Of a stretch of 64,000 bases of DNA, positions 1 to 64,000 are shown piece by piece. Origin of the DNA: a virus; IMG/VR virus record IMGVR_UViG_3300028883_000044, positions 16,793 to 80,792 of that record. One strand, given 5' to 3'. Position 1 is the stretch's first letter; every line of letters begins with the position of its first letter. The position numbers and the translations under genes were made by a program. The notes below the pieces were generated by a model that was given only the letters and a program-made list of their open reading frames with translations, was not told where the DNA came from and did not search any database.

Positions 1-1579
1 TAAGTTCTGCTACAGATGTATCTGTTTGAAAACCAGATATAAAAGCTCTTACCATATTACCAGTTTCAGTAGCACTCTTATTAGATACTTCTGCAGAAGC
101 GGCAATAACAGCATTCAATTCATCTACTTCTAGACCAACATTATTAGCGGCTGTAGCTACAATTGAAAATGACATAGCGAGTGATTCAATATCTACATTA
201 GCTACCTTTGAAACAGCTACCCATTTATCTAATAGAGATACACCCTCTGTCAATTCCATATCCAATTGTTTCAAAGCGGCTGATAGAACGTCTAAAGCCT
301 GAGCTTCATCCATCCCCGATAACTGAGAAAGTGCTAATGAATCTTTAAGTAGAATTGTAGCAGTGGCTGATCTTTCTAATTCATTCTTTAAATTACCTGC
401 GGCAATGTAAGCCATCCTATAGCTATCAACAGTACCTGCTACACTCTCGCCCATTTCACTAGCTACATCGACTAACCCATCAAAAGTTTTGTACAATTCA
501 CTTGATGACTGTGCTGTCACAATTTGAACTTCTGCTAATTTAGTTTCTGTAACAATCATTTCATCAATGAGCTCTTCAAATTTTCTAATAGGTGCATAAA
601 CAACACCAATAGCTAATGTCCATTTAGCTACTTCGCCGATGTCTCGTACAATGGCATCAGAGAAAGTTCTGAATCGTTTTTGTGTATCCTTTAGTACTGT
701 ACCATGTTTATCTAATGACATATTCATGGTATCAAATACATGTGCACCATCCCCACCCATCGTATGCTTTTTTGTAAACTGAACTCTAGCCATACCTGTA
801 GAAGCTTCACGATTTATCTTTGTAATTTTATCTACACTATACCCGTACTTTTCAGCAAATTTCTCAACATTTTTTAGACCTTCTTCACCCCACTGTTGTC
901 GGATATAATCCTCAGTTGTATCAAAAGATTCTTCCATTCCCCCGCCACCAGCTCGTCTATTTTCATATTCCCAAGGGCTTTCAACATTAGTCCCATGTTG
1001 GGCATATGCAATATTCATTCGCTGTATTGCGGCTAGGTAATCATATATCTGTTTAATTTCTGGAATAGTTTCAGGAGGAAATAATGGTTCTTTTCTACCA
1101 GCACCCTGTAATAGTGCATTCATTCTAGAAAGTTCATCATTAACTTGCTGAACACTGGTTGTCCTACCTATACTTCCTCTAAATGAGGAAAGAATTCTAT
1201 CTTGGTCCTCACTAGTTCTTAAAGATGTAGGTAAACCTCCTCGTAAATTAGCATAAGCTTCTGTTCCAGCACCGGGTGAACGAACAGATGTAGCAAACCT
1301 ATTACTAACACTTAATAAGTTTTCTAAGGCTTTAGCAAGCTTTTGAGTACTTTGTGAAGAAGCATCAAAACCTGTGGTTATTTGATTAGCATTTTTTATA
1401 ACAGTATCGAAAGCTGTAGCAAAAGTATCCGCAGTAACAGTAAATTTACCAGACCCTATATTAGCTAGAGCATTGTTTAATAACTCTAAAGCTTTAATAG
1501 CTTCTGGAGATTTAACACTGATTACATTAAAGAACTCTTGTAATGCTTTTATACTCTCATGTATTTGGCTATTTGCCAT
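1..1579 (-). CDS. Tail tape measure protein, N-terminal part (cut by window edge)
   Basis: An open frame of about 526 codons starts at an ATG (complement 1577-1579) and runs off the left edge without a stop. The N-terminal third is low-complexity and rich in Ala, Ser and Asn. The later part has the long amphipathic helices with repeated A-x3-A and GL-type patterns of tape measure proteins, which set tail length and fill the tail tube. It directly follows the G/GT frameshift pair, the canonical place for a tape measure gene. The identification rests on position plus helical character; the length and any membrane or lysozyme domains lie outside the window. Confidence 0.85.
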   Translation of the reverse strand, partial: MANSQIHESIKALQEFFNVISVKSPEAIKALELLNNALANIGSGKFTVTADTFATAFDTVIKNANQITTGFDASSQSTQKLAKALENLLSVSNRFATSVRSPGAGTEAYANLRGGLPTSLRTSEDQDRILSSFRGSIGRTTSVQQVNDELSRMNALLQGAGRKEPLFPPETIPEIKQIYDYLAAIQRMNIAYAQHGTNVESPWEYENRRAGGGGMEESFDTTEDYIRQQWGEEGLKNVEKFAEKYGYSVDKITKINREASTGMARVQFTKKHTMGGDGAHVFDTMNMSLDKHGTVLKDTQKRFRTFSDAIVRDIGEVAKWTLAIGVVYAPIRKFEELIDEMIVTETKLAEVQIVTAQSSSELYKTFDGLVDVASEMGESVAGTVDSYRMAYIAAGNLKNELERSATATILLKDSLALSQLSGMDEAQALDVLSAALKQLDMELTEGVSLLDKWVAVSKVANVDIESLAMSFSIVATAANNVGLEVDELNAVIAASAEVSNKSATETGNMVRAFISGFQTDTSVAEL

Positions 1580-1582
1580 AAG

Positions 1583-2592
1583 TTATCCTTCGATAGCATT
1601 TTCTGAAATTAGTATTGAGTTACTTTTGCTATCTTCTTTATTTTTTCCATAAACTCTATCAAGCCAATTATCTAAGTCACTTGAAGTACCATCCCATATT
1701 ATTTTATCTGTAGGTCTTTTATCTTTAGGTAATTCACTTAGATTATCAACTTGCATTCGCTTTCGTATAACATAAGATATTGTATAAGGTAAGTAATTTA
1801 TTTCTGTAATTGAACGATCAAAAGGAATTCCTAATCCCTTTGAAACAGTCCATAAAGAAGCTATACCATTACTCCTAGCTATTTTTTTAAAGTTTCGGTG
1901 GATATTTCTAAATCAGAATACGCACTAAAAATCTGTTTCTTTATATCCTGTGGTAAATTATCAAACTGTTCATAGTTACCGAAGTAATGTGTTATATACT
2001 TATTGTCACGGTATACACTTAGAAATACAGTCATAGACCTAAAAGCATCTAACATAGTAGCTTCACATATTGTATCTATAACAGCCTTCTCATATTTTTT
2101 ATACAGAATTTCTAAATCTATTTCACCTAAAGTTTTCTTTTCTTTTTCTATAAACTTGGTTGTTTTTTCTTTTAGGATTTCTGCTCGTTTTTTACTCCAA
2201 TCATCTACTACTTTCTGATATTTTTCATGGGCTTCTAAATCAGCTTTCTCAGAAGGTTCAGTAGGTAAAGGTAAATCAATCTCCTCTGAGACCTGTTTAT
2301 AAAAAGTTTTAATTTGAGTTGCTAAGATAGCTTCTATATAAATTTCCCTGCTCTCTTCATCATAGGGTAATATATAAGCAAACCTTTCTTCTGAAACTTC
2401 TTTTCTAAGATTCTCTCGTAACTCAGCACTCTTTCGTAGAGCAAATACTCTAGCTCTATTTATATCAGCATCCCCAGCTAATCTTATATATAATGTTACT
2501 ATTGTATCACCTTTACTATTTTTTAAGCTTAGTTTCTTTTTCCACTCAAAAAGTTTAGATATATCAACATCATTTTTTTCAATTGACTCCAT
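1583..2592 (-). CDS. Tail assembly chaperone GT, made by -1 frameshifting
   Basis: The frame of the G gene and a second frame ending at 1583 join at a run of seven adenines just before the G stop codon. Reading one base back there gives a continuous product of 336 residues. The T part has no ATG near its beginning and covers the gap of about 300 bases before the tape measure gene, so it is most simply expressed by the shift. In the known lambda-type arrangement G and GT bind the tape measure protein during tail assembly. Frame offset and heptamer are seen in the sequence; use of the shift is inferred. Confidence 0.75.
1879..2592 (-). CDS. Tail assembly chaperone G
   Basis: A 237-residue, highly charged (Lys/Glu-rich), mostly helical protein with a good ribosome site (TAGGAGG before the ATG). 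It has no recognisable catalytic motif. It lies between the tail tube gene and the tape measure gene, where tail assembly chaperones sit, and it ends in AAA AAA TAG, a classic slippery stop context. It would act transiently during tail assembly and be absent from the virion. The function is assigned from synteny and the frameshift, not from sequence similarity visible by eye. Confidence 0.7.
   Translation of the reverse strand: MESIEKNDVDISKLFEWKKKLSLKNSKGDTIVTLYIRLAGDADINRARVFALRKSAELRENLRKEVSEERFAYILPYDEESREIYIEAILATQIKTFYKQVSEEIDLPLPTEPSEKADLEAHEKYQKVVDDWSKKRAEILKEKTTKFIEKEKKTLGEIDLEILYKKYEKAVIDTICEATMLDAFRSMTVFLSVYRDNKYITHYFGNYEQFDNLPQDIKKQIFSAYSDLEISTETLKK
1882..1888 (-). promoter_or_regulatory. 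-1 ribosomal frameshift site (A AAA AAA)
   Basis: On the minus strand the zero frame reads TTA AAA AAA TAG. The heptamer A-AAA-AAA fits the X-XXY-YYZ rule, and the downstream frame is offset by exactly -1. No obvious strong stimulatory hairpin was identified directly after it by eye. Confidence 0.7.
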
Positions 2593-2618
2593 TCCATACC
2601 TCCTAGTTAAAATTAAAT

Positions 2619-2656
2619 GGGGCTATAAATAAACGTAATAGTCTATATATAGCCCC
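2619..2656 (-). terminator. Hairpin between tail tube and G genes
   Basis: GGGGCTATA (2619-2627) pairs with TATAGCCCC (2648-2656). On the minus strand it is followed by ATTTAATTTT, a poor U tract, so partial termination or transcript stabilisation after the abundant tube gene is more likely than full termination. Confidence 0.5.
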
Positions 2657-2692
2657 GTCTTACTACCTTTATGCTATTTTCAAAATTTTATA

Positions 2693-3886
2693 TTATGCTC
2701 GTGCACCACTGTAAATAATACATTGAGCATCATTACTCTTATAATTAAATGTTTGTGTAATATTACTATTAACATTAGCCACAAAGCTATCGCCTTGGAC
2801 AGAAATGTTAGGTATGTAAATTGTTTTCAACACGGTATACGGTGCTTCGACATCACATGGGTCTATCAATTTAATTTCAAGAGAAACGCCTGAAATCGCA
2901 CAACCTTTACCGATTTCAAATTCAGTATCTCCACCATCAATAGAACCTGTTGTTAGTAATTCTATAAGTTCAGTATCTGTATCTAACACAGTGATCTGAC
3001 CTTCTACTGTAGGAACTTGAGACTGATAACCAACAATACTTCTATTACCGAGTTCTTTTACAGCTTCTGGTTTTAAGTTACCATTAATTGAAACTGACTG
3101 AACTCTCAAAATATCGTTAGCACCTATCAAAATATCTACGTCCTGTCCACGAACAGCAACTGCCTGAACAGAGTCAGAAATATATGACCAGTTATCTCCA
3201 GCAGGATTAGCATGATATACAGCTACTGCTTGGCTAACTCTACTGTCCCCTGTAGTAAGGGTTGTACCAGAAACACTATATTCACCAGTAGATGGACCTG
3301 CTGACACTTCTGTCAAATAATCACCATCTAAAATAACTGAAAGTAAATAATCACCGTTCTTTAGTTGAATAGGTGTTTCGCTTAATGTAAAACTTGTTGT
3401 TCCTGATTCAAAAGTATCTACAACAATATCATTTTTGAACCACCGTCTTTGAGAACCAATAGCTACATACTCTTCTGTAGACTCACCATCAATACTATAG
3501 TTGAAAGTGAAATCCCTAATCTGTAGTTTTTTTCCATGACCTGACTTTACATAATCAGTAGCAGTAGCACTTTTGATATAAAATATTGCATCTATTTCAC
3601 CAAGATTTGCTATATCAACTCCAGCACCTGGATAAGCATCCGGGTCTGTACCAGTCAATGCGGCGAATATCCTAATACCTACATCAAAACCACTGAACGT
3701 TACAGTAATTTCTGGAATATCATTTACTGTACCTGCGTGTAGATTATTACCAAGTTCATCAACATCTGTAGAACTAACATTTGCGTCTACATTCAATCGC
3801 TGAACCCTAGAAAGGTCTACAGAACCTAGCCGGTTAACAACGGAAAGTTTTACCTCTTTCGATGGAATTGCTAATCTTTTAGCCAT
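2693..3886 (-). CDS. Major tail (tube) protein
   Basis: A 397-residue, beta-rich protein with many short Thr/Ser/Gly/Val strands, an acidic overall character and two tandem-looking beta domains (about residues 1-140 and 240-397). This is typical of tail tube proteins with an added surface domain. AAGGAGG lies in front of the ATG and a hairpin follows the gene, as is common for abundant structural proteins. The neighbours (tail completion upstream, G/GT downstream) support the call. No sheath gene is visible nearby, which favours a non-contractile tail. No specific family motif was recognised. Confidence 0.7.
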   Translation of the reverse strand: MAKRLAIPSKEVKLSVVNRLGSVDLSRVQRLNVDANVSSTDVDELGNNLHAGTVNDIPEITVTFSGFDVGIRIFAALTGTDPDAYPGAGVDIANLGEIDAIFYIKSATATDYVKSGHGKKLQIRDFTFNYSIDGESTEEYVAIGSQRRWFKNDIVVDTFESGTTSFTLSETPIQLKNGDYLLSVILDGDYLTEVSAGPSTGEYSVSGTTLTTGDSRVSQAVAVYHANPAGDNWSYISDSVQAVAVRGQDVDILIGANDILRVQSVSINGNLKPEAVKELGNRSIVGYQSQVPTVEGQITVLDTDTELIELLTTGSIDGGDTEFEIGKGCAISGVSLEIKLIDPCDVEAPYTVLKTIYIPNISVQGDSFVANVNSNITQTFNYKSNDAQCIIYSGARA

Positions 3887-3899
3887 TTATTTAGCCTCC

Positions 3900-4349
3900 T
3901 TAACAAGATTCATATTCTGTAGTAAAAGTAAGTTGGGCACGCCAGTAGAGCATATCATTTACATCTGGAAATACTTTTACTAAATGTAACTTTATATTAT
4001 AAGGTAGAAGAACTCCTATTTTAGTTGGTGAAACTTCGGGAGGAAATCCTTCATCATAATCGTTAACTTCTACCCCTTCTTCAATATTATTTAATAATCT
4101 ATATCCCATACCATCCCGTTGTGATTTATTTTTGGCAAATATATTTATCGACCAAAACCCAGTTTTAGCACCTATGTTGTTACCCAGCTCAATTTGAAAA
4201 GTTGTAATATCTTCCCTTTCTATACTTATTGTCGGCAAAGAAAGAGCTTCCATTGGAAATTCATCCTGAACCGTTAATGAAGTAATATCACTAAATAAAT
4301 TACTTATCCAATAATACATAGCTAAATCTTGTTTCTTCTCTAAATACAT
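3900..4349 (-). CDS. Putative tail terminator / tail completion protein
   Basis: A 149-residue alpha/beta protein with an N-terminal helix, then alternating strands including a central segment reading SINIFAKN and a C-terminal strand ending in an aromatic-rich stretch. Its size, fold pattern and place directly upstream of the tail tube gene match tail terminator (gpU-like) or minor tail proteins that cap the tube and join it to the head. SD AAAAGGAG is 10 nt before the ATG. Assigned from gene order. Confidence 0.5.
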   Translation of the reverse strand: MYLEKKQDLAMYYWISNLFSDITSLTVQDEFPMEALSLPTISIEREDITTFQIELGNNIGAKTGFWSINIFAKNKSQRDGMGYRLLNNIEEGVEVNDYDEGFPPEVSPTKIGVLLPYNIKLHLVKVFPDVNDMLYWRAQLTFTTEYESC

Positions 4350-4352
4350 TTA

Positions 4353-5336
4353 TTAATATCTCCTTTTTGTTACAATACCTATACGCTTACCAAACCGTTT
4401 ACTATCTCGAACAATAAGTTGCATTCTTTTATTTAAATAATCTACTTCCATGACAACATCGTTCATATTAAATTCTGCTAAACTTTTAAGAATTGTATCT
4501 AATTCAACCAAGGCATGTTCATATTCTTTACGTAATGTCTCGGTGTATTTATTATCCCCACTAAATTCCTGTGTCCTCGCTAATTCAGTATTGATATATG
4601 TATCCATTAATCGCTGGCATTCTATTTCAGATTTTTCTACAAAATTTGTAGGCAAAGCTACAGGATAAGCTGTGCCCTCATACCCGGGCATATTCACAGA
4701 ACCCTTATCTAAAAAATACCAATATCCTGCCCCACTGTCTAACGCAAGTCTGCTATTAATTATACCAGTATACTTACCAAAATCAATTTTCTTTTTACTA
4801 ACAAACTTACCTTTACTCTTTTTAGTTTTTATAGCGGGGGCTGGTGCACCTTCTCTAGCAATTTGATAAAGTTTTTTCCAATATTCAGAACGTTGCTCTG
4901 GAGTAAATTTATCACCCTTATTCCCATAGTGTACAGCTTCCATCCATTCTTCTGGATAGCCTGCTGTTTTATATGGTTCAACTGTTACAAATACTTTCTT
5001 CATACTATACTCTATAGTAAAATCAAAAGTATCTTCTTTCAATAAACAAGATTCTAATCTTCTCTGTAAAGCGTACCATTCGTATTCTTTATTTACAACA
5101 ATAGCCTCTCTTAAATGCTTATCTAATATCAGAAGAAACTGTGGTAACAGTGTATCAATTGTAGAAATAGCTAAAGATTTAAAATCTTTTTCTGTCTCTT
5201 CTGTAACAGCTAAATCATGGTAAGCTAATTCCCACTCCATTTCACTAAGAGTTTCTTGTAAATCAGATACATACCTCTTAGCAGAGGGGGTTAGTCTTTG
5301 CCAATTATTCAGCTCTGAAATCAGGTCGTTGAACAT
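4353..5336 (-). CDS. Putative HK97 gp10-like neck protein with helical N-terminus
   Basis: About 327 residues. The first 170 are helical and Trp/Glu-rich. The middle (about residues 180-235) has GxYWYFLDKGS followed by a Pro-rich stretch and NFVEKSE, which resembles the signature of HK97 gp10-type head-tail joining proteins. The C-terminus is coiled and ends in a basic tail. The ATG at 5336 is preferred; an in-frame TTG at 5357 would add seven residues. The gene overlaps the end of the 88-residue gene upstream, suggesting translational coupling. Proteins of this family usually have 100-150 residues, so the N-terminal half is an extension of unknown role. Confidence 0.45.
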   Translation of the reverse strand: MFNDLISELNNWQRLTPSAKRYVSDLQETLSEMEWELAYHDLAVTEETEKDFKSLAISTIDTLLPQFLLILDKHLREAIVVNKEYEWYALQRRLESCLLKEDTFDFTIEYSMKKVFVTVEPYKTAGYPEEWMEAVHYGNKGDKFTPEQRSEYWKKLYQIAREGAPAPAIKTKKSKGKFVSKKKIDFGKYTGIINSRLALDSGAGYWYFLDKGSVNMPGYEGTAYPVALPTNFVEKSEIECQRLMDTYINTELARTQEFSGDNKYTETLRKEYEHALVELDTILKSLAEFNMNDVVMEVDYLNKRMQLIVRDSKRFGKRIGIVTKRRY

Positions 5337-5571
5337 TTTCTTTTTCAATATCTCCAAATATTAATCGAATTATCGACCTTGTATAATCATTAAAATAATC
5401 TAAAATTAATTTTCTAACTTTAATAAAATCTTCAGAATCTTTATCTATAACATTCTCAACATCATCCAAAAGAAGGGCTTGAAACCTCTTAGTCTTTTTT
5501 CTAATGAATGTTATTGTATCTATAGCATCGAGACCATTTATTATAATATTAGTGTCATTGAGCTTAGACAT
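5305..5571 (-). CDS. Hypothetical protein in head-tail module
   Basis: An 88-residue helical protein rich in Asp, Ile and Arg, preceded by GAGAGG and an ATG. It overlaps both neighbours by a few codons, so it is translated as part of the neck gene string. No motif was recognised. By position it may be a small connector or assembly factor, but nothing in the sequence fixes its role. Confidence 0.55.
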   Translation of the reverse strand: MSKLNDTNIIINGLDAIDTITFIRKKTKRFQALLLDDVENVIDKDSEDFIKVRKLILDYFNDYTRSIIRLIFGDIEKENVQRPDFRAE

Positions 5572-6007
5572 CTTTTTTCCTCTCCTCTAAATTAATTATA
5601 ATCCTATTTATAGACGGTACCCCTCTATAAATAATATTCTTTTTAGCCATTTCCTTATCATCTACTATAAAAATATCGGATATATCAACGACATTTTTAT
5701 TTGTATCTGTATACTCAATTTGAACTTTACAATCACCTTCAGCTAATTGTCCCCCCGATACCCAGCCGAGTTCATCTACTTTACCCCAAGTTACATGAGC
5801 ATTAACTGAATAACCGCTAACAGTTTCAATCCAGTAAGCACCTTCACAGGCAATACAAAAAGGGTCTGTAGATAAATTAGTTGTAGGGTCTAATGTACAT
5901 AAAGAACAGGCGGATATAGTCGGTACATTTATGGTTATATCTCTACCTATGGCATTCCTTATATCATCAATTACTTGCTTGTAATCCTCCACCCACGTTA
6001 TGCTCAT
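5564..6007 (-). CDS. Putative head closure protein with Cys4 zinc ribbon
   Basis: A 147-residue beta-rich protein. Two cysteine pairs, CSLC (about residues 34-37) and CIAC (about 52-55), form a zinc-ribbon-like knuckle; the rest alternates beta strands. Lying between the connector gene and the gp10-like gene, it fits a head closure or stopper protein, although those often lack zinc. It overlaps the glycosyltransferase upstream by 41 nt, with an internal GAGG as ribosome site. The zinc site is seen; the role is inferred from position. Confidence 0.5.
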   Translation of the reverse strand: MSITWVEDYKQVIDDIRNAIGRDITINVPTISACSLCTLDPTTNLSTDPFCIACEGAYWIETVSGYSVNAHVTWGKVDELGWVSGGQLAEGDCKVQIEYTDTNKNVVDISDIFIVDDKEMAKKNIIYRGVPSINRIIINLEERKKDV

Positions 6008-7226
6008 TTTCTTCTACCTCAACTTTTACTTCTTCCGTTACAGTATTTTCAAAAACTCTTGCCCATCTTTTTGCAATAGTTTTCCATGAGTATTTGGAAG
6101 ATGTAAATTTTTTATATGATTTTTCTTCCAGTTCTTTTCTGAGGTCTTTATCTGTATAAAGCATTTCCATCCCCTTTGCTACATCAGCAGGATGTACTAA
6201 ACCTCCAGTAGTATTAATATTATCTTGAATAATCGCCTGTCGTGGCTCAATAAGAACCCCACAATCTCCAAATAATTCTAAACAGGAACTATGTGCTGGA
6301 ACTATTTGAGCCGCTCTGGTTACTGTATGTTCCATGCTAACTAATCCCCACCCTTCTCCTACAGAAGTATTAATACCTATATCAGTTGCATTATAAATTT
6401 TATTTAGTTTCTCTACAGATTTTCGCTGAACACCGTTGGTCAAATCAGTTAAAATAAGACGATTAACTATACCATAGCGTTTAGCTAATTTTGCTACATT
6501 TATAGCGGCGTCTGTATTACCTCCATGATAATACATTTTAACATTTAAAGGTTTATCGCTGGAGAATATAGCAAAAGCTTGTAAACTTATATCTATCCTT
6601 TTACGTGGTTGATTTCTATTAGCATTTAAAACTATAAAAGAATCCTCAAAATCTTTGGCACCTTTCGGATAAATTTCTCTCTTTACTTCTAATTTATTTT
6701 CTAATGGATAAAATATTTTCTTATCAATACCATGTGGCATTATTTCCACAACCATTTTAGGATTTGCTTTTAATACAACATCTTTAGCAAATTCTGTATA
6801 AACAAATATCTTATCAACTATATCAAAATTAGTATACCATTCAGGATCATGATCCATTGCATCTATTGGAAAATACACAATTATTTTTGGTATACTTTTA
6901 TTTTTAAATTCTTTTAATGCAAATGTTTTTTTAATTTCTTTTAGATAAGCATTAATAACCCACGCATCATTTAATAGGAATATAAAGTCATAATCGTCTT
7001 GTAACAATAATTCTTTTATTCTATTATAACCATATATATTTCCTTTAGAAAAAGCGGGAAATATTTTATGGGAATACTCATGTGGGTCTCCAAAATAATT
7101 AACAGCTAACTGTGCTATTTCAAATTTTGTTTTCGGTAAATTATCTATAATACCGTGCATTACTCTGGAAAATCCCGTAGGCACTACACCATCACCTATA
7201 AAAAAACCTTTCAATTTCCTTTCCAT
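5967..7226 (-). CDS. GT-B glycosyltransferase (group 1 / GT4-like)
   Basis: A 419-residue protein with the two Rossmann halves of GT-B enzymes. The N-terminal half has a VVPTGFSRV loop. The C-terminal half has VGEGWGLVSMEH, the region around the E-x7-E motif that binds the nucleotide sugar, then a Gly-rich stretch and terminal helices. It would transfer sugar from a nucleotide-sugar donor in the cytoplasm. It is wedged inside the head-tail connector genes, overlapping the closure gene, so late expression with virion proteins is likely. A virion protein or host surface glycan are the plausible acceptors. The enzyme class is firm; the substrate is unknown. Confidence 0.85.
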   Translation of the reverse strand: MERKLKGFFIGDGVVPTGFSRVMHGIIDNLPKTKFEIAQLAVNYFGDPHEYSHKIFPAFSKGNIYGYNRIKELLLQDDYDFIFLLNDAWVINAYLKEIKKTFALKEFKNKSIPKIIVYFPIDAMDHDPEWYTNFDIVDKIFVYTEFAKDVVLKANPKMVVEIMPHGIDKKIFYPLENKLEVKREIYPKGAKDFEDSFIVLNANRNQPRKRIDISLQAFAIFSSDKPLNVKMYYHGGNTDAAINVAKLAKRYGIVNRLILTDLTNGVQRKSVEKLNKIYNATDIGINTSVGEGWGLVSMEHTVTRAAQIVPAHSSCLELFGDCGVLIEPRQAIIQDNINTTGGLVHPADVAKGMEMLYTDKDLRKELEEKSYKKFTSSKYSWKTIAKRWARVFENTVTEEVKVEVEENEHNVGGGLQASN

Positions 7227-7237
7227 CTTTCCTCCTT

Positions 7238-7750
7238 CTATATGTTGTCTCCATTTTCATACTTATTTTTTAAGTAACCGGGCAACGATCCTTTATAAGG
7301 TTGAGCTAATCGTTTAGTTGGTGGTAATAATAAGTTCTCTAATTCATTAGTTAAGTTCTTTAATATTGTACTTTTAGTTCTATACTTTTCAAGATTAGAA
7401 AAAGAAATCTCACTATCTTTCCAAGATACTGCATCCCAACTGGAATTCTCTAAAGAGCCTTCTAGTAAAATTATACAAGCCATAATCAATAAAGCTTGTT
7501 CATCTTTATGTTCAATTACTGGTGGAGAATCAAATAAAAACAATTCAACAGAAGCTGAATTTCTAGTTACTACATAAGAATCATCTAAAATATATTTATG
7601 ATTCCACCAGTTGTTTAAAGTTTTTAAAGCTGAGATTAAAGAGGCTCTTATCCATTCATCTAAATAAGAATAACTTTCTGAATTAAGGTCACCCACACGT
7701 AATCTTACATATGGGATTAGGTAATCTAAGTCAGAGCTTTCAGGGAACAT
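7238..7750 (-). CDS. Head-tail connector (adaptor) protein
   Basis: A 170-residue mostly helical protein. Its N-terminus reads YLIPYVRLRVGD, then a Tyr-rich segment and a WW pair (about residues 47-48). This matches the typical start of gp6/gp15-type adaptor proteins that dock under the portal ring. It lies two genes after the capsid gene, as expected. An AGGTAGG ribosome site precedes the ATG. Confidence 0.65.
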   Translation of the reverse strand: MFPESSDLDYLIPYVRLRVGDLNSESYSYLDEWIRASLISALKTLNNWWNHKYILDDSYVVTRNSASVELFLFDSPPVIEHKDEQALLIMACIILLEGSLENSSWDAVSWKDSEISFSNLEKYRTKSTILKNLTNELENLLLPPTKRLAQPYKGSLPGYLKNKYENGDNI

Positions 7751-7765
7751 TTATACCTACCTATT

Positions 7766-8296
7766 TTAATCTTCGGACTCTGCTTCCTCTTCTTCATCTG
7801 ACTGAACAAAAGTAAGTCTAGCCTCTATTAAATTAATTATTTTTTCAGACTTTTCTAAGTCACGTGCTTTACTCAATACTCTAAATAAAATGGCGGTAGA
7901 TGTCATTTTCTTTAATGCGTATTTGATGCTAAAGAATTTACTCATAAGTAATTCTTCTATCTCTTCATCTGTCATTATATTAAAATTCTTTTCTTTTTCT
8001 TCTTCTTCCTTTTCAACAGACCTATCGTATTCAATGATATTACCCTTTTCTAAATGGTATCTATTCATTTTTCTAAAGAAAGAATCTTCTGATTCTGACC
8101 ACACATCAACAACAATTTTATCTAGATTAATTTTGTGTGCAAAGGGATTACCTTTTAAAATTAAATCTTCTGGATTTCCTGTATATGTATTCATTACACG
8201 TACATAAATTCGAGGTACGCATACCTTCTTATAAGATTTAAAAGGTAAGCCTACCTGCATTGCAGATACTTCATTTGCTGTTTTATTTACTACCAT
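7766..8296 (-). CDS. Hypothetical structural-module protein, acidic tail
   Basis: 176 residues: a beta-rich N-terminal half with SYKKVCVPRIYVRV, then a highly charged linker of Glu and Lys, and a helical C-terminus ending in a run of Glu/Ser/Asp. AAAGGAGGAG lies before the ATG. It sits between the capsid and adaptor genes. It is not recognised as a known family; a head-associated or assembly protein is possible from position only. Confidence 0.6.
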   Translation of the reverse strand: MVVNKTANEVSAMQVGLPFKSYKKVCVPRIYVRVMNTYTGNPEDLILKGNPFAHKINLDKIVVDVWSESEDSFFRKMNRYHLEKGNIIEYDRSVEKEEEEKEKNFNIMTDEEIEELLMSKFFSIKYALKKMTSTAILFRVLSKARDLEKSEKIINLIEARLTFVQSDEEEEAESED

Positions 8297-8322
8297 ATAC
8301 TCCTCCTTTCCTAAGTATAAAT

Positions 8323-8345
8323 GGGGGATAGTTAATCTATCCCCC
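8323..8345 (-). terminator. Hairpin after the major capsid gene
   Basis: A perfect 9-bp stem, GGGGGATAG with CTATCCCCC, and a TTAAT loop lie directly 3' of the capsid gene. The following minus-strand sequence (ATTTATAC) is not a real U tract, so it may protect the capsid mRNA 3' end or cause partial termination. Confidence 0.5.
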
Positions 8346-8361
8346 TACTTTCCTATAAAAA

Positions 8362-9270
8362 TTATGAAGTAGTAACACTCAAAACATAAACGCCCTGAGC
8401 ATTATCTATAATCATACCAAATTGCTGATAAACTTCTACCATCCACTGTGGGGGTGTAGGATTCATATCAGTCCACTGTTTCCACTTGGCATCACCGTAA
8501 GTAATAAACTCACCAGCATTTTCACCAATAACAAGAATCTTATCTGCTGGTAAACTAATAGCATTATAATCATCAGGATTGTCATATACCTGATCTAAGA
8601 ATAACAGAGGAACACCATAATACTTACCTACCTGACCACGTTCAAGAATTTCCTGAACTTGGGTAGGAATCTCAGTAACATTTGTTCCGTCTGACCAAAA
8701 ACCTGCAAACTTAGTAATAGGTGTCATAGCGGCTCTAGAGCCAACTACAAGTTTGGCACCGGGTGTAACTAAATTAATTTGGTCAATAGCATCTTCTAAA
8801 GCTGTAGCGGTAATTACTCCGCCAACATCTGTATAATTGTCCGGGGCATAAGCTTCGGTCCATACATCTGTAAGTGCTGTAAAAACTTTAGTAAGATAAA
8901 AATCTTTCAACTTAGCAAGCATTTCAGATTTAATTTCCTGAACACTTCCTATATCTCCATTTTCAATATCCCACTCATTATAAGTAACTTTTACATCAGC
9001 ACCGTCAAGAATGTAATTCATTCTTTCAGATGTAGTAACCTCACTAGCTAAGTGCACAGAACCTGGTACTAAAGTTCTAACTTTAATACCTTTTCGTGTT
9101 TTCTTAACAAGTGCGTCACCGGGCTTTAAATTTCTTGTGTTGAGCATCATTCCTATAAAGTCTGTAGTAATATGGTCTGGACCTACATACTCAACTATGA
9201 GTTCAGCAATAGCATCCCTGTTGCCACTTTCTACAACAGATGCCATAGCTTTTTTCAGTTTTTCATCCAT
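8362..9270 (-). CDS. Major capsid protein, HK97 fold
   Basis: A 302-residue protein whose layout fits a small HK97-type coat protein: an N-terminal helix, an E-loop region rich in basic residues and Val, a long spine helix around residues 95-125, and the P-domain/A-domain pattern with PGAKLVVGS and GKYYGVPLLFLD. The C-terminus ends in beta strands with IIDNAQGVYVL. It follows the portal, protease/scaffold and decoration genes in the usual order. A strong AAGGAGG precedes it and a hairpin follows it. Processing of the N-terminus by the upstream protease is expected but no site is evident. Confidence 0.85.
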   Translation of the reverse strand: MDEKLKKAMASVVESGNRDAIAELIVEYVGPDHITTDFIGMMLNTRNLKPGDALVKKTRKGIKVRTLVPGSVHLASEVTTSERMNYILDGADVKVTYNEWDIENGDIGSVQEIKSEMLAKLKDFYLTKVFTALTDVWTEAYAPDNYTDVGGVITATALEDAIDQINLVTPGAKLVVGSRAAMTPITKFAGFWSDGTNVTEIPTQVQEILERGQVGKYYGVPLLFLDQVYDNPDDYNAISLPADKILVIGENAGEFITYGDAKWKQWTDMNPTPPQWMVEVYQQFGMIIDNAQGVYVLSVTTS

Positions 9271-9287
9271 TATAGCTATATCCTCCT

Positions 9288-9851
9288 TTATAATGTTCTG
9301 AATGTCAGGGTAAAGTTTGTAGAATCAAAATATTCCACAGTACCTATAGTACCTGAAGCATCATATTGTAATTTTCCTGAATCGTCCGCACCGTCATCCT
9401 CTGTATTACACACAGACAAGTTTGCACCTGGAGTAAGGTCTGCACTATAAACAAAGTTACCAGAAGTAACTGTAAATACACCCCTGTCTAAAGCCAAGGC
9501 TAGTTCGCCTGATGGAATAGTCTGAGGAGTACTCATATTGCCCGGATGTGTAACGTAAACATCAGTATTGAAAGGTGTTTGAGCATCTTGATCCCAGCCA
9601 CCTCTTCGAAGAGCATAAGTATTTGAAGGATATGTAAGTAGTGGAGTTTGCCTATTATCTAAAGCAAATGCAGAAACAAACTTGGCTTTAGCGGCATCAG
9701 TAGAGTTTGCAGGTAATTTAATACCGGGCAAATCAGTCCTACTGCCAAAGTCATGGGAAGCACCTGCATTAGTAATAACAACCATTCTCCCTTCAACAAT
9801 AGCTTCTGTAGCGACTACACCTACTATATCAGTATATTTATTGATTTCCAT
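9288..9851 (-). CDS. Putative head decoration protein
   Basis: A 187-residue Ala/Thr/Gly/Asp-rich protein with a beta-sandwich-like pattern and few Lys, immediately upstream of the capsid gene. Many phages place a decoration or capsid-stabilising protein here. The segments VVATEAIVEGRMVV and VYVTHPG fit the sort of N-terminal domain seen in such proteins. SD AAGGAG is present. The call rests on synteny and composition; no family motif is certain. Confidence 0.55.
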   Translation of the reverse strand: MEINKYTDIVGVVATEAIVEGRMVVITNAGASHDFGSRTDLPGIKLPANSTDAAKAKFVSAFALDNRQTPLLTYPSNTYALRRGGWDQDAQTPFNTDVYVTHPGNMSTPQTIPSGELALALDRGVFTVTSGNFVYSADLTPGANLSVCNTEDDGADDSGKLQYDASGTIGTVEYFDSTNFTLTFRTL

Positions 9852-9864
9852 CTTGGATTACTCC

Positions 9865-10353
9865 TTATTTATTTTTTTCTTCCCTAAGTAATCTTCCGAT
9901 TTCTTTAGGGCTTAAAGTATCTTTAGTATTCTTAACAAAGTTTGGAACATTCAGAGAAGCACTGGATTCATTCTTCTTCGCAAACCCAACTAACTCTTGG
10001 ATGAAAAAGTCAATGGAAGTATCTTCCATAGCCATAAACATATCACGTTTCTCGTCAAAATATTTATCATCCATTTCCAAACCAGCTTCTGAGAACTTAT
10101 CTTTAATTGATTTAAATTTAAGTGCGTCTGCTTCCCTTGCTTCTGCTTCTGTTTTAAAGGTTTCTAATTCTACAGTTTTTTCTTGTAGTTCTTCAAACTC
10201 TTTATTCTTAGCAGTAAGCTCGGCTGTAATTCTTTCAATTTCAGAATCCTTCTCGCCAACTACTTTTTCAAAATCGGCAATAGAAGCTTTGGATTTATTT
10301 ATATCTTCTTTCAGTGATTCGTACTCCCTTTCTGAAATTTCAACTGTATCCAT
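9865..10353 (-). CDS. Nested scaffold protein from an internal start
   Basis: In the same frame as the protease-scaffold gene, an ATG at 10353 (codon 193) is preceded by GGAGG and an 11-nt spacer. It would give a 162-residue coiled-coil protein without the protease. This is the lambda C/Nu3 design, where the scaffold is needed in excess over the protease. The ribosome site is seen directly; its use is inferred, and the spacer is slightly long. Confidence 0.55.
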   Translation of the reverse strand: MDTVEISEREYESLKEDINKSKASIADFEKVVGEKDSEIERITAELTAKNKEFEELQEKTVELETFKTEAEAREADALKFKSIKDKFSEAGLEMDDKYFDEKRDMFMAMEDTSIDFFIQELVGFAKKNESSASLNVPNFVKNTKDTLSPKEIGRLLREEKNK

Positions 10354-10929
10354 TTTTTTATTAACCTCCGATTTATTTTTCTGAGCAAGTGCTAATACTG
10401 GAGTTCTCCCCTCGTAAGCGGGGACTCCCACAAGTGTTGCCGCATTCATTGAAACACCTCTAAGAATTTGTATTCCACTTTCTGACTCAGATTCTGTATA
10501 ATTTAATTCCCATGAAATATTTAAATTATCTTTATTATTATAAAGATGTTTAAGTAAGTTAACATCTTCGGGTCTTTCACTAGCCCAAAGAGCAGCTAAT
10601 CCGATAATCTTATTACCTTCTATAGATAAATTAGTTATAACGCCTATAGGAAAAGCTTCGGCGTGCCCTTCGCTTATCTTACCTGCGGCTACTTTCAGGG
10701 GCATATTTATCCCTGAACGAATAACATTATTGAATTCTTCTTTAGGAATCTGCTGTTTATTACCATTAGGCACATCATCTAACAATACAAACTTCATCCA
10801 ACTAACATTAGGATTAACAGTGATACCAGCTTGCGTATAGTTTTCTCCATTCTCCTTAATTAATTCTAACTGTTCTGACAGAATAATGTTAGTTTTTATA
10901 GTATCATTCACCTTTTTCGTCTTTTTCAT
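9865..10929 (-). CDS. Prohead protease fused to scaffold
   Basis: 354 residues. Residues about 1-185 form a protease-like domain with SEGHAEAFPIGVIT (likely catalytic His) and NISWELNYTE (likely catalytic Ser about 140), similar to S78/U35-type prohead proteases. Residues about 195-300 form a long charged coiled coil typical of scaffolds, and the tail is basic. It overlaps the portal gene by 26 nt. The expected role is to template capsid assembly and then digest the scaffold. An internal start gives a scaffold-only product (separate entry). Confidence 0.75.
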   Translation of the reverse strand: MKKTKKVNDTIKTNIILSEQLELIKENGENYTQAGITVNPNVSWMKFVLLDDVPNGNKQQIPKEEFNNVIRSGINMPLKVAAGKISEGHAEAFPIGVITNLSIEGNKIIGLAALWASERPEDVNLLKHLYNNKDNLNISWELNYTESESESGIQILRGVSMNAATLVGVPAYEGRTPVLALAQKNKSEVNKKMDTVEISEREYESLKEDINKSKASIADFEKVVGEKDSEIERITAELTAKNKEFEELQEKTVELETFKTEAEAREADALKFKSIKDKFSEAGLEMDDKYFDEKRDMFMAMEDTSIDFFIQELVGFAKKNESSASLNVPNFVKNTKDTLSPKEIGRLLREEKNK

Positions 10930-12409
10930 CTACTTTCTCTCCTTCATTATTATCTGGAACATTGGAATGTGGGACTGGACTAAAAGCTTCCAATCCATTT
11001 ACTTCTATAAAGTTTTGCTCTTCTAATCGTTTATCCGCTTCCTTTGTCCAGTTATATCCAAGAACTTCTACTAAGGAATCTCTAGAGATATTGCCCTGCT
11101 CATATAGTTTTGTAAGCATTTCAAAGAAGTTTGAAAAGTCAGTTAGATTTATAGGTTTAAATCTAAACAAGGGTGCTTTAGAAAATTTATTCATATCTAC
11201 TATATTATCTATAATATCCTGAATAAAGTACTCTAACTTTTCTCTAATATTATCCATTGTTTTTATTGGAGATAACATTGCATATGAAGCATCAGAAGTG
11301 CCTGTCTTTTCTACCTCACCTGTCACAAGTATTCTAGGAAAACCAAATGCGTATAATATATCTTTATTTATACTATCATATTTACTATCACTAAGTAAAG
11401 CTTCAACATTTGGATATACCCATTCTATATTAAGTGTATGATTACCAAAAAGTTGAAAAACTCTTTCAACATTTTTATTAGAAGAATCTCTCCATAACAT
11501 TTGAGTTCGTAAATCCTCTAGTTGCTTTTCATTTTCTTCGACTAATGGAAAATCTTTATCACCTAATTTTACCAATTGAATAGCACTAATAACTCTTGAA
11601 GCTATGGAATAATCCATCTTTCTAAGATTTCTTTTATGTTTTAAAGATTCTAACGCTGGATATAAATAAGGTATTGGATATGTTTCACTAGACATTCTAC
11701 GTCTTTCTATAACAAGTGGGTTATCTAGTAATATTTTGGTTTCCCCATTATTCACCTTTTTAACAAACTCTGGATACATTATTAATAATTGTTCATATAA
11801 ATCTTTATCAACTTCCCCTGTAGAATACTTACCTTCATTTTTAATAAAGAAAATTATTTCATCTGGTACTTCAACAAAATAACTACTCTTTGAAGATACG
11901 AAACTTCTTTTAATAGTTATTGTTGCAGAATCTCTTACCCACATATCTGTAGGTAAAGTTAAAGCAGATTTCTTTTTTATACCATAATCCCTTAACTGTT
12001 TTCCTTTAACTGCTGTGTAATGTATCTCCGGAATAACTAAACCAGTTAGTAAGTATTCTAACGCACATTCTTCTATAAATTGTTGAATATCTCTTTTGAT
12101 AGCTTCGAATGCTCTGAATTCATTTTCCTTCATTCCATTAGAAAAGAATTCCAAATCTGTTATACCAATCTCTATTAACTTATTAACAACAGTTGAAGCT
12201 AAAGGGTCTCGTTGATAAAAGAATCTGCATAACTCTAATACTTTTTTATATTTATTTAAATCTTCTACATGGAATTTATCTACATCAGTAGAATCCCAAT
12301 AGAAACCGCCCCCAGTAAAATCAGTACTAATATCCATAAAGGCGGCTTTAGCCGTTCCTAACTTTATAACACTATCTTTTTCTTTATCTATATTTTTTTC
12401 TTTTTCCAT
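10904..12409 (-). CDS. Portal protein
   Basis: About 501 residues, with the start taken at the ATG in the TAATG overlap with the terminase stop. It has the portal pattern of a wing domain rich in beta strands, a stem and crown region (about residues 250-420) with LGDKDFPLVEENEK and AFGFPRILVTGE, and a long C-terminal helical part ending in an acidic Glu/Asp/Lys tail. It sits between the large terminase and the protease/scaffold, the normal place. Twelve copies would form the DNA channel at one capsid vertex. Confidence 0.85.
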   Translation of the reverse strand: MEKEKNIDKEKDSVIKLGTAKAAFMDISTDFTGGGFYWDSTDVDKFHVEDLNKYKKVLELCRFFYQRDPLASTVVNKLIEIGITDLEFFSNGMKENEFRAFEAIKRDIQQFIEECALEYLLTGLVIPEIHYTAVKGKQLRDYGIKKKSALTLPTDMWVRDSATITIKRSFVSSKSSYFVEVPDEIIFFIKNEGKYSTGEVDKDLYEQLLIMYPEFVKKVNNGETKILLDNPLVIERRRMSSETYPIPYLYPALESLKHKRNLRKMDYSIASRVISAIQLVKLGDKDFPLVEENEKQLEDLRTQMLWRDSSNKNVERVFQLFGNHTLNIEWVYPNVEALLSDSKYDSINKDILYAFGFPRILVTGEVEKTGTSDASYAMLSPIKTMDNIREKLEYFIQDIIDNIVDMNKFSKAPLFRFKPINLTDFSNFFEMLTKLYEQGNISRDSLVEVLGYNWTKEADKRLEEQNFIEVNGLEAFSPVPHSNVPDNNEGEKVDEKDEKGE

Positions 12410-13950
12410 TATAACCACCTTGGGGCTAAAAGTTTTCTAGACTTTCTTAATAATACTAATTCATTTGCTTGATGGTAAGCAAGTATTCCACAAAGCATTG
12501 CGGCTGTAAAATGATCTTCTCCCTTTTTGCCTCCTTTTGTAGTAAGTGTTTTATATACAACCATTCCTGTTGGACCTTTTGTATAAGTCATTCTTTCAAG
12601 TTCTGAAATTAATTCTAAATCCGTTGAAGAATAGACTATCCTATGATTATTGGAATACTCCTGTAAGAGAGAAACAGAGTAGGGTTTTACTTTTTCAGAT
12701 ACTTCGTTACCTTCCGTATCTAATCCTACAGCTATTGAAGCACTGAAATTCACAGGAACTACACGCTTATCATAATTTTTATTTATGTATTCATTATCCG
12801 ATTGCATATGATGTACTGTAGCTTTTCCTGAACTACCCTCATCAATACCTATTAACATTGGTCTGAATTTACTATCTAAATAATCTATGATTTTTTCTTG
12901 AATAGGATAAGATACTTTTGATAGTTTTATTCTGCAATGGATTCTGAACTCTCCACTAGTTGTTTGATTGAAAACAACTATAGCGGTAGGTTCTGTATAA
13001 CCTAAGTCTATACCTATAAGCGAACCAATACTATCTGAAGGAAGTGATGGAATTAAAGATAACTTACTTGTATACTGAGATAAATCACCTTTTAAAGATA
13101 CTCCATCTAAATTTGTTTTGTATACTGGATATGTTTGAATTGAAAACAGACGCCTATCAAAAACAGAAAATGTAGGGTTACCATGCCTACCTAAAACTAA
13201 ATGGATATAATCTTCTCCGTCTTTACCACCATATTGTTTTATATTTCTAACCTCGTCATCCTCAGAATATCTTGGGTTTTCATGTGCACTGATTCTATGT
13301 TTAGTAAACTTATCATCTACTTCATCTGCAAAATACAATACATTATTTTCCCTCAATCCTGTAGGAACACCTGATACCATAAGTTTAAAACCTTCTACCC
13401 ATGTATTCAAAGTAGGTAACAATTCTATCCAAGTACCCCAAGGATAAAATCCGGCTTCATCTAGCATTATCATAGGAGTGTGCATACCAACAACATTTGC
13501 ACCTGTACCACTTTGACCAGCTATACGACAATCCAGCATAGTTCCATTTAATAATCTAATAGTAAAACTTGAAGAATTAATTCCTTTCTTTGGATTAATA
13601 AAGTTCTTTAAAAAAGAATTTCCTCTTAGTTTCTGGGTAAGTAAATTAAATACTGGCTCTAAGTGTACTCTATTAGGTACTGTATATGCAATATACTCTG
13701 TTCCATATACTCTATTTATTAGTACCCATAGAATAATTTCTGAAATACTTTGCGTTTTACCGACAGCACGTCCACAACATAGTGCTACATAAGAATTAAA
13801 ATCACATATAAATTCTCTCTGATATAGAGTTAATTCCCAGTCCTGTCTCTCATTATCTATATTATTTTCAAACTCTGCAAACATCAGAGGATGTTGTATA
13901 ACTTCTAGTATAGCCATTTCCTCGTAGGAAAGTTTTTCTACAATAGCCAT
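12409..13950 (-). CDS. terL: Terminase large subunit
   Basis: A 513-residue packaging ATPase-nuclease. It has a Walker A-like CGRAVGKTQS (about residues 59-68), a Walker B MIMLDEAGF (about 165) and RNase-H-like nuclease acids in GIDLGYTEP (about 326), IGIDEGSSG (about 375) and EDHFTAAML (about 486). The length is normal. The SD GGAGTT is 6 nt before the ATG. It docks on the portal, translocates DNA and cuts it. Confidence 0.93.
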   Translation of the reverse strand: MAIVEKLSYEEMAILEVIQHPLMFAEFENNIDNERQDWELTLYQREFICDFNSYVALCCGRAVGKTQSISEIILWVLINRVYGTEYIAYTVPNRVHLEPVFNLLTQKLRGNSFLKNFINPKKGINSSSFTIRLLNGTMLDCRIAGQSGTGANVVGMHTPMIMLDEAGFYPWGTWIELLPTLNTWVEGFKLMVSGVPTGLRENNVLYFADEVDDKFTKHRISAHENPRYSEDDEVRNIKQYGGKDGEDYIHLVLGRHGNPTFSVFDRRLFSIQTYPVYKTNLDGVSLKGDLSQYTSKLSLIPSLPSDSIGSLIGIDLGYTEPTAIVVFNQTTSGEFRIHCRIKLSKVSYPIQEKIIDYLDSKFRPMLIGIDEGSSGKATVHHMQSDNEYINKNYDKRVVPVNFSASIAVGLDTEGNEVSEKVKPYSVSLLQEYSNNHRIVYSSTDLELISELERMTYTKGPTGMVVYKTLTTKGGKKGEDHFTAAMLCGILAYHQANELVLLRKSRKLLAPRWL

Positions 13951-13951
13951 G

Positions 13952-14605
13952 TTAGAACTCCGGAACCGCTTCTATATTTTTCATCCCATTCTCTACTAAT
14001 TCGGGATAAGTTAAAATGACCTTTTCATCACACCTATCACAATAAAACCAAAACTTATTCTTAGAAGATTCTGGATATAGTACCCAAACACTTCCAATAA
14101 ACATTTTGCATTTAGGGCAGAAAACTCTAGCGTATCTAGATTCATAAAATTGTTTAGCTCTATCTTTTAAATTATCTATGTAAGCAAGTACTGATTCTTC
14201 TCTGTCACCTTTTCGTATACGTCTAGTTATTTTTAAATCTTCCTGCATTTTAGAAATATCAGCTCTAAGATTATTCATTATACTTGAAACTTTTCTAATC
14301 TGTTCAATTTCATTAGATTCGCTGTTACCCATCATATCTCTTTGTAGCCGATAAGTATACTGTTCATAATCTTCTAAGGCAATCATTGAACGAATCAATG
14401 AATCTAAAGTACCCATATCATTTACTTTCAAATCATCTATATCATAATCTTCACTAAAACTTTTTAATCTTTCTTGTACCCTTGTTTCAAACTCTTTACT
14501 TTTTAAACTTTTATCTTCAATCTTTCTATAAATAATATCAAACTCTTCGTCAGATAGCTCTTGATACTGTCTTAAATTCCTTACACTCTCCTTACTCTTA
14601 GCCAT
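13952..14605 (-). CDS. Putative small terminase with C-terminal zinc ribbon
   Basis: A 217-residue protein. The first 150 residues are helical and charged (coiled coil), and the C-terminus carries CPKC and CDRC about 25 residues apart, a zinc ribbon. It ends one base before the terminase start, where small terminase subunits usually lie. The helical oligomerisation part plus a nucleic-acid-binding ribbon fits DNA recognition for packaging, but no helix-turn-helix is evident. A DNA-binding accessory protein is the alternative. Confidence 0.5.
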   Translation of the reverse strand: MAKSKESVRNLRQYQELSDEEFDIIYRKIEDKSLKSKEFETRVQERLKSFSEDYDIDDLKVNDMGTLDSLIRSMIALEDYEQYTYRLQRDMMGNSESNEIEQIRKVSSIMNNLRADISKMQEDLKITRRIRKGDREESVLAYIDNLKDRAKQFYESRYARVFCPKCKMFIGSVWVLYPESSKNKFWFYCDRCDEKVILTYPELVENGMKNIEAVPEF

Positions 14606-15509
14606 GTCTGCACCTCCAGTAATTAATTATATGGGGTTCTAACCACCTTGTTTGAATATTTATTTCAGATGGTAAATCTAATCCAGAAGTTAATGGATAA
14701 ACATTCCCATTGTAAGGCAAAGAGTAAGTTTCTTTCCCAGGCAATCCTCCCCACTTACCTATATAATAATTCTTATTCATTTCAAAATACTGTGGATCAG
14801 AACCGCCAGAACCTTCATGTATAGTTCTACTCCAAAAATGGAAATAGTAAGCATTTTTTAATTTACAAGCATACTTACTAAGTCCTTTTAAATATCCCCT
14901 AAAAGCATAATCGTTATCTTCAAAATAGGCTGGATAGAAATTTGTATCTATATAACCTATTGTTTCAAATACCTTTTTAGAAACCAAACCCATATTATGA
15001 ACGTCTATTATATCAAACTTACCTACTAAGATTTCTTCTGAATAACCTTTAAATAATTCCCAAGGCTTTTTCTCTAAATTTTTTATTATATATTTATTAG
15101 TATTGATGTTTGATTTTATTTGCGGATAATATTCTAATAATTTTTTTATACTCAATTCACTTGCTGTTACCCAATGATAACCTAAATCAGCTTGTTTTAT
15201 TAATGAGTCTATACTATAAGGATAAGCTATAATATCATTTCCTATAATAATAAGATATTCATAATTATTATTTATAAAAGCATAATCATACAGATCATTC
15301 AAAGATGCAGGAAATCCTTTGTTCTCAGAATGTCTTATACTTCTGATATTATTCTTATCTACCCACTTTTTAGTTGGTGTGTCTGTAGGCTTGCCATCAA
15401 CTATTAAAAAATCAAATGCCGATTTTGTTGTATTTTTTATAGATTCATAAGCCAATTTACTATAAGTTAAATTACCATAAGTAACCATGCCTATTAATGT
15501 TTTCGCCAA
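14598..15509 (-). CDS. GT-A glycosyltransferase (family 2-like)
   Basis: 303 residues starting with a TTG after a strong GAGGAGG (ATG alternative at codon 8). It shows the GT2 core: IGMVTYGNLTYS at the N-terminus, YLIIIGNDIIAYP with the DxD-like Asp near residue 90, and FYPAYFEDNDYAFRG (about 193-207), the acceptor-side ED motif common in rhamnosyl- and galactosyltransferases. It acts in the cytoplasm on nucleotide sugars. It is the first gene of the glycan locus next to the terminase genes and overlaps its neighbours. Confidence 0.8.
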   Translation of the reverse strand: MAKTLIGMVTYGNLTYSKLAYESIKNTTKSAFDFLIVDGKPTDTPTKKWVDKNNIRSIRHSENKGFPASLNDLYDYAFINNNYEYLIIIGNDIIAYPYSIDSLIKQADLGYHWVTASELSIKKLLEYYPQIKSNINTNKYIIKNLEKKPWELFKGYSEEILVGKFDIIDVHNMGLVSKKVFETIGYIDTNFYPAYFEDNDYAFRGYLKGLSKYACKLKNAYYFHFWSRTIHEGSGGSDPQYFEMNKNYYIGKWGGLPGKETYSLPYNGNVYPLTSGLDLPSEINIQTRWLEPHIINYWRCRHG

Positions 15510-16393
15510 ATTTCAATTTCCTCCTCCATCCTGTTAACAATTCTATTTACATCTGTTACATTACTCCAAGTTTTCCTAGCATTTGTTTTAATATTGTATA
15601 GTAAATTAGAACCTTCCAAAGTTCTGCAAAAAGATAAGAAGAAAAAATCTTCCCTATTATAGTTATCTTTTACCTGAGTAAAAACGTAAGGTCCAGAACT
15701 TCTACCTATAACACCATTACAGTATGTACTTAAATAACTTATCTCATTTAAGTCTTTATTATTTGGTGCTTTTATTATATCTTCTGTATAAACAACATTA
15801 TCTAACAATAGTGTGCTAAACTTTTGAGTAAGTATAAATACAATATCTGGATATTTTTTAGCTATTGAATATATAGGTTTATCAAAATTAAAATTAACTG
15901 CTTGATCTGAACTAGCAAACCCGTTGCTTACCAAAATCTTTTTTCTAGGTTCATTATCTACAAACTTATCTATATTATCCAGTAACTTATTATCCAAAAG
16001 TAAATAGTTTATTGTTGGTGTATAGTGATAAATATCTTTATCAAACCATCTACCATATCCAATATTTTCAAAAATATCATTAAACATATCTTTAAATTTA
16101 AAGAGAGCACATCCTATCCCTGGCAAAACATATTTTGATTCTAAACCTATCCATGTATTTATATATAGATTATTATTAATAATATCAAAATGTTTTCCAA
16201 AAGGACATGTCTTACTAACCTTCTCATAATATAAATTAGGGACATCTTGCAAAAGTAATTTTCCGTGCGGATGTTGATATATAACTTTATCAACATTCAC
16301 AACACGCATAGTATCTGAAACAAACTGTTTAGAGTTGAAGATGTCCCCATTACCATAAATATTAAAAAATATTAGATTTTTAAATTTTAACAT
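15494..16393 (-). CDS. Putative GT-B-like glycosyltransferase
   Basis: About 299 residues. The N-terminus has FFNIYGNGDIFNSKQFV, resembling the GD-I loop of heptosyltransferase (GT9)-like proteins. The C-terminal half has IGRSSGPYVFTQ, a nucleotide-sugar-binding-like segment. The ATG at 16393 is preferred; an in-frame TTG lies 30 nt upstream. The gene overlaps the aminotransferase upstream. The family assignment is weak; the glycan-locus context raises it. Confidence 0.5.
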   Translation of the reverse strand: MLKFKNLIFFNIYGNGDIFNSKQFVSDTMRVVNVDKVIYQHPHGKLLLQDVPNLYYEKVSKTCPFGKHFDIINNNLYINTWIGLESKYVLPGIGCALFKFKDMFNDIFENIGYGRWFDKDIYHYTPTINYLLLDNKLLDNIDKFVDNEPRKKILVSNGFASSDQAVNFNFDKPIYSIAKKYPDIVFILTQKFSTLLLDNVVYTEDIIKAPNNKDLNEISYLSTYCNGVIGRSSGPYVFTQVKDNYNREDFFFLSFCRTLEGSNLLYNIKTNARKTWSNVTDVNRIVNRMEEEIEIWRKH

Positions 16394-17483
16394 TTTTAGA
16401 AAATTCTTCCACAACTTCGGCAATATATTCTTGCTGACTATATGTTAATTCTGGATAGCTTGGAAGAATTATTACCTCCTTGTTTAGTAGTTTAGCAGAA
16501 TCTTCTTTGCCTTTAAACTTTTCTTGCAAATGTTTATGATAAGATACAGGGTAAAATAAAGGTCGAGTTTCTATATTCCTATCTTTAAAAAATCTATACG
16601 CATCATCATAATTAGAGTTTCCTCTAATTCTAATTCCAAACATCCAGTTAGAATGTTTAGTATTTACAACTTCTATTTGAAATCTAACTTTAGGATTCTT
16701 TCTTAATAATTTTCTATACCGACTAAATACTATATCCTTCTTATGAGCTATCTCTGGATAATCTTCTATTTGAGCATATAACATAGAAGCACTAACATTA
16801 TTCAATCTATAATTATATCCGAGTTCATCATGTATAAATTTTTTTTCTGTTTGACCTTGACCAAATATCTTTCGAGCATAGTCATAAATTTCTTTATACT
16901 TAGTTACAAAAGCACCGCCTTCTCCACAAGTTATATTTTTATTTCCAAAAAAAGAAAATGTGGAAAATACAGACTCTGTCCCAGCATGGTTAGAATTATA
17001 ATAACCACCAAAAGCTTCGCAAGCATCTTCGAAAATAATTTTATCTGGAAACATTTCTTTTAGCCTATAAACATTTATAACATTACCTAAATTATGTGTT
17101 ACATAGATAGCGTCAAATTCTTTTTGTTTTTCTAATAAATGTCTAGTGCTCATATTCCAAGAACTTAGGCTTGCATCTATAGGAACAAACTCGTAATCAA
17201 AATTATCATACAATAATGAATTCCATACAGACACATAAACATTATTAGGAACAGCTATACGCTTTACTTGCGGATAAAATTTATGTAAACACTTAATCAT
17301 TAAATGATTAGCTACTGTACCATTACTTGTAAGTAAAACATAATCACTATCTATAAATCGTTTTAGTTTATCCGTAGCAAAATCTACATACATACCATTA
17401 GAAGAAATCCAACCACTCCTAATTGCACTTTCACCAAACTTAATTAGCCTTTCCGTTATATAGGGTTTATATACGGGTATCAT
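16380..17483 (-). CDS. DegT/DnrJ/EryC1 sugar aminotransferase
   Basis: A 367-residue PLP-dependent enzyme of fold type I, normal length. PLP-binding features are SNGTVANHLM (phosphate loop, about residues 53-62), FEDACEAFGGYY (the Asp of the E-D motif) and SFFGNKNITCGEGGAF, where the Lys would carry PLP. These enzymes aminate keto-sugars linked to nucleotides, for example toward N-acetylated amino-deoxysugars. It overlaps the next gene by four bases. Its presence says the phage makes or changes a sugar, rather than only attaching host sugars. Confidence 0.85.
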   Translation of the reverse strand: MIPVYKPYITERLIKFGESAIRSGWISSNGMYVDFATDKLKRFIDSDYVLLTSNGTVANHLMIKCLHKFYPQVKRIAVPNNVYVSVWNSLLYDNFDYEFVPIDASLSSWNMSTRHLLEKQKEFDAIYVTHNLGNVINVYRLKEMFPDKIIFEDACEAFGGYYNSNHAGTESVFSTFSFFGNKNITCGEGGAFVTKYKEIYDYARKIFGQGQTEKKFIHDELGYNYRLNNVSASMLYAQIEDYPEIAHKKDIVFSRYRKLLRKNPKVRFQIEVVNTKHSNWMFGIRIRGNSNYDDAYRFFKDRNIETRPLFYPVSYHKHLQEKFKGKEDSAKLLNKEVIILPSYPELTYSQQEYIAEVVEEFSKNVKI

Positions 17484-18025
17484 AATGTAGCTACTACTAT
17501 ATCATCTTTGGCTAAATTACTATTTTCGTAAATAATAGAATATTCAGGATTGATAACTTTTAACATTCTTATAATTCTATGTTCTGTTACATTTTTCCAT
17601 TCATTTATACTACCCATTAAACTTCTATTATTGACTAAAATAGTATGTATATTTAATTTATGACTACGAATAATATCTAACTCATTTACTAAAGGCATTG
17701 TAGCAATTCCCTTCTTTTTATTTAAGGCTGGGAAAGTATAACTATCTAACCAAAATGTAACTGGTACATCAATATTATCTATAAGTTTTTCTAATACCTC
17801 TAAAGAATCTCCGTAGTAAAGTTTTACTTTTGTATTATTAGAGAATTTCTTTTTGGCTTTTGTATAATAAGGTTTATAAACTTCTATTGAATATATTTTT
17901 GAAAAACTTTTACAACCCAAAGCAGTTGCTACACCACCACCTAAGTAAGTTCCCGTTTCTACAAAAATACTATTCGGATATTTATTCAAAACACTAACAG
18001 GTAAACTCATTGAATTATTCTCCAT
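17480..18025 (-). CDS. Rossmann-fold methyltransferase-like protein
   Basis: 181 residues with IFVETGTYLGGGVA near residue 20, a glycine loop like SAM motif I, IYSIEVYKPY about 25 residues on (the acidic residue that binds the ribose), and KVKLYYGDSLEVL, the next typical motif. It resembles small TylF/FkbM-type methyltransferases of sugar and antibiotic loci. The substrate is unknown; sugar O-methylation fits the locus. Confidence 0.6.
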   Translation of the reverse strand: MENNSMSLPVSVLNKYPNSIFVETGTYLGGGVATALGCKSFSKIYSIEVYKPYYTKAKKKFSNNTKVKLYYGDSLEVLEKLIDNIDVPVTFWLDSYTFPALNKKKGIATMPLVNELDIIRSHKLNIHTILVNNRSLMGSINEWKNVTEHRIIRMLKVINPEYSIIYENSNLAKDDIVVATL

Positions 18026-18026
18026 T

Positions 18027-18617
18027 CTAATTATCCTTCCTTGTGGCTGTCATATTATAGTGTAAGGGTTGTGGTTTTACAGTTGAGCAGTCATAATAAA
18101 TTGTATCAAATTTAATATTGTAAAAATCTTTTTCAAACATGGCTCTCAATCCCATTTCAGAGAATCGCCAAAAATCAGGAAAGGGTTGATGTAGCCTAAA
18201 ATAAAATGGAGTGGATAAATATAACCTACCTTCCGGTTTTATTAAGTAAGCTAAAATCTCAGGCACTTCAAACGCACGTTTAACATGCTCTATCACATCT
18301 AAAATTAAAACAGTATCAAATTCTTCTAAGTTAAAGGCTTTATAAGCTTCCTCTATTCCTATATTATAATCTACGTCTGCTTTTTCATAAGGGTCTATAG
18401 AAGTATATACGCACCCTTTTTGTTCTATTGTTTCTTGTGTATTTACATAAAAACATTTTATAGGAACAAACTCATAAACCATTGGACCTACTTCTAAAAC
18501 ATTTCCTGTTACTTCTTCGAAAATAGTTTTCGTAATAAAGTCATAAATGTGTTTTCGTATATCAACGGTAGGTACATCTATTGGTTTCTCTCCTAATTTA
18601 TTTTCGGCTATTTCCAT
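18027..18617 (-). CDS. SAM-dependent methyltransferase (type 11-like)
   Basis: 196 residues with NVLEVGPMVYEF (SAM motif I), YTSIDPYEKADVD (motif II), DTVLILDVIEHV (motif IV-like) and PEGRLYLSTPF (motif VI). The two motifs after the Rossmann core are well preserved, so an active class I enzyme is likely. GGAGGAGAGG is directly upstream. In a glycan locus it probably methylates a sugar or lipid-linked intermediate. It lies two bases from the preceding methyltransferase gene, but the two do not look like duplicates. Confidence 0.75.
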   Translation of the reverse strand: MEIAENKLGEKPIDVPTVDIRKHIYDFITKTIFEEVTGNVLEVGPMVYEFVPIKCFYVNTQETIEQKGCVYTSIDPYEKADVDYNIGIEEAYKAFNLEEFDTVLILDVIEHVKRAFEVPEILAYLIKPEGRLYLSTPFYFRLHQPFPDFWRFSEMGLRAMFEKDFYNIKFDTIYYDCSTVKPQPLHYNMTATRKDN

Positions 18618-18626
18618 CCTCTCCTC

Positions 18627-18929
18627 CTAATATGACTTATGTTTTTGTTGTACAATTTTATTAACTTCTACAACCCTTTCGGCGGCTTGCTTTAGAAACT
18701 CTAACATTTTGAAATCTATCTCATCTATTAAATCATTTCTTTGCAAGTTTAAATCAATTCCTTTTTTAAATTGTTTGTATAATTCTTCCATACCTTCATC
18801 ATTATAATATCTATTTTTAAATTCTTCAAATGACATATGTCTTATTTTATAAAACATTTCTTGAGCGTTCCACATTTTTAAATTTACTATAGATAATTTA
18901 TCAACAAGGCTTCCAAGTGTATCACTCAT
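18627..18929 (-). CDS. DUF4254-like small helical protein
   Basis: A 100-residue all-helical protein beginning LGSLVDKLSIVNLKMWN. This pattern (G-S-L-V-D-K-L-S-I-x-N-L-K) resembles the start of DUF4254 proteins, which occur in capsule and surface-glycan gene clusters and have no established reaction. Four-base overlap with the HAD gene upstream. The family link is by eye. Confidence 0.5.
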   Translation of the reverse strand: MSDTLGSLVDKLSIVNLKMWNAQEMFYKIRHMSFEEFKNRYYNDEGMEELYKQFKKGIDLNLQRNDLIDEIDFKMLEFLKQAAERVVEVNKIVQQKHKSY

Positions 18930-19240
18930 GCTTTTCTCCTAACTAATTCATCTAATTTTTCTAAATCCTCATAAGGATTACAGCTTCTATCATCTACCCA
19001 ATAATCATAATGTACTTTACCCATCATAAGTATATGGTAATTAACATTGTTATCCTTTAGCCATTTAGCTGTCATTTCATATTCTTGCCAACCTCTAGCT
19101 GTATATATTATAATTGTATCTCCCCTATTATAAAGTCGATTAATATAACTTATAATAGTATAAACAGGTAAAGCTAAACTTCTTTCAAATGTCGGTTTTT
19201 CAGTACATATTGTACCATCTAAATCGAATACAAACTTCAT
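18926..19240 (-). CDS. HAD-family phosphatase, capsule-type
   Basis: 104 residues with FDLDGTIC (nucleophile Asp, residues 5-12), IIYTARG (motif II) and YWVDDRSC (motif III acids). The short cap and the total length match the small HAD proteins of capsular and sugar loci. The likely reaction is dephosphorylation of a sugar phosphate. It overlaps both neighbours. Confidence 0.75.
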   Translation of the reverse strand: MKFVFDLDGTICTEKPTFERSLALPVYTIISYINRLYNRGDTIIIYTARGWQEYEMTAKWLKDNNVNYHILMMGKVHYDYWVDDRSCNPYEDLEKLDELVRRKA

Positions 19241-20208
19241 GCTGTTAACCTAAAAACATGATCCCTACTAGAGCGAACTAATTTAAATCCTTCATGTGCT
19301 TCTAAATTTTTTACTGGTTTATTTTCTATATTCTTTTTAAAATTATTTTCTAAGTATGTTATAAAGTCTAAACCGCATTGAATACTAAATGTACTTCCAC
19401 CACCAAATCTAGAATTTATTTCTATAAGATAAGGCTTATTATCTTTAACAATAAATTGAAAATTGCAAGGACCGGTTACACCAAAAGTTTCTCCTACTAT
19501 TTTAGTAAGATAAATAAGTTGTGGATTATGTACTGATTTACTTATAATAACTTCACCATAACCAATTCTATCTCTAGTCCTTACAACACAGTCTATAAAC
19601 TTTTTAGAAATACAATCAAAGTAAGCATCTACAGAATATTCTTCTCCGTCTACATACTTTTGAAATACATAACCATTTTTTTTCACAGTTTCATATTCTG
19701 AATATGTAAGCTTTTTTATCCCTAAAGAGGAATGACCATTAATAGGTTTCTTTATAACTTTCTCACCACTCTCAACCGAAGGGTAAATATAATCAAAATT
19801 TTCTTTCATAGCTTGTTCAAAAACTAATTTGTCATAAGACATTTCAGCCACAGTAAAAGTTTTAATAGGAAATTTACTTAACATATATTCATCATTAAAA
19901 AACTCCAAACTGTATAACCAACTAGCACTATCCATCAAAGGCACAACTAAATCAATATTATTGTTATCTACTAGAAAGCGTATGGTTGAATTAAACTTTA
20001 TACTATTTTTAAATTCAAATTCAATTCCTTGATACATTACAATAGAATTTCTAGGTAGTTTCATTAGTGGGGAAAATCTAGGTTCTAATTCAGTAGCGTA
20101 GATTCTCCAACCATTAACAATAAAATGTAAAGCTAATTCATATCTCCTACCACCACCTAAAAATAAAACTGATTTATTTAAATCTATAAGGTCATCTTTT
20201 TTAAACAT
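19237..20208 (-). CDS. ATP-grasp ligase (carbamoyl-phosphate-synthase-like)
   Basis: 323 residues with a Rossmann-like N-terminus (VLFLGGGRRYELALHF), the ATP-grasp lysine strands (KVIKKPINGHSSLG) and the Mg-binding end FIVKDNKPYLIEINSRFGGG with E-x-N. The enzyme would couple a carboxylate to an amine or similar nucleophile with ATP. Such genes in glycan loci often attach amino acids or carbamoyl groups to sugars. It is the most upstream gene of the glycan locus. The substrate cannot be told. Confidence 0.8.
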   Translation of the reverse strand: MFKKDDLIDLNKSVLFLGGGRRYELALHFIVNGWRIYATELEPRFSPLMKLPRNSIVMYQGIEFEFKNSIKFNSTIRFLVDNNNIDLVVPLMDSASWLYSLEFFNDEYMLSKFPIKTFTVAEMSYDKLVFEQAMKENFDYIYPSVESGEKVIKKPINGHSSLGIKKLTYSEYETVKKNGYVFQKYVDGEEYSVDAYFDCISKKFIDCVVRTRDRIGYGEVIISKSVHNPQLIYLTKIVGETFGVTGPCNFQFIVKDNKPYLIEINSRFGGGSTFSIQCGLDFITYLENNFKKNIENKPVKNLEAHEGFKLVRSSRDHVFRLTA

Positions 20209-20224
20209 TTCCTCTCCTTACCTA

Positions 20225-20437
20225 TTAATAGTAACATATTAAATAGAAGGGTATATAATACACTACAACAACAATTATATAAACAATTCCAAATATAGAT
20301 GTGTATATAAATTTATCAAAAGTTCCCAAATCATCTTTCAGCTTCATAATTTTCCACATCCAACGAAGAAAATTAATAGACATAGTAATAAAAAATAAAA
20401 ACATAATTATTGCTAACAGCAGTCTTATATAGAGCAT
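20225..20437 (-). CDS. Small membrane protein
   Basis: About 70 residues with two hydrophobic segments (residues about 5-24 and 40-65). The start may be ATG 20437 or an in-frame GTG at 20446; the SD GGAG is very close to the ATG, so the start is unsure. No motif. It overlaps the zinc peptide gene upstream. Confidence 0.5.
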   Translation of the reverse strand: MLYIRLLLAIIMFLFFITMSINFLRWMWKIMKLKDDLGTFDKFIYTSIFGIVYIIVVVVYYIPFYLICYY

Positions 20438-20625
20438 GTACTCCACCCACAGCTAAGACAAGTTAAACATCTACCATTTCTTAAAGTTATAGCACCACAA
20501 ATAGGGCAGTGGATATAAGCTTTATCATCTGACTCTAAAGTTTTTTGTTCAATACTCTTAGAATTACTTCCAAAAGTTTCTAGTTTTTTTTGATTTTCTA
20601 TTAGTAATTCGTTATTATTTAACAT
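20425..20625 (-). CDS. NrdJ-tail-like zinc peptide
   Basis: 66 residues; ATG at 20625 after AAAGGAGAAAA. The C-terminus reads CPICG, 8 residues, C-x2-C-x2-CGWSTC, the spacing of the C-terminal zinc/redox tail of class II ribonucleotide reductases. The class II enzyme in this window ends without such a tail. Hypothesis: this peptide supplies the reducing cysteines in trans. Seen: the cysteine pattern. Known: the tail motif of the family. The link is inference, and a generic zinc ribbon is the alternative. Confidence 0.5.
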   Translation of the reverse strand: MLNNNELLIENQKKLETFGSNSKSIEQKTLESDDKAYIHCPICGAITLRNGRCLTCLSCGWSTCSI

Positions 20626-20839
20626 TTTTTCTCCTTTTTCTTTTACTATCATCTTTAATATTATACCACAAATCTGTAGTATCTTGTAATATTTTATGTA
20701 ATTCTTCTTTATTTTGTATCTTTTTAAAACATTCTTTATGGAAAAAGATATTCCGATAAGGAATATCTATACCATACATATAATAATCGTCTGCTAAAAA
20801 TATTGGTTTACCACAATAAGGGCATCTATTTTTTCTCAA
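20615..20839 (-). CDS. Small zinc-finger protein
   Basis: 74 residues, TTG start after GGAGAACGCTA. CPYC at residues 6-9 and H-x3-C near residue 34 form a possible C-C-H-C zinc site, followed by a basic tail (KRKRRK). A nucleic-acid-binding or adaptor role is possible. It overlaps the genes on both sides, so it is part of a tight string of small zinc proteins. Confidence 0.6.
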   Translation of the reverse strand: MRKNRCPYCGKPIFLADDYYMYGIDIPYRNIFFHKECFKKIQNKEELHKILQDTTDLWYNIKDDSKRKRRKNVK

Positions 20840-21057
20840 TAGCGTTCTCCACTTCTGTTACCTTTAGCATATGAGAATAATCTTTTCATAAAGTTTTCAG
20901 ATAACAAACCTTTACTACCTGTCATAAGAAAATTAAGAAGCCTATTCAAATCACTTCTCGCCATAGGTACATAAATAATATCGTGTTCCTCTACATGCTT
21001 ATTTCTCTCAACAATTGTTTTAAATTTTTTACCACAATAGTAACATTTATAATCCAT
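20836..21057 (-). CDS. C2H2-type zinc-finger protein
   Basis: 73 residues beginning with a C2H2 finger: YKCYYCGKKF, then HVEEH (C-x2-C-x12-H-x3-H). The rest is helical and basic. C2H2 fingers are infrequent in phages and usually bind DNA or RNA. SD GGAAGG before the ATG. Target unknown. Confidence 0.65.
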   Translation of the reverse strand: MDYKCYYCGKKFKTIVERNKHVEEHDIIYVPMARSDLNRLLNFLMTGSKGLLSENFMKRLFSYAKGNRSGERY

Positions 21058-21580
21058 TTCTTACCATCCTTCCCAAAGCTTCGTGTAATGAATAGGGTAC
21101 ATATTTATTATTTGTATCTACTCCAACATCTAAACGGTTATGCCTAGATGTTGATTTCCCATGAGTATGCCCATGAAAATGTAAATGTCCTCTAAAAGAA
21201 CCAGCCCAACTTTCTAAGGGAAAATGCGACAACACAATATTAATACCCGTTACTTTTATTTTATATATTGGTTCTAAAAATTCAATTTTATCTTTTAGTA
21301 ATTTATGTTTTATAAAATGCTTTGCCCAATAGTCATGTTGTAAAGGTGAATAAATAAAATAAATAAAACCATTTAATTCATTAATAATATTATAAACCAT
21401 CTTCCAATTACCAAATGAAAAATCCCCTAATTGATATACTATATCTTTTTCACTCACAACACTATTCCAAGAATTGATTAATGCAGTATTCATTTCTTGT
21501 TTAGAACTAAAATCACGATTACAATAATTTATAATTTTAGTGTGATTAAAGTGTTGGTCTGCTGTAAAAAAATATTCCAT
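21047..21580 (-). CDS. Calcineurin-like metallophosphoesterase
   Basis: About 177 residues; the ATG at 21580 follows GGAGGTAGACATATA. Metal-binding motifs in order: FFTADQHFNHT (D-x-H), IVYQLGDFSF (GD), LSHFPLE (SH) and GHLHFHGHTHG (GHxH). The usual GNHD is replaced by SPLQHD, so one metal ligand may differ. Substrates of phage members are unknown (cyclic nucleotides, phosphoproteins or RNA ends are possibilities). Its ATG overlaps the methyltransferase stop (TAATG). Confidence 0.8.
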   Translation of the reverse strand: MEYFFTADQHFNHTKIINYCNRDFSSKQEMNTALINSWNSVVSEKDIVYQLGDFSFGNWKMVYNIINELNGFIYFIYSPLQHDYWAKHFIKHKLLKDKIEFLEPIYKIKVTGINIVLSHFPLESWAGSFRGHLHFHGHTHGKSTSRHNRLDVGVDTNNKYVPYSLHEALGRMVRNGL

Positions 21581-22389
21581 TATATGTCTACCTCCAAACC
21601 TATGGTTTCTTTTATTTTTTCGCAATAATCCTTGTTCAATTCATAGCCAATAAAATCTCTATTGGTTTCTTTACAAACTACACCAACAGTACCTGAACCT
21701 GCAAAGGGGTCTAACACTAAGTCTCCTTCATCAGTATAAGTCATAATAAAAAATTCAACTAACTTCTTAGGGAAAGTAGCTGGGTGCCACTTATTTGGAC
21801 TATAAGCATTTATAATATTATCCACATGAATTACATTTGATGGGTAAGCTTTTGTTTTCCCTTTAAAGTTTTCAAATCTAGGTTGTATCATACCACTATT
21901 ATTATTTGATGCACCTGAATATTTATTTTTAATTCTTCTATAAGTAGCTTCTTTCAAAGGTACCATAACCCTTTCGGGGTGCATTTTAATTCTATGATAC
22001 TTTGCAAAATGATAAATAGGTTCCCAGCCATTTTTAAACCTAGTATAAGGTTTGCCCGGAAAACCATTCTTAGTCCAAACCAAAGTATCTACCTCATTCA
22101 AATCAGTTTCAGTACATAATCTATAAACTAATTCTTTTACATAAGTGCTTTTGTATTTTGTCTTTTTAACTGTATGCTCTTTTATATTCAAAAAGAAAGA
22201 ACCTGTAGGTTTTAAAACTCTACTTATCTCTCTAGCAATAGGTAGAAACCAAGATACATATTCAGTAGAATCTATACCACCATAAGTATCCTTTCTCTGT
22301 TGAGCATAAGGTGGTGATGTAAATACCATATCAATAGTATTATCCTCTAAACTTTCCAAGCCTTTTAAACAATCGATATTATAAATCAT
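21580..22389 (-). CDS. DNA N6/N4 methyltransferase (beta class)
   Basis: About 269 residues from the ATG at 22389 (SD AAGGAG). Order of motifs: VFTSPPYAQQ (motif IV, catalytic TSPPY) near residue 30, then DLVLDPFAGSGTVG (SAM motif I) near 240 and GYELN. TSPPY preceding DPFxGSG marks the beta class; TSPPY suggests N4-cytosine or N6-adenine methylation. No restriction enzyme gene adjoins it, so protection against host restriction or gene control is likely. Confidence 0.88.
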   Translation of the reverse strand: MIYNIDCLKGLESLEDNTIDMVFTSPPYAQQRKDTYGGIDSTEYVSWFLPIAREISRVLKPTGSFFLNIKEHTVKKTKYKSTYVKELVYRLCTETDLNEVDTLVWTKNGFPGKPYTRFKNGWEPIYHFAKYHRIKMHPERVMVPLKEATYRRIKNKYSGASNNNSGMIQPRFENFKGKTKAYPSNVIHVDNIINAYSPNKWHPATFPKKLVEFFIMTYTDEGDLVLDPFAGSGTVGVVCKETNRDFIGYELNKDYCEKIKETIGLEVDI

Positions 22390-22667
22390 CTGTCTCCTTC
22401 CCAAAAAAATCCTTCTATATGGTCACTACTAAAAACATCATCTATATCGCATTCTTCTGCAACAATGTCTATAAGAGTCTGTAACTCATATAAATCTAAA
22501 GGATTAATTGTATTTTTAAATTCCATGTTATCATTTATAAGTTGAGTTAATAAATCTAAATTATTAATAATAGCACTAGCTAAAAATATTCTTTCGTCAT
22601 CTTGACTTTCTTCTAACTGGTTTACAATTTCTAAAAGCGTCGCTCTTAGCATATCATATGTGTTCAT
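22386..22667 (-). CDS. Hypothetical acidic helical protein
   Basis: 93 residues, very acidic, all helix, with repeated Leu/Ile heptads; ATG after AAAAGGAG. It is the first sizeable gene of the leftward transcript and overlaps the methyltransferase start by four bases. No family recognised. Confidence 0.6.
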   Translation of the reverse strand: MNTYDMLRATLLEIVNQLEESQDDERIFLASAIINNLDLLTQLINDNMEFKNTINPLDLYELQTLIDIVAEECDIDDVFSSDHIEGFFWEGDR

Positions 22668-22805
22668 TTTTGCCTACTCCTTTTATTTTTTATTAAAGAT
22701 AATCCATAATAATTTGTCATAACTTTTTAGTTGCATCAGCATAAGCTTCAAATTTAAAATACACTTCTGCTTTCGTTATATAAATGTGCATCGTAATTTT
22801 ATAAT

Positions 22806-22834
22806 ATTATACCACTGCTTTTTATTATTGTCAA
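22806..22834 (-). promoter_or_regulatory. Leftward sigma-A promoter
   Basis: Complement reads TTGACA, 17 bases, TATAAT, with an upstream TG two bases before the -10 (extended -10). It is a perfect consensus and would drive the methyltransferase, glycan and virion genes. Confidence 0.85.
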
Positions 22835-22854
22835 ATACCAATTTTTAAATTAAT

Positions 22855-22883
22855 CTTACATTTTTCTTAAAATGTGGTATAAT
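22855..22883 (+). promoter_or_regulatory. Rightward promoter, upstream copy
   Basis: CTTACA (4 of 6), a 17-base spacer and TATAAT with an extended TG. Weaker than the downstream copy. Together they form a tandem pair for the polymerase operon. Confidence 0.6.
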
Positions 22884-22918
22884 TAATTATAGATAGAATA
22901 AATAAAAAAAATAAATAC

Positions 22919-22947
22919 TTGACATTTAAAAATAAATATGGTATAAT
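22919..22947 (+). promoter_or_regulatory. Rightward sigma-A promoter for the DNA polymerase operon
   Basis: TTGACA, 17 bases, TATAAT, extended TG. Perfect consensus. Transcription would start near 22954, giving a leader of about 170 bases before the polymerase gene. Confidence 0.87.
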
Positions 22948-23127
22948 TGTGTCGCCAAATACTGCGAAATAAAAACAATCTAATTAAAAAACGAATTAAA
23001 AAAAAATTAGATAAAAAAAATTAAATAAAAAAAACAATTAAATATTAAAATAAAAATAAATAAAAACAAAGTATTTAACCTTGTATTTATATTATAGCAC
23101 ACTAATAAAAAAATTGAAAGGAGTTTT

Positions 23128-25011
23128 ATGAATTTATTTAAAATCGAAACACTTAGTGATATTGCTAATTTTCAAAAAGATTTATCTACTACGGAATATA
23201 TTATTTTAGATATTGAAACTAACGGATTAGATTGCTTTTCTAATGATTTGCTTTTAATACAATTAAAATTAAATGATAATTATTATTATGTTGAATATCA
23301 ATTTGCTGATAAAAAATTGGTTTATTATCTATTAGATTTAATTGATGCTTCTGGTAAAAAGGTTATCGGATTTAATATTAAATTTGATATGAAATTTATA
23401 TTAAGTAAATTAAATATTCTGCTAAGGAATGTTATTTGTATTATGTATACAGAAGTTATTTTAGAAAATGGTATAGGTAAAAGATTTTATTCACTACCTG
23501 AAATTGTTTCTAAGTATCTTGACATAGAAATGTCAAAGGATGTTAGAAATGATTTTATAGATTTTCCTAAAGAATCTCATATAAGTCAGCAAATGATTGA
23601 ATATGGTTTAACAGATGTTTCTTATTTAGATGAAATATTTAAAAAGCAATCTGAATTTATCCATAAAGATAGATTAGAAGAAGTATTAGATTTAGAAATG
23701 AAACTACTACCTGTAGTTTGTAGTATGGAAAATGAAGGTATTTCTTTAAATAAAGATTTATGGTCAGAGTTAGCTAATAATGCTAAAAAAGAATATGCTT
23801 CTTTAGAGAAAAAAATAAAGGAAAATATTTTATTATCTTATATAGATACATTGGATAAGGATTTATCTATAACAGAAATTTGTGATAATCTTAAAATAAG
23901 AATAACTACTAAACGAGAAAAAACAGCTTTAGATTTAGTAAAAGATTATGATAATAAAAAAGAAATTGTATTAGAAAAATTTAATTTAAATTCTAATGCT
24001 CAATTAAAAAATTTATTAAATCTTGTAGGAGTACCTGTAAAGGATGTATCTGAAAAAACATTAAAGAAACTTATAAATCAATTTAGTTTTCTTGAAGATA
24101 TTATTTCTTACAAGGATAAAGCAAAAGCTATATCATCTTTTGGTGAAGGTTTCTTTGATTATATTCACCCAAAGACTGGAAAGATTCATGCTACAGCTAA
24201 TCAACTAATGGCTCAAACAGGAAGATTTTCTTATAGTAATCCTAACCTTCAACAGATAAAACATGATAGTAAATATCGTGAAGCTTTTTATGTAGAAGAT
24301 GGTTATAAGATAATCGCCGCAGATTATTCTCAACAAGAATTGAGATTGTTTGCCTCACTAACTAGAGAGCCAAAACTTATTGAAGCTTTTGTTAAAGGTA
24401 TTGATCCACATTCTATGACAGCTTCTATTGTCTTTGAAAAGGATATTGCTGAAATAACTCCAGATGAACGTTCTATAGGAAAGGCAGTTAATTTTGCTAT
24501 TATCTATGGTACAACATCTATGGGAATGGCATATAATTTTTCTATCCCTTTGAAAGATGCTGAGAAATTTTTAAATAAATTTTGGTTAGGTTATAACATA
24601 GCAGGATATTTTGTTACAGAAGTTAAGAATAAAATTATTCAAAATTATTATACTAGAACTCCAATAGGAAGAATAAGAAGATTTGAACAACAAGTTATAT
24701 TTAAAGATAGAGGAGATTATTATAGACATACAGAAGCAGTTAAACGAAAAGGTTTTAATACAATAGTCCAAGGATGTGGTGCAGATATTGTAAAGTATGC
24801 TCTAGTAAATATGTTTAATAACAATCCTTTTGGAGACAAGTTTAAAATTATACTTACAGTACATGATGAAATTTTGGTAAAAGTTTCTGATGATATTGTA
24901 GAACCCGCTAAAGATTTTGTGATTAAAATTATGGAAGATGTGGAACAAATATTTTTAGGAGAAATTCCAGCAAAGGTAGATGGTAAAGTTTCTACATACT
25001 GGAAACATTAA
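23128..25011 (+). CDS. Family A DNA polymerase with 3'-5' exonuclease
   Basis: 627 residues. The exonuclease domain has IILDIETNGLD (DxE, about residues 25-35), a second Asp in NIKFDMKF and YGLTDVSY (Y-x3-D). The polymerase domain has DYSQQELRLFASL (motif A), KAVNFAIIYGTTSMG (motif B, O-helix) and VHDEILVKV (motif C). There is no 5' nuclease domain, as usual for phage replicases. AAAGGAG before the ATG. It is the replicative polymerase of the rightward operon and a tyrosine in the O-helix (IIYG) is seen. Confidence 0.95.
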   Translation: MNLFKIETLSDIANFQKDLSTTEYIILDIETNGLDCFSNDLLLIQLKLNDNYYYVEYQFADKKLVYYLLDLIDASGKKVIGFNIKFDMKFILSKLNILLRNVICIMYTEVILENGIGKRFYSLPEIVSKYLDIEMSKDVRNDFIDFPKESHISQQMIEYGLTDVSYLDEIFKKQSEFIHKDRLEEVLDLEMKLLPVVCSMENEGISLNKDLWSELANNAKKEYASLEKKIKENILLSYIDTLDKDLSITEICDNLKIRITTKREKTALDLVKDYDNKKEIVLEKFNLNSNAQLKNLLNLVGVPVKDVSEKTLKKLINQFSFLEDIISYKDKAKAISSFGEGFFDYIHPKTGKIHATANQLMAQTGRFSYSNPNLQQIKHDSKYREAFYVEDGYKIIAADYSQQELRLFASLTREPKLIEAFVKGIDPHSMTASIVFEKDIAEITPDERSIGKAVNFAIIYGTTSMGMAYNFSIPLKDAEKFLNKFWLGYNIAGYFVTEVKNKIIQNYYTRTPIGRIRRFEQQVIFKDRGDYYRHTEAVKRKGFNTIVQGCGADIVKYALVNMFNNNPFGDKFKIILTVHDEILVKVSDDIVEPAKDFVIKIMEDVEQIFLGEIPAKVDGKVSTYWKH

Positions 25012-25021
25012 AGGAGGAAAA

Positions 25022-25363
25022 ATGGAAGATGGAATACTTGAACTATTGGCTATATTAAAAAGCATTGTTGAGAATGAATTTCCTAAGTTGTGGGAGATTT
25101 GCCAAATGCAAATACAATCAGAAATAAATGTCTGTCTCGGGTGGATAGGTTTTCTTGTTTTAGTTATTTTATTGTTAAGTGTGGTATTTGACCTCGATAA
25201 TAAACTGTGGGAGACAGGCGTGGTAGCCTTTTTATGTGCATTAATTATATTTATTTCATTAATAGTTTTACCATTTTTATTTGAAAAGTATATACTTTTA
25301 TCTAGTAACCCTGAATACTATGCTTTATTAAGATTATCTGGTATATTAGGTTTGGGGCAATAA
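25022..25363 (+). CDS. Two-helix membrane protein
   Basis: 113 residues from the ATG at 25022 (SD AAAGGAGG). Two strongly hydrophobic segments (about residues 38-58 and 68-92) separated by a short charged loop and an amphipathic N-terminus. It lies between polymerase and recombinase genes. No family recognised; a membrane anchor for replication or an unconventional holin are possibilities without direct support. Confidence 0.65.
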   Translation: MEDGILELLAILKSIVENEFPKLWEICQMQIQSEINVCLGWIGFLVLVILLLSVVFDLDNKLWETGVVAFLCALIIFISLIVLPFLFEKYILLSSNPEYYALLRLSGILGLGQ

Positions 25364-25366
25364 CTT

Positions 25367-26353
25367 ATGGAACAATTTAAAAAATTTATGCAATCAGATT
25401 TTGATGAATTAATTACAGATAAAGTAGAGGATGTAGAAGTAATCCCAACAGGTTCGTATAGTTTAGACATATCTATAGGACCGGGAGGTATTCCTAAAGG
25501 TAAATTTTCTCTTGTATATGGACCCGAATCTAGTGCAAAAACAACACTATCATTAGGGATATGTAGAGAAGCTCTGAAGCAAGGTGATAGTGTTCTGTTT
25601 ATAGATGTTGAGAATCAGCTTGATTTAAAATATTCTAAAGATATTATAGGGGCAAGTTTTGATGAGAATAAATTTATTTTAGTACAACCAGAATTAGCTG
25701 AGGACGCTTTTAAAATAGCTGAACGTGGTATTGAATCGGGAGAATTTGGTTTGGTAGTAATGGATTCTATCGCCGCCCTAGCACCTGAGAAGGAAAAGAA
25801 AGATGATTTTGAGGACGCAAATGTTGGACTTATTTCGAGAATGCTTGGGAAATTTTTTAGGCGACAGGCTTATCCAGTCAGAAAGAACAATGTCGCTGTG
25901 CTATTTACAAATCAAGTAAGAGATACTATTGGAAGTTATGTTTCAACATACAGTGTGCCCGGAGGACATGCACTTAAACATTATTGTTCTTTGATTGTAA
26001 TGTTATCTAAAGGAGTTAAGATTGAAGTAAAGAAAAATATTATAGGATTGAATGTAAAATTTAGTGTAAAGAAAAATAAGATAGGTGGTATACCTTTTGC
26101 AGGTTTTACAATTCCAGTAATGTTTGGAATGGGAGTAGATAGTTATCTCGACCTCTTGACATTTGCTTCACAATTAGATATAATATCTCGTAGAGGTTCA
26201 TTCTATTATTATGGTGATGCTAAGTTAGGTCAGGGAAGTTTTGATGCCAGTAAAACACTTATGGAAAATAAAGAAATACTTGACGAAATACTAAAAGAGT
26301 GTTATAATATGGTAAATCCTGAGTTAGCTATGAGGAAAGAAAACGAAGAATAA
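25367..26353 (+). CDS. RecA/UvsX-type recombinase
   Basis: 328 residues with Walker A GPESSAKTT (about residues 49-57; the usual SGK is SAK here), VLFIDVENQLD, LVVMDSIAALAPE (Walker B) and FTNQVRDTIG (loop region), then a C-terminal domain. It forms filaments on ssDNA for strand exchange and replication restart. No clear SD is seen before the ATG, which lies 3 bases after the upstream stop, so coupling is likely. Confidence 0.93.
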   Translation: MEQFKKFMQSDFDELITDKVEDVEVIPTGSYSLDISIGPGGIPKGKFSLVYGPESSAKTTLSLGICREALKQGDSVLFIDVENQLDLKYSKDIIGASFDENKFILVQPELAEDAFKIAERGIESGEFGLVVMDSIAALAPEKEKKDDFEDANVGLISRMLGKFFRRQAYPVRKNNVAVLFTNQVRDTIGSYVSTYSVPGGHALKHYCSLIVMLSKGVKIEVKKNIIGLNVKFSVKKNKIGGIPFAGFTIPVMFGMGVDSYLDLLTFASQLDIISRRGSFYYYGDAKLGQGSFDASKTLMENKEILDEILKECYNMVNPELAMRKENEE

Positions 26354-26374
26354 TTTTAAGAAAGGAGAAATTTT

Positions 26375-26704
26375 ATGGATAGAAGTTTAGGTATGGAAAG
26401 GTTATACTCATTAGGTAATTATAAAAATATTAAATTTTCTAGCTACATTAATGACTTACCAGAAGATATAATGTTAGAACCCTCTGTTGTAGGAAAGCTA
26501 AGATTTATGCAGATGTTAGAAATCGAACTCTCATATAGAAAATATATACAGCTTTCAAAAGAAGTTTTTAATAAACTAGAGGAAGGTGAAATAATTGAAA
26601 AGCTAGAAGAAGTTATGGATAGTAAATTATCTGAATTAAAAAGTTTATTAGCTAAAGTAGAACCACCAGTAGAGTTAAAAGCAGATGTAACTTTGGAGGA
26701 ATAA
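26375..26704 (+). CDS. Hypothetical protein of the recombination operon
   Basis: 109 residues, acidic and helical, with several Glu/Lys-rich heptads in the second half; SD AAAGGAG before the ATG. It lies between recombinase and SSB genes. No motif recognised; a UvsY-like mediator would fit the place but nothing in the sequence shows it. Confidence 0.6.
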   Translation: MDRSLGMERLYSLGNYKNIKFSSYINDLPEDIMLEPSVVGKLRFMQMLEIELSYRKYIQLSKEVFNKLEEGEIIEKLEEVMDSKLSELKSLLAKVEPPVELKADVTLEE

Positions 26705-26827
26705 ATGATAGACTCTAGCAGTCTGGTGGTACCATTCGAAGTTTTTATAGCAGTTATTTTAGGTAGTATTATTAATTTTTTATTTATTGTATTACTACGA
26801 TACTTAGTCAAAAATAATAAAATATAA
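26705..26827 (+). CDS. Single-pass membrane microprotein
   Basis: 40 residues: short polar start, one hydrophobic helix of about 22 residues, then a basic end (KNNK). GGAGGA lies in front of the ATG and the gene starts just after the upstream stop. Function unknown. Confidence 0.55.
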   Translation: MIDSSSLVVPFEVFIAVILGSIINFLFIVLLRYLVKNNKI

Positions 26828-26841
26828 GGAGATAAAAAAAT

Positions 26842-27654
26842 ATGTTTGCCGATACTGGATTAAAAGATGGTGATAAAGCTCGACCGAAAATTCATTATTT
26901 ACATACGACACCCGGACATCATATTATCCGAATTCTTTCCGAAAAAGCACATAGAGTTGATATGCACTGGGTAAATGGAACTTCTGTACAATGCTTGGGA
27001 GAGGAGTGTCCACTGTGTGAAAATAATAAAATTATTAGAACAGAAAATCCTGATACCTTTAGAGAAATTTCTGGATATATTCCTTACAGAAAAACTTTTT
27101 ATATAAACATCTATGATAGAACACCTGTGAAAATTTGCCCTAATTGTGGGTATGAAAATACTAAAGTTGAGGGTGGGGCTTTTCCAGCGGTATGTGATAA
27201 ATGTCAAACACTTATTGCTAGTATAGAAGCACATCAATCAAATAGTATAAAGGTTTTAGTTAAAGGTGTTTCTGTGTTTGACCAGTTTAATGCTTTATAT
27301 GCTTCTGTATTAGATGAATCTGGAGAACCCGTTTCTCTAAATAAATACGATATTGATTTATATGTACAAGGTGTAGGAAGGAATACTAAAATTACTGCAA
27401 TACCTAGAACGGATAAAATGGATGTAATTGAATATAAAGAAGAAGATTTATATGATTTAGAAAACATACCATTGAAACTTTCTGCGGATGAAATTTTACA
27501 GTTACAGAGAAAAGTTTCTTTGCAAGATATTTTCGCCGCTCGTAGGGCTAAAGAAACTTCGGATGCAGTAATTACAGATGTAGGAGAACAATTAGAGCTT
27601 ATACCGAAAGATGTTAAAGAAGAACTTAATGATAGAATAAATAAATTCTTTTAA
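26842..27654 (+). CDS. T4 gp32-like single-stranded DNA-binding protein
   Basis: 270 residues. It has a gp32-like core with CLGEECPLCEN (about residues 53-63) and YRKTFYINIYDRT, and a second zinc pair set CPNC ... CDKC (about residues 97-118). The C-terminus is helical and moderately acidic. It coats ssDNA during replication and recombination beside UvsX, polymerase and helicase. SD AAGGAG. The extra ribbon is unusual. Confidence 0.85.
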   Translation: MFADTGLKDGDKARPKIHYLHTTPGHHIIRILSEKAHRVDMHWVNGTSVQCLGEECPLCENNKIIRTENPDTFREISGYIPYRKTFYINIYDRTPVKICPNCGYENTKVEGGAFPAVCDKCQTLIASIEAHQSNSIKVLVKGVSVFDQFNALYASVLDESGEPVSLNKYDIDLYVQGVGRNTKITAIPRTDKMDVIEYKEEDLYDLENIPLKLSADEILQLQRKVSLQDIFAARRAKETSDAVITDVGEQLELIPKDVKEELNDRINKFF

Positions 27655-27661
27655 AGTTAAA

Positions 27662-27730
27662 TGGGTAGTAGAGTTAAGTAAACCGATTTCCTACGGGTTT
27701 TTATTGTGGGTTCAAATCCCACCTACCCAT
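27662..27730 (+). tRNA. tRNA-like gene, irregular anticodon arm
   Basis: A 7-bp acceptor stem (TGGGTAG with CTACCCA) and a perfect T arm (GTGGG, TTCAAAT, CCCAC) are clear. The D arm is short and lacks the GG, and the anticodon stem AAACC/GGTTT leaves an 11-base loop (27685-27695) instead of seven. No anticodon can be named with confidence. Total length is only about 69 bases. It may be degenerate, unusually structured, or a tRNA mimic. It lies between the SSB and PAPS-reductase-like genes. Confidence 0.5.
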
Positions 27731-27756
27731 TTTATAAAATAAATAAAAGGAGGAAA

Positions 27757-28437
27757 ATGAATACAAAATATATACTACATTTATCCGGAGGAAAAGATTC
27801 TACAGCTTTACTAATCTACATATTAGAAAATAATTTGCCTTTGGATGAGATCATATTTTGCGATACAACCAAAGAATTTCCTGATATGTATAACCATTTG
27901 GATCAAATTGAAAAATCTTTGAATGTTTCAATAACAAGACTCAAAGAAAAATCATTTGATTATTGGTTTTATCAGCATAAAAAAACTAAGGGGAAGAATA
28001 AAGGAGAGTACGGATATGGATGGCCGTTCATGGGATTGCGGTGGTGTACAAAACAGTTAAAACAATGGGTTGCAAATAAATATATAAAATCTTTAGATGT
28101 TCCAAATATTCAATATCTTGGGATAGCTTATAATGAAAAACAAAGAGCTGAAAAATTTATTAAATTAAACTATTCTTTTCCCCTAATAACTGGGAAAATA
28201 TCCGAAGATGAATGTCTTAGAAAGGCATATTCATATGGGTTTACTTGGAATGGGTTATATGAAAAAATTCCAAGAGTTGGTTGTTATTTATGTCCATTAA
28301 GAAAATTATCAGGACTAGAAATAATCTACAATGAATTTCCTGAATTGTGGGAAGATATAAGGTTTCTGGATAGCAAGACATCCAGACCATTTAAATTAGG
28401 GTATACTTTGCAGGAAATTGAAAAGAAATTTTCTTAA
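27757..28437 (+). CDS. PAPS reductase / adenine nucleotide hydrolase-like protein
   Basis: 226 residues; ATG at 27757 after AAAGGAGG. It has the PP-loop LSGGKDSTALL (about residues 9-19), FCDTTKEFPD, WCTKQLKQW and a C-terminal VGCYLCPLRK with a cysteine pair. PP-loop enzymes adenylate a substrate and commonly serve sulfur chemistry or tRNA modification. Phages carry such proteins without an assigned substrate; DNA or tRNA thiolation are options. It is not a full sulfate assimilation pathway, since no partner genes are seen. Confidence 0.8.
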   Translation: MNTKYILHLSGGKDSTALLIYILENNLPLDEIIFCDTTKEFPDMYNHLDQIEKSLNVSITRLKEKSFDYWFYQHKKTKGKNKGEYGYGWPFMGLRWCTKQLKQWVANKYIKSLDVPNIQYLGIAYNEKQRAEKFIKLNYSFPLITGKISEDECLRKAYSYGFTWNGLYEKIPRVGCYLCPLRKLSGLEIIYNEFPELWEDIRFLDSKTSRPFKLGYTLQEIEKKFS

Positions 28438-28443
28438 ATACTC

Positions 28444-28472
28444 TTGTATATTTGTAAATAGTATGGTATATT
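28444..28472 (+). promoter_or_regulatory. Rightward promoter before the helicase genes
   Basis: TTGTAT, 17 bases, TATATT, with the same TATGG sequence before the -10 as the polymerase promoter. It lies in a 62-base gap before the next gene. Confidence 0.6.
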
Positions 28473-28499
28473 TTATAAAATAAATGAAAGGAGGAAAAA

Positions 28500-28772
28500 A
28501 TGGACAAACCAAAAATAACAGACTTTATTCCAGAGTTGGTTGAAGCCTTAGAGAAAGAACTCACTGAAGCTGAAAAGAGGTGGGGTGATACTTGGCTAAA
28601 TAGAACTAGAAAAGGTCAAGAAGGAAGAGACGAAAAAAGATTTCAAGACTACTTTGACCAGTTTAAATATAATGGAATACCAGTACCTTGGTTATCAATT
28701 ATAGGCAATTCTTTTATTTGTTGGATAAGAGATAATCACCCAGAATATTTTCCAGATTATAAAGAGGATTAG
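28500..28772 (+). CDS. Conserved-looking phage hypothetical protein
   Basis: 90 residues with many Trp (WGDTWLNR, PVPWLSIIGNS, FICWIRD) and charged helices. The pattern resembles a small protein common in phage replication modules but no function is known to me. SD AAGGAGG. Confidence 0.65.
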   Translation: MDKPKITDFIPELVEALEKELTEAEKRWGDTWLNRTRKGQEGRDEKRFQDYFDQFKYNGIPVPWLSIIGNSFICWIRDNHPEYFPDYKED

Positions 28773-29128
28773 TGGATAATTTAAATAAAGGTTTGATAGA
28801 TGTTTATTTAGAAAAATTAAATAATTCAGAAGGTAGTTATGGTAAAATATTAGCTCAATTTTATTGGGAATTATTTAATATAAGACCCAATAGAAATGAC
28901 ATTGTTAGATTCAATCAGTTAGTTAAATTATATGGTGCTAAACGAGTGATATTTGTTTTACAAAGTTTATATGGTCAGGATAATTTAAATACAGATAATC
29001 TATACGGACTTATTCGATATAAATGTAGTAGAGATTTATTTGCTAAAGCTAATACAGTTGTATCAGAATCATTGATGTCAGATATACAAAAAGTTAAAGA
29101 ACAATTATACGGAGGTGCTGATGGATAA
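28772..29128 (+). CDS. Hypothetical protein, candidate helicase loader
   Basis: 118 residues, GTG start overlapping the upstream TAG by one base. All-helical, with VKLYGAKRVIFVLQ and Tyr-rich helices reminiscent of DnaD-like or loader domains. It lies directly before the DnaB helicase gene, where loaders usually lie. The role is inferred from place and fold; no ATPase motif is present. Confidence 0.5.
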   Translation: MDNLNKGLIDVYLEKLNNSEGSYGKILAQFYWELFNIRPNRNDIVRFNQLVKLYGAKRVIFVLQSLYGQDNLNTDNLYGLIRYKCSRDLFAKANTVVSESLMSDIQKVKEQLYGGADG

Positions 29129-30404
29129 TCTGTTTTCAACAGATTCAGAAAATTTTGTTTTGGGAATTTTAATTAAGAATCCTGATTTAGTTTATAAAAT
29201 AAAAAACTTAGAACCCTTTATGTTTTCTTCACAGCAAAATTCTTTAATATATTCTACTATTAAGGATATGAGAGATAAAGGTTTAGTGCCAGAAGTTGAT
29301 TTAGTATTACAGCATTTAGAAAATAGTGGTAACTTAGAAAATGCAGGTGGCTCAGAATATATAAAATATTTGCATGGGTTAGATGGTATTAGTAGTAATC
29401 TACACGAATATGAAAGATATGTTGTCCAAAGTTACAAGACACGTGCACTATTAAATATATTAGGTAAATATAATACAGATATTATAGTAAAATCTAATAT
29501 AGAAAAAACTTTAAATAATTTAAAGAATAATATAGAAAAAATTTCTACTACAGCGTTTGGTGATGATACTGTTTACTTAGGAGATTTTTTACCAGAATCT
29601 TGGAAAGAGATTGTAGAAAGGGCAGAGAATCCGGGCATTCGTGGAAAGACATTTGGGTTCTCTAACTTAGATATTATAACAGGTGGTATCAGCCCGGGAG
29701 ACGTTAATCTTATAGCGGGTAGACCGTCTATGGGTAAGTCAGCTTTTATATGCAATACAATTTTACAGGGTGCTAAACAAGGGAATAGGGCTTTGATATT
29801 TTCTTTGGAAATGAATAAACAAACCCTTGTAGAAAGAATGGTTGCTATAGAGACTGGAATATCTTTATCTAACATTCGTTTAGGAAATATTAAACAAGAG
29901 GAGTTAGATAAAATATCAGAAGCTATTAATAATCTAAAAGATTTACCTATTTATATAGACGCAAATTATTTTGCTGATTTAGATTATTGGGAGAACACAA
30001 TTAGAAAGTATAAAAATATTTATGGTGTAGATGTTGTATATACAGATTATTTACAATTACTTGCCGAAAGGAATTCAGATGCTACGCAGGAACTTGGAAG
30101 AATTTCTCGTAGAGCTAAAATGTTAGCAAACGATTTAGAGTTAGGACAAATTCTATTATCCCAATTAAATCGTGAAGTAGAAAGAAGAGACGATAAACGT
30201 CCTATCTTATCTGACTTACGACAATCAGGTAATCTTGAAGAAGATGCTGATTTAGTAGCTTTTGTTTATAGGGATGAAGTCTATAATAGTACTACTAAAG
30301 ATAGAGGAATAATGGAGTTTATTATAAGAAAGCATAGAAATGGTAGGACTGGTACAATCTTTTTTAAGTTTGACCAAGAGATAACAAAGATTACAGACAT
30401 ATAG
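29121..30404 (+). CDS. Replicative DnaB-type helicase
   Basis: 427 residues from ATG 29121 (GGAGG five bases before). N-terminal DnaB domain (about residues 1-100), then a RecA-like motor with GRPSMGKS (Walker A, about residues 196-203), LIFSLEMNKQTL, VYTDYLQLL (Walker B), LSQLNREVERR and DLRQSGNLEEDAD. Hexameric 5'-3' helicase of the phage fork. An upstream GTG in the track overlaps the SD and is rejected. Confidence 0.95.
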   Translation: MDNLFSTDSENFVLGILIKNPDLVYKIKNLEPFMFSSQQNSLIYSTIKDMRDKGLVPEVDLVLQHLENSGNLENAGGSEYIKYLHGLDGISSNLHEYERYVVQSYKTRALLNILGKYNTDIIVKSNIEKTLNNLKNNIEKISTTAFGDDTVYLGDFLPESWKEIVERAENPGIRGKTFGFSNLDIITGGISPGDVNLIAGRPSMGKSAFICNTILQGAKQGNRALIFSLEMNKQTLVERMVAIETGISLSNIRLGNIKQEELDKISEAINNLKDLPIYIDANYFADLDYWENTIRKYKNIYGVDVVYTDYLQLLAERNSDATQELGRISRRAKMLANDLELGQILLSQLNREVERRDDKRPILSDLRQSGNLEEDADLVAFVYRDEVYNSTTKDRGIMEFIIRKHRNGRTGTIFFKFDQEITKITDI

Positions 30405-30419
30405 GGAAGGAGGTTGCTT

Positions 30420-30848
30420 ATGGTAAATGCTAAAAGAAAGGGTAGTGCATGGGAAAGGGAAGCTGTAAAGATTTTAAATAATGCCTTTGGCGAAAGATTT
30501 AAAAGAGTTCCGGGTTCTGGTGCATTGGGTACAATGCTACACGAATCTATTTTAGTTAGTGATGTAAAAGGTAAATTTAATTTCTTACCAAGACCCATTC
30601 GTATAGAATGTAAAGTGGGCTATGGTGGAAGTAAACAGATGACAATAAAAAAAGAATGGTTAGATAAAGTAAAAGAAGAAGCCGATTCTGCATATTCTTT
30701 TTCAATGCTAATGGGTAAGTTTAGTGGTGCTAGAGAAGGCACTAAACATTTTGTTGTTATTGACTTAAATACTTTTATTGATATAATGAAGATAGCCGAA
30801 AAACAGAAAGCCATTTTAGATGAGGTATACGATGGAAAAGAAAATTGA
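30420..30848 (+). CDS. Hjc-like Holliday junction resolvase
   Basis: 142 residues from ATG 30420 (AAGGAGG upstream). RKGSAWEREAVKIL holds the first acidic residue, PGSGALG and SDVKG the Asp, RIECKVG the E-x-K of the nuclease core (about residues 60-66). It would resolve branched DNA before packaging. Length is normal for the family. Confidence 0.75.
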   Translation: MVNAKRKGSAWEREAVKILNNAFGERFKRVPGSGALGTMLHESILVSDVKGKFNFLPRPIRIECKVGYGGSKQMTIKKEWLDKVKEEADSAYSFSMLMGKFSGAREGTKHFVVIDLNTFIDIMKIAEKQKAILDEVYDGKEN

Positions 30849-31245
30849 TTGGGATTCTCTTTTAACTTTTTATAAAGAAAAGCTAAATGTTCCTGAATAC
30901 ATTGTTTTTTTATTAAGTGATTATAATATTTTAACAATGTGTTGCACTGGTTTTTCTAATGAACTTATCTCTGAATTCTTAGATGTGGATGAATCTTCTG
31001 TAAAAGGTGTATTAGTTGAACATTTTGATTTCAATGGTTGGAAATTGAACCTTGACAAAAATCCTTTATTGGTGTATAATAATACTATTACAGAGATTGA
31101 GGATAATTTTTCTACTGAATTTATGGATAAATTTTATTCTAATCTAAAAGAAAATAATTTTAGCGGTGATGAATTAGAGATAGCTTATAACATCTGTAAC
31201 ATCTTAGCTAGAATAGAAAGGAATATCAATGAGTACTACTCTTGA
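30832..31245 (+). CDS. Hypothetical protein
   Basis: 137 residues, helical and acidic. The ATG at 30832 has GAGG seven bases upstream and overlaps the resolvase end; an ATG 12 bases earlier is possible. A short HTH-like stretch (NELISEFLDVDESSVKG) may exist around residue 40, hinting at a nucleic-acid-binding protein, but this is weak. Confidence 0.55.
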   Translation: MEKKIDWDSLLTFYKEKLNVPEYIVFLLSDYNILTMCCTGFSNELISEFLDVDESSVKGVLVEHFDFNGWKLNLDKNPLLVYNNTITEIEDNFSTEFMDKFYSNLKENNFSGDELEIAYNICNILARIERNINEYYS

Positions 31246-31594
31246 AAAATGGTTACCAGATTTTGATGATATGTCTAAGATTGTAGAAGAATTGAGAAAC
31301 TTAGACATGCGACGTGCTTCCTTAGAGTTTCAAATTAAGAAGGGAGAAATGATTGCCTTTACAGTAGCAACAGAAGATAGTCAGTATTTTGTGGGTAATA
31401 AACCACCTTCTGCTACATATATAAATAGTAAATGGAAATACGGAGGAATCAATAATGAGTTATTACCTCTGAGAAAGGAGTTAGGTGAGTTAGAAGTAGA
31501 GATAGATAATACTAAACTTAAATTAGAAATATTACGAATGAAGATAGAAGTATGGAGAACAGTTAGTGCAAATGAGAGGTTGTCTAGATTATGA
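31229..31594 (+). CDS. Hypothetical coiled-coil protein
   Basis: 121 residues with a long coiled coil in the C-terminal half (alternating Leu and Glu/Lys) and a short Gly-rich middle. SD AAAGGA. It overlaps both neighbours, fitting a tightly coupled replication operon. No family recognised. Confidence 0.6.
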   Translation: MSTTLEKWLPDFDDMSKIVEELRNLDMRRASLEFQIKKGEMIAFTVATEDSQYFVGNKPPSATYINSKWKYGGINNELLPLRKELGELEVEIDNTKLKLEILRMKIEVWRTVSANERLSRL

Positions 31595-32307
31595 ATTTAT
31601 ATTTATCAGCTTCCGCTATACAGGATTATGTTACATGTCCTAGAAGGTTTTATTATAGATTATATCATTCAAAGGAAGCAGAAAAATCTTTTGCTATGGA
31701 GTTTGGAAATTTAGGACACTTTCTAGCAGAAAAATATTTTGAATGGGAAGGTTTAGATGACCATGATAGACTTGTATTTTGTAATGAGTTTATAAAAAAT
31801 AACGAGTTACTATCACGGCTTAGCAGACAAACTGTTAATGATAAGATATTATTATATACAAAAACTTTAGGTAATTATACAGAACTTTTAGACAAAGATG
31901 ATTTGGTAGAAAAGTTTTTCAAAATTAAATATAAAGATGATTTATATTTTACAGGTAAACTTGATAGAATAAATCCTAAAACAAGAATGGTTATTGACTG
32001 GAAAACTTCTAAGAGATTACCTCCAATGTTATTTGATAATAATTTACAGTTTATATTTTATAGAAGGATGTATAAAGAATTATATGGATGTTATCCTTCT
32101 AGTATGTATTTAGTATCGCTGATAAAGCCAGCCATGCGAACGTTTAAGCCGAATGATTATTACGAAAGTGTAGTGTTTAATCAACTTATACCTTCGATTT
32201 ATAATGACTGGAAGAAAAATAGTTTCCCTAAGTTGGGCTATTTTAAAGATAAATGGATTTGCGAATATTGTTCATATAAAAACTTTTGTTCATTGAACGA
32301 GGAGTAG
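31591..32307 (+). CDS. Cas4/RecB-like PD-(D/E)XK nuclease with Fe-S site
   Basis: 238 residues. It has YVTCPRRFYYR (Cys16 and the QhxxY-like start), FTGKLDRI and VIDWKTSKR (active-site D, D, K), and three C-terminal cysteines C224, C227, C233. The four cysteines match the 4Fe-4S cluster of Cas4/AddB nucleases. It is an exonuclease for recombination or end processing. No Cas1, Cas2 or repeat array is nearby, so this is not a CRISPR locus. Confidence 0.85.
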   Translation: MNLYLSASAIQDYVTCPRRFYYRLYHSKEAEKSFAMEFGNLGHFLAEKYFEWEGLDDHDRLVFCNEFIKNNELLSRLSRQTVNDKILLYTKTLGNYTELLDKDDLVEKFFKIKYKDDLYFTGKLDRINPKTRMVIDWKTSKRLPPMLFDNNLQFIFYRRMYKELYGCYPSSMYLVSLIKPAMRTFKPNDYYESVVFNQLIPSIYNDWKKNSFPKLGYFKDKWICEYCSYKNFCSLNEE

Positions 32308-32310
32308 GAA

Positions 32311-32712
32311 ATGAGTTGGTTAGTTGAAGATTATATAATGTCTATGAATACTGTAAAGGAAGCAAGTGATTTTGAATCACAGGCATATGATGAAATAATC
32401 GCTATTGAAATGGCAATAGATGTATTATCATCCTTACATATACTAACTGACAAGGAATTGAAAGTAATAAATTTACTGAAAGAAGGTAATTTATATGCTG
32501 ATGTTGCCAGAAAATTAGGTTTAGCTAGACAAACAGTTCCTATAGTTTTTAGAAAAGCATGCAATAAAATTGCAATACATTTAGGAAAGGAATTTACAGA
32601 CGAAGGTTTTAAAGCTAAGATGATAAATAAGTATAATCTATCATCTTCTGAAATTAAAAAGATGGACAAGTATATGAATAGTAGATTTAAACACAGACTG
32701 AAAAGGAGTTAA
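32311..32712 (+). CDS. HTH protein, sigma-region-4/LuxR-like
   Basis: 133 residues. The centre (about residues 47-85) has LTDKELKVINLL, YADVARKLGLARQTVPIVFRKA, a typical region-4 or LuxR helix-turn-helix. The N- and C-termini are helical. It may bind DNA as a late gene regulator or as a sigma-like factor lacking region 2. SD GAGGAG. It is the best HTH transcription candidate of this window. Confidence 0.6.
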   Translation: MSWLVEDYIMSMNTVKEASDFESQAYDEIIAIEMAIDVLSSLHILTDKELKVINLLKEGNLYADVARKLGLARQTVPIVFRKACNKIAIHLGKEFTDEGFKAKMINKYNLSSSEIKKMDKYMNSRFKHRLKRS

Positions 32713-32713
32713 T

Positions 32714-33403
32714 ATGGCTAGGAAAAAAAATAATAGTGAACCTCGATGTGTACATCGACATACAATTAAAGAACACCCCTCATGTTTTGCAAAGGGCAGA
32801 GTAAAACCAGCGAAGTTGGAATCGGGTTGTGTACCTCAAAAAGAACCTTGGTTCAAGCAAGATGATTATAGAATAGGTTATCTTGATATAGAAACTTCTA
32901 ATTTATGGGCTGACTTTGGTATTATGTTATCATGGTGTCTCAAAGAAAAAGAAGGCGAAGTATCATATGATATTATTTCAACAAAGGATATTCATAACTA
33001 TGGTAACGATAAAAGAATAGTTGAATCTCTTATTGAAGAAATGAAACGCTATGCTATTATCTGTACTTATAATGGAACACGATTTGATATACCTTTTGTA
33101 AGAACTAGAGCATTGTATCATCAAATGGACTTTTTAAATTATGGAGATATTTTCCATTGGGATTTATACTACACAGCAAAATCTAAATTAAGAATGACAA
33201 GAAAATCTTTAGATGCTGTTACAGATTTGCTTGGTATTCCAGGCAAAACTCCAGTACCTAGAGAGACTTGGAGAAAAGCACAGTATGGTCATAAGGAATC
33301 TTTACAATATGTATTAGACCATAATATTGCAGATGTAGTTATCTTAGAAGAACTTCATAATAAATTATTACCATTTAGAAAGTGGATAAGGTCAAGTATA
33401 TAA
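32714..33403 (+). CDS. RNase H-like 3'-5' exonuclease
   Basis: 229 residues. A Cys/His-rich N-terminus (CVHRHTIKEHPSC ... C) is followed by a DEDD-type core: GYLDIETSNL (D-x-E, about residue 55), ICTYNGTRFDIPF and HNIADVVILEEL (final D). It resembles predicted YprB-like ribonuclease H folds. It might trim DNA or RNA, or act as a proofreading or host-mRNA nuclease. The N-terminal metal-binding segment is an addition not typical of the fold. Confidence 0.7.
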   Translation: MARKKNNSEPRCVHRHTIKEHPSCFAKGRVKPAKLESGCVPQKEPWFKQDDYRIGYLDIETSNLWADFGIMLSWCLKEKEGEVSYDIISTKDIHNYGNDKRIVESLIEEMKRYAIICTYNGTRFDIPFVRTRALYHQMDFLNYGDIFHWDLYYTAKSKLRMTRKSLDAVTDLLGIPGKTPVPRETWRKAQYGHKESLQYVLDHNIADVVILEELHNKLLPFRKWIRSSI

Positions 33404-33714
33404 TGAGTGAAAAAGCTGACCCTAAATTTGTAAATACAATTTTATATCACCAATATGACCCTAAAGATAAAGTATATGTTGCGTATAGTATACTAATTCT
33501 TGGAAGGAAGTCGGAAAAAGATACATGGGAATATGGTACATTTTGTGTAAGAGTTGCTCACGATAGTGTCAATGAAGCTATCGATGGTGTAAATACTGCT
33601 ACTAGAAGAAGATTTGTAGATGGTTTTGATGATAGCTTTTTTGAATATGATACCTATCCTGAAATAAGTTTTATTGAGGATTATCCTTTTGTTAATATAA
33701 ATATGGAGAAATAG
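33403..33714 (+). CDS. Hypothetical acidic protein
   Basis: 103 residues from the ATG in a TAATG overlap; an in-frame GTG 21 bases upstream is less likely. Mixed alpha/beta, rich in Asp and Tyr, many conserved-looking aromatic residues. Function unknown. Confidence 0.6.
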   Translation: MSEKADPKFVNTILYHQYDPKDKVYVAYSILILGRKSEKDTWEYGTFCVRVAHDSVNEAIDGVNTATRRRFVDGFDDSFFEYDTYPEISFIEDYPFVNINMEK

Positions 33715-34281
33715 GTGAATAAGAAATATATAATTTTATTAGGAGGTAAGGCAGGTGTTGGAAAGACTACTACCGCAAATATTTTGCAAAAGCTTTTTGA
33801 AGATTGTGGAGTATCTAGTTGTATTTGTAATTTTGCTAATACTCTTAAGAAAGTCGCTAAAGAATCTTTTGGATGGGATGGCGAAAAAGATGATAAAGGT
33901 AGAAGATTATTACAAGAAATAGGTAAGTGTGGTAGAAATTATTATGAAGATATTTGGGTAGATAGTATTTTGACCTCACATTTTATGGAGGATTATGATA
34001 TAATTATAATAGATGATTGGAGATTTTTAAATGAATCTACGAAGTGTAAAAATTTCCCTTATCGAAAAACTATTTTAGTTTATATTTCCGCAGAGGATAG
34101 AGAGATACTTAAAGGTACACCTGCTTATGGTGATGTTTCTGAAACATCTTTACCTGATAATACTTCAATGTTATATGATTATGTTATTTATAACTCTCTA
34201 GATAATTGTCCGAATATAGAAACTCTTGGAGAGGTTGTTGAAAAAACTGTATTCAAAAATTTAATAAAAAAAAGGAGATAA
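33715..34281 (+). CDS. Deoxynucleoside monophosphate kinase
   Basis: 188 residues, GTG start after GGAGA. P-loop GGKAGVGKTT (residues about 11-20), then DIIIIDDWRFLNE, the DDWR-type motif of T4 gp1-like kinases, which phosphorylate dNMPs (including modified ones). It matches the nucleotide-metabolism context (ThyX, dUTPase, RNR). Length is a little below T4 gp1. Confidence 0.75.
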   Translation: MNKKYIILLGGKAGVGKTTTANILQKLFEDCGVSSCICNFANTLKKVAKESFGWDGEKDDKGRRLLQEIGKCGRNYYEDIWVDSILTSHFMEDYDIIIIDDWRFLNESTKCKNFPYRKTILVYISAEDREILKGTPAYGDVSETSLPDNTSMLYDYVIYNSLDNCPNIETLGEVVEKTVFKNLIKKRR

Positions 34282-34285
34282 TAAA

Positions 34286-34486
34286 ATGGAGTTTAAACTT
34301 TTTGATGCTACAGAAAGAGATTTTCAATACTACGATAGTGTTACAGAACACTTTTTAAATGTATTTGAGTCAGGAGATAAACAAGCTGTTATAGCTATTG
34401 GTGAAAATCAAGTTGATTTAAACAGTGAACTCGTAGAAGAATTGATTAGAGTTCTTGAAATTGCTAACAACGAGTGGTTGAAATAG
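34286..34486 (+). CDS. Hypothetical small protein
   Basis: 66 residues, acidic, with an alpha/beta pattern and an amphipathic C-terminal helix; SD AAAAGGAG. It is the last gene before a strong palindromic terminator. Not recognised. Confidence 0.6.
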   Translation: MEFKLFDATERDFQYYDSVTEHFLNVFESGDKQAVIAIGENQVDLNSELVEELIRVLEIANNEWLK

Positions 34487-34491
34487 TATAA

Positions 34492-34519
34492 AGGGGAGAG
34501 TTAACTCTCCCCTATTTTA
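34492..34519 (+). terminator. Palindromic intrinsic terminator
   Basis: AGGGGAGAGTT pairs with AACTCTCCCCT (34492-34513), a perfect 22-base palindrome, followed by ATTTTAA. It closes the replication operon. Confidence 0.75.
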
Positions 34520-34523
34520 ACTT

Positions 34524-34703
34524 ATGTCTAAGTGTAAGTATTGTTTTTCTTGTTTGTTACCTTTGTTTATAGAGAATAGTCGTTATTTATACTGTACTCT
34601 TTGTAAAAAACTTTATACTGTAAAACCGAAAGGTTATCTTAAAGAAGTTTTAGATATTGATTTAATAAATATAGCAAAAGAAAAATTTGGGAATAGGATT
34701 TAA
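34524..34703 (+). CDS. Small zinc-ribbon protein
   Basis: 59 codons from ATG 34524: CKYC at residues 4-7 and CTLC near 26-29 form a zinc ribbon; the rest is basic and helical. No clear ribosome site (the start follows the terminator hairpin), which lowers confidence. It may be an RNA- or DNA-binding accessory. Confidence 0.45.
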   Translation: MSKCKYCFSCLLPLFIENSRYLYCTLCKKLYTVKPKGYLKEVLDIDLINIAKEKFGNRI

Positions 34704-34704
34704 A

Positions 34705-34866
34705 ATGAAATTATCAAAAGCTGTAAATAGAGACAGGAAAAAATATAAAACTGCAAATGCTTCATTGGTAGATTTAAAAAATATTGAAAAGAAAAATAAA
34801 GATAAAATGCGAGATACTGATATTAAACGGGCTAGGGCGGAAAAGGAAAAGTTAATAGATAGCTAA
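34705..34866 (+). CDS. Small basic helical protein
   Basis: 53 residues, Lys/Arg/Asp-rich and fully helical, ATG one base after the upstream stop. The ribosome site is poor. Charge suggests nucleic-acid binding; nothing more can be said. Confidence 0.45.
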   Translation: MKLSKAVNRDRKKYKTANASLVDLKNIEKKNKDKMRDTDIKRARAEKEKLIDS

Positions 34867-34892
34867 ATTTAATATTATAGGAGGTAAGTTTT

Positions 34893-35777
34893 ATGGGCAA
34901 GTACGATAATTTGCCAAAAGGTTTTTATGTAGATTCGGAAAGTGGTGAAGTAAATTTTGCTAAAGCGAAAGAGTTAGGTTATAAATTTTGTTTAGCAAGA
35001 GCGGCGGATTGTGACCAGTTAGTTGAAGGTTCTTGGAACAACGCTTCTAATTATGTAGACCAGAAGTTTGCTGAACATGTTCAAAAAGCATATGATAACG
35101 GTTTAATTTTAGGTGCTTTGTACAGATTAGGAACTACTACTGACCACGCAGTTGATTGGAAATCTCCGGGCAACGGTTTACAAGCACAAGCTTTAAAGAA
35201 AGCTTTGGAAAATAAGACATATCATTTTATAGTTATCACAGTGCCAACAGTAAATAATACTGATGGTAATATGAAAGATTATTTATTTAATTTTTTGAAT
35301 GTATGTAGTGAAGTATTTCCAAAAGTTCCTTTAGCTGTAGGCACTTCTCCAGATGTATGGGGATATGGTAATAAACAGATAGAAAACTTTATAGGGCAAG
35401 AAGATTTTCCACATACAGTAGTTGTATTAGGTTCTAGGGATAATTTTCTTTCTCCGGGCAACCTACCTTCACAAGGGAACTTAATGTGGAACGAAGGCAA
35501 CAATGTTCGTATAGGTGATAGCAATTACTTAATGTTTTTCAGGTACATAGGTTCAGAAGGTTTACTTACAGATAGATTCGGTACACCAGTTAATTGGGAT
35601 TATATGCCGAGTACTAGTGATGAGCCTACGGAACCTGGAGACGAACCAACAGAACCTGGAGACGAACCAACAGAACCTGGCGAGTACACCGGAGATATAG
35701 CTAATGCTATAAATGATTTCAATGTTATATTTGCAGATTTTGTATCTGCATATAAAGAAGTTAATCGATTAATATAG
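34893..35777 (+). CDS. GH25-fold-like lysin or cell-wall protein with repeat linker
   Basis: 294 residues. GFYVDSESGEVNFAKAKELGY resembles the start of GH25 lysozymes in pattern, but the catalytic D-x-E strand is not seen (the strand reads IVITVPTV) so activity is doubtful. Residues about 241-263 are three tandem acidic Pro repeats (DEPTEPG), then a short C-terminal helix. It lies just before a holin-like gene, so it is probably the lysin or a wall-binding protein. No signal peptide. Confidence 0.55.
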   Translation: MGKYDNLPKGFYVDSESGEVNFAKAKELGYKFCLARAADCDQLVEGSWNNASNYVDQKFAEHVQKAYDNGLILGALYRLGTTTDHAVDWKSPGNGLQAQALKKALENKTYHFIVITVPTVNNTDGNMKDYLFNFLNVCSEVFPKVPLAVGTSPDVWGYGNKQIENFIGQEDFPHTVVVLGSRDNFLSPGNLPSQGNLMWNEGNNVRIGDSNYLMFFRYIGSEGLLTDRFGTPVNWDYMPSTSDEPTEPGDEPTEPGDEPTEPGEYTGDIANAINDFNVIFADFVSAYKEVNRLI

Positions 35778-35787
35778 GAGGTAAACT

Positions 35788-36000
35788 ATGACTGTACAGA
35801 CTGCATGGGAAAAATTTAAATCCCTGTGGAGTTCTAGGAAATTTTGGGTTTTGCTAGGCTCACTTGTTACAACATGGGGTGCTTATATCCTTGGCGACTT
35901 GGATATTGTTCCTGCTGTTTACGCATCTGTAGCATCTTTCTGTCTATTCTCTACTGGAGTAGCTTTAGAGGATGCTGGTAGAAACATTGGAATGAGATAA
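35788..36000 (+). CDS. Holin-like membrane protein
   Basis: 70 residues with two hydrophobic segments (about residues 19-35 and 41-57) and a charged C-terminus. SD TAGGAGG. Next to the lysin-like gene, it fits a small class II holin (two segments), which lets the lysin reach the wall. The call rests on topology and place. Confidence 0.65.
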   Translation: MTVQTAWEKFKSLWSSRKFWVLLGSLVTTWGAYILGDLDIVPAVYASVASFCLFSTGVALEDAGRNIGMR

Positions 36001-36004
36001 GCTA

Positions 36005-36024
36005 GGAGGGATTTTTTTCCCTCC
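36005..36024 (+). terminator. GC hairpin with U-rich loop after the holin gene
   Basis: GGAGGGA pairs with TCCCTCC around a loop of six T. There is no U tract after the stem, so it may be a mRNA 3' end or processing signal before the tRNA rather than a full terminator. Confidence 0.4.
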
Positions 36025-36028
36025 AACT

Positions 36029-36100
36029 GCGGGAATAGTTTAGTAGGAAGAACTAGAGCTTTGTAAACTCTCAGCATGGGTTCGAATCCCATTTCCCGCT
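36029..36100 (+). tRNA. tRNA-Thr (anticodon TGT)
   Basis: Acceptor GCGGGAA/TTCCCGC, D stem GTT/AAC, anticodon stem AGAGC/ACTCT with a C-A mismatch at the last pair, loop TTTGTAA giving anticodon TGT (36062-36064), T arm ATGGG-TTCGAAT-CCCAT. No CCA is encoded. It would help decode ACA, a frequent codon in AT-rich genes. The mismatch next to the loop is odd but tolerable. Confidence 0.8.
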
Positions 36101-36125
36101 TTTATAAAAAGGAAAGGAGGAACGT

Positions 36126-36386
36126 ATGAAATATGTTAAAAAGCCTATTACTATAGAGGCTGATGTTTATGAAGAAGGTATGGAAGATGGTTTTATAACT
36201 ACAGTTTCTGGTTGTGTTACACAATATACTTCGTATAGATTAGACGAATCTTCTGTACCTTATATAGAAACTTTAGAAGGTAAGATGTTTATTAGAAAAG
36301 GTGATTATATTATTACAGGAATAGCTGGAGAAAGATACCCATGTAAGCCAGATATATTTAATAAAACTTACGAAAGGGTAGACTAA
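36126..36386 (+). CDS. PGDYG-type phage protein
   Basis: 86 residues, beginning KYVKKPITIEA, with ETLEGKMFIRKGDYIITG and GERYPCKPDIF. This matches a small protein family common in phages, named for the PGDYG-like motif, and has no established function. SD AAAGGAGG. Confidence 0.7.
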   Translation: MKYVKKPITIEADVYEEGMEDGFITTVSGCVTQYTSYRLDESSVPYIETLEGKMFIRKGDYIITGIAGERYPCKPDIFNKTYERVD

Positions 36387-37079
36387 ATGAAATTATATCT
36401 TGATGATAATATAAAAATATTAAAAGAACTTTCAGGTATAGAAGTGGATTTAGTTTATGCTGATATGATATATGAAGATTCTAATTTTGAATGGGTAGAT
36501 TATTGTGAAAATATTTTAAAAGATTCTGGTATATTTATAGTTCAAACAGATTATCATACAGTAGCTGAAATGAAACTATATTTAGATAAGCTTTTCGGTA
36601 AAGATAATTTTATTAACTGGTTAATTTATAAACAGGAATGGGGAGGAGTATCTAAAAAATACTTTCCTAGAAAGCATGATGACATACTTGTTTATTATAA
36701 AGGAAATAGGTATAATTTTTACCCTGAGAGAATTATGATACCTAAAAAGACAGCAGGCACGGGATTAGATAAAAATAATAAAAGTTTAAAAATTCCCTGT
36801 GATGTCTTTGACGACCTAGGGAATTTTTCTACTATTGCAAAAGAAAGAGTTAAGTGGTATAATGGTAAAAACATTCAATGGCAAAAACCATTAAAGCTTA
36901 TGGAGAGGTTGTTATTACCTTTTACAATTGAAAATGATTTAGTATTAGACCCTTTTATGGGAAGTGGTACTACAGGTGTATGGTGTATAAATAACAATAG
37001 GAATTTTATTGGGATAGAAAATGATCCCGATGTTTATAAGATAGCAGAAGAAAGATTGAATAAAGGAAAGGAGTATTAA
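36387..37079 (+). CDS. DNA methyltransferase-like protein with altered motif IV
   Basis: 230 residues. DLVYADMIYED (about residues 20-30) stands where DPPY is normal: the Asp and Tyr remain but PP is MI. SAM motif I LVLDPFMGSGTTG is intact near residue 190, followed by FIGIENDP. It is beta-class in order. The changed catalytic loop could mean lost activity, a changed base specificity, or a non-DNA substrate. It is a second methyltransferase besides the one at 21.6-22.4 kb. Confidence 0.8.
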   Translation: MKLYLDDNIKILKELSGIEVDLVYADMIYEDSNFEWVDYCENILKDSGIFIVQTDYHTVAEMKLYLDKLFGKDNFINWLIYKQEWGGVSKKYFPRKHDDILVYYKGNRYNFYPERIMIPKKTAGTGLDKNNKSLKIPCDVFDDLGNFSTIAKERVKWYNGKNIQWQKPLKLMERLLLPFTIENDLVLDPFMGSGTTGVWCINNNRNFIGIENDPDVYKIAEERLNKGKEY

Positions 37080-37502
37080 ATGGGACATAATAGTTTTATA
37101 CCTTATAATATATATTTATCCGGCGGTATGAAATCAAACTGGCAGGATAAAATTATTGAAGCATTATCAGATATTAATGCTAGAATTAAATTTATTGATC
37201 CTCGAAAGAACGGTTTAAAAAATCCTGTTAGTTATACTTATTGGGATATTAATTCTATTAGGAATAGTGATATTATATTTGCATACCTTGAATCTGATAA
37301 CCCTTCTGGTTTAGGTTTAGCCACAGAAGTGGGATATGGTGCAGGTTTTGGGTGCTTAACTATATTTATAAATGAGAAATCTAAAGATAAGCATACCCAT
37401 TTTATAGAGGAAGTAGCAACACTTTCTTATAGAGATTTAAATGAAGGTATTGCTATGCTTAAAAATATATGTGAGAATGGTTTAGTGAGAGGTATAAGAT
37501 GA
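37080..37502 (+). CDS. Nucleoside 2-deoxyribosyltransferase-like protein
   Basis: 140 residues. It has NIYLSGGM near the N-terminus, FIDPRKN, IRNSDIIFAYLE and NPSGLGLATEVGYG, the pattern of the nucleoside deoxyribosyltransferase fold (catalytic Glu in TEVGYG). It would salvage or swap bases in deoxynucleosides. SD AAAGGAG. Confidence 0.75.
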   Translation: MGHNSFIPYNIYLSGGMKSNWQDKIIEALSDINARIKFIDPRKNGLKNPVSYTYWDINSIRNSDIIFAYLESDNPSGLGLATEVGYGAGFGCLTIFINEKSKDKHTHFIEEVATLSYRDLNEGIAMLKNICENGLVRGIR

Positions 37503-37738
37503 TACTATATATTGTTGAATATATTATTGCAATTATTATAGCAGTTATTATTGCAATTATTATAGATAAAGCAAACGATCGTAAATTTATTGAAGAAGAA
37601 AAAAACAATTTAGATGAAGGAAAAATAGTCTTGACAAAAGAAGAATATCGTAGTATACTAAAAGAAAGACAGAAATATCTGTTGGCTTATTATAAATTAT
37701 CGGATATGTTGATTGAGGAAAGGAATAAGAAAAATTAA
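37499..37738 (+). CDS. Single-pass membrane protein with coiled coil
   Basis: 79 residues: an N-terminal Ile-rich hydrophobic segment (about residues 2-22), then a charged coiled coil of some 50 residues. Overlap ATGA with the upstream gene. It resembles an Rz-like spanin subunit or membrane anchor in topology only. Function unknown. Confidence 0.6.
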   Translation: MILYIVEYIIAIIIAVIIAIIIDKANDRKFIEEEKNNLDEGKIVLTKEEYRSILKERQKYLLAYYKLSDMLIEERNKKN

Positions 37739-37739
37739 T

Positions 37740-38639
37740 ATGAATAGTATTTTAGAAAAGGTAATAAGTGAAGATTACGAATTAGTAGGTAATGGTAGAT
37801 GGTTACGTACTGTAGAACATGATTCACTTATTATTGATTCTAAAAAGCAACTTTTCTTTTGGAACTCTAAGGATTTAGCTGGTGATGCTTATACTTGGCT
37901 AATAAAAGTTAAAGGTTACAATAATAAAGAAGCTAAAAAAAGAATATCAGAATTAAAAGATTCTGATATTATAACTGTAAGAAGTTTTACAATCAAGGGA
38001 AAAAAAGAAGATGTTGTTGTATGTGAAGATTTGGTAGATGTTTTTTGGAGTAATGGGAAACATAAAGGTAATAGAGATTACTGGTATAAGAGAGAAATCT
38101 TTGATACTACTATTGACAGATTTAGATTAGGACATTATAATGGGTGGTATACTATCCCTATATATCAGGATAATGAATTTAAAAACTTTCAAATAAGACG
38201 GGATTTACCAGAGAAGAAAATAAAATCTTGGTATAGAGGAGTAGGACCACTCTTATTTAATTCTAGTATATTGAATTGGATTTCTACAGTTTATATAACA
38301 GAAGGATTAACAGATTGTCTAATTTTAAATCAAGCAGGGTTACCAGCTATTTCTCACAATACAGGTGCAGGTGGTTGGATGCCACAGTGGTTTAAATATT
38401 TTATAAAGCTAAAAGAAATTTATGTAGTATATGATAATGATGAAGCAGGAATAAAAGGAAGTAAATTTGTTGCAGAAAATTTAGGAGTATACCGTACTAA
38501 AATTTTTACATTCGAAGGTTTCGGAGAAAAATATGATATAAATAAATACTTTTTAGATGGTGGTAATAAGGAAGATTTTAGGAAATTAGTTTTAGAAAAA
38601 TCTAAATATAGCTTTGCTATGGAAAGGAGAATATTATAA
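37740..38639 (+). CDS. DnaG-type primase-like TOPRIM protein
   Basis: 299 residues from ATG 37740; a TTG 27 bases upstream is in frame. It lacks a visible Cys-type zinc domain. The TOPRIM core has VYITEGLTDCLIL (catalytic Glu) and IYVVYDNDEAGIKG (D-x-D) near residues 181-245, and the C-terminus is helical. It would synthesise primers for the DnaB-type helicase at the fork. The lack of zinc finger is a difference from bacterial DnaG. Confidence 0.8.
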   Translation: MNSILEKVISEDYELVGNGRWLRTVEHDSLIIDSKKQLFFWNSKDLAGDAYTWLIKVKGYNNKEAKKRISELKDSDIITVRSFTIKGKKEDVVVCEDLVDVFWSNGKHKGNRDYWYKREIFDTTIDRFRLGHYNGWYTIPIYQDNEFKNFQIRRDLPEKKIKSWYRGVGPLLFNSSILNWISTVYITEGLTDCLILNQAGLPAISHNTGAGGWMPQWFKYFIKLKEIYVVYDNDEAGIKGSKFVAENLGVYRTKIFTFEGFGEKYDINKYFLDGGNKEDFRKLVLEKSKYSFAMERRIL

Positions 38640-39001
38640 TGAAAGAGGCGAGGAAAAATGTTAATGGTTTTACAGTAAAACTTTGGAGAGGTAAGGAAAA
38701 GTATTGTTTTTTATTTTCTGAGGGAAGTTTTTGGGATGATACTTCAAGAGAATTAAAGGATGCTACTCTCTGTTCATTTAATTATAAAGATTTGCTTGTT
38801 AATAAAGGTCATCTTATTTCAACTATGGCTATCAGAAATCCAAAAGATAAACCTGATACTTATACAGGACAAAAAGTTGCTTTGCGTAGATTATTAAATG
38901 CTATACATAATCTATATACGGAAGAAGATTTGCAAATTATTTGGAAAAAATTCTTCAGTCTTTGGGGCAGAGATGAAAGGGGAGAAAAAGTTGAGAAATA
39001 A
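38639..39001 (+). CDS. Hypothetical protein
   Basis: 120 residues, basic, with alternating beta and helix and many Trp/Arg; SD GGAG. It overlaps the glycosyltransferase downstream by about 11 bases. Not recognised. Confidence 0.55.
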   Translation: MKEARKNVNGFTVKLWRGKEKYCFLFSEGSFWDDTSRELKDATLCSFNYKDLLVNKGHLISTMAIRNPKDKPDTYTGQKVALRRLLNAIHNLYTEEDLQIIWKKFFSLWGRDERGEKVEK

Positions 39002-39812
39002 AATTGTAAGTATAATAACTCCTGTGTATATTGATAATGACAGTAAGGTAGAAAAGTTATTAGATTTAGAATTGGAATTAGATAAACAGGAGTCTTTTGA
39101 ATTTGAATGGGTAAGAGTTTTTGACGGTTGTGATGTTGTAGAGAGCCATGCCAAAAATTTTAAAGTAAAAGATGTTCAGCTTAAAAATAATTATGGACCC
39201 TCTGTAGCTAGGAACGTAGGATTTTTTGTATCTGCTGGTACTATTATAGCTTTTATTGATTCAGATGATTTACCTTATAGTAATTTTATAACTAATATCT
39301 TGAAAAATTTTAGTTCAAATATTGGATTAAAATTATTATTTTCGGCTTATGAAATTTTTGATACAAGTGCTGGAATCAAAAGTGGTGAGCATAATTTAAA
39401 TAAACTATTAGATATAACAAAGGTAGATTTTAAACTTCGTGATGAAGTTTTATTACTTGGCTTATCTCAAAATATTAATTTATCTACACCATTAGGTGTA
39501 GCTGTTGATAGACAGTTACTCTATTTGTGTGGTGGGTTTCAGCCCGGGATTGTTTGTGGAGAAGATGGTATTACATGGAGACGGATTTTACAGACTATGA
39601 ACGGCACTAAAATTTTAAATGAGGGTTCAGTTAAAATTTCAGATGATATAGTAGGAACATATTTTGTAAATGAAAATAGCCAATCTAGAACACAGAGGCG
39701 TTTTGAAATGGGTGGTTTTGCTTTTGATGGTTCTGATATACAAGGAAAGAATGGACAATATTTAGATAATGATTGGTTTACTACTTTATTAACGGAGAAG
39801 TATGATGACTAA
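38991..39812 (+). CDS. Glycosyltransferase family 2 protein
   Basis: 273 residues from a TTG at 38991 with GGGGAG six bases before. GT-A features: VSIITPVYIDND at the start, VARNVGFFVSAG, IAFIDSDDLPYS (DxD, about residue 85), and a later GGFQPG. It sits among DNA-metabolism genes, unlike the other glycosyltransferases. It might glycosylate a modified base or a protein; no base-modification gene is adjacent, so the target is unknown. Confidence 0.75.
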   Translation: MRNKIVSIITPVYIDNDSKVEKLLDLELELDKQESFEFEWVRVFDGCDVVESHAKNFKVKDVQLKNNYGPSVARNVGFFVSAGTIIAFIDSDDLPYSNFITNILKNFSSNIGLKLLFSAYEIFDTSAGIKSGEHNLNKLLDITKVDFKLRDEVLLLGLSQNINLSTPLGVAVDRQLLYLCGGFQPGIVCGEDGITWRRILQTMNGTKILNEGSVKISDDIVGTYFVNENSQSRTQRRFEMGGFAFDGSDIQGKNGQYLDNDWFTTLLTEKYDD

Positions 39813-40407
39813 TAGGATAGATGTATTAGATAAAGGTTATATAGAATTAATTAATTGTATTGGTGATGATGATACTATAGCAAGGGTAGCAAAATTTACC
39901 CGTTATACACCATTTGTTCAGGATAAGAAATCAACTAAGATGCTTATAAAGACTCTTATGAACAAAGGTCATACTTCAACTTTTGAATTTGTAGAGTTTA
40001 CATTTAAAGTAAAATGTCCGATATTTGTAGCTAGACAGTGGATGCGACATAGGACATGGAACTATATGGAAGTTAGTCGAAGAATGGTTAGCACTAAACC
40101 GGATTATTTTTTAGATGTAGATTGTATTGCAATAGGTAAGTTAGAAAAGGTATATAATTATATTGATAATGTTTATTTAGAATTGTTACAGCAAGGCGTT
40201 AGACCAGAAATAGCTAGGACAATTTTACCTTTAGGTACTTATACGGAATTCTATGCGAAAGTAGATTTAAATAATCTATTAAAATTTTTAGATAAGAGGC
40301 TTGATAATTCAGCTCAAAAAGAAATAAGGGAATACGCTGTAGCTATTTTACAGTTTTTAAAAGATATTGTTCCAATGACAACAGATTATTTTTTGGAAAG
40401 GAGATAA
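39802..40407 (+). CDS. thyX: Flavin-dependent thymidylate synthase
   Basis: 201 residues with ARQWMRHRTWNYMEVSRR, the ThyX RHRxxxxNxxSxR-type signature (RHR at residues 82-84). It makes dTMP from dUMP with FAD and methylene-folate. SD GGAGAA; a start at the next ATG is also possible. With RNR, dUTPase and dNMP kinase it builds the dTTP supply. Confidence 0.93.
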   Translation: MMTNRIDVLDKGYIELINCIGDDDTIARVAKFTRYTPFVQDKKSTKMLIKTLMNKGHTSTFEFVEFTFKVKCPIFVARQWMRHRTWNYMEVSRRMVSTKPDYFLDVDCIAIGKLEKVYNYIDNVYLELLQQGVRPEIARTILPLGTYTEFYAKVDLNNLLKFLDKRLDNSAQKEIREYAVAILQFLKDIVPMTTDYFLERR

Positions 40408-40408
40408 A

Positions 40409-40960
40409 ATGAAAGGCTTTGGGTTTGATTTAGATGGTGTGTTATATGACTGGCATTCATCTATTTATATGTATGCGAAAAGTATGTATAATTTAAAGGA
40501 AGAATCGGATATAGAATTTTTTAGGAATATGGTTGATGGGAAATATACTAAGAATTTTATAGATACACTTATGAGTTATCAACCGTGTTATACTAATATT
40601 GTACCTAATAAAAAATTAGTAAAACTTATTAATACAATATCTAAAAATTTTGAAATATATTATATAACAAGTCGTTGGAAGAATCTAGAGTATGTTACTT
40701 CTAAGTGGTTAGAGGATTATGATTTTCCACAACCATATAATTTATATATGGATGAATATAAACCAGATGTTATAAGAAAAACATTTTGTAAATATTATGT
40801 AGATGATATGCCTAAATGGGGTAATAAAGTTTTAGGAATTACAAACTTTATATATCTTAAAAAAAGATGGCACTATCAAGATAATAATTTAGAAGAGAAA
40901 TCTTTTCTCATAATTAAAAATATTTTAGAATTAGAAAATAAATTAGACATTTTAGTATAG
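40409..40960 (+). CDS. HAD-family 5'(3')-nucleotidase-like
   Basis: 183 residues with FDLDGVLYD (nucleophile, residues 5-13), IYYITSRW (motif II) and YYVDDMPKW (motif III). It resembles phage deoxyribonucleotidase-type HAD proteins. Possible dNMP phosphatase that removes unwanted nucleotides. SD AAGGAG. Confidence 0.7.
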   Translation: MKGFGFDLDGVLYDWHSSIYMYAKSMYNLKEESDIEFFRNMVDGKYTKNFIDTLMSYQPCYTNIVPNKKLVKLINTISKNFEIYYITSRWKNLEYVTSKWLEDYDFPQPYNLYMDEYKPDVIRKTFCKYYVDDMPKWGNKVLGITNFIYLKKRWHYQDNNLEEKSFLIIKNILELENKLDILV

Positions 40961-40970
40961 GAGGTTTTAT

Positions 40971-41387
40971 ATGGTAAGATTCTGTAAATTACAAAAATCT
41001 GCTGTTACACCTAAAAGGAAAAACAGCACTGATGCAGGAATAGATATTTATTCTAATGAGGACAAAACTATTCCGCCTCTTAGTGAAGCTAAAATCCACA
41101 CAGGTATTTCAATTGAAATACCTGTTGGTTTTATGGGTTTACTAAAACCTAAAGGAAAATCAAACTGGTTAGTTGGTGCAGGTGTAGTTGATGCACAATA
41201 TGAACCTGGAGAATATATAGTAAGAATATTTAATCCTACCATGTTTACATTGAATATTAAACACGGTACACCTGTATGTCAGTTAGTTATTATACCTATA
41301 AGCACACCTGAATTAAAGGAAGTCTCGAAAAAAGATTTGGAAAATTCAAGTGAACGTAGTGGTAAGGGGGGAATACACAATGCTTAG
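40971..41387 (+). CDS. dut: dUTPase
   Basis: 138 residues, the five trimeric dUTPase motifs in order: DAGIDIYS (1), PKGKSNW (2), VVDAQYEPGEYIVRI (3), GTPVCQLVI (4) and RSGKGGIHN (5). The last one ends with IHN instead of FGSTG, a mild divergence. It hydrolyses dUTP to dUMP, feeding ThyX. SD TAGGAGG. Confidence 0.88.
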   Translation: MVRFCKLQKSAVTPKRKNSTDAGIDIYSNEDKTIPPLSEAKIHTGISIEIPVGFMGLLKPKGKSNWLVGAGVVDAQYEPGEYIVRIFNPTMFTLNIKHGTPVCQLVIIPISTPELKEVSKKDLENSSERSGKGGIHNA

Positions 41388-43254
41388 TGAGAAAGGAGAA
41401 TTTATATTTAAAAGAAAGTACGCTTTGAATGAGGATGAAACTTGGGAACAGGCTTGTGTTAGAGTAGCTAGCCATGTTGCAAGTATTTTAGGAGACTCTG
41501 ATGATTTTAAAAAATATATGAAAGAGTTTTATCAGATAATTGCTAATCTATATTTTTTGCCCGGTGGTAGAATCTTAAAGAATAGTGGTACAGATATTAA
41601 GAATTTGTTTAATTGTTTTTATATTAATATAGAAGATAGTAGGGATTCTATTTATAAAGTATTAAAAGATTCTGCTGAAATATTTGCATGGGGTGGTGGT
41701 TTAGGTACACGCATTTCCGACCTTCGTGAAGAAGGGGCAGAGATAAAAACATCTAATACAGAATCTTCAGGACCTCTTTCGTTTATGAAATTATTTAATT
41801 TAACTGGAGAGATAATTCAGCAAGCTTCTAGAAGAGGTGCTCAAATAGCTTTGATGGATATTTCACATCCAGATATAATTAAATTTTTGGAATTGAAATC
41901 AAAACCAACAGCAGAAAATTATCAGTTACTTAAAGAAATGTCTGCGAATAGTCGTAAAGAAAATATAGAATTCCCTAACAGGGATGTTGTAAAAAGAACT
42001 TTAGTAGAAAATCAATTTACACATTTTAATATTTCTGTGGAAATTTCTGATAAATTCATGGAAGCTGTTATGGAAGATGCTGACTGGAATTTAATTTCCC
42101 CCAGTACTGGTGAAGTTAAAGATACTATAAAAGCTAGAAATCTTTTAAAAAGAATTGCTAAACAGATATGGTTATCAGGAGACCCTGGACTTTTCTTTAC
42201 TGATGCTGTTTGTAGAGACAATATGGTACCATATGTCAGTAATAAGTTAGGCTGTAATCCATGTGCAGAAATAAATTTAATTTCTTATGAACCTTGTAAC
42301 TTAGGTTCTATTAATTTACACAGATTATATGATAAAGAAATTGGTGGTATAGACTTAGAGAAGTTAACTCATATTGTAGCTACCGCTACTTTGTTTTTAA
42401 CATTTGTTCATGGAGTTTCTTCTAATCGTGTTGAAGAAGTTAATAAAATGGCTCAAGGTTTACGAAGAATAGGCATAGGTGTTATGGGTTTTGCTGATTT
42501 ACTTTTAGAAATGGGAGTGCCTTACGATTCAGACGAAGCTGTAGAAATTGCTGAAACTCTATCTGCATATATTTCTTATATATCGTGGATGACTTCTGCA
42601 TCTATAGCGGAAAACTTAGGTACTTTTCCTATGTATGATAAAGAAAAAGTAGACTTGCATGTTATAGATAAGTTAGAAAAATCGAGTGCTAATTTAGATA
42701 TGAGTGCTCTTAGAAAACTTATTGAGGAGAACGGTTTAGCTAATGTATCAACTACTGCTATAGCCCCTACAGGTTCAATAGCTTTATTAGCTGATGTTAG
42801 TTCTAGTATAGAACCTGTTTTTGGTTTAGCATATACTAGATATATTACAGACGGTGAATCAAATAAAGTGAAAGAAAAGATCATTGAGGTTAATCCTATA
42901 TTTATTTCTAAATTAAAAGAAGCCGAAATAGATGAAGAAACTGTAGAAAAGATTGTTAAGTATGCTGAAAAAAATGGTTCAATACAAAACTGTAAATTAG
43001 TTCCAAATGAAATTAAAAAAGTTTTTGTTACAGCTTTGGATATAGAACCTTCAAAACATATTCTTATGCAATCTGCATGGCAAAAATATATTTCTAATGC
43101 TATATCTAAAACTATTAATCTACCAGAGAGTGCTACAGAAACTGACATATATAACTCTATTATAGAGTTATGGAAAATGAATGTAAAAAGTTCTACATTA
43201 TATAGAGATGGTTCTAAATATTTTCAGATATTGAACGTAGGAAGTGCAGATTAA
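41380..43254 (+). CDS. nrdJ: Class II (B12-dependent) ribonucleotide reductase, tail missing
   Basis: 624 residues from ATG 41380 (AAGGGGGG upstream). Cys79 in LFNCFYINI and the second Cys in EPCNLG (about 306) form the usual pair, and NPCAEI (about Cys295, Glu297) holds the thiyl site. APTGSIALLADVSSSIEP is the phosphate loop. It reduces ribonucleotides with adenosylcobalamin. The protein ends in GSKYFQILNVGSAD and shows no C-terminal cysteine/zinc tail, which is normally needed for turnover. This is linked to the small zinc peptide at 20425-20625. Confidence 0.9.
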   Translation: MLSEKGEFIFKRKYALNEDETWEQACVRVASHVASILGDSDDFKKYMKEFYQIIANLYFLPGGRILKNSGTDIKNLFNCFYINIEDSRDSIYKVLKDSAEIFAWGGGLGTRISDLREEGAEIKTSNTESSGPLSFMKLFNLTGEIIQQASRRGAQIALMDISHPDIIKFLELKSKPTAENYQLLKEMSANSRKENIEFPNRDVVKRTLVENQFTHFNISVEISDKFMEAVMEDADWNLISPSTGEVKDTIKARNLLKRIAKQIWLSGDPGLFFTDAVCRDNMVPYVSNKLGCNPCAEINLISYEPCNLGSINLHRLYDKEIGGIDLEKLTHIVATATLFLTFVHGVSSNRVEEVNKMAQGLRRIGIGVMGFADLLLEMGVPYDSDEAVEIAETLSAYISYISWMTSASIAENLGTFPMYDKEKVDLHVIDKLEKSSANLDMSALRKLIEENGLANVSTTAIAPTGSIALLADVSSSIEPVFGLAYTRYITDGESNKVKEKIIEVNPIFISKLKEAEIDEETVEKIVKYAEKNGSIQNCKLVPNEIKKVFVTALDIEPSKHILMQSAWQKYISNAISKTINLPESATETDIYNSIIELWKMNVKSSTLYRDGSKYFQILNVGSAD

Positions 43255-43256
43255 TT

Positions 43257-43346
43257 ATGAAATTCAATAAGGTAACTTTGCCAGTTAAGACAAAAATCAA
43301 TAGTTCATATTTTCCCGTTAAGGAAATTTTTAATTTGATAAAGTAA
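43257..43346 (+). CDS. Possible 29-residue peptide after nrdJ
   Basis: ATG 43257, two bases after the NrdJ stop, with a weak GGAAG upstream. Basic and without features. It may be a chance frame. Confidence 0.3.
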   Translation: MKFNKVTLPVKTKINSSYFPVKEIFNLIK

Positions 43347-43358
43347 GTTAGGAACTGG

Positions 43359-43366
43359 GTACGCAC
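43359..43366. repeat. Outlying GTACGCAC motif
   Basis: A single exact copy in CTGGGTACGCACA, at the convergent gene junction, 15 kb from the other copies. It lies between NrdJ and the terminator and has no promoter beside it. Confidence 0.6.
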
Positions 43367-43392
43367 ACTAGAAATATAAAATAAAAAAACTG

Positions 43393-43429
43393 TGGGAAGA
43401 AGATTAAAAACCTTCTTCCCATTTTTTTA
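43393..43429. terminator. Bidirectional intrinsic terminator
   Basis: TGGGAAGAAG pairs with CTTCTTCCCA; T7 follows on the plus strand and CAGTTTTTTT on the minus strand, so it can stop transcription from both convergent operons. Confidence 0.85.
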
Positions 43430-43460
43430 TACTAAGAAATTATTTAGTTTTAATTTTTAA

Positions 43461-43997
43461 TTAACGTAAACCATTTATTTCTAAGTCTCTAAAATCATTT
43501 TCTCTTTGAACTTCTTCCCTATTATGTGGTAAATTTACTTCTACTGCTTCTAGAAAAGGTAGTCCATTATCTTCTGGTAAAATAAAATCCTGAAAATGTT
43601 TTTCAGGAAGTTTAAAAGGTTTTTGTTTAAATCTCATATGATTAGAATTTAGAATAATTATATCTTTAGAAAATTTCAGTTTTACTTTTTGCATACTAAT
43701 ACAATACTTTTTAAAATTAGCTTCTCCATAATTTTCTCTTATATCTATTTTGTATTCCTGTATTACAGTATTTATAATTAACTTTATTATTTGAAGTATT
43801 TGATAATCTCTTTCTGAGAATATATTCCTATCATCTTGTAATTTATTAATAATTAAGTATAATGATTTAAATCTAGCATAAGAAAGTACGCTAAATAATA
43901 TTATAAAAGTATCATCACTTAAATCGTATAGTATACTTTTAGTTCTATAAAGTTTAAATATTATATCTATTAAAAACTCTATATCTTCGGTTTCCAT
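43461..43997 (-). CDS. Hypothetical protein, last gene of the leftward block
   Basis: 178 residues, N-terminal two thirds helical with hydrophobic patches, C-terminus acidic and polar. It overlaps the next gene by one base. Not recognised. It may belong to the amidoligase operon by position only. Confidence 0.6.
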   Translation of the reverse strand: METEDIEFLIDIIFKLYRTKSILYDLSDDTFIILFSVLSYARFKSLYLIINKLQDDRNIFSERDYQILQIIKLIINTVIQEYKIDIRENYGEANFKKYCISMQKVKLKFSKDIIILNSNHMRFKQKPFKLPEKHFQDFILPEDNGLPFLEAVEVNLPHNREEVQRENDFRDLEINGLR

Positions 43998-44794
43998 TAT
44001 AGTAATAATCCATCTATTAATAAACTTTGTTTAAAATGTCCATGTATAAAATAATCATCATTTTTATAAGCATATATAAAAGATTTTAATTTAGATTCTA
44101 TCAATTCTGTATCTCCAAAAGATTTAATAATAGATTTCGTTAGATTTTTATTGTATATATTATGCGTAGCATTACTAACATTATTTAAAATAAGACTATC
44201 TAAATAATAATCAATGGTTTTATTTTCATTAATTAAAATATTAGTTGTGTAAAAAGCTCTATTTAAAACTAGTAGGAAATAGTATTGAACTAGTTTATTA
44301 AAAAAACTTGCTTTTTTAGTAAACATTAATCTTACAAAATTAAATCTATGTGTATACATATGTAATGAAGAAATTGATGAATATTCAGGTAATAAATAAT
44401 AACATTTTCTTCCATAAATTGTATTTATTTTTGTTTCACATAAAGTTGTATAAACTATATCAGGGAAAATATAATTACAAAGTTTTTCAAATTCTAATGA
44501 ATTACCCTTAGAAAGAAAATATAAATATATATCTTCTACATTTTCTTTTTTATATAGGTTAGTAGCATCTTCTCTAAAACCTCCTAAACAAACTTCACTA
44601 CAAGGACTGTCTACATAAAGTTTAAATTCTTCTAATGTTATTCCTGTATTGGGAACATTTTTTATAAACTTACATAAATCCTCTATTTCAGAATTATTAT
44701 AAATATCTGAAAGACGATAATTAATATAATCCGTCATAACTATGGTAATAGGTTTAGTAATTTCTTTTTTACTACCTGTTTGTAATAATTTCAT
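43997..44794 (-). CDS. Hypothetical protein beside the amidotransferase
   Basis: 265 residues, Tyr/Asn/Ile-rich and low in charged catalytic motifs. It contains three Cys (PCSEVC around residue 66) and a long hydrophobic stretch VQYYFLLVLNRAF that may be a buried helix. Overlaps the amidotransferase end. Function unknown; could be a substrate-binding part of the amidoligase system. Confidence 0.6.
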   Translation of the reverse strand: MKLLQTGSKKEITKPITIVMTDYINYRLSDIYNNSEIEDLCKFIKNVPNTGITLEEFKLYVDSPCSEVCLGGFREDATNLYKKENVEDIYLYFLSKGNSLEFEKLCNYIFPDIVYTTLCETKINTIYGRKCYYLLPEYSSISSLHMYTHRFNFVRLMFTKKASFFNKLVQYYFLLVLNRAFYTTNILINENKTIDYYLDSLILNNVSNATHNIYNKNLTKSIIKSFGDTELIESKLKSFIYAYKNDDYFIHGHFKQSLLIDGLLL

Positions 44795-45446
44795 TTAGTT
44801 TCCCTTGTATAAATCTTATAAAGATTTTAGCAAACTTTTTATTACTATCTCTATATTCTAAATTATTTTGCATAAACTCTGGGTGAAATTGTGTAGTAAA
44901 TATTTTACTATTTTTTCCAAAGGACATTTCTGAAAAACCTCCGAAATAAGCTACCGTAAGTAACTCTTTCGCAGAATATTTAACAGCTTGATGATGTAAT
45001 GAATTAACTCTATCTAATTTTAAATTTTCATTTATATTAATATCTTTTGGATAATATAGTAAATGCTTACTAGGATGATTTTCTATATCCACATTTAACT
45101 TTCCGCCTAAAGAAGCATGTATAAGTTGATGACCTCTACAAATTCCAAAGATAAGTTTATTATATTTTAATGCAAGATATAAATTCTTTAAATCTATTGA
45201 GTCTCTTATAGTATTATAATGACCATTTTTTAGTGTATAATCTCCATGAATTGTTGGTGAAATATCTTCACCACCAGATAATACTAAAAGATCAATATTA
45301 TCTTTAAATTCTTCTTTATCAAAATTAGTATCTAATAAAGTAGAAGTAACAGGTATTCTAAATTCTTGATAAATAATATTTTCAATAAGTTTTTTAATTT
45401 CTCCATAAAAAGAAAGGGTTGAAAAACCTATACAAAGTTTATCCAT
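44772..45446 (-). CDS. Class I glutamine amidotransferase-like (C26)
   Basis: About 224 residues from ATG 45446 (overlapping the amidoligase stop, ATGGATAA). VLSGGEDISP, GICRGHQ with the nucleophile Cys103, and FHPEF with His188/Glu190 complete the catalytic triad. The pattern matches peptidase C26/gamma-glutamyl hydrolase-type members, so it may hydrolyse a gamma-glutamyl bond or release ammonia. It adjoins the COOH-NH2 ligase gene. An upstream start would add 15 residues. Confidence 0.8.
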   Translation of the reverse strand: MDKLCIGFSTLSFYGEIKKLIENIIYQEFRIPVTSTLLDTNFDKEEFKDNIDLLVLSGGEDISPTIHGDYTLKNGHYNTIRDSIDLKNLYLALKYNKLIFGICRGHQLIHASLGGKLNVDIENHPSKHLLYYPKDININENLKLDRVNSLHHQAVKYSAKELLTVAYFGGFSEMSFGKNSKIFTTQFHPEFMQNNLEYRDSNKKFAKIFIRFIQGKLNEIITNR

Positions 45447-46371
45447 AAGTAACTGTATCATAAACCTTTCGCATAATACTTGCAGAATCATCTACCCTTA
45501 CTTCTAAAATATTTTTAATAGACGATTCTAAATAAGTTTCAATTAAAGGTCCAGAAAATTTTTCTAAATTATCTATTACCTTAAGTAAAAGACTTGTTGC
45601 TGTAAACATTTTTCCTATTTTTCCTAAATCTTTTATCCATAAGTTTGATGGAGTTCTATATTCAATACCTTTTATATTATCTTTTTTAGAATAAGTTTGA
45701 ATACGAAGTTTTCCGGGCAATCCATAAAATTCATGCCTATCTTTTTCTAAATAAACTTCCTCTTCAGTTTCCAAAGAAGATATAAAAGCATTTCCTAAAA
45801 TAATATCCATTAATCTTCCTATTTCAAAATATCTGTCAGTATCTATATTAGATATATGTATATGTCCCCCACCAAATCTTTTATTAATATTACTTGCATC
45901 AACTTCTTTAGAATAAAGTCCGCTATAAATATCTAAATCAGGGTCACACCCAAATCTTACACAATAGTTTGCATAACTATCTAAAACACCATCTATGTAA
46001 AGAATTTCTGGATTAAAAATTACTGCAGGTTTTATGGTAATACTATACCCAAATTTTCTTACAAGATTTTCTAAATGACCTATTGCATTAGATATCATAC
46101 TATAATATTCTAAAGTATCCTTTGTAGGTTTTGTATTAATTTCAAATGCCGCTCCATCTTCAATAATTTTATATGAAGATGTTTCCGCAAAAACTGGGTG
46201 TTTTTCTCTATCAGATTCTATTGAAGATGTAGTTAGATTTTTATTTAAATGTTTTGTAGTAAAAGGCATTCCCAACTTTCTTAATATAACTGGTGGAATA
46301 CATTCTCCTAAACTATTTACACAAAAAACTTCTGGATCAGAGCCTATTAAACTTTTTCTATTTACTGACAT
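45439..46371 (-). CDS. Predicted COOH-NH2 ligase (phiEco32 type 2-like)
   Basis: 310 residues with GSDPEVF (residues 10-16), EDGAAFEIN (71-79), GGGHIHIS (167-174) and IEYRTPSNLW (about 233-242). These match the glutamine-synthetase-like fold called phage COOH-NH2 ligase, which forms amide bonds from carboxylates and amines using ATP. Substrate is not known for the family. It lies between the class I amidotransferase and a zinc ribbon protein. Confidence 0.8.
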   Translation of the reverse strand: MSVNRKSLIGSDPEVFCVNSLGECIPPVILRKLGMPFTTKHLNKNLTTSSIESDREKHPVFAETSSYKIIEDGAAFEINTKPTKDTLEYYSMISNAIGHLENLVRKFGYSITIKPAVIFNPEILYIDGVLDSYANYCVRFGCDPDLDIYSGLYSKEVDASNINKRFGGGHIHISNIDTDRYFEIGRLMDIILGNAFISSLETEEEVYLEKDRHEFYGLPGKLRIQTYSKKDNIKGIEYRTPSNLWIKDLGKIGKMFTATSLLLKVIDNLEKFSGPLIETYLESSIKNILEVRVDDSASIMRKVYDTVTYG

Positions 46372-46386
46372 ATTTTTTCTCCTATT

Positions 46387-46734
46387 TTATTCAACTAGTT
46401 TATTAAATTTATATGAAGTTACTTTTTTACCTTCAACTTCATATCTTTTTCTACACTTATCGCAAAAGATAGCATTTGAACTACTTATTTGAATATCTTC
46501 TAAAGAAAATAAATCACCACAACCTTCACATTTTATTAAAGCTTCTTTTTCTGAAAATGTTTTTCCACAATCTGGGCAATAAAAAATTAAATTTTTATTT
46601 TCAGAATTAGATTTAAAAATAATATCAATACATTTTAGACCATTTAATGTTAATTTAGGCGTTCCATAAAAATTAATAGATTCATTTAAATCAATTAGTG
46701 CAAAACTCTTTCTACATTCACTATGGTATATCAT
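46387..46734 (-). CDS. Zinc-ribbon protein in the amidoligase operon
   Basis: 115 residues with CPDC (about residue 52), CEGC (about 70) and CDKC (about 91), forming up to three zinc knuckles. SD GGAGAAAA. It may bind nucleic acid or scaffold the neighbouring enzymes. Not assigned to a family. Confidence 0.6.
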   Translation of the reverse strand: MIYHSECRKSFALIDLNESINFYGTPKLTLNGLKCIDIIFKSNSENKNLIFYCPDCGKTFSEKEALIKCEGCGDLFSLEDIQISSSNAIFCDKCRKRYEVEGKKVTSYKFNKLVE

Positions 46735-46747
46735 TTATAATTTTCTC

Positions 46748-47800
46748 CTATACAATTTCTACACTTGATATTTTAATATTATATCTATTTTCTATACCAC
46801 CAACTATTTCATCTACTGTCATAATATTATTCGTTAAAGATGTTTGATAAATTTCTAAAATAAGTTGTTTACTTTGTGCATATAAATTCTTTACAAAAAA
46901 ACCTAAATTCATATTATTATAACCTTTTATTTTATGAATATCTTTAACTTTACAGTTAGTATAATTAGTATAACTATTTAAAAAAGTTGTTAATAGTAAG
47001 TCTTTTTCACTTTTACTTACAGGAGTTATTATAGTAGGTATTGGAGGTTGTTCTTGAACATTTCTTCTATAAACAAATGTTTTAACTTTTTCAAAAGCTT
47101 TTTCTAATTGTAATTCTTGATAATTTCCAAAATTAGGATAATCAAGATATTTAAATAATCCCCTTATTGGAGATTGTATTACTAAATCTACCATATCTTT
47201 TATAAGAAGTTTTTCATGTGCATAAGCATAACCTATTAAAACTTCTTGCACAACAACTGCTGGATTTAATCCACTAGTTCCTGTAAAATTAAAATTATTT
47301 TTATAAGTATTATAAACTGCATAAAGAGTTTTTGCAGTTTGTCCAGAAATAAGCCCTAATCTAGAATCTATTGAAACTAATATTTTATCTTTATTATCTA
47401 TATGATTATAAATATAATTTTTATGGTTTTCATTATTTTCTAGTAAACTATATACATTAGAGTTAATTGTAGTAAACCATAATTCATTATCTTGATTATA
47501 ATAATATAAAAATACTCCCCCAGTTCGTATATTATAAAATACTTGTTTAATATCTACAGTTTGTTTATTCATAAATTTTTCTATAGCATATGTACCAGTA
47601 TTTATTTCAGAAGATAAGTAAGTTTTTGTAGTAAGTATTTCAAAAGTTTTTGTTGTAGGATTAGTTACATCAGCTTTGATAATATTATTTACTTTATCAA
47701 ATATTCTAAAATCTTTTGGACGTTCTATGAGACTAGTTTTAATTTCATCTTCTTCTAAATCTATTTTACCTAACTGTTTTACATAATTTTTATATTTCAT
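46748..47800 (-). CDS. Hypothetical protein between ligase and ATPase
   Basis: 350 residues, Tyr/Asn/Thr-rich, with beta strands in the first half (a possible binding domain) and helices in the second. A PVS-type loop follows a Pro-rich IPTIITP stretch (about residue 246). No catalytic motif is seen. It overlaps the RuvB-like gene, so they may act together. Confidence 0.6.
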   Translation of the reverse strand: MKYKNYVKQLGKIDLEEDEIKTSLIERPKDFRIFDKVNNIIKADVTNPTTKTFEILTTKTYLSSEINTGTYAIEKFMNKQTVDIKQVFYNIRTGGVFLYYYNQDNELWFTTINSNVYSLLENNENHKNYIYNHIDNKDKILVSIDSRLGLISGQTAKTLYAVYNTYKNNFNFTGTSGLNPAVVVQEVLIGYAYAHEKLLIKDMVDLVIQSPIRGLFKYLDYPNFGNYQELQLEKAFEKVKTFVYRRNVQEQPPIPTIITPVSKSEKDLLLTTFLNSYTNYTNCKVKDIHKIKGYNNMNLGFFVKNLYAQSKQLILEIYQTSLTNNIMTVDEIVGGIENRYNIKISSVEIV

Positions 47801-48545
47801 TTAAAATTCTTCCTTTTGAAGTTATTTGTATGAGATTGTTTCGTAATAAAAATGGTTCGATATAATTTTCAATAGTATTAGTAGGAACTCCTAAATATTT
47901 TGAGAGAGTTTTCAATGAAACAGCTTTATTATTTTCTAGTAATTCTAAATATTTATAATCTACATCAGTAAATCCATCTCTATATACACCAAAAGTATTT
48001 AAAACATCTATTGTAAAATCTAATGAAGGGTGTTTACCAGAATTCCTATAATAAACTTTTAATCTTTCTATGAGAGTTTTTACTACTCTAGGAACTCCTC
48101 TACTTCTATTAACAATTTCTTCTAAAATCTTATCATCATTAATTTTCAAAAAATGTTTAGCCATATTTTTTAAATCTTTTTCAGTATATTCTTCTATATA
48201 AAGAGACATACATCTATTAACAAGAGGTTCAGGCAAATCTCCGATTTCTGTTGTTAGTAGAAAGATTGTATATAATCTTTTATCCATTATATGATATAAA
48301 GTTTCTGGAGTTCTCATTAAATGTGCTTCATCTATAATCATTACAGAAGAAGTTTTAATAGGTTTATCTCCAAGAATCACTACATAATCTTTATTAGCTA
48401 ATTCTGCAGTATAAATTGCAAAAGTAGTTTTACCATAACCTGACCTACCTTGTAATAATATATTATGGTTAATATTCTTTGAAATATCCTGTGAAATATA
48501 ATACAATTCTGTTTTTAGTTTTTCTTGTCCAAATAATTTTACCAT
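47790..48545 (-). CDS. RuvB-like AAA+ ATPase
   Basis: 251 residues with Walker A GRSGYGKT (33-40), Walker B MIIDEAH (69-75), a sensor segment LLTTEIG and an arginine-finger-like RGVPR. C-terminal winged-helix-like part (about residues 190-251). The order matches clamp-loader/RuvB relatives. In predicted phage amidoligase neighbourhoods such an ATPase is a known partner. Its job may be remodelling of a DNA or protein target. Confidence 0.8.
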   Translation of the reverse strand: MVKLFGQEKLKTELYYISQDISKNINHNILLQGRSGYGKTTFAIYTAELANKDYVVILGDKPIKTSSVMIIDEAHLMRTPETLYHIMDKRLYTIFLLTTEIGDLPEPLVNRCMSLYIEEYTEKDLKNMAKHFLKINDDKILEEIVNRSRGVPRVVKTLIERLKVYYRNSGKHPSLDFTIDVLNTFGVYRDGFTDVDYKYLELLENNKAVSLKTLSKYLGVPTNTIENYIEPFLLRNNLIQITSKGRILNEI

Positions 48546-49270
48546 TAAATTTGCAAGTTCCTTTCGAAAAAATCTTTATATAGAAGTAAAGTTTCACCAT
48601 TTAAAGAGGGTGCAGTATTAACTTCTATAACTTTATACCCATAATTCTTTATAAAACCCATATCAACTCCCATAAATCTTAACGGTAAAACTTCGTAAAT
48701 CTTATCTACTAAGTTTATTGCTTTAGGAAATGCCTCAATATTTTTTCGTTTAAATGTATAATTATTTTTAGAATTTCTTATAGGATAAGTTTCTTCACTT
48801 TCTGAACCATCTTCTGGCATAAAAACTTTCTTAAAAACTTTCACAACTTTTCCATCAAGAACATGTACACGAATTTCGAATTTAAAATCGTAAAAATATG
48901 AATAATAATTATACCTATATTGATTAAATTCTTCTTCATTAGTTACTATTTTAATACCCTTTCCACATGAACTTCTAGTAAGTGTTCGTATAAAAACTGG
49001 ATAAGATTCTGGTAAAATATTTTTATATAATGTAACATTAGGAACTCCAGAAATTTCCATTAATTCTGAAAAGGAAACTTTAGAAGAAGCTTTTATAATT
49101 AAATTTTTATCATTTAATTCAGTATCCTGTAAATAATCTCCATTAGTATTTCCCCAACGAATTGCTGGAGAAATTATTTTAGGTTGTAAATAACAATTCA
49201 TATTTAATAAATTTGCTAATCTTCTTGCAGTAATAATACCACTCTTACTTGTTAAGATATACTTTTGCAT
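48545..49270 (-). CDS. ATP-grasp ligase of the amidoligase block
   Basis: 241 residues with an N-terminal preATP-grasp-like part, FIRTLTRSSCGKGIKI (ATP-binding), FKFEIRVHVLDGKVV and YKVIEVNTAPSLNG (E-x-N Mg site). It can join a carboxyl to an amine. It is distinct from the ATP-grasp in the glycan locus. It overlaps the class II amidotransferase by 19 bases. Confidence 0.8.
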   Translation of the reverse strand: MQKYILTSKSGIITARRLANLLNMNCYLQPKIISPAIRWGNTNGDYLQDTELNDKNLIIKASSKVSFSELMEISGVPNVTLYKNILPESYPVFIRTLTRSSCGKGIKIVTNEEEFNQYRYNYYSYFYDFKFEIRVHVLDGKVVKVFKKVFMPEDGSESEETYPIRNSKNNYTFKRKNIEAFPKAINLVDKIYEVLPLRFMGVDMGFIKNYGYKVIEVNTAPSLNGETLLLYKDFFERNLQI

Positions 49271-50379
49271 ATATTCTCCAAAGTTTCTTCACTATTTAAC
49301 ATGAATGGAAATTCCAAATTGTTTTCTTTATAAATATCTGATATTTTATTTTCACCTACTTTTTCTAAAATACTTTTCCAAGCTACTTTTTTACGATCTG
49401 TATTACCATCTATCATATTTTTTACTTCACTTTTAACAGTAATTGAAGAAATATTATTTAAATTTAATAGATTAATTTCTTGAGGAGTTTTTGTATTTTT
49501 AGATGCTATAAGTAATGCTATCATTACTTCTGGATAAGATAATCCACTTTCATATAATATATTTCCCAAACCTCTTTCATAGCTATTTATAGTAGATTCT
49601 GAATAAGTTACTCTAGCATATTCCTTTTTAGTTTCTTCTAAAGTATCTATTTTTATTAAATCTCCATCTTTAATTGTGAATATAGAATTTTCTTCCAAAC
49701 TATCTACTTTGTATTCTAAATTAATTATGCTGTTATTTCCCATTAAAAATAATTTAGATAAATCTAAAGTAGTAACTAAATCATCTTTTTCTGTATTAAT
49801 CATTAGATAATTTAATTTTTTTCCATCTTTAAATTCTATTGTAATTATTGCTTTGAATAAAGTTGCAGTTTTTCCTCTAGCAAAATATACTTTATTATCT
49901 TTTTTAGAGAAAATTCCAAAAGCAAATTTCCCATCATATATTTCATAAGTTTTCTTTAAAGCCTCTTCCATTGAGAGGTTATTAAGATTATTAGATAAGT
50001 TTTCTGCAAAATCTTCTGAATCAGTTTTTCCAGTAATAGTTGTTCCGTCTTTCTTTGTAAGAGTTCCATTATGAACAAGTATCAAATTATCTTTATCAAA
50101 AGGATGTGCATTTTCATCAGTAATAGTTGTTTTTAAAACGCTTGCTAATCTTGTATGTAATAAAATACTATAAGATTTATAAGTTAAATTTTGTAAAAAA
50201 GGTAAATAACTTTTAGAAGTAGTAGCTTTTTCTTTATCTTTATATAAACTTCCATCAGTTATATTATAAAAACCCCAACCATCTTTATTTTTAACACTAT
50301 TACTAAGCATCTGAAAATTAATTAATGTATTAACTACTGAAGATTTATTTTTACCTGAGATGTAAGTTATTTGGCACAT
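49252..50379 (-). CDS. Class II glutamine amidotransferase (Ntn hydrolase)
   Basis: 375 residues, ATG followed by Cys2, the N-terminal nucleophile after Met removal. Signature: DGWGFY (33-38), HTRLA (75-79), LVHNGT (101-106). The last 120 residues are helical and hold no known synthetase domain. It would release ammonia from glutamine for transfer or act on gamma-glutamyl conjugates. SD weak. Confidence 0.85.
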   Translation of the reverse strand: MCQITYISGKNKSSVVNTLINFQMLSNSVKNKDGWGFYNITDGSLYKDKEKATTSKSYLPFLQNLTYKSYSILLHTRLASVLKTTITDENAHPFDKDNLILVHNGTLTKKDGTTITGKTDSEDFAENLSNNLNNLSMEEALKKTYEIYDGKFAFGIFSKKDNKVYFARGKTATLFKAIITIEFKDGKKLNYLMINTEKDDLVTTLDLSKLFLMGNNSIINLEYKVDSLEENSIFTIKDGDLIKIDTLEETKKEYARVTYSESTINSYERGLGNILYESGLSYPEVMIALLIASKNTKTPQEINLLNLNNISSITVKSEVKNMIDGNTDRKKVAWKSILEKVGENKISDIYKENNLEFPFMLNSEETLENICKSIS

Positions 50380-51502
50380 TTTCTATACTAAATTCTCCTC
50401 TATTATGTATATCAATATAGTTAGGTTCTTTAACTAAAATACCTTCAGTTAAACTTTTAGGTTCATAATCTCCATTAAAATATCTTGAATCTGGATTTTT
50501 AAGTTGCATATGGGAGATTACATATTCTTTTTCTATAACAGGATATTCTGAATAATCAAACAAATCTAATATTCTAGAAACTAAAGTAGGAAACTTTGTT
50601 TCATACTCATCTAAAATGTATTCTAAAATCTCTCTAGAATTATAAAGAGGATTATAAACAGAGTTTATAGCGGAAAAACCTAAGTTTTTTAGTTCGCTAT
50701 AACTTGTCGATAACATTTTATCTGTAGTTGCTTGACACAAAAGTATTATAGCTCTTATGTCTAAATCATTTAGAGTTTGATTAAAAACTCTATATTCCAA
50801 TGTTCCATATTTATTTAATGAATAAAGATTTAACCAGTGGTATCTTACAGGATGATATTTCGTTCCTGTGAATTTAATATCACCATATCTTTCGAAAAAA
50901 TCATCTAAAGTTTCTGATAATATTAAATCAAATGTATTAAATATCTGAGCTTTCTTACCTGAACGAGTTTTAATAACTGATGGACCATAAAGTGTTAAAG
51001 GTCTACAATAAGTAAAGTCATTATAAATTCCTCTATGATAATCTTGTAAAGAACCTATTCTATAAAATATAGATTCAACTCTAGTAGCCCATCTTATAAT
51101 TGATTTTAAATTCTTTAAATTAATATTCTTTCCAATATTAATATGAATATGAACCGAACTTCTTTTATTATCTATATAAGATTCTACACTAGATAATATT
51201 TTACAAACTTTCTCTAAATTATCTATAAAATGTTTAGAAGTTGGATTACTAGGTTGAGAAATAATTTCTCCACCAAAAGTATTATAAGAAAACTTATCAT
51301 AAATAGGTGAATTAAAATTTAAATTAATATCTGAATAAAAGTTCTTTTGTGAGAAAGAAGTTTTCTTTGTTTCTACACTAGCATCTCTAACTATATTCCA
51401 ATTATTATTTTGAATATCTTGTTTAATTTTATTTGTTAATAAAGTATTTTGAAGTTCTATTTCAACTCCTACAGTATCTATTGCAGGATAATCTAAATTC
51501 AT
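50351..51502 (-). CDS. Amidoligase_2-like enzyme
   Basis: 383 residues with VGVEIEL (11-17), GGEIISQP (77-84), SSVHIHIN (115-122), and YGTLEYRVFN (about 237-246): the four blocks of the putative amidoligase family related to glutamine synthetase. Overlaps the amidotransferase by 29 bases. It is a second ligase beside that at 45.4 kb, of a different subfamily. Substrate unknown. It is the most upstream enzyme of the block. Confidence 0.8.
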   Translation of the reverse strand: MNLDYPAIDTVGVEIELQNTLLTNKIKQDIQNNNWNIVRDASVETKKTSFSQKNFYSDINLNFNSPIYDKFSYNTFGGEIISQPSNPTSKHFIDNLEKVCKILSSVESYIDNKRSSVHIHINIGKNINLKNLKSIIRWATRVESIFYRIGSLQDYHRGIYNDFTYCRPLTLYGPSVIKTRSGKKAQIFNTFDLILSETLDDFFERYGDIKFTGTKYHPVRYHWLNLYSLNKYGTLEYRVFNQTLNDLDIRAIILLCQATTDKMLSTSYSELKNLGFSAINSVYNPLYNSREILEYILDEYETKFPTLVSRILDLFDYSEYPVIEKEYVISHMQLKNPDSRYFNGDYEPKSLTEGILVKEPNYIDIHNRGEFSIENVPNNLHLR

Positions 51503-51505
51503 TTT

Positions 51506-51757
51506 TTATTTACCTTCCGCTAAACGCAATCTTGAATTAAAAGCTTCGGAAACTTCTCCTATACTTTTTGGTATAACATATACCAATTTATTATTATTTG
51601 ATTTGGTTATAATAACTGATGTATAAGAACCATGATAATCTTTTATATTAACCATCTTACCTAATAAAGCAACAGTAACCATAAAATCTAATATTTTATC
51701 AAATGTAATAGAATCTCTAGAAAAAGCATCTGTTAATTCTTTTTTGAAGCATTCCAT
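51506..51757 (-). CDS. Small hypothetical protein
   Basis: 83 residues with a beta-hairpin-like middle (YTSVIITKSNNNKLVYVIP) and helical ends. ATG after GAGAGAG. It is adjacent to the amidoligase gene. Not recognised. Confidence 0.55.
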   Translation of the reverse strand: MECFKKELTDAFSRDSITFDKILDFMVTVALLGKMVNIKDYHGSYTSVIITKSNNNKLVYVIPKSIGEVSEAFNSRLRLAEGK

Positions 51758-52353
51758 AAAGGACTCTCTCTAATTTCTTCCATATCTTTTGTGGGAAAAA
51801 ATCCCAAACATTGTTTATTAAAAGCATCGAATTCTTTATTAGAAACTCTATCTGCTATTTTTAAATCTTTTTTCCATAAAACATAACTAAAACCTGACCT
51901 ATAATTTAAACCAAAATCTATTTTATCAAATTTTGCAAGCGATAAGAAAATTTTTATATCTTCTTGAAAATCTGCTGTTATATAATATATTACAGAATAA
52001 TTATAAGCTGTTACAATATTTTCTATTAAAGTTATTACTTTAGGTTCTTTCCATGCTCTTACTATACAACCTCCTAAATCAGTTAAAAGACAATTACCAC
52101 AATGACTTTCAAAAGTAGTTAATCTAAAATCTAAATAATTATAACTATAATCATTAATTACTACACTTAAAGAATTATCTTTTATTCCAGTTAATACTCT
52201 TATCCTATTAAAGTTAACTTCTTTTTTTCTTTCTGTTATTAAATTATAAATAAAAATTTTACAATAGTTTTCTAAATAATGTTTTACTTCATCACTTTTA
52301 AGATAATCTTTAAATTTATAGTATCCACCATTCATAATAGAGTTTCTATCCAT
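51733..52353 (-). CDS. Hypothetical protein of the small-gene run
   Basis: 206 residues, alpha/beta, Tyr/Asn/Lys-rich. A beta core (NSLSVVINDYSYNYLDFRL), then CGNCLLTDLGGC, a cysteine-containing loop that could bind metal. Overlaps its neighbours. No family recognised. Confidence 0.6.
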   Translation of the reverse strand: MDRNSIMNGGYYKFKDYLKSDEVKHYLENYCKIFIYNLITERKKEVNFNRIRVLTGIKDNSLSVVINDYSYNYLDFRLTTFESHCGNCLLTDLGGCIVRAWKEPKVITLIENIVTAYNYSVIYYITADFQEDIKIFLSLAKFDKIDFGLNYRSGFSYVLWKKDLKIADRVSNKEFDAFNKQCLGFFPTKDMEEIRESPLWNASKKN

Positions 52354-53165
52354 AAGTTTTTATAAAAATCCTTTCCATATTTTTCTGATATTGTTTCGTT
52401 AAATTGCTCTATATACTTATTCAAATATTTGGATTTATAATTAATACTAATATAAACTTCATCTTTAACTGTCATAACATTTTGTAAATAATTATATAAA
52501 AACATATTACCTTTACTATCTATATAACTTTCTTCGGTTTTTTCTAGTGTAGAACTTCTAGGCAAGTAAAAACATTTAAAATATTTAGAAAGTTTTTCTT
52601 TAATTATAGGATATAAATCTAAAGGAACTATATAAATGAATTGTGTAAACTTTAATGCAGAAATAAGTTTTCCAAAATATATATATAAAAGTTTTAAAAT
52701 TTCACTTCTTTGTTCGGTATTTATTTTACTATTTTTATAGAAATTTGTTTTAAGATAAACTGTTCCACAAACTGTGGGAAAAAGTGATACAACTACTGTA
52801 AATAATTTTTTATCAGTATCTTTAGAAAAAATTGTAATATCAAGTCTAGTATAACTTGAATACCTTTCCCTTGTAAGAGAAGTTTTAATAGGTTCGACAA
52901 TAATATTTTCAATATAGTTTGTTAAATTTTTATCAAAAAGTGCTTTAAAATCAATTTTAAATTGAGATTTTAAATCTCTATTTAGCTGACTTTGTAAAAA
53001 ATTTTCTTTTAAATTGTATTTTTCAAAAACTTTATTAAAATCTTCTATAATATCTTTAATAGAATCATAATCAGATATTTTCCATCTTTTTGTTGTAAAA
53101 TTAAAACTACTCTCATTAATTAAGTATTCAAAATCTTTTTCTAATTTTTTAACTAGATTGTCCAT
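52332..53165 (-). CDS. Hypothetical protein of the small-gene run
   Basis: 277 residues, with a helical N-terminus and a core of alternating beta strands (RLDITIFS, LFTVVVSLF, FIYIVPLDLYP). The strand-helix-strand pattern is shared with its neighbours, and it is the longest of the run. Function unknown. Confidence 0.6.
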   Translation of the reverse strand: MDNLVKKLEKDFEYLINESSFNFTTKRWKISDYDSIKDIIEDFNKVFEKYNLKENFLQSQLNRDLKSQFKIDFKALFDKNLTNYIENIIVEPIKTSLTRERYSSYTRLDITIFSKDTDKKLFTVVVSLFPTVCGTVYLKTNFYKNSKINTEQRSEILKLLYIYFGKLISALKFTQFIYIVPLDLYPIIKEKLSKYFKCFYLPRSSTLEKTEESYIDSKGNMFLYNYLQNVMTVKDEVYISINYKSKYLNKYIEQFNETISEKYGKDFYKNLWIETLL

Positions 53166-53628
53166 AGAAATCTTCCCATAATTTTTTATTTAGAATATAG
53201 TATCTTAATATTTGTGAGCCTCTTACAGTATTACTATAAACAAAAGGTTTAAGTATTTTAAATCCACTATTTATTAAATAATAATCTCTAGTACAAATAC
53301 CAGCATTTACTATATATAGAAGATTATCAATATCATATTTTGTATGAACATTATAAAATAATTTATTAATACCTATTTTAAAATAATTATATTTATCTTC
53401 ATTAGTAATTATATTTGAACTATATTGTTTAACATAAACATTTAAATTTGCTAAAAATAAGGTTTTCCCTAAAAAATCCATAAATTTACTTTTACTAAAT
53501 AAAATATCTAATTCTCTAAACTTTATATATACATCTTTTGTAACAGGTGTATAAGAAGTTGATGCACGAGTTATGGTAAATTCTTCATCACCATATACAC
53601 AGTAAAATTTAAAACTATTTTGTAACAT
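53149..53628 (-). CDS. Hypothetical protein of the small-gene run
   Basis: 159 residues, beta-helix-beta pattern with FKFYCVYGDEEFTITRA at the start and a Tyr-rich C-terminus. SD only moderate. Overlaps the next gene. Confidence 0.55.
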   Translation of the reverse strand: MLQNSFKFYCVYGDEEFTITRASTSYTPVTKDVYIKFRELDILFSKSKFMDFLGKTLFLANLNVYVKQYSSNIITNEDKYNYFKIGINKLFYNVHTKYDIDNLLYIVNAGICTRDYYLINSGFKILKPFVYSNTVRGSQILRYYILNKKLWEDFYGQSS

Positions 53629-53839
53629 TTTCTTCCTCTAATCTTTTAAAAATATATGGATAAGTTATATTATCACATTCTCCATAAAAATTGTATTGAA
53701 TAAAATTTTTATAATTCTCAACCTTTGTTTTAGTATTTAAACCATAAAGTTCTCTAACTTCTTGAGAAATTTCTTTTATAGATTTTTCAACCCTTCTTAC
53801 ATTATTTTTATTGTAAGTTATTGTAGTTAATAATTTCAT
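53615..53839 (-). CDS. Small hypothetical protein
   Basis: 74 residues, basic start (TYNKNNVRRVEKSIKEI) then acidic, helical. Overlaps both neighbours (ATGA-type junctions). Not recognised. Confidence 0.55.
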   Translation of the reverse strand: MKLLTTITYNKNNVRRVEKSIKEISQEVRELYGLNTKTKVENYKNFIQYNFYGECDNITYPYIFKRLEEENVTK

Positions 53840-54201
53840 TCTAGTATCCTTTCCATTATATCTTCCAGTAGATTTTCTAAAATCATCTCTGGAAAAAAAT
53901 CTTCTTCTTCTTCAATTAAAGGTTTTATAATATCATCTGATTGTAAAGTATACATAAGAGTACGTTCGGATATTTTTTTAACAGATACTGTTTTAAGTAA
54001 ATACCCGTAAGACTCTAGAAAATTTTCTTCTATAGCTTGTTGAAAATCTAATTTAAAAAACTCATTTAAAAAATCTTCAATTAAATATTCTGAAAAATCT
54101 ATCTTTACATAGATAGTAGAATTCCCAATAATAGTAAAATCTTCTTCTATAGAATAAGAGAAGTTAGTATTAATATTTATTGAATCTATAAAAGTATTCA
54201 T
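53836..54201 (-). CDS. Small alpha/beta protein, candidate paralogue family
   Basis: 121 residues with a strand (NSTIYVKIDFS), a helix (IEDFLNEFFKLDF), a second helix, then LLKTVSVKKIS and a final strand. The same order of elements is seen in the proteins at 54198, 56313 and 56624. Very acidic C-terminus. Function unknown. Confidence 0.6.
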   Translation of the reverse strand: MNTFIDSININTNFSYSIEEDFTIIGNSTIYVKIDFSEYLIEDFLNEFFKLDFQQAIEENFLESYGYLLKTVSVKKISERTLMYTLQSDDIIKPLIEEEEDFFPEMILENLLEDIMERILE

Positions 54202-54668
54202 TTCATTTCAGTTAAATTTAATAAATATTTTCCTTCCAGTTTATTTTTATTAATAAATCTCTCTAATCTTACTTTATATTCTTCCCCATAATATGATATA
54301 ACATTTCCAAAAAGATTATTATAACCTTGATGATTAAAAACTTCAAATTTAACTGTTCCAGAAACTAGAAAATTAACTCTAGTAGTATTAATAGAATTAA
54401 TTTCTTCATTCTTTTCAGAATCTTTTATTTGAATATTTTTAATACAGCATTCTAAAGATAAATCATTTAATATATTTTCAGTGACTTTCTCACCAAAATC
54501 ATTTAGAAACTTTTTAGAAACTTGCTCTCTTATATAAGTTGGTATTAATGTAGAAAATTTAATTGTAATATTAAATACTAATGAGGTATTTTTTAACAAA
54601 GTATTGTGTCTTATATTGAAAGTATTTTCTGTATAAATTCCGATATTATCTACACTATTAATTAACAT
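54198..54668 (-). CDS. Small alpha/beta protein, candidate paralogue family
   Basis: 156 residues: strand LVFNITIKFS, helix TYIREQVSKKFLNDFGEKV, strand CCIKNIQIKD, then VNFLVSGTVKFEVF. This is the clearest case of the strand-helix-strand-strand layout of the run. SD GGAGAAAAA before the ATG. Confidence 0.6.
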   Translation of the reverse strand: MLINSVDNIGIYTENTFNIRHNTLLKNTSLVFNITIKFSTLIPTYIREQVSKKFLNDFGEKVTENILNDLSLECCIKNIQIKDSEKNEEINSINTTRVNFLVSGTVKFEVFNHQGYNNLFGNVISYYGEEYKVRLERFINKNKLEGKYLLNLTEMK

Positions 54669-55062
54669 AATTTTTCTCCTGTTTATTTAGCAAGGTTATT
54701 GCCGATAACATATTATTTAACATTCTTGAAACTTCTTCTAATACAATAGTTAATATACAATTTTTGCCTTCATTTTCTAATAAAAATGTAAAAGAATAAC
54801 AAAAACTATATTTTAAAAAATCTTCTACTATAAAATCTGAACCATATCTAATAATATCATCACATCTTTGTTTAATAAGTTGCTTATATGAATCTCTAGC
54901 ATTTTCTGTAAATAAATTAAAATCAGGAAAGACCGAAAAGATTTCATTTTTATTTACTTCAACCACTACTACATAATTATTTTTTTTAGGTTCATATATA
55001 GAAACTGAATGATTTAATATATATTTTCTTTTAACTAAATTGGTATCAAAAAACTTTTCCAT
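54658..55062 (-). CDS. Hypothetical protein of the small-gene run
   Basis: 134 residues, starting with a strand pair (YILNHSVSIYEP, NYVVVVEVN), followed by long helices and two Cys. It shares composition and layout with the others of the run. Overlaps the next gene. Confidence 0.55.
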   Translation of the reverse strand: MEKFFDTNLVKRKYILNHSVSIYEPKKNNYVVVVEVNKNEIFSVFPDFNLFTENARDSYKQLIKQRCDDIIRYGSDFIVEDFLKYSFCYSFTFLLENEGKNCILTIVLEEVSRMLNNMLSAITLLNKQEKNYVN

Positions 55063-55065
55063 ATT

Positions 55066-55584
55066 TTATCCTTTAAAAGCTAATGAAGTTGATATAACTA
55101 AAGATGTTTTAAAGTATTCTGAATAAGTTTTTAAATCTTTTTTTAGATTATATTCAATACATTTTGGTAAAGAATCAAGTGTATCTACTCCTAAAATTTT
55201 ATCGTATAAAAAACTTCCATATAAAACTCCTCCATTTCTTTTAGGTAAAACTGTACTAACTTCATCTAAACAAGTTATTCCAAAAACATCTTCAGTATAA
55301 TTCTTATTAGTTAATCTATCATAAACTAGAGAATTATATTTATTTAAATCACTTACAACAATAGTTTTAATACCATCTGAAATAATTTTTCTGAGTTTAA
55401 CTGGAAAAAAGTCTAAAAATTTTTCCATAAAAAATATATCAACTTTTGCTGTAAAAAATCCTTTAATATAATAATAATTAGTATAATTTTTACTTTCTAA
55501 ACTACTTCCTAAACTAAAAGGTGGTGTATAAATTACTCCAGAAACATGTAAACAATTTACCTCATAATCTTCATGCAGTTTCAT
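55066..55584 (-). CDS. Hypothetical protein of the small-gene run
   Basis: 172 residues with a beta-rich N-terminus (YYYIKGFFTAKVDIFF), a helix, then a loop GVLYGSFLYD. Weak SD (AGGATAAAATATGG type on the complement). No family recognised. Confidence 0.55.
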   Translation of the reverse strand: MKLHEDYEVNCLHVSGVIYTPPFSLGSSLESKNYTNYYYIKGFFTAKVDIFFMEKFLDFFPVKLRKIISDGIKTIVVSDLNKYNSLVYDRLTNKNYTEDVFGITCLDEVSTVLPKRNGGVLYGSFLYDKILGVDTLDSLPKCIEYNLKKDLKTYSEYFKTSLVISTSLAFKG

Positions 55585-55771
55585 CTATACCACTTATTAA
55601 TGAAAGAGTAGCTATCATTCTTTTAATATCTTTTTTAGTGAGATTAGTTATAGTAAAGCTATGCTCAGAATCTCCAGCAAATAATTCATAATCTTCTTTA
55701 TCAGTAGTTTTAATTTCGAGTTTAAATTTTTTCTCAGTAATAAGATTACCAACAATTTTTATGCAATTCAT
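55571..55771 (-). CDS. Small beta-type protein
   Basis: 66 residues: KIVGNLITEKKFKLEIKTT and HSFTITNLTKKDIKRM give three strands and a helix. It overlaps both neighbours. Not recognised. Confidence 0.55.
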   Translation of the reverse strand: MNCIKIVGNLITEKKFKLEIKTTDKEDYELFAGDSEHSFTITNLTKKDIKRMIATLSLISGIDETA

Positions 55772-56138
55772 TTTTTCTATCCTTTAATTCTAATAATTTT
55801 TCTAAAAAACCATATTGTATAGGAAACTCAATATATTCACTTTCTAATTCTTGTGTAATAGATACTACAGGAAGAATATCTTTACTAAGTTTTAGTAAAA
55901 GAATTTCGCAATTTCCTATTGCATTAATAAAATAACCAATATCATAATTTTTATTTTCAGAAATAATTTTAGTATAAGATTCTATTACATCTTCAAAAGC
56001 TTCTTTTGGTAAAAAAGCCTGCAAGATTTCTTCAGAATTTCTCTTTATATATAATCTATATAGAGTATCTGAGTTAAAAGAATTTAAATCTTTATCTATG
56101 TATAAAGTTTCTGAATCGTTCGTCAATAATTTTGTCAT
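55746..56138 (-). CDS. Hypothetical protein of the small-gene run
   Basis: 130 residues. The N-terminus is beta-like (LYIDKDLNSF, YRLYIKR), then acidic helices. It overlaps a small basic ORF upstream. Function unknown. Confidence 0.55.
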   Translation of the reverse strand: MTKLLTNDSETLYIDKDLNSFNSDTLYRLYIKRNSEEILQAFLPKEAFEDVIESYTKIISENKNYDIGYFINAIGNCEILLLKLSKDILPVVSITQELESEYIEFPIQYGFLEKLLELKDRKNELHKNCW

Positions 56139-56223
56139 TTATTTTCTTTTCCTTATTTTCTTTAATTTTTTCTTTACCTATATTAATGATATTCTTTAAT
56201 TTATAAAAAACTTTATTAAGCAT
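56092..56223 (-). CDS. Small basic helical protein
   Basis: 43 residues from ATG 56223, Lys/Ile/Asn-rich and helical, with AAAGGAAG upstream at a long spacing. It overlaps the start of the 130-residue gene in another frame, so confidence is limited. Confidence 0.4.
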   Translation of the reverse strand: MLNKVFYKLKNIINIGKEKIKENKEKKINDKIIDERFRNFIHR

Positions 56224-56297
56224 TCTTAAAAACTTCCTTTCTTATTAGATATATAAAAAGATATAAAATTAAACCTAGAATAATTACTCCAAACATT
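56217..56297 (-). CDS. Membrane microprotein
   Basis: 26 residues, a single hydrophobic helix (VIILGLILYLFIYLI) ended by RKEVFKNA. AAAGGAG in front of the ATG is a good ribosome site. Likely a real membrane peptide of unknown role. Confidence 0.5.
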
Positions 56298-56312
56298 TTA
56301 TTCTCCTTTATT

Positions 56313-56615
56313 TTAGTTTAGTTTATATTTAAAATTATGTGGTATCCATATTCTAAAAGTAACTATTAAAACTTTTTCATCAATTTCCTCCAATAGAATA
56401 TTTGAAATTTGCTTTACTTCTATATCAGTAACTTCATAAAGATAATTATAAGATGATTTGAAAAAAATCTCTAAAAACTGATTTATATCATTTTCTGTAA
56501 AATGTCTATTTCCAGTTAAACTAAAATTACTTTTATATGTAACTTCTATATTATTTTCATTGATAAAAGTTTTTAAACATTTTAAACTATCTTCTCGCAA
56601 GAGTATTTCATTCAT
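56313..56615 (-). CDS. Small alpha/beta protein, candidate paralogue family
   Basis: 100 residues: strand NFSLTGNRHF, helix INQFLEIFFKSSYNYLY, strand VTDIEVKQIS and final strand VLIVTFRIWIP. Fits the shared layout of the run. The start codon is ATG; SD is weak. Confidence 0.55.
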   Translation of the reverse strand: MNEILLREDSLKCLKTFINENNIEVTYKSNFSLTGNRHFTENDINQFLEIFFKSSYNYLYEVTDIEVKQISNILLEEIDEKVLIVTFRIWIPHNFKYKLN

Positions 56616-56623
56616 TGTATACT

Positions 56624-57055
56624 TTATTTTAAATCTTTCATTACATATTTTTTGGGAACTTCTATATTAAAATCTCTTCCAATATTATCTACTTTTCTTA
56701 GTAAAAAATCTTCTAATCTAAGTTTTATTTTAAAGATTTCTTTCAAAATTCCTTTCCCATAAAAATAATAATCGTATATTGGAACTTCTGCAATAACTGA
56801 TACTACAAAGTTACTTCTGTTAGTATAACATATTTTTACTTCTTTGACTTTATAAAAATAAGAATTTAATCGAGATTCTAAATAATCTTTTAGGAAAGTT
56901 TTAAACTCATTATTATCAACAATATCTTCAGAAGTTTTCCCTTCAAACATATTATTACAAGTAATTTCTACAGTATTTAATTCAGTTTCTAAACTAATAT
57001 TTTTAATAGTAACTTCGTTAAGTTTAAGTTCAACTATTTCCATTAGTTTCTCCAT
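56624..57055 (-). CDS. Small alpha/beta protein, candidate paralogue family
   Basis: 143 residues: strands VELKLNEVTIKN and TVEITCNNMF, helix FKTFLKDYLESRLNSYF, strands VKEVKICY and FVVSVIAEVPI. Shares the layout of 54198 and 56313. SD GGAGAAAC. Function unknown. Confidence 0.6.
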   Translation of the reverse strand: MEKLMEIVELKLNEVTIKNISLETELNTVEITCNNMFEGKTSEDIVDNNEFKTFLKDYLESRLNSYFYKVKEVKICYTNRSNFVVSVIAEVPIYDYYFYGKGILKEIFKIKLRLEDFLLRKVDNIGRDFNIEVPKKYVMKDLK

Positions 57056-57494
57056 TAAATATTTTTTTACAAATTTCTAAGTAGTCTTGAACGATTTTTT
57101 CGCAAGTATCTATACGATAAAGATACCTAGAATCTTGGTTATAAATATTACAATCAAAACATAATTTAACATTCATTATACAGTTGCTTTCCATATTTAA
57201 TGTACTAAAAGATACAAGATCAGTTATTAAAACTTTAGGATAATCACATTTATAATCAAAGTTTAAAAATTTTTTTCTTATTTCTTTATATAAAGTTACA
57301 TGAAGTAAGTTAGCTAAGTTCATTCTATCAGTAACATCTGGAAAAGGCTCAACCAAAGTTATTTTAGAAAGAACTGTTAAAAAGTAACTTCTATAAAGTA
57401 AGTCTTTTAAATTTTCTCTTATAAGAGAAGTTGGTACTAAAGTAAATGTATTAAATTTATTATATTCTTTAATGAAATCATTAGGGTATTTCAT
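57030..57494 (-). CDS. Hypothetical protein, early in the leftward transcript
   Basis: 154 residues with YPKVLITDLVSF, Cys-containing strands (NCIMNVKLCFDCNIY) and a helical end. SD GAAAGGAAA. It overlaps the next gene by 26 bases. No family recognised. Confidence 0.6.
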   Translation of the reverse strand: MKYPNDFIKEYNKFNTFTLVPTSLIRENLKDLLYRSYFLTVLSKITLVEPFPDVTDRMNLANLLHVTLYKEIRKKFLNFDYKCDYPKVLITDLVSFSTLNMESNCIMNVKLCFDCNIYNQDSRYLYRIDTCEKIVQDYLEICKKIFNGETNGNS

Positions 57495-57515
57495 TTTTAA
57501 TTTCCTTTCAAAACT

Positions 57516-57677
57516 CTATAGACAATTAGTTAAATAAATAATTACACCAGCAAGTAGATAATAAATAGCGGTAGAAACTAACAGTAACTTAGTATCTCTA
57601 CAAAATCCCGCTAAAAAATAAAAAAAGCTATATATAAAAGTTACTACTACAAAACCTAATGGTAAGATTATTTCCAT
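57516..57677 (-). CDS. Two-segment membrane microprotein
   Basis: 53 residues from ATG 57677 with GGAG seven bases upstream. Hydrophobic segments at about residues 3-22 and 31-50 with one charged turn between them. The start directly follows the upstream gene's stop. Role unknown. Confidence 0.55.
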   Translation of the reverse strand: MEIILPLGFVVVTFIYSFFYFLAGFCRDTKLLLVSTAIYYLLAGVIIYLTNCL

Positions 57678-57812
57678 TTATTCTCCAAAATAAACTATAT
57701 TAGTATTTTCTTTATCTTTATATATAACATCAAAAAAAATCTCCATGCCAAATAAAATCTTACAAGTATATATTATATTATTTCCTGAATATCTTTTTGT
57801 TTTTTCTAACAT
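57678..57812 (-). CDS. Small hypothetical protein
   Basis: 44 residues from ATG 57812, with no good ribosome site; the stop and the next gene's SD overlap. Short alpha/beta with many Tyr and Ile. Could be extended upstream to a TTG. Confidence 0.4.
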   Translation of the reverse strand: MLEKTKRYSGNNIIYTCKILFGMEIFFDVIYKDKENTNIVYFGE

Positions 57813-57848
57813 CAAACATTCAGTACTATTTTTAAATCTTTGCTGTAA

Positions 57849-57998
57849 TTATTTATTTAAATAAAATGCTAACTCTTTATTCGTTAAACCTCTGGTAGAA
57901 ATAACTTCATAATCTTCTTCTATATGTATAAATATACCATTTATAGATAACTTTTCTTCTAAAATACTTTCATCATTTAATTTTCTAACTTTTATCAA
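57849..57998 (-). CDS. Small hypothetical protein, TTG start
   Basis: 49 residues starting with a TTG at 57998 that has AAAAGGAG six bases upstream; no ATG competes. Acidic middle, one beta strand. The strong SD supports it. Confidence 0.5.
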   Translation of the reverse strand: MIKVRKLNDESILEEKLSINGIFIHIEEDYEVISTRGLTNKELAFYLNK

Positions 57999-58010
57999 AA
58001 TTTTCTCCTT

Positions 58011-58082
58011 TTAAAGGTTTTTAAATAAAATAAATGATAAAATAGCAATAAATAGTAAAAGTATCATCTGAGAATTTTCCAT
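58011..58082 (-). CDS. Membrane microprotein, first gene of the leftward transcript
   Basis: 23 residues: a polar start, then a hydrophobic helix and a short basic end (FKNL). GAAAGGAA before the ATG. It is the most upstream reading frame found with a real ribosome site. Confidence 0.5.
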   Translation of the reverse strand: MENSQMILLLFIAILSFILFKNL

Positions 58083-58225
58083 TATAATTTCCTTTCATAG
58101 ATTTTCGGGGTTAAAACATTATTATAATATTATATAAGTAACTATAGTAATAAATACATAGAATAAACTATTTTTATTATCTATAAAAATCTCCTTTCGT
58201 TATCGATTAAAATAAATTAAATACA

Positions 58226-58275
58226 AAAAGTTCCCTAGAAAGTATTGTTAAATACAATATAACTAGAGAACTTTA
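58226..58275 (-). terminator. Leader hairpin with U tract (attenuator-like)
   Basis: On the minus strand AAAGTTCTCTAG pairs with CTAGGGAACTTT (with one mismatch), enclosing a smaller hairpin TATTGT-ATTT-AACAATA, followed by TTTTTGTATTT. It lies between the leftward promoter and the first gene, so it can control read-through into the block. Confidence 0.6.
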
Positions 58276-58357
58276 TAGTATAAGAATAGTATAGTATAGA
58301 AAGAATATAGTATATAAAGTTTATAATATTCTTTAATAGACACTACCCTTAAGCAAT

Positions 58358-58386
58358 ATTATACCACATAATAAACTTCGAGACAA
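58358..58386 (-). promoter_or_regulatory. Leftward sigma-A promoter for the amidoligase block
   Basis: Complement reads TTGTCT, 17 bases, TATAAT with an extended TG. No other good promoter was found for the minus-strand block from 58.1 to 43.5 kb, so this probably drives all of it. Confidence 0.75.
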
Positions 58387-58790
58387 ACTTTTTTTAATCT
58401 ATACGAAAGTCAATTTTGAAAGAAAATCTGTTACTATCTCCTAAAGAAACTTTATTTAGAACGAAGTTATAAATCAGAAAAAAAAGTTAAGTAAAATCTT
58501 ATGATAAAAAAGATAATCTTTAGTAGTTACTTCGCTAATAGCAAAGATTATTATAGAGATTATCTTTCAAGGGAAAAGTTTTTACTAAAGATTATACAAA
58601 TAAAAATAAAAAAGTTTCAAAGATTATTATATAAAAATAAATATTCTTCTAAAGAAAATATAAAAGATTTATAAAATTCAGTAAAGAAACTTTCGCAGTT
58701 ACTTTGGTAGAAAGATACTTTCTTTAAAAGAAACTTTTTTATGTATAAACTTTCTTATGTAGTGAGGACATAACTTTTATTTGATACTGA
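58387..58790. other. AT-rich repeat region, candidate origin
   Basis: About 400 bases without genes. It has repeated words: AAAGATTAT three times, AAAGAAACTTT-type words several times, and an inverted pair AAAGATAATC ... GATTATCTTT (about 58509-58568). It lies between a leftward and a rightward promoter and next to the GTACGCAC copies. Divergent transcription plus AT richness plus iterons is typical of replication origins, but no initiator-site match can be shown here. Confidence 0.45.
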
Positions 58791-59000
58791 GTACGCACAT
58801 GGGGATTACGAACTGAGTACGCACAGCCTCCCCTATAAAGGTATATTAAATGAAGAAATGTACGCACATGCTCAATGAAATTGTTCTAACATATACTAGA
58901 GAAAAACTGAGTACGCACTAGGCTTGTATAGATATATATTAAATGAAGGCTTGTACGCACATGCTTACGGAAATTGTTAGGACAAAAAGTCATTGTACGG
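58791..59000 (+). repeat. GTACGCAC cluster, composite copies A and B
   Basis: Exact GTACGCAC at 58791, 58817, 58860, 58911 and 58953, and TGTACGG at 58994. Copies A (58817-58890) and B (58911-58985) share the order GTACGCAC, about 20 variable bases, TATTAAATGAAG, TGTACGCACATGCT, GAAATTGT. It precedes the promoter at 59008. Confidence 0.8.
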
Positions 59001-59007
59001 AGGGTGG

Positions 59008-59036
59008 TTGTATTTGTTAGCACTGACGGGTATAAT
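59008..59036 (+). promoter_or_regulatory. Promoter of right-arm unit 1
   Basis: TTGTAT, 17 bases, TATAAT. A TGTACG word sits 13 bases before the -35. It drives the genes at 59188 and 59545. Confidence 0.75.
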
Positions 59037-59052
59037 TTAATTAATGAAGGCG

Positions 59053-59095
59053 ATAGCTATGTGCACGAATTTCTTGTGCAGATGGCTATTTTATT
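59053..59095 (+). terminator. Leader hairpin of right-arm unit 1
   Basis: ATAGCTAT pairs with ATGGCTAT (one GU pair), continued by TGCAC/GTGCA after a G-G mismatch; TTTTATTTAT follows. It forms just after the transcription start and could attenuate the unit. Confidence 0.5.
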
Positions 59096-59187
59096 TATGC
59101 ACTAGGAGGTGCTTATAAGACCATTATTTTCTGTTAGTCCAAATTTTTTATGTCTTACAAAAAATCAATTAGATACAAGGAGTTTAT

Positions 59188-59526
59188 ATGGCACAAGAAA
59201 AAGAAAGTGAATACAATATCTTTGTCCTCGTTCAAAATGATGAGGTACAGAGATTAGAGTCTGAACAGGGTGGTATAGTTACTACACCCTATGGGAAGTG
59301 GTACGCCACTTTCATTGAGTACGGGAATAATGGTTTGAACATTTCCGGACCAGTTCTCCTTAAGCAAAATGGTAAGGCACTCAGAGGGTTCGTGCAGTTT
59401 GATACATTACTGAAGCCCGTAGCAATTCGTGCATACCAAACACTATCAGAACAAGAATATGTAGTTCCAGTTCTTAGAGCAGGAAACAATAAAACTATGT
59501 CCTTCTGGATGAAAAAGGATAACTAG
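59188..59526 (+). CDS. Orphan right-arm protein
   Basis: 112 residues, beta-rich with YNIFVLVQNDEVQRL, GKWYATFIEYGNNGL and VPVLRAG. SD ACAAGGAG. Codon use is more GC-rich than in the rest of the window. Cytoplasmic (no signal, no membrane helix). No family recognised. A host-takeover or DNA-binding protein would fit the context but is not shown. Confidence 0.75.
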   Translation: MAQEKESEYNIFVLVQNDEVQRLESEQGGIVTTPYGKWYATFIEYGNNGLNISGPVLLKQNGKALRGFVQFDTLLKPVAIRAYQTLSEQEYVVPVLRAGNNKTMSFWMKKDN

Positions 59527-59544
59527 AAAAGGAGTTAGTACAAA

Positions 59545-60081
59545 ATGGCTACAAATGAAAAAACAGAAAAAACTGAACAAAAAGCAAGTTCAACCAAGAA
59601 AGTGGAGTTCCCATCAATTCCTCTACCTATACTTGCTAGCGGTGGTGCACTCGAGGGGTGGGGTGCTGACTTAAAAACTTTGCAAAAGTTAGAAATAAGT
59701 AAGGACAATGGTAAAACTTGGGTTGCTATAAAAATTAAGGACAAAGGTGAAGGACAAAACTTACATCCTGAACAAAAGAAAGTTTTGTTGTTTACGGCAC
59801 TGGCAGTTCTAACAGGTAGTAGAGCGGATAGAGGCTGGGCGTACAAGATATGGTTGGCTGAACAATCTAAAGTAGTTCTGCAGTATTTTTCAAACTTACG
59901 CGTTCGTGTCAGCAGTCCGAACTCGGCAGTGCCGGGTTCTGATTTTAAGGTGACCGAGGCGTGTGCGTTCGCACAAGCAATGGCACCCATACTGAAACGC
60001 AGTAAGGACACATATCCACCTCGTTCACAAACGAGGTCGAAATCGAACGAAGAGGAGAGTTGGGACTACTCCATTGTATAA
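59545..60081 (+). CDS. Orphan right-arm protein, basic tail
   Basis: 178 residues. A Lys/Glu/Thr-rich N-terminus, then a beta-helix core with LQKLEISKDNGKTWVAIKI and helical AFAQAMAPILKR; the C-terminus is basic and polar. SD AAAAGGAG 19 bases after the upstream stop, so the two genes form a unit. Unknown function; a DNA-binding or replication role is possible. No Cys. Confidence 0.7.
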   Translation: MATNEKTEKTEQKASSTKKVEFPSIPLPILASGGALEGWGADLKTLQKLEISKDNGKTWVAIKIKDKGEGQNLHPEQKKVLLFTALAVLTGSRADRGWAYKIWLAEQSKVVLQYFSNLRVRVSSPNSAVPGSDFKVTEACAFAQAMAPILKRSKDTYPPRSQTRSKSNEEESWDYSIV

Positions 60082-60111
60082 AGTTTAATAGATCAAGTCC
60101 CAAATAGATCA

Positions 60112-60260
60112 GAGGACAGGACACAGTTAGTCCTGTCCTCAAAATTTTTTGGGTTAAGCACTTTGCCATAGTGTTTAACCTTTCTCGTTATGCTAGCACA
60201 ACCCTGAGTGTTAGCACCCCTGTCAAGTAGGCACTCAATTTTTGAGTGCCTACTTTTTTT
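60112..60260 (+). terminator. Four tandem hairpins ending unit 1
   Basis: In 150 bases: 11-bp GAGGACAGGAC hairpin (60112-60140) with T6 after; GGTTAAGCAC/GTGTTTAACC (60152-60180); TGCTAGCAC/GTGTTAGCA (60191-60216); and AAGTAGGCACTCAA/TTGAGTGCCTACTT (60225-60255) with T8 after. The first and last are strong intrinsic terminators. The whole set may insulate unit 1 from unit 2 or be a processed RNA. Confidence 0.75.
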
Positions 60261-60286
60261 TATGTCCCATAATTTTTTAGAACCGA

Positions 60287-60534
60287 GTACGCACAAGAAC
60301 CAGTTACCATTTTCAGTAAGGACAAGGTTTCAGTTACTACAAAATGTCCCTACAAAAAATTGCGTGTATCTTAAAAATGCAAGTGTTACTCAGTACGCAC
60401 ATGGTGTTCGAACAGTATATGTAGGAACTCAGAAGTGTTATAAACTGAGTACGCACAGGGAAGTGTATAAAATACATATTAAATGGAGAAGTGTGCGAAC
60501 ATGCTTGGTGAAATTGTGCCTACTCCAATTCTAT
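60287..60534 (+). repeat. GTACGCAC cluster, composite copy C, palindrome
   Basis: Exact GTACGCAC at 60287, 60393 and 60449. A perfect palindrome TGTTCGAACA lies at 60405-60414. Copy C (60449-60520) has TATTAAATGGAG, TGTGCGAACATGCT and GAAATTGT in the same order as A and B. TATGTACGCTA follows at about 60532-60541, 14 bases before the -35 of the next promoter. Confidence 0.75.
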
Positions 60535-60547
60535 GTACGCTAGTCCC

Positions 60548-60576
60548 TTGTAAATGTACGCACTATATGGTATAAT
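60548..60576 (+). promoter_or_regulatory. Promoter of right-arm unit 2 with a site in the spacer
   Basis: TTGTAA, 17 bases, TATAAT. GTACGCAC (60556-60563) lies between -35 and -10, so a protein bound there would block polymerase. Drives the gene at 60628. Confidence 0.75.
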
Positions 60577-60627
60577 TTAGGTAGGGAAAAACCGTTCATC
60601 TGAACGAGATTAGAAAGGAAGGACATA

Positions 60628-61656
60628 ATGGCAAGAAGGAACTTAAAGCGGTATCAGACCGTAATTAAAGAAGGGGACATAAAGCTAGAGGGTGAACAGC
60701 TATTGTATGAAAGTTACAGTGCTAGCACACCAAATGGTAAGGACAAACGCTTGCAAGAGTTACTGAAAGAAAAGTACGGACAGGGTTCTGTTATAGGACC
60801 ACGCAGGGAAGTTGGCACTGGTTTTAAGCCACTAGTGTCAGAATTTCGTGCCTCCATATGGAGATGGTGCGAACTATTTCCAGAGGGCACACATGCAATA
60901 AGTATGAAAACTCTAATGGAAGGTAGGAACTTCAGTGAGTACAGGGATGAAGTTATACCTTTCATTCCGTTTGTACTGAAAGAGGGGGAGGAGTTAGAAC
61001 AAAGAGACCCCATCCATACAAGGATTTTGTGGACCATAGCATGTTTCTGGTATCACAAGGGAAACGGTCCTAAACCAGACGGTAGGCGTGCACCCAGAAA
61101 CAGGAAAAGCACTACTGATAATTGGATGGACACTCTAAAATGTCCTGTTTGTAATGTCATGTACACACTGACTAAACATGATAGGACAACAAAATCCAAG
61201 GAACAAATAATGTTGGACTACTCTACATGGTTAGCCAAACACAGTAAAACGTGCCAGTCCGAAAGAGAGTTCAGACAGAAAGTTTTAAGGCAAGCCAAAA
61301 AGAATCGTGAGTACAGAAAAGAGCAAGAGGACAAAAGAAATGCTATAGTCCAGCGGGATAAGGTATTAGCACGGAAGGCAGAGTTAGAACGGGGTATCAT
61401 AGAGAGGGACATAGAAATTCTAGCCTTACGACAAAAAGTGCAGGACACAGAACACTTTGAAACTCGTTTTGAGTCCCACATGAGGTATGCGGCTGAACAG
61501 TCGCAACTACAAGCAAAAATTCGTGCTAACATGGCAAAGAAGTTAGCACAAAAAAGAAAGGCTAACCCACCAGTTACCCTTGAGGACAAAGTAGAAAAAG
61601 CCTTACGAGATATGGTAGAGCACAACAAGCGTCGTTCAAAAAAGAAGAAGAAGTAG
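60628..61656 (+). CDS. Basic zinc-finger coiled-coil protein, candidate regulator
   Basis: 342 residues, strongly basic. The centre has CPVC (about residues 171-174), then His near 181 and a later H-x4-C (about 203-208), suggesting a C2HC zinc site. Residues about 212-290 are a charged coiled coil, and the end is a Lys/Arg run (RRSKKKKK). SD AAAGGAAGG. Such a make-up suits a nucleic-acid-binding oligomer, e.g. an origin or operator protein for the GTACGCAC sites; that is inference. No known family recognised. Confidence 0.7.
   Translation: MARRNLKRYQTVIKEGDIKLEGEQLLYESYSASTPNGKDKRLQELLKEKYGQGSVIGPRREVGTGFKPLVSEFRASIWRWCELFPEGTHAISMKTLMEGRNFSEYRDEVIPFIPFVLKEGEELEQRDPIHTRILWTIACFWYHKGNGPKPDGRRAPRNRKSTTDNWMDTLKCPVCNVMYTLTKHDRTTKSKEQIMLDYSTWLAKHSKTCQSEREFRQKVLRQAKKNREYRKEQEDKRNAIVQRDKVLARKAELERGIIERDIEILALRQKVQDTEHFETRFESHMRYAAEQSQLQAKIRANMAKKLAQKRKANPPVTLEDKVEKALRDMVEHNKRRSKKKKK

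Positions 61657-64000: not shown

Follow-up and report, generated by a model that had tools for sequence, protein, structure and literature searches.

The window analysed here is a stretch of 64,000 nucleotides, bases 16793-80792 of an 80,792-base IMG/VR virus record. On its minus strand, between positions 51502 and 44772, six catalytic genes are recognized by Pfam and PHROG profiles. Read from 51502, the order is: an Amidoligase_2 protein (AL2), a class-II glutamine amidotransferase (GAT-II), an ATP-grasp carboxylate-amine ligase, a RuvB-like AAA+ ATPase, a protein of no assignment (X), a Zn-ribbon protein, a phiEco32-type COOH.NH2 ligase of type 2 (CLIG) and a class-I glutaminase (GAT-I). 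Neighbouring genes mostly overlap by 1-53 nt, and gaps of 13-15 nt lie on either side of the Zn-ribbon gene. The description of this region in an earlier note as six catalytic genes in one overlapping string is confirmed, and all six are present on the minus strand where that note had placed them.

AL2 (383 aa; 50351..51502), a COOH-NH2 ligase of the GCS fold and the first enzyme gene of the string, matches Pfam Amidoligase_2 (4.5e-14), and CLIG (310 aa; 45439..46371) matches phrog_3815 (1.4e-26), its match to Pfam COOH-NH2_lig (1.3e-4) falling below the cut-off. Both proteins keep the marks of the GCS-like superfamily: an acidic pair (E-x-E or D-x-E), an H-x-H motif and a C-terminal E-x-R. 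Residues E14, E16, D40, S42, E79, H118, H120, N225, E236 and R238 of AL2 are invariant across 17 phages, as are D12, E14, D72, E77, H170, H172, R223, E237 and R239 of CLIG across 16 phages; judged from these alignments, the charged residues are those expected of glutamate-cysteine-ligase-like enzymes. The ATP-grasp protein (241 aa; 48545..49270) was assigned by phrog_2599 (3.2e-22), with Pfam matches below the cut-off. Its metal-binding Asp, Glu and Asn (D203, E216 and N218) are invariant, and a search by sequence profile found no relative of solved structure.

GAT-II (375 aa; 49252..50379), identified by GATase_6 (9.3e-7) and phrog_4736 (1.2e-11), retains the N-terminal Cys (C2) and the glutamine-binding Arg (R77), Asn-Gly (N104 and G105) and Asp (D120), all invariant in seven phages. 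A fused synthase domain of a known kind (SIS, AsnB) was sought and not recognized, the glutaminase domain being the only one identified. GAT-I (44772..45491; Peptidase_C26, 3.4e-23; GATase, 6.7e-12) has an invariant Cys-His-Glu triad (C118, H203 and E205) and an invariant S-x-H-H-Q motif, features common to PuuD and other gamma-glutamyl hydrolases of the Peptidase_C26 family, and its nearest solved structure is Lin1909 (3fij). By its sequence it resembles these hydrolases more closely than ammonia-channelling glutaminases; unlike them, it is encoded among amide ligases. The open reading frame of GAT-I probably begins too early, the true start likely being the in-frame ATG at 45446, because relatives begin at the matching place and the overlap with CLIG would fall from 53 nt to 8 nt.

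The AAA+ ATPase (251 aa; 47790..48545; RuvB_C, 3.9e-18) has RuvB as its best relatives in the PDB, and it shares with the Holliday-junction motor of bacteria the AAA+ core, the arginine finger, the sensor-2 positions and the RuvB_C winged helix. Walker A (GxGKT), Walker B (DE), R111 and P152-R153 are invariant, so that both arginine finger and sensor 2 are kept. In bacterial RuvB, the stretch between Walker B and sensor 1 contains a beta-hairpin that docks on RuvA. The window protein is shorter than bacterial RuvB, and the AAA+ proteins of the module lack about 20 residues at this very place; a search for RuvA_N in the 12 records that combine amide enzymes with a RuvB-like AAA+ protein, some of which may be fragments, found it in none. 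Because the RuvA-docking stretch is gone and no record contains RuvA_N, an ordinary role in branch migration is unlikely, and the protein looks like a RuvB-derived motor put to another use. Among 17 records searched, the RuvB C-terminal domain was detected in two, the window record and the relative nearest to it, and in none of 15 sister phages. A locus considered as a further relative (L008) was rejected, its protein being clamp-loader-like and unaccompanied by the amide module.

With these residues invariant in all six enzymes across relatives, the loss of catalytic residues from several enzymes, which the earlier note had raised as grounds for abandoning a coherent amide-bond pathway, was not found.

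Two proteins of the string have no catalytic assignment. Protein X (350 aa; 46748..47800) occupies a conserved slot adjoining the AAA+ gene, and the Zn-ribbon protein (115 aa; 46387..46734), which has weak matches to Zn-ribbon Pfam families, possesses six cysteines (C7, C53, C56, C69, C72 and C91) that are invariant in five relatives. Counterparts of X, 286-388 aa long, are encoded in all 12 loci of the RuvB-containing type, directly after the AAA+ gene in 11 of them and after CLIG in L104. Their sequences can hardly be aligned: few pairs are similar, and a profile built from the other X proteins misses that of the window. X may therefore be described as an apparently fast-evolving neighbour of the AAA+ protein, the set being too divergent to establish one family. 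The structure model of X is poor (mean pLDDT 42) apart from the last ~80 residues, which match others weakly. A 265-aa protein that overlaps GAT-I (43997..44794) has no Pfam match and only non-significant PHROG matches, and no homologue was detected in the other loci of the set; it probably lies outside the conserved module.

The suggestion that the genes at 46387, 46748 and 43997 might encode the target or carriers of the pathway finds no support, the first product being the Zn-ribbon protein, the second the barely conserved AAA+ neighbour and the third a protein without relatives. Nor did a search for conserved peptides ending in Gly or Lys, which the earlier note had recommended, find a small peptide gene or a shared Gly/Lys-ended tail in the window string, of which the smallest gene is that of the Zn-ribbon protein; a small carrier peptide of the kind used in Pup-like tagging is absent. 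Four sister phages do have shared C-terminal tails, which are absent from the window and from 92 IMG/VR module loci. These tails were set aside as evidence of a carrier peptide, both for this absence and because constraint by a ribosome-binding site is a rival explanation in CW02 and T2S1.

The five amide enzymes of the window are the known module of phiEco32-type phages. CLIG of type 2, AL2, GAT-II and ATP-grasp proteins, which the window encodes together on one strand, are also found in annotated phages such as LUZ24/UFV-P2, PA11, CW02, Bjorn, Salmonella phage 7-11 and phiM6, in closely packed genes that often adjoin replication genes, and many of these modules include GAT-I, as does the window. 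Two components usual in those phages are missing from the window: a companion protein (COMP) of about 200 aa (phrog_11055/4877), usually located between CLIG and AL2, and GGCT, which is often present. Instead, the window has the RuvB-like AAA+ protein, X and the Zn-ribbon protein, and its CLIG belongs to a separate clade. COMP yields a confident structure model (mean pLDDT 94.8), in which the similarity of the N-terminal part to an Hfq/Tudor-like small barrel (Z under 6) is too low for a claim. Profile comparison detected no similarity between X and COMP.

Used as single-protein queries, AL2 matched nothing in phages or viral contigs and CLIG nothing in genome contigs, and broader alignments were required. 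When viral contigs were scanned with a CLIG alignment of 16 rows, 80 loci were obtained, and the family counts refer to 96 CLIG-bearing loci; as the flanks extend for 10 kb at most, or to the end of the contig, these counts are lower bounds. Among the 96 loci, AL2 is present in at least 93, GAT-II in 92, ATP-grasp in 90, COMP in 75, GAT-I in 59 and GGCT in 46, and CLIG, AL2, GAT-II and ATP-grasp all occur within the fetched flank of 88. The module ligase is matched by 299 deposited phage records (tblastn, E <= 0.01), and the hosts are diverse, the module being found in phages of Pseudomonas, Vibrio, Rhizobium and E. coli. A comparative study of 2009 (Iyer et al.) reportedly predicted the phage amidoligase module from sequence, and is said possibly to mention RuvB-like ATPases together with COOH-NH2 ligases already. 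A literature search found neither a biochemical test nor a product of the module.

Within this family, 12 distinct records (the window, L002, L023, L024, L025, L104, L105, L109, L110, L111, L112 and L116), all from uncultured phages, have a RuvB-like AAA+ protein in addition to the amide enzymes. Every one of them contains all six enzymes, GAT-I of the C26 type being counted wherever it lies on a record, and most have the order AL2, GAT-II, ATP-grasp, AAA+, X, Zn-ribbon, CLIG and GAT-I, with proteins mostly ~25-38% identical to those of the window. Their CLIGs form a single clade with support of 100/100. The AAA+ gene adjoins the ATP-grasp gene in nine of the 12 loci; AL2 and GAT-II genes are adjacent in 11 of the 12 and in 66 of 86 loci of the wider family, and CLIG and GAT-I genes in seven of ten loci of the RuvB-containing type, whereas the latter two are not usually adjacent in phiEco32-type loci. 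COMP was sought in the loci of this type and none was found; X and the Zn-ribbon protein stand in its place. The relative L002 has the gene order of the window at 27-36% identity, and its GAT-I gene lies on the same record just beyond the contig break; the contig is probably circular, because its ends share sequence. The window AL2 matched none of 50,697 deposited phage records, and the AL2 of a relative gave two weak matches, one of them a gut phage with only an amidoligase and GGCT in the stretch examined. The RuvB-containing clade, with its loss of RuvA docking, X and the Zn-ribbon protein, is apparently new, while the amide module itself is known and widely annotated.

The grouping of the six genes is not due to chance, since 12 divergent phage records repeat all six and 88 of the 96 loci of the wider family hold four of them together. 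Scattering of the enzymes among relatives, which the earlier note had also set against its proposal, was accordingly not found, and its view of the genes as one coherent pathway for amide bonds is borne out, the active sites being intact and the enzymes travelling together in relatives. The gamma-glutamyl or peptide tag that the note suggested for a protein, lipid or DNA amine is a speculative reading drawn from the enzyme families. Selection clearly maintains the operon as a unit.

Composition, intact active sites and conserved co-occurrence and order are directly seen in these loci, and on this basis we favour, tentatively and with rather less than even confidence, a pathway of glutamine-dependent amide ligation onto a macromolecule that is presented by the AAA+ protein with X and the Zn-ribbon protein. 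From what is known of their families, AL2, CLIG and the ATP-grasp protein would each use ATP to activate a carboxylate for coupling to an amine. GAT-II may free ammonia from glutamine for AL2, the product of its gene neighbour, a pairing suggested by gene adjacency, although adjacent genes need not encode paired proteins; GAT-I may feed CLIG likewise, or may trim gamma-glutamyl bonds as PuuD does. The acceptor would be a macromolecule, with a protein of the host or the phage as the likeliest candidate, and the AAA+ protein that lacks the hairpin, X and the Zn-ribbon protein could constitute a remodelling or presenting subunit that replaces the COMP of sister modules. The purpose would probably be early takeover of the host or protection from competitors. 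A stricter form of this proposal sees the string as a machine for modifying proteins: the RuvA-free AAA+ protein, X and the Zn-ribbon protein would present client proteins, and two glutaminase-fed GCS-fold ligases and the ATP-grasp protein would amidate or extend the carboxylates of these clients; we consider it unlikely as a whole. Pupylation and ubiquitin-like tagging offer a likeness by analogy only, in that amide ligases modify proteins; such a machine would conjugate peptides in a way unlike Pup or ubiquitin and would do without a separate carrier protein.

Amidation or extension of carboxylates in host peptidoglycan or surface polymers, blocking superinfection by other phages, is a doubtful alternative. 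Both classes of glutaminase are generally known to amidate bacterial peptidoglycan (GatD with MurT; AsnB/LtsA). For phiEco32 such a modification is the standing proposal, which PMC10580990 and PMC11318856 credit to Iyer et al. 2009. The string has neither Mur-ligase nor transport or lipid-carrier genes, however, the module spans phages of hosts as different as those listed above, the AAA+ ATPase would have no obvious role, and no supporting experiment was found in the literature on the module. Synthesis of a small molecule, either a free gamma-glutamyl amide or a short non-ribosomal peptide, with GAT-I or GGCT as a recycling hydrolase, is also unlikely. GCS-like ligases and a C26 hydrolase-like GAT-I would suit gamma-glutamyl chemistry, and besides its presence in the wider family GGCT occurs in one RuvB-containing record; yet GGACT was not found in 11 of the 12 records of that type, the window's among them, and this explanation leaves the AAA+ protein, X and the Zn-ribbon protein unaccounted for.

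That a RuvB-like recombination ATPase merely shares an early operon with unrelated amide enzymes seems quite improbable. The AAA+ protein is a clear homologue of RuvB, C-terminal domain included, and two phage records (L107 and L114) also encode hairpin-less RuvB-like AAA+ proteins. Searches of both, run without a positive control, detected neither CLIG nor AL2, so that this ATPase does not go exclusively with the ligases. In L107, the short AAA+ gene is near genes for Zn-ribbon proteins and weakly Peptidase_M42-like proteins. Against a mere passenger stand the retention of the ATPase beside these enzymes throughout 12 divergent records, its frequent adjacency to the ATP-grasp gene, the absence of RuvA_N and the loss of the docking stretch. 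Very little probability is given to hypermodification of DNA bases, by which amino-acid or amide groups would be put on phage nucleotides or DNA: the module lies beside primase/helicase and DNA polymerase genes in several sister phages, and the window phage has ThyX and other nucleotide genes, but no dedicated base-hypermodification gene was recognized among the selected window genes scanned.

For amide ligation onto a presented macromolecule, the RuvB-containing loci narrow the question of the product by contributing two further candidate subunits, X and the Zn-ribbon protein, and a motor without its DNA-junction partner suggests that the acceptor is macromolecular. As the eight-gene string is compact and could be expressed, the question is directly testable. 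In phage SU10, which carries a sister module, the ATP-grasp, glutaminase and GGCT proteins have been detected by mass spectrometry (PMC4281155).

Among the phages that carry the sister module, the phiEco32-type amidoligase module, a companion protein of about 200 amino acids (A16; phrog_11055/4877) sits between the two COOH-NH2 ligases, CLIG and AL2, and conserves the motif R-x-x-x-R-Q-W-x-R-G. Structure prediction gave it a confident fold, with an N-terminal barrel that is Hfq/Tudor-like at Z under 6. Immediately after the class-II glutaminase gene, four phiEco32-like phages encode a homologous protein of 72-77 amino acids (E 1e-8 to 1e-23; L019:13964-14185, L020:11093-11311, L018:13666-13899 and L005:13114-13338); the sister module has in it a further conserved component of small size.

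Four phages with the sister module each have one acidic C-terminal tail common to 6-17 small proteins, the bodies of which differ and look SH3/KOW-like: GDTEEDI in RHph_N3_19 (L011/L192-L195), DQEPxEEETL in phiM6 (L014/L196-L199), LLEENV in CW02 (L003/L186-L188) and MENE in T2S1 (L022/L200-L202). Because synonymous codons vary in the tails of RHph_N3_19 and phiM6, these two are kept at the protein level; for CW02 and T2S1, a ribosome-binding site is an alternative cause of the shared ending. Shared acidic tails were not found in 11 other module phages, in the window or in four of the five controls; the fifth control, HMO-2011, has a GDLA ending on four ORFs.

Short RuvB-like AAA+ proteins are encoded in two further phage records (L107:3880-4647 and L114:10001-10774), in neither of which an amidoligase was found by searches that lacked a positive control. 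The L107 protein is without the hairpin stretch between Walker B and sensor 1, and its neighbours are Zn-ribbon proteins and weakly M42-peptidase-like proteins.

Within the window, the minus-strand block at 43400-57500 has a G+C content of about 0.21-0.25, and other phage genes mostly 0.28-0.37. Small AT-rich ORFs lie in a row in this block upstream of the amidoligase module; one that was scanned had no Pfam match. Another minus-strand cluster, separate from the module (14598-20208), holds a gene judged by eye to encode a DegT-like aminotransferase, along with glycosyltransferase-like genes, methyltransferase genes and a further ATP-grasp gene (19237-20208; ATPgrasp_Ter, 6.2e-16), and possibly functions in sugar modification. 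At the right end (58500-64000), G+C rises to about 0.4 and coding density is lower; the largest ORF there (60628-61656) matches nothing in Pfam or PHROG, and the element GTACGCACA is repeated several times near 58.6-59.0 kb.
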